Both the position numbers and the translations under genes were made by a program. This document shows, piece by piece, positions 1 through 64,000 of a stretch of DNA of 64,000 nucleotides. Source of the stretch: Pseudeuparius sepicola (lineage: Eukaryota > Arthropoda > Insecta > Coleoptera > Anthribidae); contig OY987306.1 in the NCBI GenBank assembly GCA_963920635.1, positions 14,154,001-14,218,000 on the forward strand, written 5' to 3'. Every line of letters begins with the position of its first letter. The stretch's first letter is position 1. The notes under the pieces are model-generated. The model was not told where the DNA came from. It was given only the letters and a program-made list of their open reading frames with translations, and searched no databases.

Positions 1-61
1 TTAGCACATTATATGCATTTTTTTAAATAATTGCATATATTAAAATATTGCATATTATATA

Positions 62-403
62 CAGTGTGTTTCACTTTAAGTGGCGACAATTCATTATTTT
101 TTAACAGGGCGGCCTATTTTGGAAAACTGCGCACCTAAATTGTGCGCACCCACCTAAATTGTGAACAATCGGTATTAGTTACGACATTGAAATTGGAATT
201 CGGGGTATCCAGATGTGCTTAAATCCATAGAGATATTTGTTTTTTTATCGTTATCGTAGTTGGCTAGGGAAAGGGCGAATTTTAAAATAGCATGTACCAG
301 GATGTAGAGCTTTTGGAGTACCATATTTAAAAAAAAAGTTTTCGAAAATAGGCCGCCCCGTTAAAAAAACATGAATCGTCGCCACTTAAAGTGAAACACA
401 CTG
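62..403. mobile_element. MITE with long terminal inverted repeats, TA-flanked
   Basis: The ends CAGTGTGTTTCACTTTAAGT (from 62) and its reverse complement (ending at 403) are inverted and lie next to TA dinucleotides. The inverted match continues inward for about 55-60 bp, through AAAATAGGCCGCCC. No coding capacity is seen. TA flanks and a CAGTGTG terminus fit a Tc1/mariner-type non-autonomous element, but the superfamily is inferred. It sits inside the TGCATAT-rich stretch that precedes a hAT-like transposase fragment, so it may be nested in that element. Confidence 0.7.
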
Positions 404-675
404 TATATTAAAATATTGCATATTGCGCATAATTGAAAGAATTTAGGATAATTTAAATCTTTGGCAGGCCTTTTATTCATTTTTGGGAATAGGGGTCGGT
501 GTCTAGGTAGGTACCTGGTTTTCCCAAAATAATATAGGTAAATTATAATTTTATGGGCACTAATCCTGGTGATCTGAAAACGAATAAAGTAGGTATTTAT
601 AGGTAGGTATTTAATAAAGTACATTCATTGAAAAGGACAGGGCAAAATTTGAAAATCCTTTATCGGAAGTTGATA

Positions 676-1394
676 CACCTAACATGCCTTGCTCATGCTT
701 TAAATAGGGTTGCTGAGGAAATTAGGAAACATTTTCCGCTTGTAAATAGTTTAATTTCCAACATGAAAAAAGTCTTCCTTAAAGCGCCTATAAGCGTTGG
801 GTGAAGATTTAAACTATAAGGGTTCAGTTCTACAAAGAAAAACTACCAAACACTCCTCTTCCACCTCAATCTGTTATTACAAGATGGGGCACTTGGTTGG
901 AAGCTGCATTTTTTTATTGCGAGAATGTTTGCCAACTGAAAGATCTAATTTCAGAATTTTCGAACGAATCTTCCCTGTCCCTTACAGATGTTAAACAACT
1001 ATTCGAAAACGAGGAAATAAAGAAACAACTTTCCTTTCTAAAAGCAAATTATAGCTTTCTTTCTAAAACAATAACACAAATGGAGGAATCTAATTTGCCA
1101 TTAACCCGAAGTGTAGAACTGGTAAAACAATCTGAGGTTGCTTTTCAAAATGTCACAGGTAAAATTGGGTACAAAATATTTCAAAAATTTAGAAATGTGA
1201 TGGAAGAAAATAGTGGGTTTCAGTTTCTTAGCCAAGTAGCAAATATTTTAAAGGGAGATTTTACCGAATCCATCGATTCGGATCCTGTGATAGTGAGCAA
1301 TTTTAAAAGCGCACCTCTTACATCGGTTGATGTGGAAAGGAGTTTCTCCATTTATAAATTTTTATATAAATTTTTATATTCTGATATTTTTTAA
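676..1394 (+). pseudogene. hAT-like transposase, C-terminal fragment
   Basis: Two frames together read as the C-terminal half of an hAT-type transposase of the DUF659/CGGBP1-associated kind common in insects. Frame 1 (676-~790) begins [20 protein letters not shown]. After a frameshift near 790-828, a second frame (~828-1394) begins FYKEKLPNTP, has RWGTWLEAA, and ends with SVDVERSFS, the hAT C-terminal dimerisation signature. The ATG at 897 is internal, not a start. The N-terminal BED/zinc-finger part and the first catalytic Asp are absent. It is a dead fragment, since the frame is broken and the protein ends soon after the dimerisation motif. Confidence 0.7.
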
Positions 1395-1568
1395 TTGAGA
1401 ATTTTGAGCAACATTTAGTGGTTTATTGTTTTTACAACTAAATTTCAACCTGATTTTTATAATTTATAATAAATGCATATTTAGATTTAGTTCAATGTAG
1501 AAATTTTAAAAATAATGTTTATTTTTTGTAAATGAAACAATAAATTTATATTTTTAACGTATTTCTTA

Positions 1569-1660
1569 ATTTGCATATTTTCAAAATTTTCCTGCATATT
1601 TTGACTAAATTATTTGCATATTTATGCGCATATTTTTAGGGTTTCGACTTGCATATTTGG
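1569..1660. repeat. TGCATATTT subterminal-type repeats
   Basis: At least five TGCATAT or CGCATAT words occur in about 90 bp downstream of the hAT-like fragment. Similar words occur at 1-60 and 405-430 upstream of it. Short repeats in both subterminal regions are known transposase-binding sites in hAT elements; that role here is inferred. Exact element ends and a target-site duplication were not found. Confidence 0.45.
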
Positions 1661-1665
1661 GTTAC

Positions 1666-2820
1666 TCTAATCGTAATATATCAAAATATTGTGTCAAATG
1701 TTGGTTCCTACACACGGCGATTTCCGCCTCACTTATTTTATAATGGCCATAGAGCTTTGACTCCTTCCTGGGGTCCTTTATTCAAAGGTCTATGATCCCA
1801 TTATCTCGAAAGAAGAAGCATTCTATTATCTCAGAAGCAACACTTTTACAAGAATGTTCACACTTTTAAGAGAATTCGAATTCTCGAAAAAGTTAAACCC
1901 AAATATGCACTTTCCTGGGGTTGTTTATTAAAAGTCTTAGACAGTGACTTTGTTGACAAAGATCCAATAATTTAAATTGTTTTTTTGTTTGCTGGTTAGC
2001 ATTTTGTAAAATATAAATTACTTTTGTGTTTATTAATATTTTTTCAATAATTTCAAAGTTACTTAAAAATTCACACATCTGCAATGTCATGCATGTAATT
2101 TGTTTTATATTTTCTCGACTTTAGCATCAAACATTTTCAAAACGTTGTAGATATTTGTAAAATTGACCCTCATGTAAAAGCTTTATATCTGAATATCTCT
2201 TGATGAAAATTGGGACCTTCGCAACCATTTTCAAGGATACTAAATCAGATGACGGTGTCAGACATTAAGTAAAAATTCTCTAATATAAACATGATCATAG
2301 TAGGCCCTGTTTGAGAGAGTTTTGGGACATAGAATGCTCGCAGAGAGCAACTCCTCACCTACCATCATCTCGAAAAAACAAACAATTGAATATCTCAAAA
2401 ACAAAAATTTTATGAGGGTGTTCACTCTTAAGATGGAACACACTGTAAATCAGGTTTTTATACCTGCCAAAACATAGGTTGTTTACTCGTGTTGATCTTT
2501 TTAAACTAACGCCTTCTCATAGCATCTTTACACCTATTTGTCCGGGACACACTGTATAATTTGTCCGTCGTCGGTTTAGTCCTAAAAAAGTCGCTAATAG
2601 CACTTTTCCACATTGGGACCCTTAAAACTATAGTCACAGCTGGCCAAGTGTTCGGTTAAAAAAAAAATGAATAGTGCGTCGAATGCCATTTTCAACAAAA
2701 AAGTTTTTCAAAATCGGCGCACAAATGAAAATTTTAGACTGGTGGCTTACCCTTAAGTGGGACACGCTCTATATATGACGATTATAGAAATAATAGATTA
2801 TCAAAATTCCAATTAAATTT
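1666..2820. other. Non-coding repeat-derived stretch
   Basis: No credible gene. Segment ~1925-2060 is similar to ~14490-14595 inside another inverted-repeat element (shared words such as TAAATTACTT and GTGTTTATTA), so it is a dispersed repeat copy. Element-end-like motifs occur at ~2430-2447 (GGAACACACTGTA), ~2535-2553 (GGGACACACTGTATAAT) and ~2752-2772, resembling the CACACTG terminus of the MITE at 62-403. This suggests a patchwork of decayed MITEs. Confidence 0.4.
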
Positions 2821-4863
2821 TTAGGTCGATATGGAACCTTTGGATTCTCAGAAGGTAAATCACTTGTGTTATTATTTCTCTTTTACTATGTTACGTAGTT
2901 GCTTATGTGATAAAATGTGATAGTAGTTAACTATCTAACAGTAGTTAACTAACTAACACTGTCTCTTTTGGTATAAGATAAATAAGTGAGCGAAATTGGT
3001 ACCATGTATATTTCAAAAAGTACAGCTTTTGGTCTAATTTTCAAATAAATTCAAGATGAAAATCCCAATTTTAATTTCGAATACTCGGTAAGTGATTCAG
3101 TGATAAAAAATATTTTGTGTGAACTGCAAAATACAAAGTATGGCTACCGATCAATAGTAGAAAATATCATTTACAAAAACCATGCCTCTAAGAAATTCTT
3201 TAAATCCAAAGGAAAAAATGTGACTGAAAGGGCGATGCGATGGATTTTCTGGCGAACCTGATAATTATAGAGACTCGAAAGATCATATTACTTATGAAAA
3301 AATGTGCGAGTATTTCTCTTTAAAAAACAACATTAAAAATAGGAAAAATTTTTATGTTACACGGAAAAGAACTAAATACAATAATGAATTAGGCGGTAAT
3401 AATAGCTCCTCTTCCAAAGAAACTGTTAAATCCTAACAAACATTATGTGTTAACAAATCCATAAATCAGGGAACTAGCGTGTTTGAAAATAACTTCGGCA
3501 TTGTTTCGCCCATTCATTTTGATGGAAATTCTCACTTACAAACATCCCCTCTTTCCAGTACTCCTATCATTTCCTGTATACAACACTTTTCAGTGCATGC
3601 TTGTGCTTCTGACGAGACTGCGACAAAAAATATTTTAATATTAAAGGAATCTTTAGTTTTCGACTTTCCAGAAATTAAAGAAAGCGATTGTCTAAACTTA
3701 TCTAACCAAGAACTTCCTTCTTCCGTCCTCAGTATTATATTACTCCTTCTTCTGAACAGCACTTGGTAGACCATGGTACTCCTCATAAAACTCCTAGATC
3801 TCTTTAAGAAGACCAAATCAAAGTTACACCCGATGAATGTAACATACCTAAACAAATACTCAATTTGTAATGCCAAAACATTTCCGCCAATATCTTACCT
3901 TCTAATTCAAAAAATATATACCCACAATCTTTTCCCTGCTCATATAAGGATTGTAAAGAATTAGAAGGAGAATTTGTAATTTGATTTAGAAAAACGGAAG
4001 ACTAACAAATTATTATCACTATTATATGTGTATTTTTCAATTTGTGAATGACGTTTGTATTATAGTAAACAAATATGTTAAATATTTTAAAAAATCTAAT
4101 AAAATAATTATTTTCGGAATTTGCAAACAAAACAGAACCAAACAGGGAGAGTCCTTAGTTCGTCATTAAATTTTTGCCATAAAAATAACATAACCGAACA
4201 GGTTATTAGGGGGACTGAAAGACTTATATCAAAGTCTAGAGAATACTATCTAGACTTTGCTTATATCGATGAATACTTTATTACGCAAAAAAGCCTTCGA
4301 ATATAAAAAGGAGACTCTATTAAAGGCTAATAAAAAGCTCATAATAGTCGGTTAAAATATGCGGCAAATAAAATCGGATCCAACCATTAGGAAAATCGTC
4401 TTTAGCCGACAGGAACAAAAATGATTATTTGGACTTGATTTCCATGGCTGAAGACCATCCGCAATATATCAAAGAGGTTGTGGCGGTTCCTTTCAATGTA
4501 AAAATATATAGTGTCGAATAGTTGAAAATTTAAAAAAAAAACAATGTATGTATTGCCTTACATGTATTTGGATGCAACAGGTGGCATAGTTAGAAAATTT
4601 TCAAAGAAGATTAAAATAATATATTTTATACAGCGGTGATTAGATTAGAGTTTGCCGAGAGAATATATCCTATTTGCTCTATGATTTCTCGTAGTCACGA
4701 TTCTAATACTATATTCAAGTTATTTAACGATTTTCGTAATTTTTGAATACACCATCTGTGGCCTTGTGCTTCCACAATAGTGTCCGGTTTTTTATTTGAC
4801 AACTTGCGTGCTATTTCCAAAGCTTTTCATAGATGTTCTCGTATTCAATAGGTACATCAAACA

Positions 4864-5325
4864 ATCCATTGAATTTTAATTGGGGTTTTCGCCACCAAAC
4901 TGGTTAAAAGACAACTTTTTCAAGTTGCCTGGAAAATTAATAAATTCTTGACAGTAAATGAACTAAACTTTATGAACTTGTAACTCAAAAAATATCTTCA
5001 ACAAATTTGTTTCCTGAGCTTTCGGAGAATAAATCTTCATCCTTTCTCAAAGATCATGTCACGTCAAAGTGAAATGACAGATTAATAAATTTCAGGTTAA
5101 AATGTCATGTCAACAGAAACAATAGCCTAGCCACCTGTCTGATATTGTACCCTGTGTTCTACCTAATTATTTATACTAACTTCTCTTTGAATAAGATATT
5201 TTTTGAGTTGCAAGTTCAAAGTTTAGTTCATTTACTGTTAAGAATTTATTAATTTTCCAGGCAACTTGAAAAATTTGTCTTTTAACCAGTTTGGTGGCGA
5301 AAAACCCAATTAAAATTCAATGGAT
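4864..5325. mobile_element. Foldback/MITE with ~120-bp inverted arms
   Basis: The left arm begins ATCCATTGAATTTTAATTGG at 4864 and the right arm ends with the reverse complement at 5325. The match continues inward for about 120 bp with few differences (shared GGCAACTTG, TTAATAAATTCTT). The central ~200 bp is unique and non-coding. It splits the transposase-like frame of the surrounding transposon, so it inserted later. No clear target-site duplication was seen. Confidence 0.75.
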
Positions 5326-6129
5326 CTGTTTACGCCACAAATAAATTTTAGAAAATACATCAAGCAATGTTACAAGTTTCTCTCTAAATGTGTAGGTCCA
5401 CTAAATGAAGATTTTTAGATGGTTAGCAAGGACGTTGATAATCTAGTTGACAATGTCACCCAAAAGGGGTTTTACAAAGATTTAGTTGCATCTGCAATAT
5501 TAGTCGATTGTTTAAAAAAAATCGGTATCTATTCTTACAAAATTTAGGTCTGATATTCCACAAGATTCTACTATCAGGGACTCTGATGAGATTAGAACAA
5601 AACAATATGAAGGTATTTTCAAAGCTAGTCCTTTTTATGAGAGGTTCTCTGACACTTTATTATCTATAACAAATTTACACACCGGTTCTGATACGAACAA
5701 TGATTTTTATTGTCCAGATATCTTCGACCTACTGCTGAATAAATATCTACATTCCGTTTGCACCATTATAGACATCCATGATGCATGGAGAAAAAAAAGT
5801 GTAACCAATTCGCCTGCTGAAAATTATTTTGGGCAACTAAAGTCAATCACCCTAAAAGCAGAAAAAAAAACAAAAAATGTACCAGATTTTTGAGAAAATT
5901 AAGAAAAGACATGTTGTCTTTGAAAATTGAATCGGATTTAGGAATTCCTAAAACCAGATTTACTAAGCAAGTTGATAACGAACACACCTATGAAGAGTCA
6001 TGGAACAGAAAAGCCCAAAAGAAAAATGTCACGCACTTTGAAGGAACGTAGGTACTTAAAAACTGCAAGCCAAATACTAACAGAAAATAAAACAGTGAAA
6101 ATTAAGGAAGTCAAACGGGATAGGTCTAA

Positions 6130-6700
6130 AAACTTCAAGTAATTTGCTTATTCTATGTAGAGCCTATTTAGAAAATATGAAGTGGAATTCCGAAGAACGC
6201 GGAAAAATTGAAATTGAAACTAGAGACCAGCGATTAAGTCCGTCTTGGAGGGAACAAAGAAGAATGAGGGTTACAGTAGAATCTGTAAGGTAAAAAGCCA
6301 AATTGTTACACATCTATAGTTAAAACCATATTAAAACAAACAGAAGTCCAAACACCAGCCATAATTTATGGGATAGAAAACGAAAATAAGGCGAGGGAAG
6401 CATATTCTGCAATAAAAAAAAATTAATGTTAGTTCGGTTGGTCTTTGCATACATGAACAACATTCTCTTTTAGCAGGTTCTCCAGATGGTTTAATCGGTA
6501 AAGATGGATTACTCGCAATAAAAAGTCCATTTAATTTGAGAGATCAAGATCCCAGAACTTGTAATATCGAGTTAAAAACTCGGCACAAAGCGGCAATATT
6601 AGCTATAAGCACGCATACTACTTTCAAATACAGGGACTATTGGAAATGACCAATAGATATCTAAATTTCATTTATTTTCGGTAGAAAAATCTTCTATAAT
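6130..6700 (+). pseudogene. YqaJ-type (lambda exonuclease-like) nuclease domain in the transposon
   Basis: Motifs in order: SPSWREQRRMRVT at ~6237-6275; YGIENENKAREAY at ~6368-6407; LAGSPDGLIGKDG followed by AIKSP at ~6473-6527; and YYFQIQGLLEMTNRYLNFIYF split as YYFQIQGLLEM and TNRYLNFIYF at ~6617-6680. These are the characteristic blocks of the YqaJ/viral recombinase nuclease family, in which the SPDG Asp and the E/A-I-K block bind metal. Here the usual E before K appears as A. At least three frame changes separate the blocks, so it is a pseudogene. The domain belongs to the same decayed transposon as the transposase-like frames upstream. Confidence 0.65.
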
Positions 6701-6775
6701 TTTTTCCGATGAAATCAATCTGAATTTTATGAAATGAGTAAATATTACTCACGATCTTATAGTTATGCCTTAGAA

Positions 6776-7125
6776 AAACATACCTAATCATTACGTTTTG
6801 GCAATCGCCAATTTTTTAACAAATACTTTTACTTTCATAGATCCACTTGGAAAAGAGGAAGAAAACAACTTTCATTATTTTTCTAGGTTTTGCCATTTAT
6901 TAAATAGAGGAAATATAGACACAAAAACTTGGAAAATTGACAAAAAAACACATATTAAGTAAAACAATCCATATAATTTTGGAGTATTTGTTATCTACTT
7001 TTTTCAACAAATATGACAAAATAAAGAATTTACAGATCCGACTGATATAGATGAATATAGGAGATATTTACAATATCTTATACTAAAAGATATTAGATCT
7101 AAATGTTTTTTTTTGTGGTCAGAAT
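6776..7125 (+). pseudogene. Ulp1/C48-like cysteine protease domain remnant
   Basis: Frame at ~6785-6960 reads HYVLAIANFLTN, then FTFIDPLGKEEEN, then TWKIDKKTH. After a frame change comes YNFGVFVIYFF at ~6970-7000. The His and Asp-Pro-Leu block followed by a GVFV block is the layout of Ulp1/SENP-type C48 peptidases. The position of the catalytic Cys (usually C before GVF) is occupied by Phe. Ulp1-like domains are known in some MULE transposons. The assignment is motif-based only. Confidence 0.45.
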
Positions 7126-7146
7126 ATAAATGAAACATTATGCGAT

Positions 7147-7640
7147 AATAATTCTGTACCTTGGTAGAAAAAGGGCCAATGTCCAAAATTTGCAATTAGG
7201 AGTTAAGGGTATAATCAGACTGAGCAGTTGATATATTCTGGTTAGAAAAAAGGCCAATGTCCAAAGTTACATGGTATTGAAGTAATCTTAAGTGCGAAAA
7301 GGCCAATTCGTTTTAATAGAAAATGGGCCAATGTGTGGACATCAGCCCTTTCACTATAACTGATATATAAAATAAACGGCCAATGTCCGTAGTATCATTC
7401 GCAATATTATTTTCGGGGCCAATGTCCATTTTTTTGCAACTAAAAAGAAATATACTAAAATAGCTAGAATCATCTTAAAATACGTACTTTTTACTCTATA
7501 TGTCACCTCAAATTGAAAATTATCAGAAAAGCTTATTTGCATTTTTAAGCTCACAATAGGTAATTATAAATTCAAATTCATTTTTCTCGAATCAGCTGAA
7601 ATGGACATTGGCCCTTTTTCTACCAAAGTACAGAATTATT
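7147..7640. mobile_element. Inverted-repeat element with internal GGCCAATGTCC repeats
   Basis: The outer 39 bp (7147-7185 and 7602-7640) are inverted with one mismatch, starting AATAATTCTGTACC. Inside are repeated copies of GGCCAATGTCC or close variants at ~7173, 7252, 7301 (partial), 7326, 7378, 7416 and, inverted, 7603. No coding potential. It lies directly after the decayed YqaJ transposon. Repeated subterminal words suggest protein-binding sites, but this is inference. Confidence 0.7.
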
Positions 7641-7705
7641 TTAAATGTAATGGTTGTTTAAGGAAAACGCATAATAAATGCCTCTTATAGCAGAAATAAA
7701 TCAAA

Positions 7706-7955
7706 CAAGTACAGATCTCGGAGCGCCACCAACTTGAGGAGTGCCCAGTTATGGCCGTGCTGAAACCACGGCAGGCTTACAAGCGCCTATACACAATACT
7801 CCATTTAATAAAGCCTGTTTTACAAATAACAATTTTCGTCCAGCAAATCCCCCAATAAACCTTACAATTTATTTTTCTGAGATTTTATTTGAAATAAATG
7901 ATTGCTTTTTGATAGGGTAACTTTGTGTAAAATTTGAGATCCATGGCCCACTTTT
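7706..7955. repeat. Dispersed repeat, copy A
   Basis: About 250 bp shared with 52587-52855 at high identity, including AAGTACAGATCTCGGAG, CAACTTGAGGAGTGCCCAGT and GATAGGGTAACTTTGTGTAA. The other copy interrupts a retroviral-type env gene, showing that this sequence is mobile. No recognisable protein or terminal inverted repeat. The minus-strand open frames at ~7862-8189 are not recognisable. Confidence 0.6.
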
Positions 7956-8339
7956 AGAAAAAATTCCGGGGGCCGAACGGCTCTCCCGATTCGGACGCCC
8001 CTCAATAGGGTTGTTGTCCGTGAGCTCTGGCGGCCATACGCCAAATTTGGGCTCGAAATATCGAAAACTGCATCCTGTAGACGAGAGAATAGGTACACGT
8101 ATTACTACACAGGAGCGGGGGCTATAAAAAGACCTGTGGTCCGGCAGGGCCGTTAGGCGCATGTTTACAAGATATAAATATAAGTACAAAAACGTTAAAC
8201 AATATTTGTGATTTATATAGACAAAACTGACTGGAGCACAGAAAGATAAAAGAGATACATTTTCAAGAAAAACCCGCGGTCCAACTGCTAATCACTAACG
8301 CTAAGGCAAAGAAAATTGGACTCTAGAAAAAAAGTTAAA

Positions 8340-9045
8340 ATAGGTATAGCAAAAAAACTGATTTCTCAAAAAAGGAGGATTATCGTTTATTTACTTATGG
8401 AAAATCAAGGGGGACAAAAATAAATATCTGCTTTTTCGGTATCGCCTCCGGTTTAACCGGAAATTACTTTTTCTCTGAAGTTTTAAATTTTACGATTTTA
8501 AAAAAAAAATTTTAAAAACTTGGCGTCACGTTAAATTTCTTATCGAAAACGTACCTCTATGAGCTACTTTTTTCATACTTTTTTGTCTCTATTCCCAATA
8601 TCATTATACTATGCCTTTTAAATCCGACGGCTGGTAGCCGTGGCCAAGGCGAATGAGTACCTACTTTGCACCAACACCGTAGGCAGCTGTCAAACTCAAG
8701 CAATTTATAAACTAAACGTCGCATTGTTAGTATTTAATCATTATTATAATAGTTTAAATGATTGTGTTATTTTAGAAGAACAGCATTGAAATCATACAAA
8801 TTATTACAAAAATGCAAGAGGAGCAAAACAAAACTAGGTAGGCAGCTGCCTATACTATGGTTTTGAATAAATAATTTTATACTGCTTTGGTCACGGCTAC
8901 GAGAGATTGAATTTAAATAGCATGGAATAAGGATATTGGGATTAAAGCCAAATAAGTGTAAAAAATCACGAAAAGGGTTATAAATAAATAAACGAAAAAT
9001 CATCATTTCCTTTTTCTGCGAGAAATCAGTTTTTTGCTTTAGCTT
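8340..9045. mobile_element. Inverted-repeat (MITE-like) element, ~700 bp
   Basis: Left sequence GCAAAAAAACTGATTTCTC (from ~8349) and right sequence ending GAGAAATCAGTTTTTTGC (~9037) are inverted. The inverted match continues for about 50 bp through CGTTTATTTA with small gaps. The interior is non-coding. No target-site duplication resolved. Confidence 0.5.
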
Positions 9046-10511
9046 TTGGACCACGGATTTATGTTAAAAATTAAAAGTAAAATCGAGTTTATCCCCTTAA
9101 CTGTAACACCCTGTATATTTTGCACAACCCCTAGACCTAGAGTTTATACTGAACCTATCCCAAATTTTTATACGAAAGTTGTAGGGTAATTTATGAACCG
9201 CCACAATCTGCTATTACAAAAACAAAAGAGAACTCTTATGGAACACTTAATAATTGTTATTTAGAAGTCTTAATTAAAATCCAGATTACCATGGAAGAAC
9301 AATTTATTGATATATGGCGTAAAGCCGTAGGTATATAACCGATATAAACAAAGTGCCGTATCCCAAAAATTAATGTTATTGACAGGAATACAGGTTGAAT
9401 TTATAACCGAAAAAGAAACTTTATTTAGGTGGGTTCGGATCCTTTGGTGACCTGAATTCGTTGCCCCGACAAGCTATTCTCACCTCCTAAATCAAACACC
9501 TCAAAAAAATGTACAATATTTATTACCTTTACGTATAAGGTGTACAAGCGATTAACTGTTACAAGTTTATGACAACTTAGAACTTACATTAGTTGTTAAA
9601 AAATTAAAGTTAAAAGTTAAGTTTTTATAAAAAGCAAAAGAAGTTAATTTTAAATGAATTTTTATAAGATTTGATTGAAAACGTCCTGTGGTTTTGAAAG
9701 TCTTTTGGAACTACTAGCACTTGAGGTTTGAAAGAAAGTTTATACTTGCGATTGAGACACTTGACCGGAAAATATTCTGAGTGTTCGATGTGACGACTTT
9801 CCTATTCTGATTGTTCGAGGTGACGACTTTCCTGCTACGAACTGGTCTTAACGGGTGGCTTGCAGTAGGCGCTTGTGGTGACTAGCACAGAGCAGAGCCA
9901 ATCTCAGGGTTTTTGTGCAGATGTTGCCGTACCGTCTCAGTGCCAAGCTCAGCGGCGTACTGGTCGACTGTAGGTGTCCTTTTGATGTCCACAGTGTCCA
10001 CGTCTCCGTGTCAATGGTGTACATACATAACAAACACAACAAGAACAGCAATTAGTCCAAGAATGCCAAGATTTGTGATATTAAATGCGTAGAGTTACGC
10101 AATGGTTTATAAAGTATACAAAATTCAAGTTAAACTATAACTACTTAGATTATGACTTAATTATTAAAAATATAAAATTCAGCTGAATTAAAACCTTCAA
10201 TAAATTGCTAGTCGTTTAACTTTAGTTAAACTATGAACTTTGATTCGAAATTATTTATTGAAATATGGAAATTATTAATAGATTTATGCCTTGAATATAA
10301 TAATATTTTAGTTAAGTGGAGCTCTCTAGAATTAATGCGGATTTATTAAGACATTATTGAGAAATTATTAAGAAGGTATTAACGATTTATTTGCGAATTT
10401 ATTGTCGAATTTGATCGGGTAATATTTTGCTAGGGTTAAAAATGACGTTCCAAATAATTCCATATAATAATAAAAAAAGTGAATCCACTGGTCAGGAGAA
10501 CGAAGGTTTTA
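9046..10511. other. No recognisable gene; short 30-bp tandem duplication
   Basis: No recognisable protein was found on either strand. At ~9775-9837 a 30-bp unit (ATTCTGA, then GTTCGA, then GACGACTTTCCT) occurs twice in tandem with two differences. The segment ~9110-9125 (ACACCCTGTATATTTTGC) resembles a MITE terminus. Confidence 0.4.
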
Positions 10512-10576
10512 GGTAGCTGTCTTTTTTGTATAGGTACCAAAAAAGGTTAACTGTTAAGTTATAAAAAACAGCTACC
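10512..10576. repeat. Short hairpin
   Basis: AGGTAGCTGTCTTTTTTGTA and the later TTATAAAAAACAGCTACCT are inverted about 16 bp on either side of a short loop. Function unknown; possibly the remains of a small foldback element. Confidence 0.4.
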
Positions 10577-10733
10577 TCAAGAGAAAATGGCAGCAAGTGA
10601 GGTGGTACTGAATAAAAAAAATTACAATTTACGAAAATATGAAATATATGATAGGAAAAAATTACACTCACCTAGGCGATTTTACTCCTCTAGTAGGCTT
10701 TGCTCTTATTCCTGGTCACCAGAATTCCGATCC

Positions 10734-11098
10734 TATACTAAAATCGAGCAATCCGTACGCTTGGCGTAAATAAAACCACGTGTTCAATGACGATCAACGA
10801 TTGGTCGGTAGGCTATAAAATTTCACCGGACTCTGCAACAGGGACGTACTCGATCGCAAAAGTGTAGTTATTCGGTTTTATCGTGTTGTTTTCAGCTATT
10901 TAGACACTGCCACAAATAATTTTATTGATGTTTTGAACCATTTTAATTAAGCCAATAATTATTTTCCGAAATATTTTGGTGTAAACAATTGTAAAACTAA
11001 AATTAAATAAAGGTCGTGCCTCACTGCGGCCCTGGCGAATATTTCAACGCACGTGCTCTTGTTTACGCCAGGCGTAAGAGTTGCTCGATTTTAGTATA
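10734..11098. mobile_element. MITE with 5-bp TSD GATCC
   Basis: Inverted ends TATACTAAAATCGAGCAA (from 10734) and TTGCTCGATTTTAGTATA (to 11098). An imperfect inverted match extends to about 50 bp (GGCGTAAA, CACGTG). Directly flanking both ends is GATCC (10729-10733 and 11099-11103), a convincing target-site duplication. The interior (365 bp total) is non-coding. The superfamily is uncertain. Confidence 0.75.
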
Positions 11099-11103
11099 GA
11101 TCC

Positions 11104-14100
11104 TAGTCAGCTTGTGGCTACGTCAGTTTGCAATGGCGGCGTCCACTCCGCCGTGAAACAGAAAGGAAAACCAATTTAGTCACCCCAACCAGGCACTACA
11201 ATAAAAATACTTCACCAAAAACAATTAACCCGTATTACCGATCAAATTCGCGAATATTCTAGACCAAAATGCTAAAAGCAAACGAGAAAAAATTTAGAAA
11301 CGGCGACTGCCACTAGACAGTGCCTATCAGTTCGAGAGCGAAACTAAAAAAGGGAAGAGGCGCGCTACGCCGTTCGATTCATTCTATACAACCGGGGTAC
11401 ATAAAAAAATGCAGCCAATAAGAATCGAGCTGCCGGAGTCAATTGACGGTCTGTTTCAAATGATTCTCTTTACTTGTATATTAAATAATAACAAAACGAA
11501 TGCTATTATTTTTAAAGCAATTTAACATACTTACTTCTACTTCAATCTGTTCGTAAATATTTACACAATAAATTCCACTGTCTGTTTTAACAAATAACGT
11601 AAACAAATCGAAGTTTTTGCGCGTTGCGCTACCTACCACAGGAGGTCGCTGGCGGTACTCTCGAGAAGTTAAATTCATTTATAAATTAAAATATCAACAA
11701 TTTAACAAGAAAATGTAAGCTGTACCATCCTATAATCGGTACGCATTCTTAGTTTATGCCTGTCTGGATTGAAGTAAAACGTTGTAACGGTTTTCTTGGA
11801 ATTTACAAAAATCTAAAAACCTCCAAATTATCCATTTCCATTTATATCGTTGGAATCGGGCAATCGTAGATTTCAAAAATATATATATTCCATCTTTTTA
11901 AAACTGAATTTGTCGCCTTTCTTAGAGAGCGCCTGTCAATACTACATGCTCCATCATGATATTTTTTGTTTTATTTTGTTACATTTTGTTACCAGCTAAA
12001 AATAAAATAATTGAAAGTTTGAAGTATGTCTTATTATAAAATAGAACGTAATTATGAAAATATTCCATGGCTGACTATGTGAAAATTAAAAAAAAAATAA
12101 GAAAATTAGCCATAGCTATTTTATTTTTTATAATAACTATGCCGAGTATTATATTTTTGCAAGCTCAAAAAATGGCCGATTTGATAAGGCCACAGCTAAC
12201 TATGGTTTACATTTAAAAAAACACAAGTTTATGTCATATCTCCAAAATCACAAACAACATAACAAATTGGATAAGATTATCTTATTTAGCCCAAAATTAT
12301 CTATAATTTTCGTCTCTACAGTTTTCCTGTATAATCAGAAATAACGGAGCTACAGAGATCTGATGAAATAGCAAAAAATCACTCTTTTCAAAATATCTAG
12401 TGAGCCATGAACTTTTTTAAAAATCCATAAGGGGCATTAGATTGAGCATTCAAAACTGCAATTCTTTCTCCATTTAACCTTTGTTCTAGCTCTGCTAGTT
12501 TCCGAGATCCCCATAGTGGGCATCGAAAAAAACTCACCCTGTTTATTATGTCTTATTTTATTTATTATTTTATGTTACCCACCCCAATTCAAACAATTCG
12601 GTTGAACCAAACCGGAGTCAAGGTTTATCCGCCCTTCTCACCTCTATTCGAAAAGCAAGAGCAAAAAATCCTTAACAAAAATTGTTCAGAATTTGCTGAA
12701 GAGTGCAATGATTTCCAGCGATTTTTCGTGACTCAGTGGCGGCTTCTCTAAGCAGGCAGGGCAGGCAGTGCCTGCTCAGCAACATAAATAAATACACCAT
12801 TATTTTTAATAATTATTATGCCTATAAAATATTTAAGGGTGCCTACTTACTTTTTGCGAATTATATTACAACTAAACGCTCTAGCCGGTCACTTTTAATC
12901 TCGCTGTGTATTGTATGGGTGGTTGCCTGACTGATGGTGACGTGCGTCAAGGCAGGCAGATCTGATTTTGCCTTCGGGGAATATGAAGTTCGTTACAAAG
13001 AAATTTATATTTTGCGTTAAAATTTCGCTAAGAGCATTTTTGGAGCTTATATTTAGCTCTCTTATGATTATACTGGCGAAAGCATATATTTGTTTTGCAT
13101 TTTAATTGAGAAAATTCAGAAAAATAACTCCCGTGCAGTGGACCTAATCCGAGAAATTCTAATACAAATAAAATAAGAAGGTGTTCATAAAGTACTTAAA
13201 TTTCAATATATATTTAACATATTTATGAGTTCAAGATTATTGTAAAGAATTGAAATTGGGATAAATAGTAAAGAAGAGTTCGACTTTTTCGATAGCAAAT
13301 CTCAATTCAAGTTGCCTGCTTGGTGGCTGGCGGCTGGCTTCTACGCGAGGGCGTGGGATTGGAAACAGATCATTGAGCGTTATATCAATATTTCCACGAA
13401 TTATGCGTAATTTTAGGACGAAGTTTTAAATCATTTTGCTTCAAGCAGAAATAGGCATATTTATAGAATGTTACTTTCAAAACTGTATCAAAAAAGTATT
13501 TAGGTAGTACCTACCTACTATAATACCTATTATGTTCCACACTGTTTACCTATGTGTCAGGGGATTTTATATCAGATTTCCTCAAACATAGTAACTCAGA
13601 TCGTTATAAAAAGTTTTGCTTTTTGCTTGCAAAAAAGTGAGATTTGAACAGCAAAAAATAAAAAAATGTGAAATTTCTTCATGGAACACAACCATTTTTG
13701 TTTTAGTCTGTTATTACAGCAAACCTCAAAATACTCAAAATTTTGTTTTAAGAATTACAGGGGGCAGTACTAGTAATAAATTTGGTACTGACAATTCAAA
13801 TTAAAAAAGTGCCAGTTGACACAACAGTCCCTAACATCGAAGAATGAAAATAGTTCTGCCTATTTCTAATAATTGATCTGCTAGTTGGCGTGTGCTTACG
13901 TGGGAGTTTTCTATAACTGACATCAAAACGTTAAATTCGTTGTCTTCATTGGTGGCACTCTTTTTCTGTATTTTTTGAATAGTTGACGCATCCAGTATTG
14001 ACAAATCTATCTAACAGTTCTTGAAAAGGGTTGCCGCCGATCAGGATAACGTACCTTGTACATTCGGCTATTTAATTGTATTGGCTATATATGCAATACC

Positions 14101-14119
14101 AAATTTTAACAAAAAAATA
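11104..14119. other. No recognisable gene
   Basis: About 3 kb with no protein I recognise. A G+C-richer patch lies at ~11100-11400. A phrase CAGTGGCGGCTTCTC at ~12733-12747, near palindromic CAGGCAGTGCCTG, looks like a hAT-type terminus, but no partner end was found. Scattered TAGGTACCTACC-like words are typical of several insect genomes. Confidence 0.3.
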
Positions 14120-14791
14120 TACAGGGAGTTCCATTCTGCAAGGTGTCAAAGTTTAGCAAAATAGGAATTTAAAAAGCATCTGGCGAGTCCAGTATGCCAT
14201 GGAATTACTTCGAAACAGTTGAATGATAAAGAGGATCACTCAATGTGTTGATGCGCAAAGATCCAATAAAAAATATACAAGGTGTTCCTCTCTGTGCCAA
14301 CTCAAAATGCTGAATTTTTGAAACTTTATATGCGCCAAAAATTAAGTACCTATATCAAAACCACCCCAGAGATTACAAACGAATTAAAAAGTAAAAAATA
14401 CAGAAGCCTGCCAGTCAGAAAGTCGGTATGAGTTATGGTGGCTGGTGAGCCACAACAGGAAATGCACAGGAAAGGTATCATCTTAGATTCCTAGTAACTT
14501 TGTTGAGAAAATTGAAATTGTTTTTTTATTTGTTGGTTGCCATTTTACATAAAAATAAATTACTTTGTGTTTATTATTATTTTTTCCATAATTCCAGAGC
14601 ATTTTTGACCCGTATAAAGTTTCGTAAAAATTCAGGATTTTGAGATTGTCCAGAGAAAAATATCCTCTATATTTCTGTATTGACTCTTTACACACCAACA
14701 CCTTTCTAGGACCTGTTGAGCAGCCAACTGTTTTGAAGTAATTCCATGGCACACTTGAACTTTGGCATTCTGCAGAATGGGATTCCCTGTA
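14120..14791. mobile_element. TACAGGG-ended inverted-repeat element
   Basis: Left end TACAGGGAGTTCCATTCTGC at 14120 and right end GCAGAATGGGATTCCCTGTA at 14791 are inverted and flanked by TA. The inverted match resumes inward around CCATGGAATTACTTC and AACAGTTG. The interior contains the dispersed segment also seen at ~1925-2060. Non-coding. TA flanks and TACAGGG ends fit a Tc1/mariner-type MITE. Confidence 0.6.
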
Positions 14792-15267
14792 TATCTATTT
14801 TTTGTTCAAATTTAGTATGTTAGGGTTTTGGTGTGTGGTGTCAGATTTTAAATAAAAAAAATGCCTAATATGATTTTTCGAAAAACGTACCCCTTTAAAA
14901 AATAGCAGCAGGCCAGGATTTCGCGGCAGTGCCAAACCAATAGTTCCCAAATGAAGACCTTTCAGGAACATATCTATAAAAAAATTACCCCGTTCAATTC
15001 TCCAGCCTACTTCGATTTTCAGGGGTGTTAAAATGAATATCAAACAGTTTTACTTGTAAAAGTTGTTTCTTTTTCAATTTTAAGTAAGTGTACCAAATTT
15101 GAACGCTCTAGTAAAGGATTCAGTTTTTTGCCAATTTTTAATATTTATGAAATTTCCGAAGTTTATATCACTAGCTTTATCATTAATTTTTTTTATTACT
15201 AATTACCGACAAGAATAGGTATTTTTCAAAAGAAAATGATATTAACGCTTTAAAATTCAGTTATGTT

Positions 15268-15440
15268 TATAGGATCAAACGACTTACCTTAAGGAAGTTC
15301 GATCCGAATTGTGCAAGCATCCCTGTTCTACAAAATAACAGTGTAGTATATACATTTTTATGTGTCAGCCACCGGTTTTAAAGTGGAAAAAAACCCTTTC
15401 CACTCCTCGCCGCTCGCCGGTATTCAGTATCAGTATACCT
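15268..15440. repeat. DIRS right inverted terminal repeat
   Basis: Sequence 15310-15440 (CATCCCTGTTCTACAAAATA onward to the CGCCGCTCGCCGG block) is the near-perfect reverse complement of 20280-20405. The outermost ~50 bp (GATCAAACGACTTACCTTAA onward) is unique to this end and reappears inverted in the internal complementary region. Confidence 0.8.
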
Positions 15441-15494
15441 GTGGAGGTTTGATTGTCATTATTAAGGGTGGGATATATGTTACTTTGAGGGAGG

Positions 15495-15610
15495 GTGATT
15501 TTGTAGAACAGGGATGCTTGCACAATTCGGATCGAACTGCCTTAAGGTAAGTCGTTTGATCCTATAATTGTGCAACGCATCCCTGTTCTACAAAATAACA
15601 GTGTAGATGT
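15495..15610. repeat. DIRS internal complementary region
   Basis: This stretch joins the complement of the right outer edge (GTAGAACAGGGATGCTTGCA to TCGTTTGATCCTAT) directly to the complement of the left outer edge (AATTGTGCAACGCATCCCTG). The junction at ~15566 corresponds to the point where the two element ends would abut in a circular intermediate. This arrangement is diagnostic for DIRS1-like elements. Confidence 0.8.
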
Positions 15611-15722
15611 TCAGATTTTTGCAATGACAATCAGTGATACATATTATGTATAGAAATATAAGTATATTTCCTAGGTTATGTACAAAAATAGCAAGCTTCA
15701 AAATGATTACATAATTATATAA

Positions 15723-15995
15723 CATACTATGTGTGATAAAATAATAATTATAATACATATCAAAGTATTTTTAATTTGTAAAAATATATAAGTAATCTAA
15801 GCATATAAAGTTAATAAGTAATATAACAATTAATTTTATTATAGGAAAATCTTGTATATCATACTATGTGTGATAATAATTATAATACATATCAAAGTAT
15901 TTGTAATTTGTAAATATATATATAGGTAATCGAAGCATATAAACTTAGTAATATAACAATTAATTTTATTATAGGAAAATCTTGTATATTAAAGT
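15723..15995. repeat. Two-copy tandem repeat, ~137 bp
   Basis: CATACTATGTGTGAT recurs at 15723 and 15860, followed in both by TAATACATATCAAAGTATTT and a shared tail to ATAGGAAAATCTTGTATAT. It lies between the recombinase stop codon and the internal complementary region, in the DIRS 3' non-coding part. Confidence 0.7.
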
Positions 15996-16069
15996 ATTTA
16001 TTGCATATTTATTGGCAATAGAGTTTTAGTCAATACAAACTTATTTAATATCATTGTTTTATTGTCGCT

Positions 16070-17089
16070 TTAGGTAGTAGTTGAACTATTGTCTATATTT
16101 GTATTACGAATGATACCTTCCGCGAAGGAACTAGAGTTAGGTTCCAAAACGGGTCTGTTATAAAACAAATTAAATACGTTTGACTTAGGAGTCCAGCCTG
16201 CAGTTTTACGAATAGTTTCTATGTCCACTCCTGCTCTCAGTGCTGCCGAAGTGGAAGCGTGCCTTGTGCTATGACTGGTGAATATGTCTGTGTTTATCCC
16301 GCTTTGTGTAAGAGTTTGTTTTATCCATCGCGAAATCGTTTGCGATGAGGCTGCATGATGCGGTTTTTTAAAAGTAAGTATAACATTTTTGTTTGAACTT
16401 ATGCGGAAATCTGCTGTTATTTGGAGGTAATGCATTAGAGTTGTAGCTGTGCATAAGCCTGGTTTTTCTCGAAAAAATGGTAATGTTATAATAGGTTGAT
16501 GTCTATTAGGTGCTGATGCATTTTTTTGACGTTTATTGTGATTTTTTTCTTCAGTAATGATTATATCATCGATGTCGATTTTTGTCCATGTCTGTACTCT
16601 TTGAGCAGTGGTCAAGGCTAGCAATGTTACTAGTTTGCAAGTTAGCTGTTTAAGTTCCAAGTTTTCAAGTGGAAATTGTTTTTCCAAAAATTCTAAGACT
16701 GGGCTAGGATCCCAAATATTGTCGTGTTTTGGAAAAACTGGATTTTTTCGAAAGAACCCCTTAAGAAATCTCTTTAATAATTCCTTTTCCTGACTAGAAA
16801 TTGTAACAATAAACATTAATGCCGATCTGTGAGAATTTAATGTGTTATATGTGCATTTAGTCTGGGCCTCGTCGCTTAGAAAATTAAGGACCGCATTTTC
16901 CTTAGGCTTGCTTATGCTTATTTTATTTTGTTGACAAAATTTCCACCATTTTAAGAACGTTGTGTTGTATTGCCGCAATGTATTTTCGCTTATAGAGGAA
17001 ATTATAGTTTCTACAGCGTTAGGTGGAGTGCCTCGTTCTAAAAGTGCTTGCCTGATAATTTTGCGACTGCCAGGATAAGGGTTGGCCAC
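16070..17089 (-). CDS. DIRS tyrosine recombinase
   Basis: A 339-residue intact frame. It has the lambda-integrase-fold catalytic set: Arg164 in TTAQRVQTW, the HSTRHAS block with His273 and Arg276, Trp299 in the AGW position, and the nucleophile Tyr310 in LFYNRPV. The N-terminal ~130 residues are the SAM-like core-binding part (ENTLRQYNTTFLKWW). It would integrate the circular DNA copy of the element without a target-site duplication. Its start overlaps the end of the RT/RNase H frame by 52 nt, typical of compact DIRS elements. It is the only undamaged gene of the element. Confidence 0.85.
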   Translation of the reverse strand: MANPYPGSRKIIRQALLERGTPPNAVETIISSISENTLRQYNTTFLKWWKFCQQNKISISKPKENAVLNFLSDEAQTKCTYNTLNSHRSALMFIVTISSQEKELLKRFLKGFFRKNPVFPKHDNIWDPSPVLEFLEKQFPLENLELKQLTCKLVTLLALTTAQRVQTWTKIDIDDIIITEEKNHNKRQKNASAPNRHQPIITLPFFREKPGLCTATTLMHYLQITADFRISSNKNVILTFKKPHHAASSQTISRWIKQTLTQSGINTDIFTSHSTRHASTSAALRAGVDIETIRKTAGWTPKSNVFNLFYNRPVLEPNSSSFAEGIIRNTNIDNSSTTT

Positions 17090-18928
17090 AGTGGATGAGG
17101 CGTCCTAAAGGGAGAAAATAATAGACATTTATCTGGACCAAATGTTAATATGTTGGAAACACATACTTTTTGGAACAAGGGGTACCAATTTTGGCTTTTC
17201 CATTTTGGTACTACTAAGATTCCTTCAGCCTTATCTTTTATAATTTTATTTAATACTTTTGGGATTAAACAAAAAGGAGGGAATGCGTAGAATTTTATGT
17301 CTGCCCACGCTGTTGTGAATGCGTCTACTTTGTATGAGTTTGGGTCTCTATGCCAAGATATATATTTTTTGCATTTTGTGTTTGTTTTATTGGCAAAGAG
17401 ATCGATATCTGGGGGACCGAAGTAGGATACTATTATTTGAAATATTTCAGAATTAAGTGAAAATTCTTGAAAAATGTTTGTTATCCTTGACGCATGGTCA
17501 GCTACAGCGTTTTCTTTAGAACTAATATATGACGCGAATATCCAAATATTTCTAGTTTCGCACCAGTGCCAAATTTTTTCGCTTGCTTCATTCAAAGATT
17601 TAAAACGAATTCTCCCCATTTTATTAATATAGGAGATGGCTGTAGAATTATCAATTCTTAATAAGATATTGATATTTCTTTTCTCTTTTGCGAAGGATTT
17701 TAATCCGTTTTCGGCAGCCATAAGTTCTAAGCAATTTATGTTAAGTGTTTTTTCCTTGTTGTTCCAAAAACCATGTGTGGTTTCTTTCTTATTATATGCT
17801 CCCCATCCTGTTGGGGAGGCGTCTGAAAATATTTCTAAGTCATATTTATTTGCCTTAAATTCTTTTTTGAGACTTTTTATATTTTTAAGCCACCACGATA
17901 AAGTATTTTTTAGTTCGGTAGAGATAGACATATTTTGGTTGTAGTCTCCTTTATGATATTGTAACGCAAGAGTTTTCGCTCTTTCTAGATTTTTTGTATG
18001 TAGCCACCCGTATTTAGAAGCGGGGCACACGGATACAAGGGTGCCGATAAGTTTTGCAAAATCTCTTACTTTGCAAGTATTTTTCCTGAAATACTTTTGT
18101 AATAGATTGACTATTGTGTCCGTTTTTTCCTTGGGTAAGGTCATAGAAAGATCTTGTGTGTTGAAAATGAAACCTAGAAACTTAATCGACCTAGTGGGTA
18201 CGAGTGGGCTTTTACTTGCATTGAGTATGAACCCTAGTTTGTTTAACAGTTTAATGGAGGTGTATATGTTTTCTTGACAGTCTTTTTCCGTTTCCCCTAC
18301 TAGTAAAATATCGTCTAAATATATGACGGATAAATATCCTTGTGAGCGTAGTTTTTGTACAACTGGTTTCATAACTTTAGTGAATATATATGGGGCGGTA
18401 CTTAATCCAAAAGGTAGGCATTGAAATTCGTAAGTGTTTCCCGTATAAATAAATCTTAGATATTTTTATAAGAAAGTAAGCATCTTGAAGATCTATATTG
18501 GCCATATAATAGTCTTTAAATAGTAAATGTTGAGCAGACCTGTAGTCTTCCAGCTTGAAATGTGGTGGATCTAGGAATTTATTAACACTTTTTAAGTTCA
18601 GGATAAACCTGTATTTGCCATTTGGCTTTTTTCTTAGAAAAAATGGAGAAATAAATTCTCCATTTTTTGGTTTACACTTTTTAATTGCACCACAAGCTAG
18701 AAGGTGTTTAATTACTTCTTTATATTTGGGAAATTCCTTGTTGGGAATCTGTTTTTCAATGGGTTTTATTTTTTTAATTGGTGTTTTGTTAAACGGTATT
18801 TTGTAACCTTTGATTATATTTAGGATGTTTTTATCGGTTGTTATTTTCCGCCATTGTTTAGCATAAAGCTGCAGGCGACCCGCCATATTAGGACTTACCC
18901 CTAGTTCCTTGTTGGGTATTGCCTCCAA
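17038..18928 (-). pseudogene. DIRS reverse transcriptase-RNase H, one frameshift
   Basis: Two adjacent frames. The N-terminal piece (18928-18377) carries RT fingers/palm motifs (FFLRKKPNGKYRFILNLK, ANIDLQDAYFLI). The C-terminal piece (18372-17038, 444 residues) carries the catalytic YLDD at residues ~18-21, then RNase H with FSDASPTGWGAY, CLELMAAE, RIDNSTAI and AVADHASR. A C-terminal extension contains DIDLFANKTNTK. A frameshift near 18465 separates the pieces just after DAYFLI. The other catalytic motifs are present. The ATG at 18372 is internal and not a true start. It overlaps gag by ~28 nt and the recombinase by 52 nt. Confidence 0.8.
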
Positions 18929-20221
18929 TTGTTTCTCCTCTCTCCTCTCCCTCTCCCGCTCTGTGCGTAATTGCCTCTCATCGATGGGTTTGCTATTGGA
19001 GTTTTCATTCGTGCTTTGTAAGTAAGACGCTTGAAGTTTAAATCTTGCCTTTGGTTAATTTGAGTGTTATATGTACGGGATGTACTAGGTTTCTGTTGTC
19101 GTAATTCCCTGCTTGATTTCTCTAGCTCTTTGGCGTCCTTGCATCGCGTGGCTAGTTTTTCACCAAAAAGATATTTATCTATCGGTGCTTCTTCGACAAC
19201 TTGTTTTCGTTGAGCGTTTAAGGTAGGAGATATTATAAATCTCCTATGTTGGGACAGTTTATACTGAACGTTACACAATATTTTTGTGGTGTCTGCTAAA
19301 ATTTTTACTTCTCCTGGTGATGGGTTATTGTCGTTGGATAAATAGGAGTTCAAAGGAACTGACAAAACACAAACAGCAGTTGCTATCATGTTTTGAATTT
19401 TTGAAATGTACTCATCTGATCTATTAGCCGTTTTGGATAAAATGGTTTGGACCTCTTTGTTTAAAATTGGCGCGCCCAGAATATCACAGTTTTCAGGAAG
19501 TCGATATTCGGCGCAGGTGCGTTTTATTTCTTCCTTGTCTACTCCGTTGCATATAAAGTTTTCCCATCTTTTGACAAGCTCTTCGTGTAAGGGATTTCCT
19601 CTTTTTTCTTGTGTTTTTGGATCATCTCCTAATAATTCTATTACCGAAGAACTACTGCAGGGTTCTGGGTGTTCGTTGGAAGGAGTTGGACTCCTTGAGC
19701 TTGGAAAGCATTATTATTAGAGAAACGTGTTGGGGATGGCGTCGAGCCACGGCTTGAATTAGTAGACCACCTGCCCTGCTCCTCACCGCTGTCTGCATAA
19801 TCTAAAAGTGTTTACTTTTATGTTTTTCGGGAGTATGATATTTTCGAAATTAGGGAGAGGTTAAAATAGTAAGTGCGGCATCAACCACCTTGCTATACTT
19901 TGATACAGAGATTTTACAACATTTTACATGAACAACAAAAAGTATGTTCTATTGGCCTGGCATAAAGCCAGTATTTGTTATTATATATTTAAGCATGCTG
20001 CATGGAGCCGCATCTTATTATTATTATGGTTTAAATATTTCCATTGGTTTTTATATAATTAAATGTAACCGGCATACAACCGAGACATTTTAGTTCAAAG
20101 TAATGTTGCATAAAACAACATTACTTTACTTACTTTGAGTTTTGGAAACGTCGAGCATTCTTTCTAGCCTCCGAATCTTTGATTTTAGTTCTTTGTACTT
20201 TCTGCTGCGTTTTTTCCCCAT
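18901..20221 (-). pseudogene. gag: DIRS gag-like gene, probably spliced, one frameshift
   Basis: The best-supported part, 19389-18901, has FLFGEKL followed by a Lys/Arg-rich helical stretch and an R/G-rich tail (SGRGRGERRNN) typical of DIRS Gag. The same frame extends upstream, stop-free, to ~19710 without an ATG. A shifted frame (ADSGEEQGRW) continues to 19801. An upstream short exon starts MGKKRSRKYKELK at 20221 and ends at a consensus donor GTAAGT (from 20133). An acceptor CTTTTAG ends at 19802. Reading phase matches across this 332-nt candidate intron. One frameshift lies at ~19650-19700. The intron is predicted from sequence only. Confidence 0.65.
19802..20133 (-). other. Predicted intron in DIRS gag
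   Basis: Minus-strand donor GTAAGTAAAG begins at 20133 and acceptor ...CTTTTAG ends at 19802. The upstream exon ends in phase 1 and the downstream exon begins with two bases that restore the ADSGEEQGRW frame. Without splicing the small basic N-terminal exon ends after a few more codons. Confidence 0.5.
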
Positions 20222-20279
20222 TTTCGTGTGTTTTTTGCTGCGCGCCTCGAAGTAGGTGCGGCTCGACCGACACAGAAAA

Positions 20280-20412
20280 GTATACCGATACTGAATACCG
20301 GCGAGCGGCGAGGAGTGGAAAGGGTTTTTTTCCACTTTAAAAACTGTGGCTGACACATACAAATGTATATACTACACTGTTATTTTGTAGAACAGGGATG
20401 CATTGCACAATT
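20280..20412. repeat. DIRS left inverted terminal repeat
   Basis: Reverse complement of 15310-15440, including the GGCGAGCGGCGAGGAGTGGA block. The outer edge (GCATTGCACAATT ending at 20412) is reproduced in the internal complementary region at ~15566-15590. Confidence 0.8.
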
Positions 20413-20738
20413 GCTGCAAAGTTGATGTACCGTCTAGCATTTAGGGTATAAATTTAGTTACATTACGTTTCCCAGTTCTAAATTAATGCCAAAAATAATA
20501 TATTAAAATATCATGAAACTATTTTATCTCTCTAAGCAAAATTCTTGACTTTTATGGAACAAATAACTATTACCTTATTCGGTTTAATTTCAGATTAATC
20601 GATATTGATGAGTAGGCTATGGAGAGAATTGAAGCAATTTGTTTTTATTTGACAGTTTAATACACTTGAAACAGAGAAAGGTAAAAGTGTTGACTGTACA
20701 AGACAAAATTTAAATTATTGTTTTAATATGGAGAAAAC

Positions 20739-20990
20739 ATGACATATCGACAAGTTGCTGAAATTTTTAATGCACGATATCCGGAAAAAATGTACGTAAC
20801 TCGACTATGAGTAGAATTTTACTAAAATTTAAAAGTGCAGGTTCATCTTTAAATATTTTTAAAAAACCTCACAACCCTTGGAAAAATACTTAAAAATTGC
20901 GACATAATGTTTGTTTAGGCGTGGCACAACATGAAGAATAAAGTATTTCCCAAATTAGCAGAAGAATGAACGTTTTAAAATTTCGTTACG
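20739..20990 (+). pseudogene. Mariner/Tc1-like transposase N-terminal remnant
   Basis: The frame from ATG 20739 reads MTYRQVAEIFNARYPEKM, the first helix-turn-helix of Tc1/mariner-type transposases. After a frame change, phrases like SRILLKFKSAGSS and, further on, SISQISRRMNV match the second helix-turn-helix region. No DDE domain follows; the errantivirus-like element begins at 21079. It is a decayed fragment. Confidence 0.5.
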
Positions 20991-21078
20991 CTCAAGCTGA
21001 ATGCCTAGTCCTCGATGCACAGGTCTCTACAAGTTGAACGCTAATGATGGTTTTCTTTTAATATATTTTCACAACGTG

Positions 21079-21232
21079 AGTTAAATAACTGTCGAACGCA
21101 AACGTCTTTTTAAAAATAAACGGTTTATTCGCAAGACTTATATAAACTAAAATTGTTTACAATGCAAAAAGGTAATTTTGATTACAGTACAATAATTTTG
21201 TGTCGAGTTCGGAAGTTCTGTTCATGTAACTC
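21079..21232 (-). repeat. 3' LTR of errantivirus-like element (shortened)
   Basis: 154 bp, beginning AGTTAAATAACT and ending CATGTAACT. Compared with the other LTR it lacks ~50 bp between GGTTTATTC and AAGACTTATATAA, and it shows a few substitutions. The adjacent internal sequence, read on the minus strand, is purine-rich (GGGATGGAGG), fitting the polypurine tract. Confidence 0.9.
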
Positions 21233-21356
21233 CTCCATCCCTTAGACGGCTACTGAAGGGTCGTAAATAACTGAAGTAGGACAAGTTTGTATGTTCTTTG
21301 TTCGTGGTAAAATAAATTTTTCGTGGAGTTGACGGCCGAAATATGATGAAATAACC

Positions 21357-22632
21357 GATTGGCGGAAAAAAGATCGAAACACAAAAGGTCGAAATTTTAA
21401 AAAATCTCGAAAACAGAAAAGGGAGAATAATCAAAAGATCGAAAAAAAAAAGATAGAAGCACAAAAGGTCGAAACTACAATAGGTCGAATCACAGAAGGT
21501 CGAACCACAAGAGATCGAATCACAAGAAGTCGAATCACAAAATGTCGAATCACAAAGGGTCGAATCACAAAAAGTCGAAACACAAAAGGTCGAATCACAA
21601 AAGGTCGAAATTTTAAAACTCGATATGTACTAATTGGTCTTCAATAATTGAAAGGACCTACATTTTGAGCCCAAAAAGGCAAACTGCACCTAAACGCCGA
21701 TACCAAAGGCTTCTTATTTATAAACGAAAATTATTATTGTCAGTTGTCAGTAGGTACCCATTACTGACTTCAGCTTAGGCCAGAAGTGAACGTCACATTT
21801 TTTTAAACACGCTGTATATTTCGCGGAAAAATATACAGGGTGATTCAAAAACTGTGACGCTCACTTTGGGCCTAAGATTTTTTTGAGACACCCTGTATCT
21901 TTTGCGCAAAAGATACAGGGTGTCTAAAAAAAAAAAATTTGCGCAAAAGATACAGGGTGTCTCAAAAAAAATTTGCCGCAAATATACATGGTGTCTCAAA
22001 AAACTGTGACGCTCACTTCTGGCCTAAGCTGAAGTCAGAGTTGGGTACCTACTGACAATAATTTTCGTTTATACAAAATAAGCTTTTCCTGCTTTTGTGT
22101 TTCGACCTTTTATTTTCGACCTTTGGATTTTCGACTTTTTTCCGCCAATCATCACTTTCAAATTATTGGATACAAATTGGAATTATTTTTTGTCAATTCG
22201 ACTGTTTGTGATTCGACACCTTTTGTGATTCAGTCTTTTGCAGTTTTTATATTTAGTGATTCGACCTCTTGTGTTTCGACCTTTTTTTCCGCCAATCCAC
22301 AATCTTGGTGTTGCCGCGACTCATAATTTTCGATTAGTCGCTAAAAATTATAATTATTGTTTTTATCAATTCGACCTTTTGTACTTCGACCTTTTGTGAT
22401 TCGACATTTTGCGATTCGACCTTTTGTGATTCGACTTTTTGTAATTCGACCTTGTGTGATTCGACCTTTTGTGTTTCGACTTTTTGTAGTTTCGACCTTT
22501 TGCCTTTCCATCTTTTTTGATTCGACCTTTTGTGATTCCACCTTTTGTAGTTTCTATATTTTGTTTTCGACATTTTGTGATTCGGTTGATTGTGATTCGA
22601 CCTTTTGATTTTCGATCTTTTTTCCGCCAACC
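21357..22632. mobile_element. Foldback element built of 15-bp GATTCGACCTTTTGT repeats, 9-bp TSD
   Basis: The two arms (~21357-21640 and ~22085-22632) are inverted arrays of a degenerate 15-bp unit (GGTCGAATCACAAAA on the plus strand in the left arm, its complement in the right arm), more than a dozen units per arm. The ends are TTGGCGGAAAAAAGATCGA and its complement. The flanks carry a perfect 9-bp duplication GAAATAACC (21348-21356 and 22633-22641). Repeat-built arms plus 9-bp TSDs match the Drosophila FB family. The Lys/Ser/Arg-rich frames in the arms are products of the repeat, not genes. It is inserted in the env region of the errantivirus-like element. Confidence 0.85.
21708..22084. mobile_element. 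Inverted-repeat element nested in the foldback loop
   Basis: Left sequence TAAACGAAAATTATTATTGT, then GTCAGTAGGTACCCA and GACTTCAGCTTAGGCC, is repeated inverted at ~22005-22083. The centre holds several GATACAGGGTGTCT words in both orientations, the typical terminus of another MITE family. It is therefore a third level of nesting: MITE in foldback in retroelement. Confidence 0.65.
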
Positions 22633-22641
22633 GAAATAACC

Positions 22642-24636
22642 AATATGATGATGGTTAGAAGGATCCATTGAATCCATTTAGAATTCGTGCTTGTATTGAT
22701 ATCTTCTATGAAGAGCGGGTTTATTGCGTCGACATTTTCTTTAAGTTGGCGGAGATTTTTGAGTGGAACGTCATTTAGTACTAATTTTTGGAAGATGCTT
22801 CTTGTCGTGATTTTCGGCAGGTTTCGTAATGTCTGGAAGGATCAGTGGGTGTGATTTCGTTGTAGATTCTTGATTTCCATAAATTTTGTTATTAATTATT
22901 ATTGTACAGTTCCTTGGAATTTTTATTAACTGTATCCCTTGGATGGCTTTGAAGTCCTGGTGGTTGCAATTAATTTGTAATTTTACTTGGTGAGTAGCAA
23001 TTACTATTAGATACTCTTCGTCGATTTTTTCAATTGTTTGCCTCGTGGAGGCACGCGAAGGTTCCATTGATGTTTTCACAGGGTGTATCCATGTATTGAT
23101 AATTTTCTTCACTTAGAGCCAAGAAGGGTTTGGGCGGAAGGATAATTGTATTGTTTTTTGTAGGAATAGGTATTAGGTGAAAATATTGGTATGTAATAGT
23201 ATCGATAATAGGGAGTTCCAAAGCAAAGATCAATTGATTATTGACAAAATAACAATTAATCTTTATTATAGAATACCAATCAAATTGTATTTATTTTTAA
23301 TAATTCTTTTCGCGAATAAAATTTTGGAAGTTGTTAAAAAATATCTTCCAAGTCATTAATTGTCAAAATATCTGGATGTGCGGTATGTAATCGAGCAAAT
23401 GTCACTGCGTTCTCAATATTGTCTAAGAAAGTTATAATTAAATTGCAATTTACGAAGATTTGGATAAGAATGGACAAATATTTAGTGTATCTATAGAAAA
23501 TGTCTGTTCCTCGATTTAGTAATTCGCCGTTTCTATCGAAATAATCCATAATCTTTTGTTGATTTTGAACAATAGAATTAATGGTTTTATCATAGTTGTT
23601 ATGATAGAAATAACTACTAAACGGTTATGATTTCAACCAAAGCTTTTACTGACCTTAACGCCTTGCCTTCTCACGTCCTTCAACCGTTTAGGTCTTTCTG
23701 CATGTAGATTGGGTGGTGCCGTTTTCTCTTTCTCAGGAACTGTTCGTTAACGTTAAATGGCAAAAGCCCGCGGTAATATTAATCAACGATAAGCACGTGG
23801 GGGGATAAGACCGAGCGCGGTCGCGGGAAGAGTTTTTTATCGGGCCTTTTTCAAGGAAGATTTTCGAATTCAATTCTTGACATTGACTTCTGCAGGTGGC
23901 GAACTTGTCGTCTCATGTTAAACGGGATGGCATCTCTTCAGGGACGCAAATTGTATGATCAATCATTTAAGCCCAGGTTGAGATTGTACGCAAAATTAAA
24001 AGTAAAAATACAAGAATTATTGAATATTCTAAGCTAAGCCCACTAATAACTAAAGTTAAGAATAATGGTAACTTATGAACAAATAAAATAGGCGAATACT
24101 GAACAATACTTATCGGTAAGTTTTTTAAACAATGAAATTTGCCTTTTGACTTCAGTTACTATTTTCTGTTGATTTTTCTCTAATGTTGTAATTGCTTTGT
24201 CGTAGCGTTCGCCGTCAGTGGCGTCGAGTGTGCCGCTAAACAATTTATTAATTGTACCTACAAAATTGAATAGTCCTCGTTTTGTTCTTTTATTCTTAAA
24301 TATTACATTTGAAAATTTAGAATCGATTTCGGAAAATAATGGTTTTAGGTTATCGTAATTATTTCTCAAACTTGCGGTGAAAATAAATTCCGTTTCTTTA
24401 AAAATAGAAGCTTTTAGATCGTTAAAAGACGCCTTAAGATTGTTAATTTGCGTTTCTAGTCTATCTAATTTTACGTAATGCAAAAAGGTGTGTTTTCTTG
24501 CTATAAGGTTAGTTCCTAATCTAAACGGGAGGATTCCTGGTGAATTCTCTAAAGAGTATATTTCTAGCTCAATTGTTTTTACTAGTCCCAGGTTGAGTAT
24601 AATGGTTATGGTCAGAAACAGCGTAGTCTTCGTCAT
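22642..24636 (-). pseudogene. env: Errantivirus-like env gene, broken
   Basis: The N-terminal frame (24636-~24110) starts with a hydrophobic signal-like segment (TLFLTITIILNLGLV). It has a furin-type RTKR site followed by GLFNFVG, a fusion-peptide-like run, and a Lys-rich helical region. The frame resumes after an inserted ~509-bp segment at ~23590 (NSIVQNQQKIMDYF) and continues with breaks. It ends with a membrane anchor near 22645-22700 (WIQWILLTIIILVIS), where the foldback element cuts it. This is the class-I fusion glycoprotein type shared with insect errantiviruses and baculovirus F proteins. It is non-functional because of two insertions and several stops. Confidence 0.75.
23597..24105. 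mobile_element. Probable solo LTR inserted in env
   Basis: The env reading frame is interrupted by 509 bp that start TGTTATGATAG and end ATACTGAACA (TG...CA). Five-base flanks are ATAGT (23592-23596) and ATACT (24106-24110), one mismatch. Length, termini and flank fit a solo LTR. No coding potential. The identity of the parent element is unknown. Confidence 0.5.
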
Positions 24637-24642
24637 TGTGTT

Positions 24643-24650
24643 CCTGCAAG
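24643..24650 (-). promoter_or_regulatory. Candidate splice acceptor for env mRNA
   Basis: On the minus strand CTCTTGCAG precedes GAACACA and the env ATG (24636) by a few bases. Errantivirus env is known to be expressed from a spliced mRNA. The donor was not identified. Confidence 0.45.
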
Positions 24651-24779
24651 AGAAGTTTTGTTGTTAATTTCCGTGGTTTGCGTATTATATTTTTATGGAC
24701 AGTTTGGATTTTAGTTGCGCTTTTATTCCTTTATCTGATATTAGCTTTTCTTTTTGATCTGAGATTTTGTTTTATGTAG

Positions 24780-26300
24780 ATATCAGAATCTTCGGGGTAT
24801 TCTACCGGTTCTTCACGGGTTTCATTGCGCTAATTTATTACTTTTTCTTTTGAGTTTTCGTTTTTATTATGTATTTGTTCATAAAGAGTTCGTGTCTTGT
24901 TTTTATGATTTTCTACGTAGTCATTTATTAGTATTTCTTCGGTAATATCGAACGGGTCTAATGTATCGATATGTCCATTAATTATTCCGAAAGGCGTATT
25001 TTTTGTAACTGAGTGAATAGAATCGTTATATGCTAAAATTGCGTATAGCATCAACTGATCAATACGGCTTGTTTTGTCTTTAACTCGTAGGCATCTAATA
25101 ATAATACGTCTTTATTAAGGCGGGGCTCAGTCATAGACTGCTTTGGCCCAACCTGAAAAGACATTACAGTACATATTTAGTATAATAATTACAATGTGAT
25201 AGAAACATGGAAAAGAATATACATATACATACACATACATACATACATATAAATATATATTATACAAACCAATGCGGTACATGCCCAACAATAATTAAAT
25301 TAACAGGTAGAGAACGACAACACCGTCACATGCATTATACATTCATAGTAAAATATAACTTTGCCTTGTTTTTGAATTTCCGTTGACTGGATGCCAATTG
25401 TAAAGTGTAAACGTTCTACGGGGATGTTACTATTTGGATTATATGGGGTGGTAAGGTGTAGGTTAATTCCATGTAATTTGATAAAATCTTTTACTATGCT
25501 ATTATTAAATTCTGTTCCGCCATCTGATATTATTTTACGGAGAAGGCCGTGATGTGTCGCGTACATTAACAAACAATCTATTGTGTTAATTCCACTTGCA
25601 CCAATAATTTTATATGCTTGTGCGTATCTTGAAAATAGGTCTATTATTGTTAAGAATTTTTGGTTTTCGATTTGGACGGTATCTATGTGTACGATTTCGA
25701 AAGGTTTAGATGGAGTTGGCGTAATTTGAAATTTAATTTTAGGAGGATTTCGGTCATATTTTGAGATTTGACAAGTCTCACAGTTCTTTATATATTTTTC
25801 GACGTCTGTTTTCATTTTGGGCCAGAAAAATTTTAAGAGCTAATTCGGTCTCGTTTATACCACGGTGGCATGGTTTGGTTTCGTGATGATATTTAATTTT
25901 TTGTTGTTGATCGTCGTATTCTTCAATGTCTTCTAGTAGTATGTTACTGCGTATTAATTTGAAAGAAGAGTTTTTGAAAGTGTTTTGGATAGTGTTACAA
26001 AAGGTATTAATAATTTCGGGGTTTACAAAATATAAACAATACGTTTTCTTATTTTCCACATATTCTTTAATAAAGGATATAATTTCGTTTTCTAAATTTT
26101 TAAGAGGTAATGATACTCTAATTCGATATTTTTCTTGGAATGGTTTTAACCTTAAAACATATTTATGGTTCATTTTATTATTAGTGGAAATTATAATTTG
26201 GTGATTAAAATTATTTACGCATTTTTCAGAGACAGGAATTGTTAAGACGGGGTTTTCTTTGGAACTGTGGATTGTTTCATTTGTGTCATCATCTGGGAAG
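24780..26300 (-). pseudogene. pol: Errantivirus-like integrase, broken
   Basis: The upstream part (26300-25800) carries the N-terminal region with HRGINET (zinc-binding His). After a one-base frame change, 25815-25340 has CETCQISK (zinc-binding Cys pair) and the catalytic-core blocks HIDTVQIENQKF, ISDGGTEF and the DDE-motif region YNPNSNIPVERLH. A ~250-bp insertion follows, and then the C-terminal part (25054-24780) with NDSIHSVTKNTPFGIINGH. Catalytic Asp, Asp and Glu are all visible. The gene cannot make one protein because of the frameshift and the insertion. Confidence 0.75.
25095..25345 (-). mobile_element. Short retroposon-like insertion in integrase
   Basis: It separates two parts of the integrase frame. 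On the minus strand it ends with AATAAAGACG followed by TATTATTATTA, i.e. a polyadenylation signal plus an ATT-repeat tail. It also contains an ACATACAT microsatellite (25218-25262). The tail is typical of LINE 3' ends or SINEs. The family is unknown. Confidence 0.45.
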
Positions 26301-27067
26301 TTTTTCTTAGTTTGAGGTTGTTCTTGGATTTGAGGAGGAGGTTGTTCAGGAAGTTGAACGAAGGGTTGTTCGAAAGGTTGAACAAAAGGTTGTTCATGGG
26401 TTTGAACAGAAGGTTGTTCGGAAGGTTGAACAAAAGGTTGTTCGAAAAGTTGTTGGAAGGATTGTGCGAAAGGTTCATCAAAATCGAATGGTAATTCAGG
26501 AGGTCTAGGGTTTCTTTGCTCATAAGGGGGCATAACTTGGATATCAGAGATAATATTAATTCTTGGTCTCGGTCTAGGTTGGGGTTCTAGGATTTCTTGA
26601 AGCGTTTCTAAAGGAATTTCAGGTATTCCTTCAGGAGGTAGATTTTGCAAGAAGTCACTTATGTCGTTATCTATATTATAGTAAAACATAGGAGAGAACG
26701 CTAGAGACGCAGAGGGGAAGTAAAATAAAAAACGCGTGAATAGGCCATAAAATTGCTGCCGCCACAGGCGTCGGTAATAACGGCGGTGAAAATTTTGGTA
26801 GTCAGTTGAGGAGACTGATAAAATAAGTAATTTGAAAGCGTTATTAGTTGCCTCCTCATCGCAAACCCTTATTACGTTTGCGATAATTTCCCTGGCTTGG
26901 CTATGTATGGTCTTTCCGCCGACACTGGTCATTATACAACCACTACTAATACCGCAAAACTCAAATTGTCTCCCTTCGCGCACGGCTACGAGGCGAAGAC
27001 TAGTGTTCGTGATATTTGCGACCGCCAGTCGCTCTAAGAAATATTCAGCTTGGAATACTAATTGCAA
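25778..27067 (-). pseudogene. 429-residue open frame: foreign N-terminal part plus Pro/Gln-rich linker plus integrase N-terminal region
   Basis: Residues ~1-130 (IMTSVGGKTIHSQAREIIA region) do not look errantiviral. The phrase KTIHSQAREIIANVIRV resembles the N-terminus of a widespread insect DDE-transposase family. Residues ~150-260 are low complexity, with repeated EQPFVQP units. From ~270 on (TIPVSEKCVNNFNHQIII) the frame is recognisably the errantivirus linker and integrase N-terminal domain. The frame begins in sequence that does not continue the RNase H frame upstream, so the first half is probably inserted or captured. It may simply be a fortuitous long frame. Confidence 0.5.
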
Positions 27068-27129
27068 GATGAATCTTTACTGGGCTTGCTAGGCGTTGCC
27101 GGATCGAAAAAAACCTGTACAATTCTGGT

Positions 27130-28910
27130 GCACTAGCGTAATGGCTTTGGTTTATTATATTTCCTAAAGAGAATTATATTTGGAAGTTTGGAAAATTCGA
27201 AATTTTTTACACGGATTCTTGAGGCTCGTATTCTCTGGTAAGGTGGACTATACCTGGATTGGCTAAAACGGAGTCTGTTTCGACAGCGTTTATTTCGATT
27301 CGGGAGAGGGCGTCGGTGTTAGTGTTTGCTTTGCCTTTTTTTGTAAATGATCTCATAGTCATATTCCTCTAGTTTAAGGCGCCAGCTAACAAGTCTTGAA
27401 TTTTGGTCTTTCAACGAAAATAACCACTGTAATGGTTTATGATCTGTAAGAATTTTAAATTTTGTTCCGAATAGATATGGTTGAAAATATTTGGTTGCCC
27501 AGACAATAGCTAAAAGTTCTTTTTCTATTGTAGAATAGTTACATTCCGAAGGATTTAGTGTTCGAGAGGCGTATGCAATGAGTCTATCTTGGCCAATTAG
27601 TTCTTGAGACAGTATTGCTCCGATTGCAAAATTAGAGGCGTCGGTAGTAAGGTTGAAAGTTTTTGTAAAGTCTGGATATTGAAGTACGGGATCATTTGTG
27701 AGAATATTTTTGCAGTATTCAAAAGTTTTTATAAAATTTTCGTCACGTATTATTTTTTCTCATTTTTTTAAGCATTTCGTAAATGATTTGGTAAGCTTTG
27801 CGAAATCTTTTATAAATTTTCTGTAGTATCCGAGTAATCCTAAAAAAGACTTGATTTCTTTAGTTGTTTTGGGGATAGGAAATTTTAGGATCGCTTCGAT
27901 TTTACGGGGATTAGGTTTGATTCCGTTTGGGGTTATAACGTGACCTAGGAATTCTTCTTTCTTTCTAAGGAATTCAGATTTGTCTAATTGAACTTTTAAT
28001 TTTGATTCTCTTAATTTCTAAAAAACTAATTTAATATTTGCGATATGTTCTTCGAGACTACTAGAAAAGATGATAATGTCATCCATATAGACGAGGCAAA
28101 TTTTGTTTTGGAGGTCTTTTAGAATATTGTCTATAACACTTTTGAAGGTCGCTGGTGCATTTTTGAGTCCGAATGGCATTCTAGTGTACTCAAAATGAAC
28201 ATTTTCTACGTTAAAAGCTGTTTTTTCAATACTGTTTGGATGCATTTAAATCTGGTGGAAGCCAGATGCGAGGTCTAAGGTCGAAAAATATTGACATCTA
28301 CCGAGTTTATCTAGGATGTCTGAAATATTCGGAATAGGGTACCGGTCGTCGATGGTTTTCTCATTTATTTTTCTGTAATCAACTACGATTCGCCATTTAA
28401 CTTTTCCTGAAGCGTCTGGTTTTTTGGGTACTATCCAGATAGGAGATGACCAAGGGCTACTGGATGGCCTAATGATGTTATCATCGAGCATCTTATTGAT
28501 TTGTCGTTGTACTTCAACGAACGGATAACGATATGACTTAGTATATTTCGGGATTTCATCTTTAGTTTTTATTTCATGCTTAATTTTATTTGTGAAAGTT
28601 AATTTTTTATTATCGCAATGAAAAATATCCGAAAATTGCTGGCATAGTTGAATTAATTCCGATTTTTCTTCCGAATTTAAGTGTTCGGGACGCAACAAGG
28701 GTTTAATGTCAAATTTTTCAGTTGTGAAATTTTCTGGGTCAGTATCTTCGATGTTATAGATCTCAAAGTGTTCTTTATTACAGTCGGGAAATGAGGTAGC
28801 CTTAATCGGGTTTTCGAACGTAAGTAACTGCGCGTTATCAGAGAAGTTTCGTATTTCAGCGTAGGCGTAATCCGTTGTTCGCTACGGAAAGTGTTTCTGG
28901 AATGAAACAA
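27130..28910 (-). pseudogene. pol: Errantivirus-like RT and RNase H, broken
   Basis: RT blocks are present in order: [47 protein letters not shown] and the catalytic YMDD (VYMDDIIIF). One in-frame TAA lies at 28246-28248 right after the FHQI block. Downstream (~28015-27220) the connection and RNase H regions follow: GYYRKFI, TDASNFAIGAILSQ, YSTIEKELLAIVWA, LTDHKPLQWL. Further breaks occur near 28018 and 27760. Near 27340 an extra A in an A-run shifts the frame before ALSRIEINAV. Domain order is normal for Ty3/Gypsy. Confidence 0.8.
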
Positions 28911-29370
28911 TCTTTAATTTGTTGAGGTCCGAGAATTATGTCGCCTGAATAAACGGTGACTGGAAGTTTTACTCCTCTTATTTCGTGCGGAGCGATTTCG
29001 ATAAGTGGATTATAAAAAATATTATTTTCGTAGTCGATATGGAAATTTAAGCGTTTTAAATCTTTGGAGCCAAGGAGTCCATGGAAAAAGTTATGAAAAT
29101 TAAACATATGAAAAGTAATTGTGTCATCAAAACCTAATAAATATTTTAAGCTTATGTCTGCTTTAAATCGACATTTGTTTTCGCCGTTACACGTTATTAT
29201 GGAGAAAGGGTCATGATAAATTGTTTGAGGGAAAAATTATTTTGCAATATTAGGACTTAAAATGGATTTACTCGCGCCTGTGTCTATTAAAATTTTTAAA
29301 GGTGGGTAAGGTTTCTATATATGGTAAATAATCTCTATCGCTAATATTTAATTCTATTATGGTATAATCA
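28850..29370 (-). pseudogene. pol: Errantivirus-like protease region
   Basis: The minus-strand frame has the aspartic-protease active site DTGAS at ~29268-29284 (LIDTGASKSILSP). A stop follows, and then the second half (29107-28856; FFHGLLGSKDLK, the flap-to-C-terminal part). It lies between gag and RT as expected. Confidence 0.6.
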
Positions 29371-29529
29371 ACTATGTTATTGGGGTTGAAGGGTCGGTCG
29401 TATAAAAATTTTGATCTTCTGGTGCATTAATTTCGTCAATTTCGGTAATTGTCGCAGCTGGGTATTCCGGGTTCTCATAGGAACATTCATAATTTTCATA
29501 ATACTCGTTTTGTTCAAAATAGGGATTAT

Positions 29530-30780
29530 AGTCGTAATGTACCTATTTGTTCTTGTTCGCTAGATTTCGGTTCATTATATCCGTTGGAGTCGTCACAATA
29601 GGTTTGATAGAGTTCCTCTGATATGAAATTTCGCGGTCCTGTTGGTTGGAAATAGTTCGGATTCCTTTGTGGGTACGTTTGTATAGAAATAGTTGGGATT
29701 TTAAAGGTTGTGGACATGGGAGTTGGTTTATAATCGGGAGTTTGGTTTTTGGTTTAAAAACTTTTATATTTTTGTTTTGGAAATTTTGAGGGCTAAAAAC
29801 TTCTTTATTGGTGAAATATCTTTGTTGGGGAATATTTCTGGGTGTAATATTTACAGGATTGGATGGAAATCTTGGAGTCGAGAGTCCTGGGAATTGTGCA
29901 GGAGTCTGGGGTTTTAGAAAATGTGTTGAAGCTCTAAAATTTTGGGATTGGTTTGGAAATTGGAATTGTCTTTGGGGAAATTGGTTAATTGCTGGTACTG
30001 GAGGACGGAAATGCGAAGTTATTTGTGATGGTCTCGGTAAGTATTGTGTCATGTTTGGTTTTGGCAAAAATTGCGTTGTATTTGGTCGTGTTAGGGTTTG
30101 TCTAGATTGATTTTCAATGTATGCGAAGTTTTCTTCTTCTACTGCTAATGCAATAGCGTTTTCTAAACTTGTAGGATTTCTTAATCTAATAATATCTTGA
30201 AGTCTAAAAGGTAGGCCTCTTATGAAAGGTTTTAAAGCAAGGTCTCTATAATTTTTCTGATTCAGCTCTCTTTCGAGAGGGTTAGCAAAATTTTGTGAGT
30301 TTAGTTTTGAAATAATTAAGCTTTAAGCGTCTTGTAGTCTTGATCCAAATTGGGGAGGTGTCCGTTTTTATTTGGTCGCATAACGATAAGGTCTTGGACT
30401 AAGCATTCTATGTTGCGATTGTCGCCGAATGTTAAGCGCAAGTCATTTTTTATATCGTTCCAAGTTTTTAGTTCGGTTCTTAAGCCTATAAGTGTTAAAG
30501 CTCTGCCCGTTAGTTTACCTATTATTGCACTTAGCAAAAATTGGTTAATAGTATCGTTCGCGTTCTGGTTAGAATAAGTTTCAATTAAAGCATTGCAACT
30601 ATATAAATATTTCCAAAGTGTAGGGATCGCCTGAATAGTTGTTTTCTATGTACAGCCTGAGTAACTGGTAGTTAATAGGTTGAGTCATTTTTGGGGGTTC
30701 TGGTTCTTTTATTTCAGATTTTTCAAAATTGAGATTAATTCTATCGATCAAATCACTTTACTCATCGAGACAAGGATCAA
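29530..30780 (-). pseudogene. gag: Errantivirus-like gag, broken
   Basis: Fragments in order are an N-terminal piece around ATG 30688-30686 (TQPINYQLLRLYIENNYSG), a capsid piece 30537-30316 (LTGRALTLIG, TWNDIKNDLRLTFGD, the conserved errantiviral capsid motif), and a Pro/Gln/Asn-rich C-terminal piece 30067-29543. Several stops and frameshifts separate them. No CCHC knuckle is visible, as is usual for errantiviruses. Confidence 0.7.
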
Positions 30781-31157
30781 TCATTCAGAAAAAAGTCAAA
30801 AATTGAAACAATTTTGACAATTCAGGGTTTTGCTTTTTGCTTTCGAATTTTTTTTTTCGAATTTCTTTTGAATTTCTTAACCTAATGATTAAAATCTTTG
30901 CTTCAGAGAGATTTCGGGACAAGACAGGATCAAAGAAATTAGCTCATACCCTTCTGAATCGCAGGCTTTTTTCTGTTGAACCTCTGGTTGTCTTCAGTCT
31001 CTAGTCCACCCTGGTGTGCTGCTGGTCTACGAACGACGGCTACTTGTGACCTCGATGGCCTGATGGTTTTCGGATGGTTCTGAGTCTTCTCGGTTGGTGC
31101 CCGACGGTGCCCGCAAATTGATATTCGGTCAATTTCAGCGCGCCCGGACTCGTCCGT

Positions 31158-31169
31158 ACGACTGCGCCA
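31158..31169 (-). promoter_or_regulatory. Primer-binding site, tRNA-Ser type
   Basis: Immediately after the 5' LTR on the minus strand the sequence is TGGCGCAGTCG (sharing the last T of the LTR). This matches the tRNA-Ser primer type known for several Drosophila errantiviruses. Confidence 0.7.
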
Positions 31170-31372
31170 GTTAAATAACTATCGATCGCAAACGTCTTTT
31201 TAAAAATAAATGGTTTATTCTCAAAAAGGTTACAGCAGTTGCCAAGATCTTAATGGCTCTCAATGGTCAGTGCAAGACTTATATAAACTAAAAATGTTTA
31301 CAATGCAAAAAGGTAATTTTGATTACAGTACAATAATTTTGTGTCGAGTTCGGAAGTTCTGTTCATGTAACT
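31169..31372 (-). repeat. 5' LTR of errantivirus-like element
   Basis: 204 bp, AGTTAAATAACT...CATGTAACT, with TTTATATAAG as a TATA-like sequence on the minus strand. It is followed by the TSD CGTG. It contains ~50 bp missing from the other LTR. Confidence 0.9.
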
Positions 31373-31376
31373 CGTG

Positions 31377-31988
31377 TCAAGATATGCAATTGAAATATTT
31401 CACATGTAAATTCACTCATAGTTTTTTGCATAGCTAATTTTTTCAATATTTGATAACGAAATTTGAAATTTCGGAGCTCTCTACATAAACGGGTTTTAGT
31501 GCTATGGCACAAGGTGCAACGTTTTTGAGTAAAATCCGGTTTCTTGAAATCGGCAGGGAAGTGTCCCAAAATCGTCATTAAAAGCTCAGAAATCGGCACT
31601 GAAGTAGCAATAAGTAGGCCTTGGCGAGATGTAAATATCAAACGTCAGACGCGGAGCCTTCGCCCGTCAAAAGTGACCAAATATTCAAAACCCGGCCAAT
31701 AAAGGCCCATTTAACTTTTCGTACACATTGCGAAATTGTTACCTATAGCACCGCAATCTTTCCGTATAAATATTTTAGTAGGTTTGAATATCAATAGATT
31801 TGTTGTGGAGGCTGCACAAGAAGCAGCAGTTTGGTTTTTCTGTTCGAAGGCGCCGTGTCTTGTCATAGGTAGAGCGATCGTCAAAGTCAAGCAACGCCGC
31901 GCGTAGTCGGTTCATGGACGGGTGATCCCTTATTATTCGTTTCTTGCCTAATAAACCTTTTTTTTCGATTTCAAAAAAATATATAATA
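31377..31988. other. No recognisable gene
   Basis: The flank of the errantivirus-like insertion. The pre-insertion locus may have been the decayed mariner-like sequence that ends at ~21000, but no transposase motif was found on this side. Confidence 0.3.
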
Positions 31989-32102
31989 TGTACCTCAGCA
32001 CTGAAGTTCTTTTTATGACTCATGTGGTTTATTTGCCCCTGCCAGAGGCCTCGGCAACTAAATTGTGAGTCATAAAAAGTTGAACTTCAGTGCCTTGGTA
32101 CA
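31989..32102. repeat. Small hairpin element
   Basis: TGTACCTCAGCACTGAAGTT followed by CTTTTTATGACTCA is repeated inverted at the right (TGAGTCATAAAAAG, then AACTTCAGTGCC and TACA). Arms of ~38 bp with one gap. Probably a very short MITE. Confidence 0.5.
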
Positions 32103-33358
32103 TAAATAACTATTTTACTACATTTTAATTAAACCTAATTAGGCTGTGGCATTGATTTGACGTTTTATTTAAGTGCAATTTCATGTCATTCAAACTTTAT
32201 TTGTATATCTTTATACGTTTCGAAAAAAATTAAAGCAAAAACATTTCTAGAATTTAACTTTTAACACCCACAGGCCACACGTTTATATGAAGTTTGCTTC
32301 CCCAAACTTTCAAGTTTTTTTTTTAAATGGGGTAGATAAAATACAGGGAAACATCAAAACAAAACATGGACTGGTTCCTAAGGTCGCCCTAAATAGCAAA
32401 CTTTGTAACGGATTTTTCCATTTCAAAATCCGTTACTCGTTTTTTTATATTTTGTTATTAACATAAAGTCATTATTTTCGACCATATCTCATAATATCTC
32501 ATACTTAATAACTAAGTTATTCTTCGTACAGTTTCAATTCATTTATAACATTGTATTCAATTTTATTACCACTTTTTCAAATTTTAAAATTTCAAATAAT
32601 TCAAATTTTCGCGCGCTATATACGGAAATGGCCGTGTACTTTCGCCTAGCCTTGAACCCTGGCATATTCAAAATGCGAAAATTCAAGTGTGTGTTTACAT
32701 TTCAGCAGGTATGTAGTTAAAGATCTGTATTATGAATTACTCGATTTTTCGGTTCTGTTGATGCATAATTTGACATAAATACTGTTTAGTTGATTCAATG
32801 CGTGTCTTGCTAAAACCTGATTGGTCGGATGACGTAGGTCCTGCCAGCGATCGGCCGGTAGGGTCCGACCTGAGAAGAGTTTGCTCCCGTCTTCGTGTGT
32901 GTCGAATCGCGCAGAGGCATCTGCCCATTTCCCGCCAAATTTTCGGCATTTTCGGCTTTTATCTAGTTGAATTTTTGCCATCGGTGATTTATTTGAGTGG
33001 TTTTGTATCTTAATATCGGGGATTGACTTCGTGTGACTAATGTTTTTGCGTTTTTCTCTTTTCTATGTCCACGGCGTCGTGAGGCAGCGACGTTTGCCCG
33101 AGGCATTTCCTTTTTGGCTGCGTAGCTGAGGAAGCGCGGGACACAGCAAGCAGGTGGTGGTTGTTTCTCCTGGAAGACCCCACAGGTGAGTAATTTCTTT
33201 TGATTTTTGCTTAGTTCAGCAACTTTACTACTCACCTGTGGCGTTTTTTTTAGACGTGCTATTTTTTTGAAGGACTCATTTCGTCCAAGGCCCCGGCCAT
33301 CTTTAACTCAAAAACATAGCATTGTCCTTTTTTTTTTGAATACCCACCATCTTGCGGC

Positions 33359-33963
33359 TGTTATCTGCGGCTGTCATCACTGAGGACGCTACGATCACAG
33401 CCCTCTGACGAAGGAACAACGTGACGAGAGTTGCGTAGGCATCGAGTGGAGTTGCGTTGGCATAGGTATTGACTCCTGGTCAGCTCTACTTCGGCGACGC
33501 CCTGAGATATCCGCTAGCCTCAACATCTGCAACGCCTATTTGAGCAGACAAGGACCGGAGGAAGCCCTAGCCACGCCCCACACTTCTACGAGCCTCGTTT
33601 GAGCGTAAGCGACTGAAGACGCAGTTCAAACTTAAGATTCAGAGTGAATCATAATAGAAGCTGAACAGTCAGTTTAATTGTAAAGCTAATTTAATCTTTT
33701 TATTTGTTCTTAAACCAATTTTTATCAAAATTTAACTTTAAATTTTTAACTAAAAATTTAACTCTATTTCCTAATTTATTGTATTTAAATATTTGGTCAA
33801 TATTAACCTTATCCTAAAGTCGATTCATTTTATATCATTAAAGTTGTACAATCCAAAATTGTAACATCTCAAAACAGGTGATAAATAAATCTTGTATATT
33901 TAACGAAGGTAACAGGATTTTATTGGACAGACCCAAGTATAGCAAACCTAGGATTGTTATACA
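33359..33963 (+). repeat. LTR-like sequence in the palindrome centre
   Basis: 605 bp starting TGTTATCTGCGG and ending ATTGTTATACA. It is followed by TTGGCGCCCCACGTTGGGC, a typical Ty3/Gypsy-type primer-binding region, and contains an AATAAA at ~33885. The first seven bases (TGTTATC) also belong to the palindrome arm. Sequence 33983-34527 would be the untranslated leader of an LTR element. No gag or pol follows. Confidence 0.55.
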
Positions 33964-33964
33964 A

Positions 33965-33985
33965 ATTGGCGCCCCACGTTGGGCA
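33965..33985 (+). promoter_or_regulatory. Primer-binding site-like sequence
   Basis: TTGGCGCCCCACGTTGGGC follows the TA(C)A end of the LTR-like sequence by two bases, the normal spacing for a tRNA primer-binding site in Ty3/Gypsy elements. Confidence 0.55.
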
Positions 33986-35648
33986 GTGATGGTGTGCAAG
34001 CATGAACAGATCAGAAAGAAAGTAACATTAGACAAGGTCTAAGCCTTTTACAGAAATTTATAAACCAATAGGTTAGATTAATATTTAAAATTGAATTATG
34101 ATACTAAAGTTATTAAATATTGACAAATAATGATAAAAATTAAACGATTAGAACTATACTAAATTAAGGGGAACTATGCATAGTTTTTTTTAAAATTTTA
34201 TAGATAATATTATTGAACTGACCGGAATAGCAAAGTGCTTAATATTTAATAAGAAGAAACAAATTTTGAGAATGCTCCAGCCCGAATTCTTGAAATTTAA
34301 GAAATTTTAATACTTATTTAACGCGAAAAGTTTATTTGAAACTTGAACGGTAAAATAGAGAAACTAAGAAAGCTGATAAACTAAAGGCAATACGAATTTA
34401 TTAGGAAAGTGAAAATATCGGTATCAGATTTACTTGAGTGGCCCGGTACCACAGAATCGAGACCTAACTCGAAAAATAAGGAAGTAACGTGTGACCAATG
34501 TGACCAAAACTTGAAAATATTCAACAAGATAACAGCCGCAAGATGGTGGGTATTCAAAAAAAAAAGGACAATGCTATGTTTTTGAGTTAAAGATGGCCGG
34601 GGCCTTGGACGAAATGAGTCCTTCAAAAAAATAGCACGTCTAAAAAAAACGCCACAGGTGAGTAGTAAAGTTGCTGAACTAAGCAAAAATCAAAAGAAAT
34701 TACTCACCTGTGGGGTCTTCCAGGAGAAACAACCACCACCTGCTTGCTGTGTCCCGCGCTTCCTCAGCTACGCAGCCAAAAAGGAAATGCCTCGGGCAAA
34801 CGTCGCTGCCTCACGACGCCGTGGACATAGAAAAGAGAAAAACGCAAAAATATTAGTCACACGAAGTCAATCCCCGATATTAAGATACAAAACCACTCAA
34901 ATAAATCACCGATGGCAAAAATTCAACTAGATAAAAGCCGAAAATGCCGAAAATTTGGCGGGAAATGGGCAGATGCCTCTGCGCGACTCGACACACACGA
35001 AGACGGGAGCAAACTCTTCTCAGGTCGGACCCTACCGGCCGATCGCTGGCAGGACCTACGTCATCCGACCAATCAGGTTTTAGCAAGACACGCATTGAAT
35101 CAACTAAACAGTATTTATGTCAAAGTATGCATCAACAGAACCGAAAAATCGAGTAATTCATAATACAGATCTTTAACTACATACCTGCTGTGTTTACATT
35201 TGTAAACACACACTTGAATTTTCGCATTTTGAATATGCCAGGGTTCAAGGCTAGGCGAAAGTACACGGCCATTTCCGTATATAGCGCGCGAAAATTTGAA
35301 TTATTTGAAATTTTAAAATTTGAAAAAGTGGTAATAAAATTGAATACAATGTTATAAATGAATTGAAACTGTACGAAGAATAACTTAGTTATTAAGTATG
35401 AGATATTATGAGATATGTTCGAAAATAATGACTTTATGTTAATAACAAAATATAAAAAAACGAGTAACGGATTTTGAAATGGAAAAATCCGTTACAACTT
35501 ATGATGTAAAATGCTTGCTTGGAAACTGACAATTAAAGGCAATTTCAAGTTCACCGCAATAGTATTTAAATTAATTTCGAAATTGAATATTGAATATTCT
35601 CTTGTAAAACTATATACTTATTATTATTACATGCAGATATCAACTTAC

Positions 35649-35894
35649 GTTTCCATGAATTCCACCCCTTCCTACGATTAATTTTTTGTTCCTCAAGTTT
35701 TCCCAAAACTTTAAGAACTTCTCAGGTGACAATGGGTCATGTGAATATTTTTCAGTCATTTCAACACCAATCATAAGACCTTTCCCACGTACGTCACCTA
35801 TCACTGAATATCGCTTTTTCATTTCTCCAAGTTTCAGTAAAATATATGTGCCGATTTCTTTACATTTTTCTTGAAGTTTGTCTTCTTGAATTAT
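35649..35894 (-). CDS. AGXT2: AGXT2-like class-III aminotransferase, one internal exon
   Basis: An 82-codon exon with a consensus acceptor (TATTACAG, ending at 35895) and donor (GTAAGT, from 35648). Both junctions are in phase 0. The translation includes KLGEMKKRYSVIGDVRGKGL, then MIGVEM and VGRGGIHGN. This is the C-terminal small-domain block (GDVRGKGLMIGVE) of mitochondrial alanine-glyoxylate aminotransferase 2 and close class-III PLP aminotransferases. The PLP lysine lies in an earlier exon not found here. No neighbouring exon was recognised, so introns must be long and filled with repeats, or this is an isolated exon copy. The ATG at 35912 is intronic. Confidence 0.7.
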
Positions 35895-36025
35895 CTGTAA
35901 TAAGATATACATGGCAAATTATACATATTTTGGTCGGATTCGCAAAATAGAACAATCAAACACTTTTTATCAAAGGCGCAAGTGCAAAACATTTCAAAAT
36001 AGCGATTGGGGCCGCGGAAAATTCT

Positions 36026-36152
36026 ACGAAAAACAATTCTTCGAAAACAATTCATGGAAGAAAAATTCTTCGAAAAACAATTCTTCGAAAAAACCATTCT
36101 TCGAAAAACAATTTTTCGAAAACCATTCTTCGAAAAATAATTCCACGAAAAC
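36026..36152. repeat. Minisatellite of ~15-bp TTCTTCGAAAAACAA units
   Basis: About eight degenerate units based on TTCTTCGAAAAACAATTC. It would lie in the intron upstream of the AGXT2-like exon if that gene is real. Confidence 0.65.
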
Positions 36153-36440
36153 CTAGTTTTCTTTATTATAACTATTGGGTATATCGATGTCAATGGTGAG
36201 GACGATTTCGCTACAAGGTTCGGTAGGCACGGCGTCATGGAAAAGGATGGTTTTGAAAATAGCAGTGCCTATTTTTTACCTACTATGCTATGCCACAACA
36301 TCCCTTCTAAAGTACTTATAGTTATGCTTTACATTTATTTATCGTCACTGTTGTGACATCGGCTCCATCGACATCGATCATACAGGTATCTTCGCTCCCC
36401 TCACCCTCCCAACTTTGACCCGCGCTAAAATAAAATCCCT

Positions 36441-36631
36441 AATATCGTTGACTGACGTATTAATAAAGACTGCTCACGGCTGTCATGTTTGACAGTTCTC
36501 TGGCTCACCATGCGCTTCCCGGAGACAAAATACCATGCAAAATACATTGTTGACCATAGGCGCCATCTACTTTCCAGGACATGAAACTATAGCCTTGAGA
36601 AGTCTTATTAATACGTCAGTCAACGCTAATA
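36441..36631. mobile_element. Short MITE-like inverted repeat
   Basis: AATATCGTTGACTGACGTAT plus TAATAAAGAC at the left is repeated inverted at the right (GTCTTATTAATACGTCAGTC, then AACG and TAATAT). Total length ~190 bp; non-coding. Confidence 0.55.
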
Positions 36632-36814
36632 TAGTTCAGTGGTCCCAAGGGACACGTCGTATAGTTATATCAAAATAATTAAACAATGCCGAAACCAATA
36701 TTTGTCATTCGTGTCGTCTTAAGTCAGAATAAAAGTACTTATTATTGTTAATTTATTAGTATCTATTTAAAAAATAAAGATAAATCGTACGGTGGTAGTA
36801 CGTACTGGAAGTGT

Positions 36815-37925
36815 GTGAATTTTGAGAAAGGGGGCAAAGGACGTTTGAACCTTTCTGATGGCAGGGTAATTAGCCGCAGTCCACCGAATAAATATCCCGC
36901 AAAACATTATTGCAGACGCAACCTCCTCCTCCACCGATACAACTCTATGCCGTTTGCCGTCAATGTCCTCAATGAAGAGAACTATCAAAAATATAAAATC
37001 AAAGAATAATAATTATCCTGCTATTCCCCACTCCGCTCAATCATTAATATTACTTGAAATTTTTAAAAAAACGAGCAAGGGCTTCAATTTTTTATTTCAC
37101 GATTCTGGCATCGAAAATGAGAATAGGATTTTAATGTTTGGGGCAGCTAACAACTTGAGACTTTTGTCCGATTCCGAAATGTGATATATGGACGGCACGT
37201 TTAAAACTGTTCTCTCTATCTTCTATCAGCTGTACACTGTTCATGGGTTATATCTATATATTAACGCCTAGCAAAGAAAGCTGCACCTATAAGAGAATTT
37301 TTCAAATTATTCAACATATTCAAGTAGCAGTGAAGTCAGTCTGCACTGATTTCGAATTAGCAGTTATGAAAGCACTACGAGAGGTTTTCCTGAATGTGGC
37401 ACACTTTGGTTGTTTCTTCCTCTTTAGTCGATGTATTTATAGAAAATTACGACTCTGACGTGGATTTTAACAACAAAATTAAGTTGTAGAATTCGTACCA
37501 ACCGCTTATGTGGAGAAAACGTTTGACGTCCTTCTTGAACACAATTTAATTCCGGCAGAATTGCAAAGTTTTGTTGATTATTTCGAAGACGCTTGGGTGG
37601 GTAAATTCGAACGGCGCCGTTCACGTAAGCCACCAATCTTTCCGATGAATATGTGGAATTGGTTATAAGAAAATTGTTAGTCGTTGTCCAGTCACTAACA
37701 ATGTTGTGGAAGGTTGCCATAGGGTACTTTTAGCAACAGTTAACGCGAAAACACCTTCTATTTGGCAATTTTTGGAATCAATACAAAAGTAGCAAACCCT
37801 AACGGAATTCAAAATTCAATGTGAAATAACTGGAGAAATATCAATTAAAAAGAAGAAGTACAAAAACCTCAATACAAGACTTCAAAATTTATGTTGCAGT
37901 TTTGATGAAAAATATTATTAGATAA
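36815..37925 (+). pseudogene. MULE (FLYWCH-associated) transposase fragment
   Basis: Phrases in several plus frames match the Mutator-like transposase family with FLYWCH zinc fingers. These are GRLNLSDG near 36845; FHDSGIENENRILMFGA at ~37095-37145; MDGTFKTV at ~37188; YTVHGLY; KSVCTDFELAVMKALREVF, then VAHFGCFF at ~37336-37425; SFVDYFEDAWVGKFERRR at ~37570-37620; and NNVVEGCHR at ~37700. The DDE-core Asp of DGTF and the Asp of TDFE are visible. Stops and frameshifts occur every few hundred bases. No terminal inverted repeats were found. Confidence 0.65.
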
Positions 37926-38805
37926 TAGGGTATACTTGGCCATTTTTTAAAAGTAGCTTGAAGTATTTTTTTTGTCAGATGGGCCTAGAACATTTTTTTG
38001 CTTTAGTTTAAAAGATTTTGGTTTTTAATAATTGTTATCCCATTTACATTTGGCAACTTGACCAGTTTAAATTGTCTGAAATATCTATGATCTCTAACTT
38101 CTTTCCATCATAATACCTCCACGCAACACAGAAGACTTATATAACACAAGAATGCCGCTATATTACTTCAGAAATATTTAATATTAAACGCAAGAATTCG
38201 AATTTCGGCTTTATTATTGCTTAGCCAATGATGGCGGTCATTTTGAACATTTAATTAAATAAAGACCTCAATAATTTAATGACTATTATTCACTGAAATA
38301 GCTACTGACTTAGAGCATCCATCAAAACTAGGTTTTTGCTTATAACTTTTGTAAATTTTAACCGATTGTAAAAAACCAAAGATTACTGAATTCGCAAAAA
38401 ATCCCTTCAAAAATGATGTGTAAGTTGGATAGTTCCATTTTAAATTTTAAAGTTGGGGTTGGTGGCCCACACAGGGGTGGCTTTATCAACATCACATTTG
38501 CATCAATGGTCGTCCCCCTCCGAACAAAAATCGACGGGTCACGGCGATTTCTTTACTTTTTTGTATTTTGTGAGATATTGGGGGTGGGAAGTTTTCAAAT
38601 GAACACTCTGTATTTCAGGCATGCTGAGGTTTAGACAGAATAATATTTAGACTCATATACAAGGACATTTTGATCGGACTTTATACCTACCTACCTACCA
38701 GATGATCGGGAATGTTACACGTGAGTGCCAGTAAGTATGGGTTGAAGTGTGAGAGTGTGAGAGACACTAGAGACAGGGTATATCGGCGGCCGGCTGAGTT
38801 AAAGC
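37926..38805. other. No gene; dispersed-repeat sequence
   Basis: Non-coding. ~38405-38630 has the feel of a common dispersed repeat (GTTGGTGGCCCACACAGGGG, CGTCCCCCTCCGAACAAAAA) and ends with CACTCTGTA-like sequence. Partners were not found in this window. Confidence 0.35.
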
Positions 38806-39749
38806 CCAGAAAAGGACGAATCAGAAGTGGCACTTGCTTTCGGCGCCTTTGATGTCGCGGTTCCAATTTCCCCTCTCGCGCATAGGAAATGAACTCTCCG
38901 CCGTTGACATCTGCGCATTGGCCACGCCCACCGTATTTTGGACAGAGTAGAACTTGCCCATTGCGTTGGCACGATCAGGTCCGGGTTATAGAAAATTTTG
39001 TGTTTTATATAGCAAAATTAATTTTTAGAATAGTAAAGTTTTTTCTGGGATTAGATCTAGTTAAATTTGAATCTCCAGAAGTGATTTTAAGTAGGTATTT
39101 TACTGACGAAAAAAAAATAAATATTAATATTTTACTAAAGAGAAAAATAAATTTTTTTATTGTACATGGAAATTTCACAATATTTCCTCTTTATTATTTT
39201 ATACTTACCTATATTAATTAGAAACAACTATGATTTAGGTTCAAGTGAACTATTCTACTTGGGTGGTTGAAATATTACAATATTTCAATCGACTTGCGTC
39301 CAAACTCATAGCTTGGCAATTAATTTGTTTTTTTATATAGATCCATAACAATTATTATTTGCAAAATTGGTTGACCTTCGTATCACTGGTAGTAAAAACG
39401 TTATTTATCAAAAATGTTTATTACTAAAATCTATAAAAAAAAATCAAAAACAATAGCACATATAAAATATAATACCTATAAATACAAAAGATATTATAAA
39501 CTACTTACGTACATATTATGCACATGCACACTATACATTATCAACTTAGCCTAATTTTTAAAAATAAGGACCCCTGGCAGCACTTATAAATGTAAATTTC
39601 GAAGTTTATAATTTTTATTAGTTTTATTAGAAACAATATCACGATTTAAAAATTTTAAAGAAGAATAGATTCTAAATCTTACATAAAGGGATAATAAATA
39701 GGCATGATTAAAACTAGGGCATGGATGTTGATATGAAATGTTTTGCAGC

Positions 39750-41713
39750 TTATTTTTTAATTTCACACCAACATTTTCTTCTAAAGCAAACTTTGGAAAG
39801 AGGGTACAAAAATTGACTTCGAGAGAGGAAATTATCAGGAGGTGAAAATAAATGTCCAAAGGTTTCGTTACCACTTGATTTGTATGCTTTAAAATAAGTA
39901 AACAAATCAGTATCCCCTAATGTATGACGTTTACAATATTTAATACAAACTTCACATGAATGTTGTTCCAAGCACTTTCTTAATAAATATCCACAAACAT
40001 ATGATATACTATTTGATTCATGTAGTTCGAAATCAATATAATCTGGTGCCACCGAACTTAAATCAGAAAAAATAGATCTTGCATTTCCCACAACAACTTT
40101 GTTGTAAATTTGTGTATGTTCGGTGGTTACGTATGACAATAATGAATCAAAATCCTCAACACAATTAGCCCCATCCGCGTGTTGGAAATAATTTAAACAA
40201 AATGATTTTTTGAAAGCCCTTTCGCATTGGATGGGGGTTGTATTCAAGCAATTTCCCCCTTGCTGCCTAATAGTGCCGAAAAAATTTTCGAGACAATCTT
40301 GATTTAAGCGTCGAGTGTATAAGGAACTAAACTCTAAACAATGAAATTTTTCCCAAAGACCTAAAAATGAATTTATTGTGATTTGCCACCCTTTCAAAAA
40401 TTTAACTTTATTGGTAACCTCTATATTTTGTTTTAAAATTTTAATATTCTCAAAATATGTAAACATTTCCTTTAAAAAATCGACTTGGTAATTTGCTCCT
40501 TTGAAAGGTCTATTGTACTTGTATTACTGCCTGATATTTTTGAGGAATTTAAGATATCAAATAACTTATCAATTTTTTCTACAAATGACACTGTAGCGTT
40601 TGCCGAAGGGGGGAATTGTCCGAATTCAATAAAGGAATTAAGTGCCGCAGCTACCATTGCGCTGAAAACTTGGACGGCTAAACTAACCTTCAGTTTTTTA
40701 AAAGGATTCGAATTAATGTGTTCATCTGTAAATTTTGGACACAGCCGAAGAGCCAAAGGCTTATGTTTTTGTTTATTATAAATTTGGTCAATACCTATAC
40801 GTTTTATTTGTACATCCTTCAGAGGTTTCGAATGTGTAATTGAAAAAATTATTTCGTGTTGATTTTAAGAGATGCGGCACATCAAAAATATAAAATATTT
40901 TTTCGCTATCGACATAAAAATGTGAAGAGTTTGGAGAGATACCAACTGATTTTGAAAATTGTACAAAATTTGATCCTTGATCAGACACTAACGCACTTAC
41001 TAGTAATCCTACAGATTTAAGTTTCCTTATTGCTTCAAAAATAATAAATTTTAATTCCTCCCCTGAACAAGTATCAATAAAGAAATAAGCAACTGGTTGC
41101 TTCCACTTAGCAAATATTGCTCTAGCCATAATAGCTAAAACATATTTAGCAGGAGCATATATTTTTTCCTTCAATGTATTATGAAAGCCAACAATGGTAT
41201 CGGAAGATCTATTGTAAAATAAAAACATTTTTAATGACATTTCGTCAATACAAAGAATGCACTGTTTTGAAGAACCCTCTAAATTTGTAGCTTTTGATTT
41301 AATAACCTAAAAAATGAAACTGTTAAGACCTGCAGCTATATGCCATTTGCTAGTTATTCTTTGAAGAGTGCTTTTAGATGGCAAATAAAGTGGTTTCATT
41401 AAAAATCTATAAGCATTTGGGCTTAGAAAATAAATTGTTAAGGAAAATTGTTTCATATCTGAAGAGTAACGATATCCCTGTGGATCTTTTTTGGGATTTT
41501 CTAAATAATGCCTTACAAATAGTAGCATTGAAGCAGACAGTTTTTTCTCACAAATGGCAAGAAATTGTTCGTCATTTATTTCAGTGTCGGCACTGTCGAC
41601 AGCTTGCTCCAACTTCGGATGCAACTTTCTTTGGAGTTTTATTATTTGTAACTTTAATGAATGCTCTCTCGGACTATGTGCACTCAAACTAAGAGAAGTT
41701 TGTTGACTAGCAT
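39750..41713 (-). pseudogene. P-element transposase, main exon (exon 4), broken
   Basis: It starts after the acceptor CTATTTTTAG; first codons read DASQQTSLSLSAHSPR once exon 3 supplies one base. Recognisable P/THAP9 blocks are SKSTLQRITSKW, CILCIDEMSLKMFL (first catalytic Asp), IVGFHN, ALVSDQGSNF, FYIFDVPHLLKSTRNN (GTP-binding/insertion region follows), and LNQDCLENFFGTIRQQGG near the third acidic residue. Lesions are a TAG near 41308, a frameshift near 40800-40790 and another near 40470-40520. The stop is at 39750. The protein family and length are right, but the gene cannot encode one polypeptide. Confidence 0.8.
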
Positions 41714-41766
41714 CTAAAAATAGAATTATTCAATAACAAAATAAGTAATACAAAAATTACAATATA

Positions 41767-43705
41767 CAGTGTGACCCATTTGTTTTGGGGTCAGTCTGTA
41801 AAAAGTGTATCAATCGTGCGATTTGGCTGATTTTTTTTTTAAATTGTAGAGCTCGATGAACTGCACATTTTGAACAAAAATTGCCTGGTTCGCATAAAAT
41901 CCAAAGCCTACTATGATCGTTTTTATGAGCAAAATTTTAAGAAACCATATTAGCGTTTTTTTTTTGAAAAAATCTGTGTGCGCCAATGGATTGAGCACCC
42001 CTCGAAATGGGTATGTACAAAATTTCATCAAAATATTTCAAGTAATAACGATTTTATAGAAAAATTAAAAATGCAGCCAAGGTACGTCTTTATTTTCAAA
42101 AATTCAAAGTTGGCCATGGAAAATAATTGAATTGTAATAATACAACCTTATGCTTATAAACACAAAACATAAAAACAATTAAAATTATAAAATTTTTGTA
42201 ACTTCTACCAAGCCTCCATTTTCTACAATGCATTTGTCGTTCCTCTTGCGTACATTCAAAATTACATTTCGTATTTGCTGTGGAGTAATTTCCTCACAAC
42301 TACGGTTTATCCTAGCTTGCAGTTCTTGTAAATTATGGGGTCTTGACTTATAAACATTTTGCTTAAGTGTACCCCAAAGAAAAAAATCTAAAGGAGTTAA
42401 GTCCGGAGATCTCGGTGGCCACTCACAGAAAGGACTATTTCGCCCTATCCAACAGTTTTCAAAATTATTATCTAGCCAGTTTCTGATTAAACGAGCATTA
42501 TGAATAGGACTGCCATCTAACTGTAACTTTAAATTTAAACGGTATCTTAATGGTAACTCATCTAAAGCATTTCTAAATTCAATTTCTAGAAAATTCAAGA
42601 AGCCAGCCGCATTCAAATTCCCTTCAAAGAAAAATGGGCCAATTATTCTGTCGCGTAGTATTCCACACCAAACGTTAATTTTTTGTGAATATTGTCTCCT
42701 TGCATTTATTATAAACTCTGGATTTTCAGCTGACCAGTGACGGCAGTTTTGACTTGATACTACACCATTTGTAGTAAACGTGGCTTCGTCGGTGAATAAA
42801 ATTTCATTTAAAAAGTTGCCATTATGGAGATATTCACCTTGCAGCCAATAGCAAAATTCTAATCTTCTCTCCTCATCTCCTGGTTCCAGGGTGTGCAAAA
42901 ATTTTGGCTTAAACGGTTTTATTTTGTTTTGTCTCAAACATCTCCTTATACTCTCTCTGGGTATATGAAGGTCTAAACTAGCCGTTCGAACACTATTTCG
43001 AGGATTGTCACTAAAGTATTGCAGAATTTGATTGTTATTTTCAACAAGTCCACGGCGTCCATTTTGCCTAGTTTTTAATAAATTTTTAGAAATCGATCCA
43101 GTTTCATCAAAAATATTGTTTATACGTTGTACAGTACTTCGACTCACTGATCTACCTGGGTGTCTATTGTTAAATTCGGCCGCAGCTTCTGCTGCCGAGC
43201 GCTCGTTGTCGCCCACGAGTCGAACAATTTCTATTTTGTCTCTTATGCTTAAATATTCCATAATTATGATAATTAATTGTATTGAGCACAAACAATTTCT
43301 GAACTCAATTTAGACAGTTTGACACTTAATAAAAGTAAACAATTCAATTATTTTCCATGGCCAACTTTGAATTTTTGAAAATAAAGACGTACCTTGGCTG
43401 CATTTTTAATTTTTCTACAAAATCGTTATTACTTGAAATATTTTGATGATATTTTGTACATACCCATTTCGAGGGGTGCTCAATCCATTGGCGCACACAG
43501 ATTTTTTCAAAAAAAAACGCTAATATGGTTTCTTAAAATTTTGCTCATAAAAACGGTCATAGTAGGCTTTGGATTTTATGCGAACCAGGCAATTTTTGTT
43601 CAAAATGTGCAGTTCATCGAGCTCTACAATTTAAAAAAAAATCAGCCAAATCGCACGATTGATACATTTTTTACAGACTGACCCCAAAAGAAATGGGTCA
43701 CACTG
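41767..43705. mobile_element. Complete mariner/Tc1-like element with ~370-bp TIRs
   Basis: 1939 bp flanked by TA. Terminal inverted repeats 41767-42135 and 43340-43705 start CAGTGTGACCCATTT and are nearly identical, with only a handful of differences. They enclose one intact transposase frame. It lies in intron 3 of the P-element transposase gene, so it inserted after the P element. High TIR identity and an open transposase suggest recent insertion. Confidence 0.9.
42185..43291 (-). CDS. Mariner/Tc1-like transposase, intact
   Basis: The frame has 368 residues; the second Met (43261, MEYLSIRDKIEIVRLV) is the likelier start, giving ~358. An N-terminal helix-turn-helix pair (VSRSTVQRI, IPRESIRRCL) binds the TIRs. 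The catalytic acids are Asp in LFTDEATF, Asp in LQLDGSPIHNA and a third Asp in SPDLTPLDFFLWG. By hand count 42 residues separate the second and third Asp, i.e. DD42D, close to the DD41D groups rather than DD34D/DD34E. No stops or frameshifts. It would be the cut-and-paste enzyme for its own TIRs and is plausibly active. Confidence 0.9.
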   Translation of the reverse strand: MCSIQLIIIIMEYLSIRDKIEIVRLVGDNERSAAEAAAEFNNRHPGRSVSRSTVQRINNIFDETGSISKNLLKTRQNGRRGLVENNNQILQYFSDNPRNSVRTASLDLHIPRESIRRCLRQNKIKPFKPKFLHTLEPGDEERRLEFCYWLQGEYLHNGNFLNEILFTDEATFTTNGVVSSQNCRHWSAENPEFIINARRQYSQKINVWCGILRDRIIGPFFFEGNLNAAGFLNFLEIEFRNALDELPLRYRLNLKLQLDGSPIHNARLIRNWLDNNFENCWIGRNSPFCEWPPRSPDLTPLDFFLWGTLKQNVYKSRPHNLQELQARINRSCEEITPQQIRNVILNVRKRNDKCIVENGGLVEVTKIL

Positions 43706-43924
43706 TATGTACACACACCCAAACTTATAATATGGAATCACTTAATATTTATTACAATTTATATTGTCGGGTTTTTCACATTTAACTGTTTTTGTTAGTA
43801 AACACTTTTGACTTTCCATGACATATAATTTTTTTGACAAAAAAAATTATCGCAAATAATGCGTGATGTCATATAAATTTGGGTGTGTATACTATAATAA
43901 CAGTTTGTGAATATGTATCATTAC

Positions 43925-44119
43925 CTTTTGATGCAACTGAAAATTCGGTAATGCTGTGGAGATAGCCTATAGGTGACTGTGACAGATGGGGTGTACTTGG
44001 TTGATCCAAAGGTTGAGCGATCGAGACTGGTTGATCAAGTTCTCGTTGAGGTTCTAACAAAGTCAAATTGCTGCATACAGACACAGAAGGACTCTGTGAA
44101 GAAGCCTCATCGATATAAC
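43925..44119 (-). CDS. P-element transposase exon 3
   Basis: 195 nt between acceptor TTTTTCTAG and donor GTAATG; phase 1 in and phase 1 out, consistent with both neighbours. It encodes a Ser/Pro/Gln-rich linker (YIDEASSQSPSVSVCSNL, later LDQPSTPHLSQSP) between the THAP domain and the catalytic region. It has no known fold. Confidence 0.65.
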
Positions 44120-44194
44120 CTAGAAAAAAAAAATTAAATGCAGCAAAATTACAAGTATCAGCAAAAAATACATATTATTATCTAATAATGAAGG

Positions 44195-44784
44195 GGTAAT
44201 TATGGAAATTAGTGTATGCACCGCCCGATTTTCTTGAAATTTTGGCTACCCCCCTATTTTCGAGGTCCCTGAACACGAATCTGACCTCGGTGTTTTGAGG
44301 TCGGACATAGTTTCCGAAAAAGTGAATTTTCAAATTTCCTTCTGACACCCCACTTTTTCACGATGATATTTGGTTATAATCGAGATGAATTTAGCTCAAA
44401 CTGATCACCACCCTATTTTGCACCTTCTGCAACATCGAAACTTTACGAAAACAGCGGCCGGGCCGGACCTACCTAAACACGACATAAATCTTTCAAAATT
44501 TCGGTCTTTCCGCCGGTTTTCGCGAAGTTTGGATGTTGCAGAAGGCGCACAATAGGGTGGTGATCAATTTGAGCTGCGTACACTAAAAATTTATCCGGAT
44601 TATAACTATAAATATCGCCGTGAAAGTAGGGTGTCAAAAGGAAATTTGAAAATTCACTTTCTCGGAAACTATGTCCGACCTCAAAACACTGAGATCAGAT
44701 TCGTGTTCAGGGCCCTCGAAAATACGGGGGTAGCCAAAATGTCAAGAAAATCGGGCGGTGCATGCACTAATTTCCATAATTACC
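44195..44784. mobile_element. 590-bp MITE with 8-bp TSD in a P-element intron
   Basis: The ends GGTAATTATGGAAATTAG and CTAATTTCCATAATTACC are inverted, and the inverted match extends over ~240 bp per arm (ACCGCCCGATTTTCTTG, AAACTATGTCCGACCTCAAA). A perfect 8-bp duplication AATGAAGG flanks it (44187-44194 and 44785-44792). 8-bp TSDs suggest mobilisation by a hAT- or P-type transposase. Non-coding. Confidence 0.85.
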
Positions 44785-44799
44785 AATGAAGGTACTTAC

Positions 44800-44969
44800 A
44801 TGATGAGAACACAGTTGGTATTGCTGTTTTCTTTAGCCCAGACTTCGACTGGTTTGCAAACATACTATTTTCAAAGTGCATTGAACAAACTTTATAATTA
44901 ATAAAAAGCTGTGTGGGTGTTTTTTCTAACAAATCCTGCCTTCCACACTTTCTCGCCCATGCATAACAC
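44800..44969 (-). CDS. P-element transposase exon 2 (second half of THAP domain)
   Basis: 170 nt between acceptor TTTTTTTCAAG and donor GTAAGT. The translation contains CYAWARKCGRQDLL, VCSMHFENSMF and AIPTVF, i.e. the THAP C-C-x-H and AVPTIF-type motif. Phase 2 in and phase 1 out, matching exons 1 and 3. The THAP zinc finger binds the internal P-element sites. Confidence 0.8.
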
Positions 44970-45030
44970 CTTGAAAAAAAAAATTAAAAACCATAGTTAG
45001 GTAGGTATTATCAGTAGGAAACCATTTGTG

Positions 45031-45874
45031 GGTTTTCTGGGGTAGGTAATACTCCAGTAAAAGGGGTAGTACGTAGGCCATAAAATTTATAATACCTAAG
45101 GATATAATAATGTGGTAACAAGGTAGGGACAAACTACACATAGGTACCTACCTGTTTTCATCAGCAGGTATTTTGAAAAAACTTATCCCAACATTCCTCG
45201 TGTTGTTAGAACATCCACGAATACAGCAATATTGCGGGGCCATTTCGTCACAAAACCTAAGCACAAAGTGGGTTTTCTGGGGCACAATGCACTAGTGTAA
45301 ATACAGCAACGAAGTATTAGAAGTAACAACACAAGCAGTCAAGTTGAGCTGAATACATATTGTACACCTTATCTGGTCCCTGTTTTGGATACTTTTATCA
45401 CAGTCATGATAATAATACTGGGCTTTTTTACTTAGAAATTGGTAATCGTTTTTCGTTTTATTGTTTACGTTTTATAAGGAGTTTAACCTCAATTGAACAT
45501 ACTGACGCTGTCTGGCGTCTGGCGTTAGGTGGCGCGTCAGCCGTAGGCCACGAACGACGTTGCCGGACTTCGTCAGCTTTTATGCCTGACAATTTCCTTA
45601 AATTCATTTAGCTATTTTTATCGCCTTCAATTTAATATCAACCAAAATACTATCAAGGACTAACATTTTTATAAGTAAATTATCATAGATTTCATTTTAT
45701 ACTAAATTAATTTGCATTATATTTTTGTGGGTTGCCTTGGTTACCGGCTCCCGACTGGACGATCTGGCAGTACCGCAAGAACGGAATCTGTGGCGCCGCG
45801 CCGCGCTGTTGTCAAGCATTCCGCTTTCATAATCAAGTCCCAGAAAACAGGGGTCAGGTTATGGGTTTTCTGGG
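45031..45874. repeat. Repeated GGGTTTTCTGGGG motif in the P-element 5' region
   Basis: The word GGTTTTCTGGG occurs at 45031-45042, 45271-45282 and 45863-45874, and inverted (CCCAGAAAAC) at 45839-45848. The element's own terminus is CCTTTTCTGGG. Repeats of the terminal word inside the element suggest transposase-binding sites; this is inferred. Confidence 0.5.
45152..45243 (-). CDS. P-element transposase exon 1 (THAP domain start)
   Basis: ATG at 45243-45241 opens MAPQYCCIRGCSNNTRNVG, followed by FFKIP, the canonical start of a THAP zinc finger (C-x4-C, then a F/KFP motif). It ends at donor GTAGGT with two bases of a split codon. The promoter should lie between here and the element end at 46137; no clear TATA was assigned. 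Confidence 0.8.
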
Positions 45875-46197
45875 CTCAGATAAATAGAATAAATGGTTCG
45901 TAAAACATTATAATTTTACTACCGGCACACATTAGATAATATTAATTGCTTTCATATTAATTTTATTGGTATACCTACCCAAAATGAATAAATGATAGTG
46001 AAAAATATGTTGACATGTTTTAACCTTTCTAAGGATCTGGCGGCCTAGCAATACTCTCCGTCCCCACCACCTCATAAAAATACCCCTCTGCCCTCTTAAA
46101 TTAGCCAAGTGCCACTTCTGATACGTCCTTTTCTGGGGTTAAAGCGTGCGGCGGTGCGAGTGTAGAAAACTTGGAGTAGCTAAAAGATTATTATACA

Positions 46198-46597
46198 TGT
46201 TACGGGCGACGTGAAGTCGAAGACTTAAAAAAACTTTATTTTGATAACGTGAGTTACAGCGTTATGACTTAGGTAGGCTACAGACAATACTAGACTGATT
46301 CCAATCCTTTCTTTCTAGGTGTATTTATACAGATTTGTTTTGCTGAGTTGTTTTGGTTCTCAAAAAGATAATAAACAAAGAGAAGATTAAATTCTGCAAT
46401 TCTTGCAGTAGGCAAGTTCTAACAATACTCAAAAGGAATATGATATGTCCTAGTAATCAGTTTTAAACAATATTCCATGGAAAATGACAGTGAGCATATT
46501 GAACAATAGTAAATGGGGACATAATATCGAACAGTAAACAGAATCAAGGGTAAAAACAAGGTTAAGATCAAGGGGATGCTTGAGGTCGGATATAACA
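46198..46597 (-). repeat. 3' LTR of a second env-bearing LTR retroelement
   Basis: 400 bp, TGTTACGGGCG...TATAACA on the plus strand (TG...CA). On the minus strand it is preceded directly by the purine tract GAGGGAGAAGA (46598-46608). It follows an env C-terminal region. The partner LTR and gag-pol are not in the window. Confidence 0.65.
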
Positions 46598-46749
46598 TCT
46601 TCTCCCTCATATAAAAAATGTGTGTTAACAAATTTTTGACATTAAATTAGGCATAAGTTTTAGCATTAGAATTTAATTCAATTCCTTCTTCCTCGCGAGG
46701 TTCGTCCAATCTATAAGAAGGCCTTCTTTTGACAGCAAAAAATTTTCTC

Positions 46750-47005
46750 AAATTTCCACTACATCTCCATCACTAGTGGAAGTAATGGCTATTTTAATAC
46801 TTCTAGACTTTTTAGATTTAAAATAAAAATATACAATAATTAAAAGTATGATTAAAGCAATAGATAGATAAGTATGTCAATATTGGCGTATACTTATTTA
46901 CAGTTGGTTCATTAATAATATTATCAAGATCCTTTGCATATTCCTATAATTTATGTTTCACGACAATTAAGTCGTCATAATTAAATTTATTTAGTTGTAA
47001 AAGTT
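46750..47005 (-). pseudogene. env: Env C-terminal fragment of the second LTR element
   Basis: Minus frame fragments include LLQLNKFNYDDLIVVKHKL, then a membrane span YLSIALIILLIIVYFYF with a short basic tail (KSKKSRSIK) and a stop just before the LTR. It is the membrane-anchor end of a gypsy-type envelope. A stop and frame change are present. The remainder of env is at 51954-52575, separated by a 4.9-kb insertion. Confidence 0.55.
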
Positions 47006-47068
47006 TTAATGGAAAAGGGAATTGGTTGGATTTACGCCAAATTAACAGATTTATTTTCTTTTTACATT

Positions 47069-47110
47069 TGTCGACGTTTCGACGATATTTATTTCGTCAT
47101 CTTCAGGACA
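47069..47110 (-). ncRNA. Hammerhead-like ribozyme motif (Penelope-type)
   Basis: Minus strand: stem I TGTC pairs with GACA (4 bp); core CTGAAGA; one extra T; stem II GACGA/TCGTC (5 bp, 8-nt loop); GAAA; two-base-pair stem III (AC/GT); cleavage-site C. Penelope-like elements are known to carry hammerheads with very short stem III. The unpaired extra base after CTGAAGA is unusual. Confidence 0.55.
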
Positions 47111-47169
47111 CTGGAAGTTAACAGTTATTATTTAGTATATATATATTATTCAGATCAGAAAAGCAGATA

Positions 47170-47985
47170 ATAGAATAATATTGGATTGGTATACTAAACC
47201 AAATTGGTATACTAAACCAAAAAACTAAAATAAATTTAGTGCTAAGTATGAAAAATAGAATCTCAAAATTATGTCACCCATCACTTATAAAAAAGAATTT
47301 AGTTAAATTAAAAAAACTTTTTATTGATAATTCTTATCCGGAAAAACTTTTAAACAAATTATTGTTTTCAACAAGAACATCTAATAATATATCAGATCAG
47401 CAACCTTTAGATCAACAACCTAGTACAATTTCGAGTAATAATATTAATTTAAATCTTAAAATATACAGATCTTTTCCTTATATTAAAGACCTAACACCAA
47501 AAATTTCAAATTTATTAAAAAAAGAAACCAATGTCATAATTGCTAATAAAACAATAAAAATTGTAGGAAATCTCTTTACGAATCTTAAGGACAAGGTAAA
47601 TACTCAAGATAGGGCTAATGTAGTTTATCACATTAATTGCACTAATTGTAATAAAACTTACATTGGTCAAACATGCAGAAGCATTAAATCTAGAAATATT
47701 TCGCATAAAAGTGATATTCGTCTAAGGCCCGAATCATGTGCTTTATCTCAACATGTTAATTCAACAGGACACAAAATGGATTTTGATAATACTAAAGTTT
47801 TGGCAACTGAAAGAAATTATTTTAAGCGTTCTTTTCTTGAAATGTGTTACATTAACCAAGTTGAAAATACTCTTAACAAAAAAACAGATATTCAGGACCT
47901 TAATATAATTTTTTCAAATTTACTTTTCTTAGAAAACAAACCAAATTTTACTAACAACAATAATAATTCAAATATACCTAGATAA
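47170..47985 (+). pseudogene. Penelope-like element: RT C-terminal end plus GIY-YIG endonuclease
   Basis: From ~47185 the RT-thumb phrase LDWYTKP appears (tandemly duplicated as WYTKPNWYTKP). A stop lies between it and the 248-residue open frame 47239-47985. That frame includes SFPYIKDLTPKISNLLKK (end of RT). The GIY-YIG-type nuclease follows: VVYHINCTNCNKTYIGQT, CRSIKSR, CALSQHVNSTGHKMDF (Cys/His linker) and the catalytic Glu in ATERNYFKRSFLEMCYI. The N-terminal RT (with YADD) is missing, so this is a 5'-truncated copy. The ATG at 47239 is internal to the ancestral ORF. Confidence 0.8.
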
Positions 47986-48213
47986 AGGTATAATAATAGT
48001 AACTAGTGACATTTATATACCTTTAAAAATAAACTATTTTTAAGTGTCATATTGAACTAGATTTTTGTCAAAACTAAATTTAAAAATTTTGTACTTTTGC
48101 CCTGTCCAATGCAAAATTCAAACATTAACATCTTTACATTATATTAGGAACTCACTTAATTGTAAGTAATTTTGAAATTTATATCACAAAAACTATTTTA
48201 ATGTAATTTTAGA

Positions 48214-48253
48214 GTGACTGAAGAAGCAGTTAAACAACTGCGAAAGCTTTCAC
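48214..48253 (+). ncRNA. Hammerhead-like motif downstream of the Penelope-like ORF
   Basis: Stem I GTGA/TCAC (4 bp); core CTGAAGA; one extra A; stem II GCAGTT/AACTGC (6 bp, loop AAAC); GAAA; minimal stem III (AG/CT); then T. It has the same architecture, including the one-base excess, as the motif at 47069-47110. The N-U-H triplet would be CTT, a poor cleavage site. Confidence 0.45.
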
Positions 48254-48299
48254 CAATAAAAAGAGTCTTCACACTTAAAAATTGGCTTATTTCCCACTA

Positions 48300-49149
48300 A
48301 ATTTGGTTCTTGTTATATATACAGGGTGTATCTTTGATAGATACAGAAATTTTAACCACGTAATCGGGGACGTTCATAAAACCGAAAAATGAAAAAAAAA
48401 TTTTTTTACTCGATGTTTAGAAAATGGGGCAAATCAATCTTTATCCGTGCTCAATGCACGCCGCTGGATCGTCACTAGAAGCGCTTAGAGGGGAGGTCTA
48501 ACCTCTCCCTAGGAGATGGAGGGGAATAACGTTAGATTAGGAAGGGGAATACCGCGACGTTGCCGAGAGTGGAATAAATCTGCTTGCAGAATTAGGTACC
48601 TAGGTACCTTTGAAAATTACTGCTGGTAGGTATCCACGTTTTTTTTTATGATGTCGGTTGCTGTGACGAACTGTTTATTGCTTTCTTCACAGGCGCACAC
48701 AATAATTTAACAAACACGTCAGTTTTTATCACTTTACTGTTATTTTAAGTCCCTAGGCAGCAGAAATGTATCCGAGCGCCGCTGGGAGAAGTCATTGACA
48801 AGTCTTTTGTAGAGTAGGTATCTATCTACCTACCTATTTTACAACTGATTTTCAGGCCGCAATTTTTTTATCCTAATAATTAGCCATCTCTTATACCACC
48901 TTGGGATAATAAATTTCTGATCGGCAATCAACTGAATAAAGTATTTGTTTTAAAATACAAATTATCTGTAAAAATTGCAAATTTCCACAACCACCCATGG
49001 GGTAGAGCAGCGGCGCGTTACTTTTTTTTAGCGGGTGTTTGCCTGTAGCCCTATCATCCCGAAAAAAGTGGGGGAAGACTGTAATTTGACGTGAATTTAA
49101 CGCGCGGCTTCGATTTGTTCATAGTTTTTTAATATTTTTCAACCCTTGC
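48300..49149. other. No recognisable gene
   Basis: Non-coding. A TATACAGGGTGTATC motif at ~48318 resembles a MITE terminus. No partner end was located. Confidence 0.3.
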
Positions 49150-49465
49150 CCGATAGTGCGCCACCTTTAAACCCCCTCAGGGTTGTGGTCCTATGTATTA
49201 TCTACTTTTAAAAAATTATTCGGTTCCGAAAAAAGTGGGGCCGATGGTGCGCCACTTTTAAACCCCCTCAGGGTTGTTGTCCTGTCTATTGTCTACTTTT
49301 AATAGTATATTACACACCGAGGTGTCTCGAGATAAAGTTAACCTCGGCGCTTCGCACCTCGGTTAACTATTTAATCTCTCGACAGTAATGAAACACTTCC
49401 CACCTCGGTGTGTAATATACTATTGGTCTAAAAAATTATTCGGTTCCGAAAATAGTTAGGGAAGA
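49150..49465. repeat. ~95-bp tandem duplication, second copy split by a MITE
   Basis: The unit with GTGCGCCAC, TTTAAACCCCCTCAGGGTTG and ATTATTCGGTTCCGAAAA occurs at ~49153-49247 and again from ~49248. The second copy is interrupted after CTACTTTTA by a 131-bp inverted-repeat element (49300-49431) and resumes at AAAAATTATTCGG. Confidence 0.6.
49300..49431. mobile_element. Short MITE with AATAGTATATTACACACCGA ends
   Basis: The ends AATAGTATATTACACACCGA and their complement are perfectly inverted for 24 bp (through GGTG). A further inner hairpin is TTAACCTCGG/CACCTCGGTTAA. The total is 132 bp, inserted in one copy of a tandem duplication, which proves mobility. Confidence 0.75.
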
Positions 49466-49529
49466 CTGTCAAATTGGCGTGCTTATCATTTCCGCATTTT
49501 TTAACCCTTTGCCGTTTCGGAACTCTCTC

Positions 49530-50296
49530 AAGTTAATTCCTTACCATTCCTCTTACTTTTCGTAAAAATTTGGTGGCGAAATGTCGCGTAATGTCCCCAA
49601 AAACCGAAAAACAGCGACTCCTCCTGGTGAATTTAAGCTTCTGCGTGCCCTTGACTACTGCCCGTAATTCCTCCGCCGAGATTCGCCAGGCGCGGGCATA
49701 TGACGTTGGCGTCGGGAGCTGGCGTCCGACGCCAACTTCACACAAAAACGACGCCGCGCCGAATCGCGCAATAATTACAATTACGAATGAATTCACTGGC
49801 ACTGATTCACTCGATTTTGCTCCATTTCCACGCCGCGCGGCCCGGCCGACCTACTAAATTACAGCTGGGCGAGGAGCGCAAGCGCGGGGCGCCGGATACC
49901 CACTTGAAATCGACACTACAGGTGATCCCCACTACTCATAACTTGTGCGCGATATTAGCCAATCGCGGCTCGCGGCCCCTACTTCTCTCGGGGCGGCGCT
50001 ACTATGTTGCCAAGTGTGCTGAAAATTTACCTGATTTAGTAATTTAATTCCGTATAAATTTAATTGTGTAGTGGATTTTTACATGGATTTACCCGTTTTT
50101 GTGCGTAATAATTATACGAGATAGTAGATTAACTTATAACGAATGAAACCCCGTATAAATCCGCGAAAATCAAAAATCGGATTTAAGGGACTTTAAGTCA
50201 GTTTGGGGACATGTCGGCATAAACGGCAACACCGAATAGTGGTATTGAATGGTATGGGGGAAAGCGTGTGCGCACGCACGCCGTCTCCGTCACCCA
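49530..50296. other. G+C/CpG-richer patch, no recognisable gene
   Basis: ~49560-49990 is clearly richer in CpG than its surroundings (e.g. GGCGTCGGGAGCTGGCGTCC). Open frames at 49570-49857 and 49787-50047 match nothing known. It could be a fragment of a host CpG-rich region or of a TE promoter. Confidence 0.3.
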
Positions 50297-50371
50297 TATA
50301 TATATATATATATATAAAGAAAAGGTGATAATGGGCAAACACTCAAAGTTAACAAAAAGAAAAAACTAGTA

Positions 50372-50416
50372 ACCGCATACACGTGTTTCATGCTATTTGG
50401 CAATCATCAGTACGGT
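50372..50416 (-). ncRNA. Hammerhead ribozyme-like motif, copy 1
   Basis: Minus strand: stem I ACCGTA/TGCGGT (6 bp, one G-U); canonical core CTGATGA; stem II TGC/GCA (3 bp plus a T-T opposition at the core, 6-nt loop); GAAA; stem III ACAC/GTGT without a loop; cleavage triplet GTA. A loopless stem III would work best as a dimer, as reported for short-stem-III hammerheads. Confidence 0.75.
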
Positions 50417-50697
50417 GTAACATTAACCAAATCAAAAGATAGGCATGATTTGGGAAGCAACAAATGAAGTCCAGGCAGGAGCCAACAGCACATTTGCAGC
50501 TTCAGTCAGCACATCCCCTATTTTGGGGCTTGTACTAACATCGCCACGGAGGCTGCTAAAGCGACCTGCGTGGAAATCTTCATAACCCAAGATACAATGA
50601 CAATAAGGATGTAAGATTAGCGAGTGTAAATGTAACAATTACAAGAAAAGGTGATAATGGGCAAACACTCAAAGTTAACAAAAAGAAAAAACTAGTA

Positions 50698-50742
50698 ACC
50701 GCATACACGTGTTTCATGCTATTTGGCAATCATCAGTACGGT
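50698..50742 (-). ncRNA. Hammerhead ribozyme-like motif, copy 2
   Basis: Identical 45 nt, exactly 326 bp from copy 1, same strand. Cleavage at both GTA sites would release a 326-nt RNA. Confidence 0.75.
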
Positions 50743-51023
50743 GTAACATTAACCAAATCAAAAGATAGGCATGATTTGGGAAGCAACAAATGAAGTCCAG
50801 GCAGGAGCCAACAGCACATTTGCAGCTTCAGTCAGCACATCCCCTATTTTGGGGCTTGTACTAACATCGCCACGGAGGCTGCTAAAGCGACCTGCGTGGA
50901 AATCTTCATAACCCAAGATACAATGACAATAAGGATGTAAGATTAGCGAGTGTAAATGTAACAATTACAAGAAAAGGTGATAATGGGCAAACACTCAAAG
51001 TTAACAAAAAGAAAAAACTAGTA

Positions 51024-51068
51024 ACCGCATACACGTGTTTCATGCTATTTGGCAATCATCAGTACGGT
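51024..51068 (-). ncRNA. Hammerhead ribozyme-like motif, copy 3
   Basis: Identical 45 nt, 326 bp from copy 2, in the partial third unit before the inversion. Confidence 0.75.
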
Positions 51069-51307
51069 GTAACATTAACCAAATCAAAAGATAGGCATGA
51101 TTTGGGAAGCAACAAATGAAGTCCAGGCAGGAGCCAACAGCACATTTGCAGCTTCAGTCAGCACATCCCCTATTTTGGGGCTTGTACTAACATCGCCCCA
51201 AAATAGGGGATGTGCTGACTGAAGCTGCAAATGTGCTGTTGGCTCCTGCCTGGACTTCATTTGTTGCTTCCCAAATCATGCCTATCTTTTGATTTGGTTA
51301 ATGTTAC

Positions 51308-51352
51308 ACCGTACTGATGATTGCCAAATAGCATGAAACACGTGTATGCGGT
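51308..51352 (+). ncRNA. Hammerhead ribozyme-like motif, copy 4
   Basis: Identical 45 nt on the plus strand, in the inverted half of the array. Confidence 0.75.
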
Positions 51353-51633
51353 TACTAGTTTTTTCTTTTTGTTAACTTTGAGTGTTTGCCCATTATCACC
51401 TTTTCTTGTAATTGTTACATTTACACTCGCTAATCTTACATCCTTATTGTCATTGTATCTTGGGTTATGAAGATTTCCACGCAGGTCGCTTTAGCAGCCT
51501 CCGTGGCGATGTTAGTACAAGCCCCAAAATAGGGGATGTGCTGACTGAAGCTGCAAATGTGCTGTTGGCTCCTGCCTGGACTTCATTTGTTGCTTCCCAA
51601 ATCATGCCTATCTTTTGATTTGGTTAATGTTAC

Positions 51634-51678
51634 ACCGTACTGATGATTGCCAAATAGCATGAAACACGTGTATGCGGT
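51634..51678 (+). ncRNA. Hammerhead ribozyme-like motif, copy 5
   Basis: Identical 45 nt on the plus strand, 326 bp from copy 4. Confidence 0.75.
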
Positions 51679-51770
51679 TACTAGTTTTTTCTTTTTGTTA
51701 ACTTTGAGTGTTTGCCCATTATCACCTTTTCTTGTAATTGTTACATTTACACTCGCTAATCTTACATCCT

Positions 51771-51773
<3 letters not shown>

Positions 51774-51867
<94 letters not shown>
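51774..51867. repeat. (TA)n microsatellite
   Basis: About 47 uninterrupted TA units directly abutting the last repeat unit. A shorter TA run lies at 50297-50316 on the other side of the array. The poly-(Ile-Tyr) frame over it is an artefact. Confidence 0.95.
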
Positions 51868-51868
<1 letters not shown>

Positions 51869-51953
51869 TAAGTAATAACTGTTAAATGTAAAAATAAAAG
51901 AAATCTGTTAATTTGGCGTAAATCCAACCAATTCCCTTTTCCATTGTCATTTC

Positions 51954-52575
51954 ATTTACTGACGCCACTACCATTGAACAGTAAAGGTTTTAGATCAGGA
52001 AACTTTATTTTAGTTGGAGTTTCTTTACAACATACAAATGGTATATTAATTGGCTAAAATTTATGTTTGATTTTAGGTCTGTTTAAATTTTTCTTATTTC
52101 CAATGTAGGCAATGCATTCAGATTTTAACGTTAAAATTGAAGTTTTGTCTAGCATTATAGTCAAAGGATTTTGATTTTTACACCTAATGGTTATAGGAAA
52201 TATTTCACTTAAAATTATTAACCATTGATTCTCTTCAATCCATTGTACATTATAACTTTCAATTGAAATTGTAACGATATTACAATTATTAGGTAAATGG
52301 GTTTTTACTTCTAATAACGGAGCTTCACATCTTGAGTGAGTCAATAAGAGTAGGACATAAATCTTTACACATTATTAAATGGAACGGTAGTTGTTCTCTA
52401 CAATTTTTTTATCATAAATAATTGCATAGAGAGCTTGGTCATCGCTTTTTGCTATATATTTAGTATAAGTAGATACCATTTAGTAAAATCCAGATTTATT
52501 ATCAAAACTTGGAATAGGATAAATTCTATAAAGAGTCAAAGAGCCTACCATTGAGGTTCTACTAAAGGAATGTCT
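51954..52575 (-). pseudogene. env: Env fragment of the second LTR retroelement
   Basis: Minus frames include LTLYRIYPIPSFDN, MVSTYTKYIAKSDDQ, VENNYRS, CEAPLLEV, YNVQWIEENQWLIIL, and ILTLKSECIAYIG with conserved Cys. This is the ectodomain of a gypsy-type envelope. It is interrupted upstream by the dispersed repeat at 52587 and downstream by the 4.9-kb insertion; stops are also present. Confidence 0.6.
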
Positions 52576-52586
52576 AAATATATTAT

Positions 52587-53230
52587 CAAGTACAGACCTC
52601 GGAGCTCCACCAACTTGAGGAGTGCCCAGTTCTGGCCGTGCTGAAACCATGGCAGGCTTACAAGCACCTATACACAATAGGTACTCCATTTATTAGAAGC
52701 CTGTTTTACAAATAACAATTGTCGTCCAACAAATCCCCCAATAAATCTTACAACTTATTTTTCTGAGAACTTTATTTGAAATAAATGATTGCTTTTTTGA
52801 TAGTTTTTGATAGGGTAACTTTGTGTAACATTTAAGATCCATGGCGTACTTTCAGGGATATTTTTGAAAAACCGGAAACTGCCGAAATTTCTTCGGTTTG
52901 TAATTTTTTTGTTTCAAGAGTTATGGAAAAATTTTCCACAATGTCATTTGTGGGAAAAACTAATTTCTTTAAGCCTACTTTATCAGAATTTAAAACAATG
53001 CCACGGTTTAATAGGTGCTCTCTTAGTACCGACCGAAAAATGTGCCCATTTTATTGTAGCGAGCCGTGGCCTCGAATGCCATGGACCTCAAGTGTGTTTT
53101 TACGCAAAGTTAGCTCATCAAAAAAACATATTTTTTTCAAATAAAGTTCTCAGAAAAATGCATATTTGTCAAAATTTTCTCGAGTGACCCTTATTCTTAA
53201 ATAGACACCCTGTATTTTTGTCCGTAACTT
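52587..53230. repeat. Dispersed repeat, copy B (extended)
   Basis: The first ~270 bp match 7706-7955 (AAGTACAGACCTCGGAG, GGCAGGCTTACAAGC, CCATTTATT). The rest is unique here and ends near GACACCCTGTATTTTTGTCC, an element-end-like motif. It has inserted into the env gene, so it is a transposable repeat of unknown class. Confidence 0.55.
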
Positions 53231-53731
53231 TTCGTATATCAATTCTGAAGCTAGATTCGGATTCTCTAGAGAAAACTGCTGGTTTTATGCTGGTCTTTTT
53301 ATTTCAAAAACTAAGGATATAATCAGACGTTATTTGAGACACCCAATACCCTGAAAAGCTTCTCTTTTTGCAAAGCGAAAAACACAATTAATTCTATTAT
53401 ATTTAGAAAAATAGTTATTTGTGTAACTAGTGCAAAAAGTGCATATTTGTTGCACGAGGCATGAAGTTTTCAGACAGTGGCGGCTCGTGGTTAATACAGT
53501 TGGAGGGGCAATTTCAAGAGACAAAAAAATTTATAAAAGGACAAAAATAAAAGTCTAGATAAAACGAAACAAATTCGCTTACCTTGCCCAGAAAAAGTTG
53601 ACTACAGGAATTTGCTTTTGCTAGTTCTTTTGTTAGTTTTTCACAAGCACATAGTCACACATTTTTATTTGGAATGTTTTTTTTTACGATATTTTATAAA
53701 ATGCTTTATTTTAGTTTTTTTATAGGTAGGT
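53231..53731. other. No recognisable gene
   Basis: Flank of the Ty3/Gypsy insertion. A hAT-like terminus phrase CAGTGGCGGCTCGTGG lies at ~53473 but no partner end was found. Confidence 0.3.
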
Positions 53732-55600
53732 TGCCACGCAACTCGGAGAGTCCAGGCAGAAAAGCGGAAGAAAAACAAATACTTATAAATTTCGTTAACT
53801 TCGGAAAGGAACACTTAAAAGGGATTGTCCCGGTAACTCATATGCGGAGAGTGGTGTGGGTTGTTAAAGCACATGAAATGTAAATAATTAGGTAAAGCGC
53901 CACCCGTTTTGTTAAAAACCCTTGAAACAGAAAGTGAAGGCCCTTGATGGCATAAATAAAACGGGAAAATTTAGTAACAATAATATTGGTATTATATTGG
54001 TATACTATTATTATCACAGTTGCAGTACGTACATTATGGGATGCTCAAAGTAACTTAAATAAACAGTAAGTAAAATAATTACGTATCAGTATAGGTAAGT
54101 ATAGTATTAAAACTACACAAAAAAGGGGTAAACTATTGGCAAGTATTGAGAGAACCCTCGGCGCACATAAATTAAATAAGTTGATATTATAAACGTTATT
54201 ATGGGTGGAAATGATATTTTAATAATTTTGACCAATCAATAATAAAAGATTGTAAAACGAGAAAAGATAAATGGAATGGACTTGCCAAGATTTAATCCCT
54301 GGGGTCTTCTTTTTTTCAACCGACGGTTGTCTATTGTCAAGACGTGCCTGGTGACGTAGCGCCTCTGACGTACGTGCGCGTCGTATGGATGCTGACGTAT
54401 GGATGCTGACGTATGCTCGTGACGTATACTCGTGACGTTACCTTCACTGTCGCCTCGTGGTCCCAAAGGTGGAAAATTATAAGTACATCTTCGCAAAGAA
54501 GTCGAAAAGTCCCAAAATAACAGGCCTAAAAGGCAGAAAACAAAATGTACCAGAGCACTAAGAGAATTGGAGAGAACCGTAATTACTCACCGGAGGTGGT
54601 GGGTGGCCTGGTGGTTGGAGGAAAAACTTCGAAATTCGCCTTTCACAAGAAAATCCCTCTGGATTCGAAACAGCCCATTGGCTAACAAAAACCGTTACTT
54701 GAAGGAGACTTTTAGGCAGAATTTCTACTAAAATCGGCAAATTTGCCTAAGTTCGATATGGTCGGGTCTAACCCCACGAACGTTACTTTTGAAAATGCCG
54801 GAAGCCCAGATCGTGAGAAGGGGGGCCCCGGAGGGGATAAATCTCTCCAACCAATAAAGAATCGAGTACGCCAGTAAATTTTGCCTCCGCATAGTGGCAC
54901 ACATGATTCCACGATTCGACTGAGCAAGTTCCGGGAGACTGACGTTTGGACAGTGTCAGATGTCAGTTATACGTCAACAAACACAATCCTCGACAATAAT
55001 TATTGTTAAATACTAATACACCAGCAGTTTACTGAAAAATCACACGTCGTACAAGAAAACGCCACACGCTTAAAATTAGGTAAGTGGTCTATCCTGAATA
55101 ATTGCAATTTAAAATAATAACATCATTGTTTATTTTTCCTTAGGCTAATACATCGAAGGGGCCCAAGCGATACGCAAAGAAAACATCGAGAAGTTTGGTA
55201 GGAGGTCTCCGCCTGTTCATTACGCAACACTAAGTTTACTGGGCTAAGGGACGGCGCATCGCAAGTACGTTACCTACGCAATTATGTCACAACGAGATAA
55301 GTTGTTATGGAGCAACGGTATAGTAGTGTTCAGGGCGGTAGCAAAGGTAGCTAATCAGAAAAGGGAGTAAAGAATCCGTACGGACAGTAAAAAGTAAGGT
55401 AGGTGAAACCAAAACATAGCGTAAATTAATCATTTTTATTTTTCAGATATCATCAACTTGTTTTTCGTTCCGTCGTATGTTCGGCTGCCTAACCACTCGG
55501 TTCAAGCCGTACCTTTACTAGCACCGGCAGGGGAGATTGAGACAATGCATTATAATATTTTGTTAAGTAGAATACGGAAATAATTAAATAAATTGTAACA
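53732..55600 (-). repeat. 3' LTR of the Ty3/Gypsy element
   Basis: TGCCACGCAACTC...AATTGTAACA on the plus strand. It contains a cluster of TGACGT words (about 54350-54440, several copies), more than in the other LTR. The open frames inside are LTR artefacts seen identically in both copies. Confidence 0.92.
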
Positions 55601-55617
55601 ACACCCTCCTAACCTGC
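55601..55617 (-). promoter_or_regulatory. Polypurine tract
   Basis: Minus-strand AGGAGGGTGT directly precedes the 3' LTR start TGTTACA, as required for plus-strand priming. Confidence 0.7.
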
Positions 55618-55755
55618 TAAAAGTTTCCACGAAACTTTATAACTATCAACAGGAAATAAGCCGTAATAACCTGGAGTAGAAGTAAAAAGGTAAGTAATGA
55701 AAGGTAAGTAGCTTTAATTAAGGAAACAAGTAAAAGGGCACCAAAAAAAAACAAG

Positions 55756-56298
55756 CTAGTGTTGGGAGTCGTCTGGTGGGTGAGCTTTGAGGTCCTTGGC
55801 ATGCCAGATGCCGAGGTTCCGCCCTGTAAGGTCTTTCAACTCGTATGTCCACGGTGACATTCTCCTGACAATTTCAAAAGGACCCACAAATTTTGGAGCA
55901 AGTTTCGATGTATAGTTTTTTGTAGCATCTGATAGCTGATAATTACGTTTCCATACTAGTTGTTTTACATGAAAATTTTCGTTTCTTCTCCGTAAATTAT
56001 AGGTATCTTTTGATTTTTGATGGGCTTTGAGAAGTTTTGCACGAACATCGGAAAAAACCTCCTTTAAAGCTTCAGATCTGAGATTGGGGTCGGCGGATGC
56101 CTCCATGTCATCAAAAGCCGCGATATCCGACTTTTTATCTCCCGAAAACTGTACTTCGCGCCCGAACATTATGAAATTGGGTGTCAAGTTCGTGACCTCA
56201 TGTTTGGCAGACCGTATAGCTGCGCCAACTTTTGCCAAATAAGTATCCCATTTTTTGTGTTCATCTTTCACGTAACTGGAGAGTATAGTTTTAAGCAC
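55756..56298 (-). pseudogene. pol: Integrase C-terminal part (separated by frameshift)
   Basis: 180 residues, including KWDTYLAKVGAAIRSAKHEV, TPNFIMFGREV and a C-terminal GPFEIVRRMSPWTYEL block (GPY/F-type module of Ty3/Gypsy integrases). It directly continues the long pol frame but in another phase. The cause is the 8-bp tandem duplication at 56326-56341. The ATG at the start is internal. Confidence 0.8.
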
Positions 56299-58958
56299 AC
56301 GGTGGACCCGCTCGACAGGGTAAGCTTGCGGATTTGCGGATGGTAATTAGCAGTATACCGAATGGTCACGTCATATTTTTGCATAAGATTCTGGAAAATT
56401 TTACTACGAAACTGAACACCATTATCCGCGATAATTTTCTCGGGCGCATCATAAATCAAAATCACATGGTCTTCGAGCCAACGAACGATTCCCTGGGCGG
56501 TCGCGGACCTAAGCGGAAAAAACAACACGTACTTAGTAAAACAATCGAATACGGACAGAACGTACGCATATCCCTGAGAAGATCGAGGAAGCGGACCAAC
56601 CAAATCTACGCTAATTATTTGCCAAGGACGAGAGGTAGAAGGTTGGAGGCTACGCATCTGACCAGCAGGCGGTTTTTGAAGAGGTTTCGTACTCAGACAA
56701 ATGTTACAACGCTTGATGTACTTTGCTACGTCGTTCCGCATATTAGGCCAGTAGTATTTTTGCGCAATTCGTGAAAAGGTCTTATAAACGCCTAGATGTC
56801 CGGCCGTTGGTGGATCATGATTTTCCCGGATAATCATAGAACGATTTTCTCGTGGTACTACTAAAACCCAAGAATCTGAAGGACCTACAAGCGCAGGATA
56901 GGGGACCTTTATGTTCTTGTATAGTTTCCCTTCTTCTATACGCCATTTCGGAAATTTGGCCGGATTATTGTCGACTTTGGTGATCATCTGCCGATACCAG
57001 TGGTCACGCGGCTCCAAATTCTCGACAGTTTTCTGACAGTCAATAGTGTCCACGACGGGCACGCTTCTAGATAACGCGTCTGGGACAACATTTTCGCGGC
57101 CTTTCCTATGCACGATATCGAAGTCGTATTGTTGCAGTCTAATAGCCCACCTGGCAATTCTACCGACCGGATCTTTTATGGAGTTAAGCCATTTGAGACT
57201 ATAATGATCTTTTAATACTGTAAATCGACTTCCCTCGATATAAGGTCTTAACTTCTCAATCGCGAACAATACTGCCAAACACTCTTTTTCAGTGGTACTA
57301 TATTTTCGCTCGCTCTTATTCAAAGACCGACTAAGATAGCAAATGACTCGTTCATCGCCATCCAGAAGCTGAGACAAAACGGCGCCCAAACCATAATCTG
57401 ACGCGTCACATTGAATCACAAAAGGTAGGTTGAAATCTGGGCACGATAAAACAGGAGGAGCGCTTACTAAATGATCTTTAATCGTCTGGAAGGCGGTCTC
57501 ACATTGCTCATCCCAACAGAATTTTATATTTTTTCGAGTAAGGGACGTTAACGGTGAAATGGTAGAAGAAAAATTTGGTACGAACCGACGGTACCACGAC
57601 GCGAGGCCAACAATACGACGTGCCTCTTTAACATTTCGTGGTGGGGGTATTTTTAAAATAGCATCGACTTTGTCGGGATCGACCAAAAGTCCGGAAGCAT
57701 TCACCACATAACCAAGGTATCTAAGTTCAGGCTTACAGAACACACACTTTTCTCGGTTGAGAGTGAGTCCAGCTTTGAAAATCCTGGACGTTACTTCGCG
57801 TAACACTTCGATATGCTTTTGAAAAGTTGGGGTACATATGATTACGTCATCAAGGTAGACAAACACGTAGGGTTCCAAATCCACGCCTACCACTCTATCA
57901 ATTAAACGCTGCCATACAGCTGGCGCGTTAGTAAGACCGAACGGCATTCTTTTAAATTGGAAAAGATCTCGGGTAGGGACTGTAAAAGCTGTCAAAGGTC
58001 TAGACTCTTCCTCAATAGGTATCTGCCAATAGGCTGACTTTATATCAAGCGTACTTAAGTATCGAGCGTCACGAAGTTTGTCAAGTGTGGCACTAACATA
58101 TGGAATCGGGTAGGCATCAGGGACGGTAACCTTATTAAGTGACATATAATCAACGCAAAACCTCCAACTTTTCAATTTTTTTCGGATCATGACCACCGGA
58201 CTAGACCAAGGCGACTTAGAGGGTTCTACAATCCCATTCGCCAGCATCTCCTCCAGCTCATTATTTACCTCCCTCTGGAGAGCAGGGGAGAGAGGATAAT
58301 AGCGTTGCTTAATCGGTGGAGAATCGGTTTTTATCACGAGCTCCACAAGAGAAGTACATCCTAATATTTTACCCATCGAAGAAAACATGTCAGAAGTCAC
58401 AGTTTCCAACTCAGCTCGTTGTTCCAGAGACAACGCATCAAGAGGTTGAATTGTAGCTACTTGAGGAAGATCTATAATATCGTCTTCGCGGAAAAACCAC
58501 TCGCAGGAATACAAATCTGGAATAATCCGCATGCGAAGCCAAAAATCTACTCCAAGAATTAGAGTGTGGGGAAGATCTGGGACGACCAAGACCTCAATAG
58601 CCACCACTCTGTCTCGTAGCTGAAATGGAATATTTACAGAACCAATTCCCTCGCACAGTCGTCCATCCGCAACCACGCAAGCCGACCTTATCCTATTATT
58701 AAGAGTACAACATGTCTTCATAACTTCCCATCCTCGTAAACCCAAAACCGTACGAGAACATCCGCTATCCAACAGACCCAGAAGACGCTTTCCAAGAATT
58801 TTAACTTCCAAATAGGGACGCTCGTCATTTTTAGCGTGGGCCAAAATGTAATCTAATAAAACAAGACTTCGGGTTCGGATAGTGGTCACAGAACTATGTG
58901 GAGCATGTTGGAGAGACGACTGACCTACCGTCTCTCCCTTAGTGAGTTTTTTGGACAA
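56268..58958 (-). CDS. pol: Pol polyprotein (PR-RT-RNase H-integrase), truncated by frameshift
   Basis: 896 residues. Protease with LLDSGCSRTVLG (active-site DSG) lies at ~residues 58-70. RT has SPWSSPVVMIRKK, LSTLDIKSAYWQIP, MPFGLTNAPAVWQ and catalytic FVYLDDVIIC. RNase H has QCDASDYGLGAVLSQ, TTEKECLAVLFAI and ALSRS. The integrase zinc domain has HLGVYKTF and CNICLS; the core has SVDLVGPLPRSSQG and IIADNGVQF. The final catalytic Glu region is lost because an 8-bp duplication shifts the frame at YHPQ. There is no ATG; translation is expected by -1 frameshifting from gag. Confidence 0.9.
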   Translation of the reverse strand: MSKKLTKGETVGQSSLQHAPHSSVTTIRTRSLVLLDYILAHAKNDERPYLEVKILGKRLLGLLDSGCSRTVLGLRGWEVMKTCCTLNNRIRSACVVADGRLCEGIGSVNIPFQLRDRVVAIEVLVVPDLPHTLILGVDFWLRMRIIPDLYSCEWFFREDDIIDLPQVATIQPLDALSLEQRAELETVTSDMFSSMGKILGCTSLVELVIKTDSPPIKQRYYPLSPALQREVNNELEEMLANGIVEPSKSPWSSPVVMIRKKLKSWRFCVDYMSLNKVTVPDAYPIPYVSATLDKLRDARYLSTLDIKSAYWQIPIEEESRPLTAFTVPTRDLFQFKRMPFGLTNAPAVWQRLIDRVVGVDLEPYVFVYLDDVIICTPTFQKHIEVLREVTSRIFKAGLTLNREKCVFCKPELRYLGYVVNASGLLVDPDKVDAILKIPPPRNVKEARRIVGLASWYRRFVPNFSSTISPLTSLTRKNIKFCWDEQCETAFQTIKDHLVSAPPVLSCPDFNLPFVIQCDASDYGLGAVLSQLLDGDERVICYLSRSLNKSERKYSTTEKECLAVLFAIEKLRPYIEGSRFTVLKDHYSLKWLNSIKDPVGRIARWAIRLQQYDFDIVHRKGRENVVPDALSRSVPVVDTIDCQKTVENLEPRDHWYRQMITKVDNNPAKFPKWRIEEGKLYKNIKVPYPALVGPSDSWVLVVPRENRSMIIRENHDPPTAGHLGVYKTFSRIAQKYYWPNMRNDVAKYIKRCNICLSTKPLQKPPAGQMRSLQPSTSRPWQIISVDLVGPLPRSSQGYAYVLSVFDCFTKYVLFFPLRSATAQGIVRWLEDHVILIYDAPEKIIADNGVQFRSKIFQNLMQKYDVTIRYTANYHPQIRKLTLSSGSTVCLKLYSPVT
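56326..56341 (-). other. 8-bp tandem duplication disrupting integrase
   Basis: TTGCGGAT occurs twice in tandem (56326-56333, 56334-56341). It shifts the reading frame within the conserved YHPQ-...-E motif. It is the only clear lesion in pol. Confidence 0.85.
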
Positions 58959-60871
58959 GACGAACAGGTGATCGATGTGACCCCATCACGTCCACACCGA
59001 AAGCAAAAACGACGCCTTGGTTTGTCACATTGACGAAACCGATGCCCAGCGGCTTCACAATTCCAACATACACTGGGTTCCGTTGATACAGCATCGACAC
59101 GAGGGCCTGTTGACTCTTTTTCCTTGATACGCGACTCCTCTATAGCGGAGATGTAGGACGAAGTAGGACGGTGATAGGCCAAAGATGGCTCCAAAAGTTG
59201 ACGATAGTTAATGGGAGGGGGAGCAAAACGTTGAATACGTGCCTCTGTCTCCTCCACCGCGCGACTCAGTCTAACAAGTTCAGATAAATTAGAAATTACA
59301 TTAGTTGATAGTCTACTCTGAATGGTGGGCAGTAAATTTCGTCGAACAATCTGTAACCGCGCGTTCTCCGCAGGAAGTTCCGGGAGTTTACGAAACAAAT
59401 TTTCCATGGCCGCGACGTAATTCACAACACGTTCTTGAGCCCCCTGAGTTCGTCTCCTAATTTCATCCCACAATCCAAATTCGTAATCGATAGGTTGAAA
59501 TGCACTCTTCAGTTGAAACACGAAATCATCCCAACTCGCAAAGGAACCCGTCCGAAACCACATCAAGGCATCTCTAGTTAAGAGTTCAGGTGCCGACCGC
59601 AAAAGCTGTTCTTTCGAAACCCCACGCGATATTCTAATTTCTTCGACACGGGCTAGGAAATCATTTACGCTAGACTGACCATCAAAAGTTAGATTCCATC
59701 GACCAACATCAATAGGTCTAAAATAGTCCGGCTGACAACAATTATTTCTGGAACCTCGAATGGGGGAGAACTGGAAATTATCTAACCTATCCGCAAGGTC
59801 CACGTATGGATCAGCGTGATGAAGGAGTTGATCCGTGGGGATAGTATAATCTCTGCGAGCAAGACGAGAATGGAAATCACGCAGTGATTGACTCTGATCA
59901 CTGACCGAAAAGCTAGAATATCCGTGTACACCCACACGATCAGAAAAGGTAACCTGCTGAGGCCCAGAAGAACAAATGGACGATTGGCGAATCGCCGAGA
60001 CTGCACCGCGAGGCTGATGACTGATGGGGGCCGCAGGGTAAGAGGGCTCTCTATCTCTACCGGAAGGTTGACGGTTATCCTCGCGAGACAAACATGACTC
60101 TGGAAGATTTTGCACACGGGGGTTCGATTGAGTGTCATTGTGATCCGGGGCATTGACATTATTTAGACGATAAGAAAAGAACCTGTCGCGACTTTGATCT
60201 GATTCAGGCTGAGGCAAAGCACCAAGACTAGACCCAGGCTCAGAATTAGAGGATACTGGAGGTGCAATGGGTCGACGTCGATCTACCGGGGGTTCTGCAT
60301 TTCCTGAAAGACCACCGTCTATTCGCGACGATGTCATTGGGGGATGCGCGACATTTTCATCCAAAGTTATTAGCTCATTGTCGCCAGGATCAACCTCTAC
60401 CGCCGCATCCGCACCGCGTTCACCCACCGAACCGTTAGGAAAAGTTACAGGAACTCCATCAACGCGATTGGACACGACTTGAAGTTCGCCCATAAGTTGA
60501 TAACAACGGGTTAACAGATCCTGCCTCAAAGAGATGTCAATTTCCGCTTGACAACAAATTCTTTGCAACCGCAAGTGGACATGTAAATGTCGGGTGTGAA
60601 TCCTTTTCTGTTCATTATCTCGATTGTTGTAATCAAACGCGGAAATATCCGAAGCCAAATTATTTAATTTCGCCCTACACAAACATAACTCTTCAACAGG
60701 ATTCATATTTACTTCAGATGGTACTTGTGCTTGACCTAACCGTTCCAGTCTAAAAGTATCCCTCAATAGTGCTCTTTTTTCTTGGACGGTACCCCTAGTT
60801 GGAAGGCCACGAATACCCAACTCGTAAGTTAATTCCCCTCCCAAAAGTCGATTAACCTCCATATTACTCAA
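58925..60871 (-). CDS. gag: Gag polyprotein, intact
   Basis: 648 residues from ATG 60871. Matrix/capsid-like, with a Ser/Pro/Arg-rich middle (~residues 150-330) and a capsid region around ~390-530 (WNLTFDGQSSVNDFLARVEE, LLTRDALMWF, ENLFRKLPELP), typical of Ty3/Gypsy Gag. C-terminal zinc knuckles: CWNCEAAGHRFRQC (CX2CX4HX4C) and CFRCGRDGVTSITC, in which the His position is Val, a variant seen in related insect Gags. It ends 34 nt after the pol frame opens. Confidence 0.85.
   Translation of the reverse strand: MSNMEVNRLLGGELTYELGIRGLPTRGTVQEKRALLRDTFRLERLGQAQVPSEVNMNPVEELCLCRAKLNNLASDISAFDYNNRDNEQKRIHTRHLHVHLRLQRICCQAEIDISLRQDLLTRCYQLMGELQVVSNRVDGVPVTFPNGSVGERGADAAVEVDPGDNELITLDENVAHPPMTSSRIDGGLSGNAEPPVDRRRPIAPPVSSNSEPGSSLGALPQPESDQSRDRFFSYRLNNVNAPDHNDTQSNPRVQNLPESCLSREDNRQPSGRDREPSYPAAPISHQPRGAVSAIRQSSICSSGPQQVTFSDRVGVHGYSSFSVSDQSQSLRDFHSRLARRDYTIPTDQLLHHADPYVDLADRLDNFQFSPIRGSRNNCCQPDYFRPIDVGRWNLTFDGQSSVNDFLARVEEIRISRGVSKEQLLRSAPELLTRDALMWFRTGSFASWDDFVFQLKSAFQPIDYEFGLWDEIRRRTQGAQERVVNYVAAMENLFRKLPELPAENARLQIVRRNLLPTIQSRLSTNVISNLSELVRLSRAVEETEARIQRFAPPPINYRQLLEPSLAYHRPTSSYISAIEESRIKEKESTGPRVDAVSTEPSVCWNCEAAGHRFRQCDKPRRRFCFRCGRDGVTSITCSSCPKNSLRERR
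58946..58952 (-). promoter_or_regulatory. -1 ribosomal frameshift slippery site A AAA AAC
   Basis: On the minus strand AAAAAAC lies in the gag-pol overlap. In gag phase it reads A-AAA-AAC, the classical X-XXY-YYZ heptamer. The pol frame is -1 relative to gag, so slippage here would fuse Gag to Pol. A downstream stimulatory structure was not analysed. Confidence 0.75.
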
Positions 60872-61932
60872 CCTAGCAACTCCAGCAAAAAATGCAGGTA
60901 TTTAAAAAAAGCAAATCAAAACTAATCAAAATTTTATTTCACTATATCTCTCGCCAAGAAATCAGCGCCAACCAATAACTGAATGGATGTAATTTAGTAG
61001 CAGGCAACTATTTAAAACCCTACCCTTGCTTAATAAAAAAACAACAAAAAAAGGCGAAGGCCACTCCCAACTGCCAGGGTATGATACTACTCCAGGAAAT
61101 AATATCTTTCCAAAAAAATATCCAAATCAATTTAAGACCTAATTTTACTAAGTTAACTTGTTCTGGTTTTATTATTTCTTTGCGGCTAATTTTCCTCCAA
61201 TTAAGAAAAACTATATTTACAACAAATATTAGAAACGGTTGCAAACTTACAATATTAATGTAAAACAATTGTAAGAAAATATTAACTCCGCAAAAGTAAA
61301 GTTTGACCACCCTGTAGATACCTAATTAAGCAGGCCTTTTTATTCCGATCAATATAAAATATCTCAATCTATAAGAGCCCAGTCGCTTTTTTGTATCCAA
61401 TTCAAATCGCAATCGCAAATGCACAAGCAAAAAAAACGACGTACCAGGCTAGAGACAAAAAAACAGGCCGCAGTTCCTCCAAACTTCTCGCGCAAAACAA
61501 CTTATTTGCAATAATCACAAATTCAGTTTACCCGATATTCAATCAATATCCAAGTAAACAAACTATAAACACGGACAAAATCAAAACCTACAGTTTAAAA
61601 TATTACCACTAAAAAAATGAACCTCAATGAAAATACTTGGGACCAAATTTGAAATTAGATTAAAATGCAATAAAAAATAATTGAACAGAATAAGACAATT
61701 ACGTAACTTTACAAAATTACAACGAATTAAAAAAAGTAACGTAAGCAAATTTGCAAATAATTTCAAAATAATGAAAATTCAGGCATTTACGTCTTCAATG
61801 AAAATCTCTCACCATTTCTTTTCAGGCAGTATTAGAACAAGGGTTCCATGTAATTAAAAAAAAATCAAAACTTTGAGAAATCTGTATGCAACTGCAACAA
61901 TACCCTAAATGAAACGTTGGGCGCCAAATTTC
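60872..61932 (-). other. Ty3/Gypsy 5' leader
   Basis: About 1.06 kb between the primer-binding site and gag. No recognisable protein. Likely holds the packaging signal. Confidence 0.6.
61910..61932 (-). promoter_or_regulatory. Primer-binding site
   Basis: Minus strand directly after the 5' LTR: GAAATTTGGCGCCCAACG. The TGGCGCCCAACG core is the common Ty3/Gypsy primer-binding type. Confidence 0.75.
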
Positions 61933-63871
61933 TGCCACGCAACTCGGAGAGTCCAGGCAGAAAAGCGGTAGAAAAACAAATACTTATAAATTTCGTTAAC
62001 TTCGGAAAGGCACACTTAAAAGGGGTTGTCCCGGTAACTCATATGCGGAGAGTGGTGTGGGTTGTTAAAGCACATGAAATGTAAATAATTAGGTAAAGCG
62101 CCACCCGTTTTGTTAAAAACCCTTGAAACAGAAAGTGAAGGCCCTTGATGGCATAAATAAAACGGGAAAATTTAGTAACAATAATATTGGTATTATATTG
62201 GTATACTATTATTATCACAGTTGCAGTACGTACATTATGGGATGCTCAAAGTAACTTAAATAAACAGTAAGTAAAATAATTACGTATCAGTATAGGTAAG
62301 TATAGTATTAAAACTACACAAAAAAGGGGTAAACTATTGGCAAGTATTGAGAGAACCCTCGGCGCACATAAATTAAATAAGTTGATATTATAAACGTTAT
62401 TATGGGTGGAAATGATATTTTAATAATTTTGACCAATCAATAATAAAAGATTGTAAAACGAGAAAAGATAAATGGAATGGACTTGCCAAGATTTAATCCC
62501 TGGGGTCTTCTTTCTTTCAACCGACGGTTGTCTATTGTCAAGACGTGCCTGGTGACGTAGCGCCTCTGACGTACGTGCGCGTCGTATACTCGTGACGTTA
62601 CCTTCACTGTCGCCTCGTGGTCCCAAAGGTGGAAAATTATAAGTACATCTTCGCAAAGAAGTCGAAAAGTCCCAAAATAACAGGCCTAAAAGGCAGAAAA
62701 CAAAATGTACCAGAGCACTAAGAGAATTGGAGAGAACCGTAATTACTCACCGGAGGTGGTGGGTGGCCTGGTGGTTGGAGGAAAAACTTCGAAATTCGCC
62801 TTTCACAAGAAAATCCCTCTGGATTCGAAACAGCCCATTGGCTAACAAAAACCGTTACTTGAAGGAGACTTTTAGGCAGAATTTCTACTAAAATCGGCAA
62901 ATTTGCCTAAGTTCGATATGGTCGGGTCTAACCCCACGAACGTTACTTTTGAAAATGCCTGAAGCCCAGATCGTGAGAAGGGGGGCCCCGGAGGGGATAA
63001 ATCTCTCCAACCAATAAAGAATCGAGTACGCCAGTAAATTTTGCCTCCACATAGTGGCACAGATGATTCCACGATTCGACTGAGCAAGTTCCGGGAGACT
63101 GACGTTTGGACAGTGTCAGATGTCAGTTATACGTCAACAAACACAATCCTCGACAATAATTATTGTTAAATACTAATACACCAGCAGTTTACTGAAAAAT
63201 CACACGTCGTACAAGAAAACGCCACACGCTTAAAATTAGGTAAGTGGTCTATCCTGAATAATTGCAATTTAAAATAATAACATCATTGTTTATTTTTCCT
63301 TAGGCTAATACATCGAAGGGGCCCAAGCGATACGCAAAGAAAACATCGAGAAGTTTGGTAGGAGGTCTCCGCCTGTTCATTACGCAACACTAAGTTTACT
63401 GGGCTAAGGGACGGAGCATCGCAAGTACGTTACCTCGCAATTATGTCACAACGAGATAAGTTGTTATGGAGCAACGGTAAAGTATTGTTCAGGGCGGTAG
63501 CAAAGGTAGCTAATCAGAAAAGGGCGTAAAGAATCCGTACGGACAGTAAAAAGTAAGGTAGGTGAAACCAAAACATAGCGTAAATTAATCATTTTTATTT
63601 TTCAGATATCATCAACTTGTTTTTCGTTCCGGCGTATGTTCGGCTGCCTAACCACTCGGTTCAAGCCGTACCTTTACTAGCACCGGCAAGGGAGATTGAG
63701 ACAATGCATTATAATATTTTGTTAAGTAGAATACGGAAATAATTCATAGTTTAAAGGCGTGAATTTGCTATGATCTAAAAGTAGTACATTTCCAAATTTT
63801 ATAAGTATGTTTATTCAGATATTTTATTAAAATATTATTATAGAATGTTGGAGCTTAAATAAATTGTAACA
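61933..63871 (-). repeat. 5' LTR of the Ty3/Gypsy element
   Basis: Same boundaries as the 3' LTR (TGCCACG...TGTAACA on plus). It has ~110 bp near 63745-63855 that the 3' LTR lacks and lacks ~40 bp that the 3' LTR has near 54390. Confidence 0.92.
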
Positions 63872-63875
63872 AGGT

Positions 63876-64000
63876 ATTTTAGAAATTTTAAAATTAAGGT
63901 CAATGCGTCGTTCTTTTTGATTGATTAGAAAAGTGATCAATAACAAAGTCAAAATTCAAAACCGTGAATTTCGCGTATAAATTCCTTCTCAATGCTTAGC
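63876..64000. other. Flanking sequence
   Basis: AT-rich; nothing recognisable. Confidence 0.4.

Follow-up and report, generated by a model that had tools for sequence, protein, structure and literature searches.

A 326-nt hammerhead retrozyme insertion in a beetle genome, probably mobilised in trans by a Penelope-like element

The window, by which we mean the whole 64,000-nt stretch of DNA that was analysed, comprises positions 14154001-14218000 of contig C8 in the 769-Mb, 16-contig genome of the beetle Pseudeuparius sepicola. Between 50317 and 51774 it carries a head-to-head composite of 326-nt units, a minus-strand arm followed by a plus-strand arm, with (TA)n at both outer ends and, further to the right, an end piece of PLE1, one of the two families of Penelope-like elements (PLEs) of the same genome that were examined. 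The features of the array are as follows.

50296..50316, (TA)n target at the left outer end
50317..51197, minus (ribozyme strand), left arm, 2.7 unit copies, 3' end +61 nt past the ribozyme cut
50355..50426, minus, type-I hammerhead 1, predicted cut between 50378 and 50377, HH9 match of 27.1 bits
50681..50752, minus, type-I hammerhead 2, predicted cut between 50704 and 50703
51007..51078, minus, type-I hammerhead 3, predicted cut between 51030 and 51029
51195..51197, head-to-head 5' junction, 3-nt overlap, 5' phases 159 and 175
51195..51774, plus (ribozyme strand), right arm, 1.8 unit copies, 3' end +102 past the cut
51298..51369, plus, type-I hammerhead 4, predicted cut between 51346 and 51347
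51624..51695, plus, type-I hammerhead 5, predicted cut between 51672 and 51673
51774..51867, (TA)47 target at the right outer end
51884..51982, plus, PLE1 end piece right of (TA)47, tail included, extent of the tail judged by eye

Tandem Repeats Finder reported 50317-51197 with a period of 326, 2.7 copies and 100% matches, and a repeat search of the window found the inverted arms 50602-51181 and 51195-51774 to be complementary at 100%; both arms (881 nt on the left, 580 nt on the right) align to the 326-nt unit with zero mismatches, the right arm ending in a 'tail' about 40 nt longer than that of the left. The motif coordinates bear out the claim of the initial annotation that five identical type-I hammerhead motifs, three on the minus and two on the plus strand, lie in 326-bp units, and their exact 326-bp recurrence holds inside each arm but is broken where the arms meet head-to-head. 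Two Rfam matches at the array, MIR1888 and mir-942, were discarded as the perfect inverted repeat at the junction folding on itself. Within the PLE1 end piece, 62 nt at 51884-51945 are 97% identical to positions +4 to +65 past the PLE1 hammerhead cut.

The motif, CTGATGA-stem II-GAAACACGTGTA, occupies 50378-50410, 50704-50736 and 51030-51062 on the minus strand and begins at 51314 and 51640 on the plus strand. It is built from a 6-bp stem I, CUGAUGA, a 3-bp stem II preceded at its base by a U-U mismatch that the earlier description lacked, GAAA, a 2-bp stem III and the triplet GUA at which cleavage is expected. The 'loopless 4-bp stem III' of that description cannot close on itself; stem III consists either of 2 bp with a palindromic ACGU tetraloop or of the palindrome pairing between two motifs. 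The covariance-model check proposed alongside it gave a divided answer: the whole-window Rfam run returned no match at the gathering score, and a permissive run on 50000-52000 placed Hammerhead_HH9 (RF02275) at all five places with 27.1 bits (E 4.7e-4), under the gathering score of 52 yet aligned over the full length of the model (1-77), with the stem I internal loop (GUUAC/UAC) and loop II (CAAAxA) both fitting the consensus as read by eye. HH9 is not known from tandem repeats. A looser motif pattern gave 8 matches against 0.87 expected (largest shuffle 4), and a scan of the window for the core with three stems found these five only, with 0 in 830 simulated 128-kb strands; the excess over shuffles and the empty simulations lead us to reject a chance origin of the motifs. 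Folding predictions were less direct: the minimum-energy fold of an isolated 72-nt motif (-9.8 kcal/mol) is not the hammerhead, which scores -5.0 kcal/mol when its tertiary contacts are left out of the calculation, and the circular 326-nt unit folds at -80.3 kcal/mol, where 100 mononucleotide shuffles give -67.8 +- 4.4, again with a minimum-energy fold other than the hammerhead. By analogy with known retrozymes, RNA of the unit would be expected to cleave itself and to circularise.

The remainder of the window contains several other mobile elements, the first two and the last two listed here having been recognised by Pfam or by eye.

16070-19710, minus, second reverse transcriptase (RT) element
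39750-41729, minus, pieces with a TNP-like RNase H domain
47070..47106, minus, PLE1 minimal hammerhead, inverted, cut after 47073
47182..47985 (ORF 47179-47985), plus, 5'-truncated PLE2, C-terminal part of RT-GIY-YIG, GIY-YIG E 9.5e-4
48218..48254, plus, PLE2 minimal hammerhead, cut after 48249, copy ending at about +65, at TATATA
42185-43309, minus, DDE_3 transposase
56268-60901, minus, LTR pol with RT, RNase H and integrase

The PLE2 fragment is situated 2.3 kb from the array. Its GIY-YIG domain scores 19.9 bits (Pfam cut-off 22.6), its ORF has 17 database relatives, the named ones coming from Coccinella, Diabrotica and Mycetomoellerius, and a scan of the window for minimal hammerheads yielded two, each of them next to the ORF. 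A short MITE-like element with the inverted ends TATTACACACCGAGGTG ... CACCTCGGTGTGTAATATA was seen by eye at about 49306-49423. Beside the array, 50132-50198 matches the Type-P3 twister model at 23.2 bits (gathering score 39.9, E 0.098), which is probably a chance match.

A genome-wide search for the 33-nt motif, allowing at most 3 mismatches, gave 5,323 matches (2,591 + 2,732) against 0 for a reversed-pattern control, so that the motif in the window is one of thousands of copies and the further 326-bp arrays for which the initial annotation proposed a search do exist. The places examined were the first 100 listed, each of them an exact match and all situated in the initial 12.4 Mb of contig C1. 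Among the places listed, array spacing is mostly 326, with a few of 325, 322 and 314; one array at C1:3142666-3146286, with 13 listed motifs at a spacing of 299, is apparently a deletion variant that has itself been multiplied. Opposite-strand neighbours within 600 bp of each other, start to start, were head-to-head in 10 cases and tail-to-tail in 3 among the matches listed. Mapping of 36 regions around those 100 places, together with the window, yielded 73 unit segments and 68 free 3' ends, two long arrays of 13 being mapped by their ends only. A further 218 kb outside the window (18 kb adjacent and 200 kb across C1-C7) contained no retrozyme unit or PLE-kind hammerhead; three short stretches (22-31 nt) matching the end region of PLE2 were the only hits. 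The unit was not found in phage records, nor a variant of the motif in viral contigs.

The free 3' ends are concentrated in two zones, at about +61 and about +102 past the cut, which together account for 59 of the 68 ends in the window and the 36 regions. Thirty-one ends fall at +55-71 (15 of them at exactly 61) and 28 at +95-108 (18 at 101-102), the other nine lying at 3, 17, 21, 31, 174, 207, 217, 282 and 325. The binomial probability of this against a uniform distribution is 1e-50, a value computed with zones drawn after the first batch of regions and with loci taken as independent although some are duplicated (L055 and L056 are 98% alike, L052 and L053 94% alike). A second batch was fetched once the zones had been seen: 31/36 ends lay within them in the first batch and 28/32 in the later one, or 24/28 when L053 and L056 are omitted. 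Within 20 nt past the 3' end, (TA)3 or longer was present at 49/68 ends.

The two kinds of end are distributed between arms in a regular manner. Sixteen of the 26 head-to-head pairs have one arm of each kind, one pair is +61/+61 and one +102/+102, and in the other eight one arm ends outside both zones; L033 and the second pair at L050 become one-of-each once broken fragments are merged. Counting L055 and L056 once, 15 of 17 fully classified pairs are mixed (P 0.001 against an independent equal-odds choice). At their 5' junctions the phases are scattered, and the 16 mixed pairs divide into 10 with an overlap of 1-8 nt and 6 with inserts of 2-24 nt. Snap-back self-priming of one cDNA was considered as the sole source of the head-to-head layout and rejected, as it fits the window phases of 159/175 but not loci with more distant 5' phases, for instance 301/179, 70/291 and 27/90; we prefer twin priming followed by end joining. 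Five 5' ends (L025, L040, L054 and the duplicates L055 and L056) coincide exactly with phase 6, where the 3' strand of stem I has its outer base, and may represent a stop of reverse transcriptase at the folded hammerhead.

At ten head-to-head loci the flanks do not consist of (TA)n alone, and at five of these (L023, L032, L033, L039 and L049) a target duplication of about 7-12 bp, judged by eye and possibly containing a few element letters, surrounds the whole composite, so that at these five loci both arms entered together. No duplication of at least 7 nt was present at L025, L027, L031, L043 and L048. At the remaining loci, among them that of the window, (TA)n itself forms the direct repeat and is uninformative on duplication. 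The arms of 1,665 and 990 nt at L042 run through the unit several times, and such multi-lap arms need a circular or multimeric template.

It is this head-to-head layout with two preferred 3' end points, unnoticed in the initial annotation, that points to the mobilising machinery, and two PLE families of the same genome were compared at their ends. The PLE1 motif has 74 copies in the genome (control 0), and 46 of the 74 were analysed together with the window's own copy, 47 in all. These copies either stop at about +62-65 past the cut or continue through a tail to about +96, the tail being present in 20/47 by score (that of L081 is broken); chance matches extend several of the short copies to +67-73 or beyond, and L097 is interrupted early. 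Of six PLE1 pairs lying head-to-head at close range, five had the tail on one arm and one on neither arm; no pair had it on both. The PLE2 motif has 294 copies (control 0). The 20 end regions of ten pairs were analysed, three of which read through into the element; all 17 defined ends lie at +62-69 (8) or +98-108 (9), and each of the eight pairs with both ends defined combines a short and a long arm. Thus two adjacent end points past the hammerhead occur in all three elements: +61/+102 in the retrozyme, +62-69/+98-108 in PLE2 and about +65/+96 in PLE1. The PLE2 protein fragment has at least 147 matches in the genome; 11 of 147 lie in an open frame of 841 codons, so that PLE2 copies with an uninterrupted frame exist. 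At three places compared by hand (the window, C3:36979956/36980192 and C3:36991524/36991760), the PLE2 protein match ends 236 nt before the hammerhead. Among the first 100 places listed for the PLE2 motif, C3:36977768-36995832 holds a minus copy lying head-to-head with five tandem copies spaced exactly 2,892 nt apart, a retrozyme-like layout, as if PLE2 RNA had been copied from a circle or multimer.

The choice of target distinguishes the two families. (TA)n flanks 49/68 retrozyme ends but 2/47 PLE1 ends (Fisher P 3e-14), and 13/17 PLE2 ends in a slightly wider test than that used for the retrozyme; as (TA)n separates PLE2 from PLE1, PLE2 or a relative is the better candidate mobiliser. When the 104 nt past the cut were compared, the retrozyme-PLE2 local score was reached by 277-407 of 3000 shuffles and the global score by 743-1044, against 5-20 (local) and 91-168 (global) of 3000 for retrozyme and PLE1; the local score of PLE1 against PLE2 was reached by 5-10 of 3000. 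The best register on the unit lay 3-10 nt from the cut for PLE1 and at 170, not at the cut, for PLE2, and an antisense control for retrozyme and PLE1 gave 28 vs 30. These alignments suggest a modest, weak similarity of the retrozyme to PLE1 and one to PLE2 that is not significant. A second matching block in the retrozyme/PLE alignment proved spurious, the window's PLE1 copy being tail-less and its sequence past +65 flank. If PLE2 recognises retrozyme RNA, it would do so by structure or by a few bases.

We consider it likely that the array is an insertion of a 326-nt metazoan non-LTR retrozyme mobilised in trans by a PLE, and hold this slightly less confidently because half of the testable loci have no target duplication. 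According to our working model, the type-I hammerhead would cleave array transcripts, probably most efficiently when motifs pair with one another in multimers, given a stem III of only 2 bp with a palindromic tetraloop, and the monomers would be ligated to circles, as published retrozymes suggest. A Penelope-like RT-GIY-YIG protein, most likely that of PLE2 or a close relative, would bind the RNA downstream of the hammerhead and cut both strands of a (TA)n target. Reverse transcription would then start inside the RNA, at +61 on one strand and at +102 on the other; the end points are those observed, the enzyme is our inference. Each cDNA would make a variable number of laps around the circle or along the multimer, and the two free ends would be joined head-to-head through a few nucleotides of microhomology or short inserts, so that both arms form one insertion. 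It is also conceivable, though we stop short of calling it probable, that a PLE dimer starts on circular retrozyme RNA at two fixed internal points simultaneously, one subunit per strand, that this concerted start is the general cause of the one-sided PLE tail, and that PLE2, with its 2,892-nt tandems, also passes through a hammerhead-made RNA circle. If this were true, a single rolling-circle pathway with insertion on both strands would be common to retrozymes and PLEs.

The main competitor, which we regard as unlikely, is that the unit is a miniature, internally deleted PLE in which the protein has gone but the hammerhead and the RT-start region survive, and not an independent retrozyme lineage. 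The layout and the hammerhead-to-end distances do resemble those of PLE1 and PLE2, there is modest post-cut similarity to PLE1, and an origin of retrozymes from PLEs by reduction has already been proposed (PMC11722881). However, the retrozyme hammerhead aligns to HH9 over its full length, whereas those of PLE1 and PLE2 are minimal as judged by a scan of their stems, with a stem I of 4 bp and a palindromic 2-bp stem III without a loop; moreover, similarity to PLE2 is not significant and the array contains no ORF of 120 codons or more.

Considerably less probable is mobilisation of the unit by a LINE through target-primed reverse transcription with twin priming (5' inversion). Twin priming yields head-to-head arms with microhomology junctions, and the layout and junctions described above are what it would be expected to leave; LINEs have also been named as candidates beside PLEs (PMC7229834). 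Against this, two internal starts about 40 nt apart, one per arm, have been described for PLEs and are present in both PLE families examined here. An ordinary satellite that spread through recombination and carries the hammerhead as a passenger would account for head-to-tail tandem units of near-constant length, but is very improbable in view of short dispersed arrays, (TA)n flanks, five composites with duplications and, above all, preferred ends, which already contradict it. An assembly artefact, in which a fold-back (palindromic) read made the inverted arms, is suggested by their 100% complementarity over 580 nt and can be dismissed, because the flanks are not palindromic beyond (TA)n, the two arms are unequal in length and stop at different points, and 26 pairs with different junctions have the same layout.

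That PLEs mobilise retrozymes has already been published as an untested suggestion, and it is the end layout of the copies that is new. Cervera & de la Pena (2020) named LINEs or PLEs as candidates for the mobilising enzyme, PLEs being considered a strong one by virtue of a shared ribozyme type, tandem copies and co-existence (PMC7229834), and a 2024 review repeats the PLE/LINE view (PMC11722881). In the open-access literature on retrozymes and PLEs, represented in part by excerpts and with subscription papers and preprints outside its scope, we found no report of such a retrozyme end footprint; the main text of PMC7229834, as accessible, does not use the words 'inverted', 'twin' or 'microsatellite'. 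The present insertions have a footprint specific enough to indicate PLEs, and occur in a genome with thousands of motif copies and with open-frame PLE copies, so that the suggestion becomes directly testable; the one-site-per-arm rule in addition offers a concrete model for the PLE tail.

Comparison with known systems supports the view of the initial annotation that this is a metazoan retrozyme. Metazoan non-LTR retrozymes are low-GC tandem units of 170-400 bp with a type-I hammerhead (PMC7229834). The unit of 326 bp lies within the class range of about 170-400 bp in dimers to multimers, has a GC content of 40.8% (class limit 45%), carries a type-I hammerhead with helix I-II tertiary-loop motifs at a score below gathering, is overlapped in the array by no stop-to-stop frame of 120 codons or more and, where target duplications are present, shows about 7-12 bp at five loci (class value >4 bp). 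It differs from the class in that its arrays are often head-to-head composites whose 3' ends favour two points and lie in (TA)n. By description, its hammerhead resembles HHR_Amex2 of axolotl Rtz_353, which likewise begins helix II with a U-U mismatch and caps a helix III of 2 bp with a tetraloop, and which cleaves much better as a dimer; published retrozymes are also abundant as circles (PMC7229834). Likewise by description, the Dolichopoda cave-cricket satellite pDo500 is an insect satellite repeat with a hammerhead (PMC2837043).

The likeness to published PLEs concerns the ends, and here the retrozyme, by analogy, fits the published pattern in the number of sites, their distance, asymmetry, target and duplication. 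Shared features are an inverted terminal copy placed head-to-head, a 30-40-nt tail carried by one of the arms, targets that are rich in AT and duplicated over a short length, and RT starts downstream of the hammerhead. In contrast to PLEs, the retrozyme has no protein, an RT-GIY-YIG open reading frame (the feature of autonomous PLEs) being absent from the unit, and its hammerhead is HH9-like instead of minimal; PLE2 is about nine times longer (2,892 vs 326 nt). In Adineta Penelope an inverted pLTR adjoins, an optional tail is found on one inverted pLTR, and duplications are of 8, 9 or 10 bp or none (PMC3846280). For the Anolis Poseidon element PAc, the published work places the hammerhead cut 26 nt into the ORF and the internal RT start at 111-118, i.e. 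by arithmetic 85-92 nt past the cut, and describes a tail of 30-40 bp corresponding to the sequence between two start sites, a protein with a preference for AT-rich DNA that cuts both strands and extends them, and hammerhead mutants with unaffected insertion, the main template being unprocessed RNA (PMC11167929). Between the two strands, no difference in RT start was seen in PAc (PMC11167929), whereas in the retrozyme one site goes with each arm. The one-site-per-arm rule does not follow from the portions of the PLE literature examined, and in this respect the retrozyme departs from PAc.
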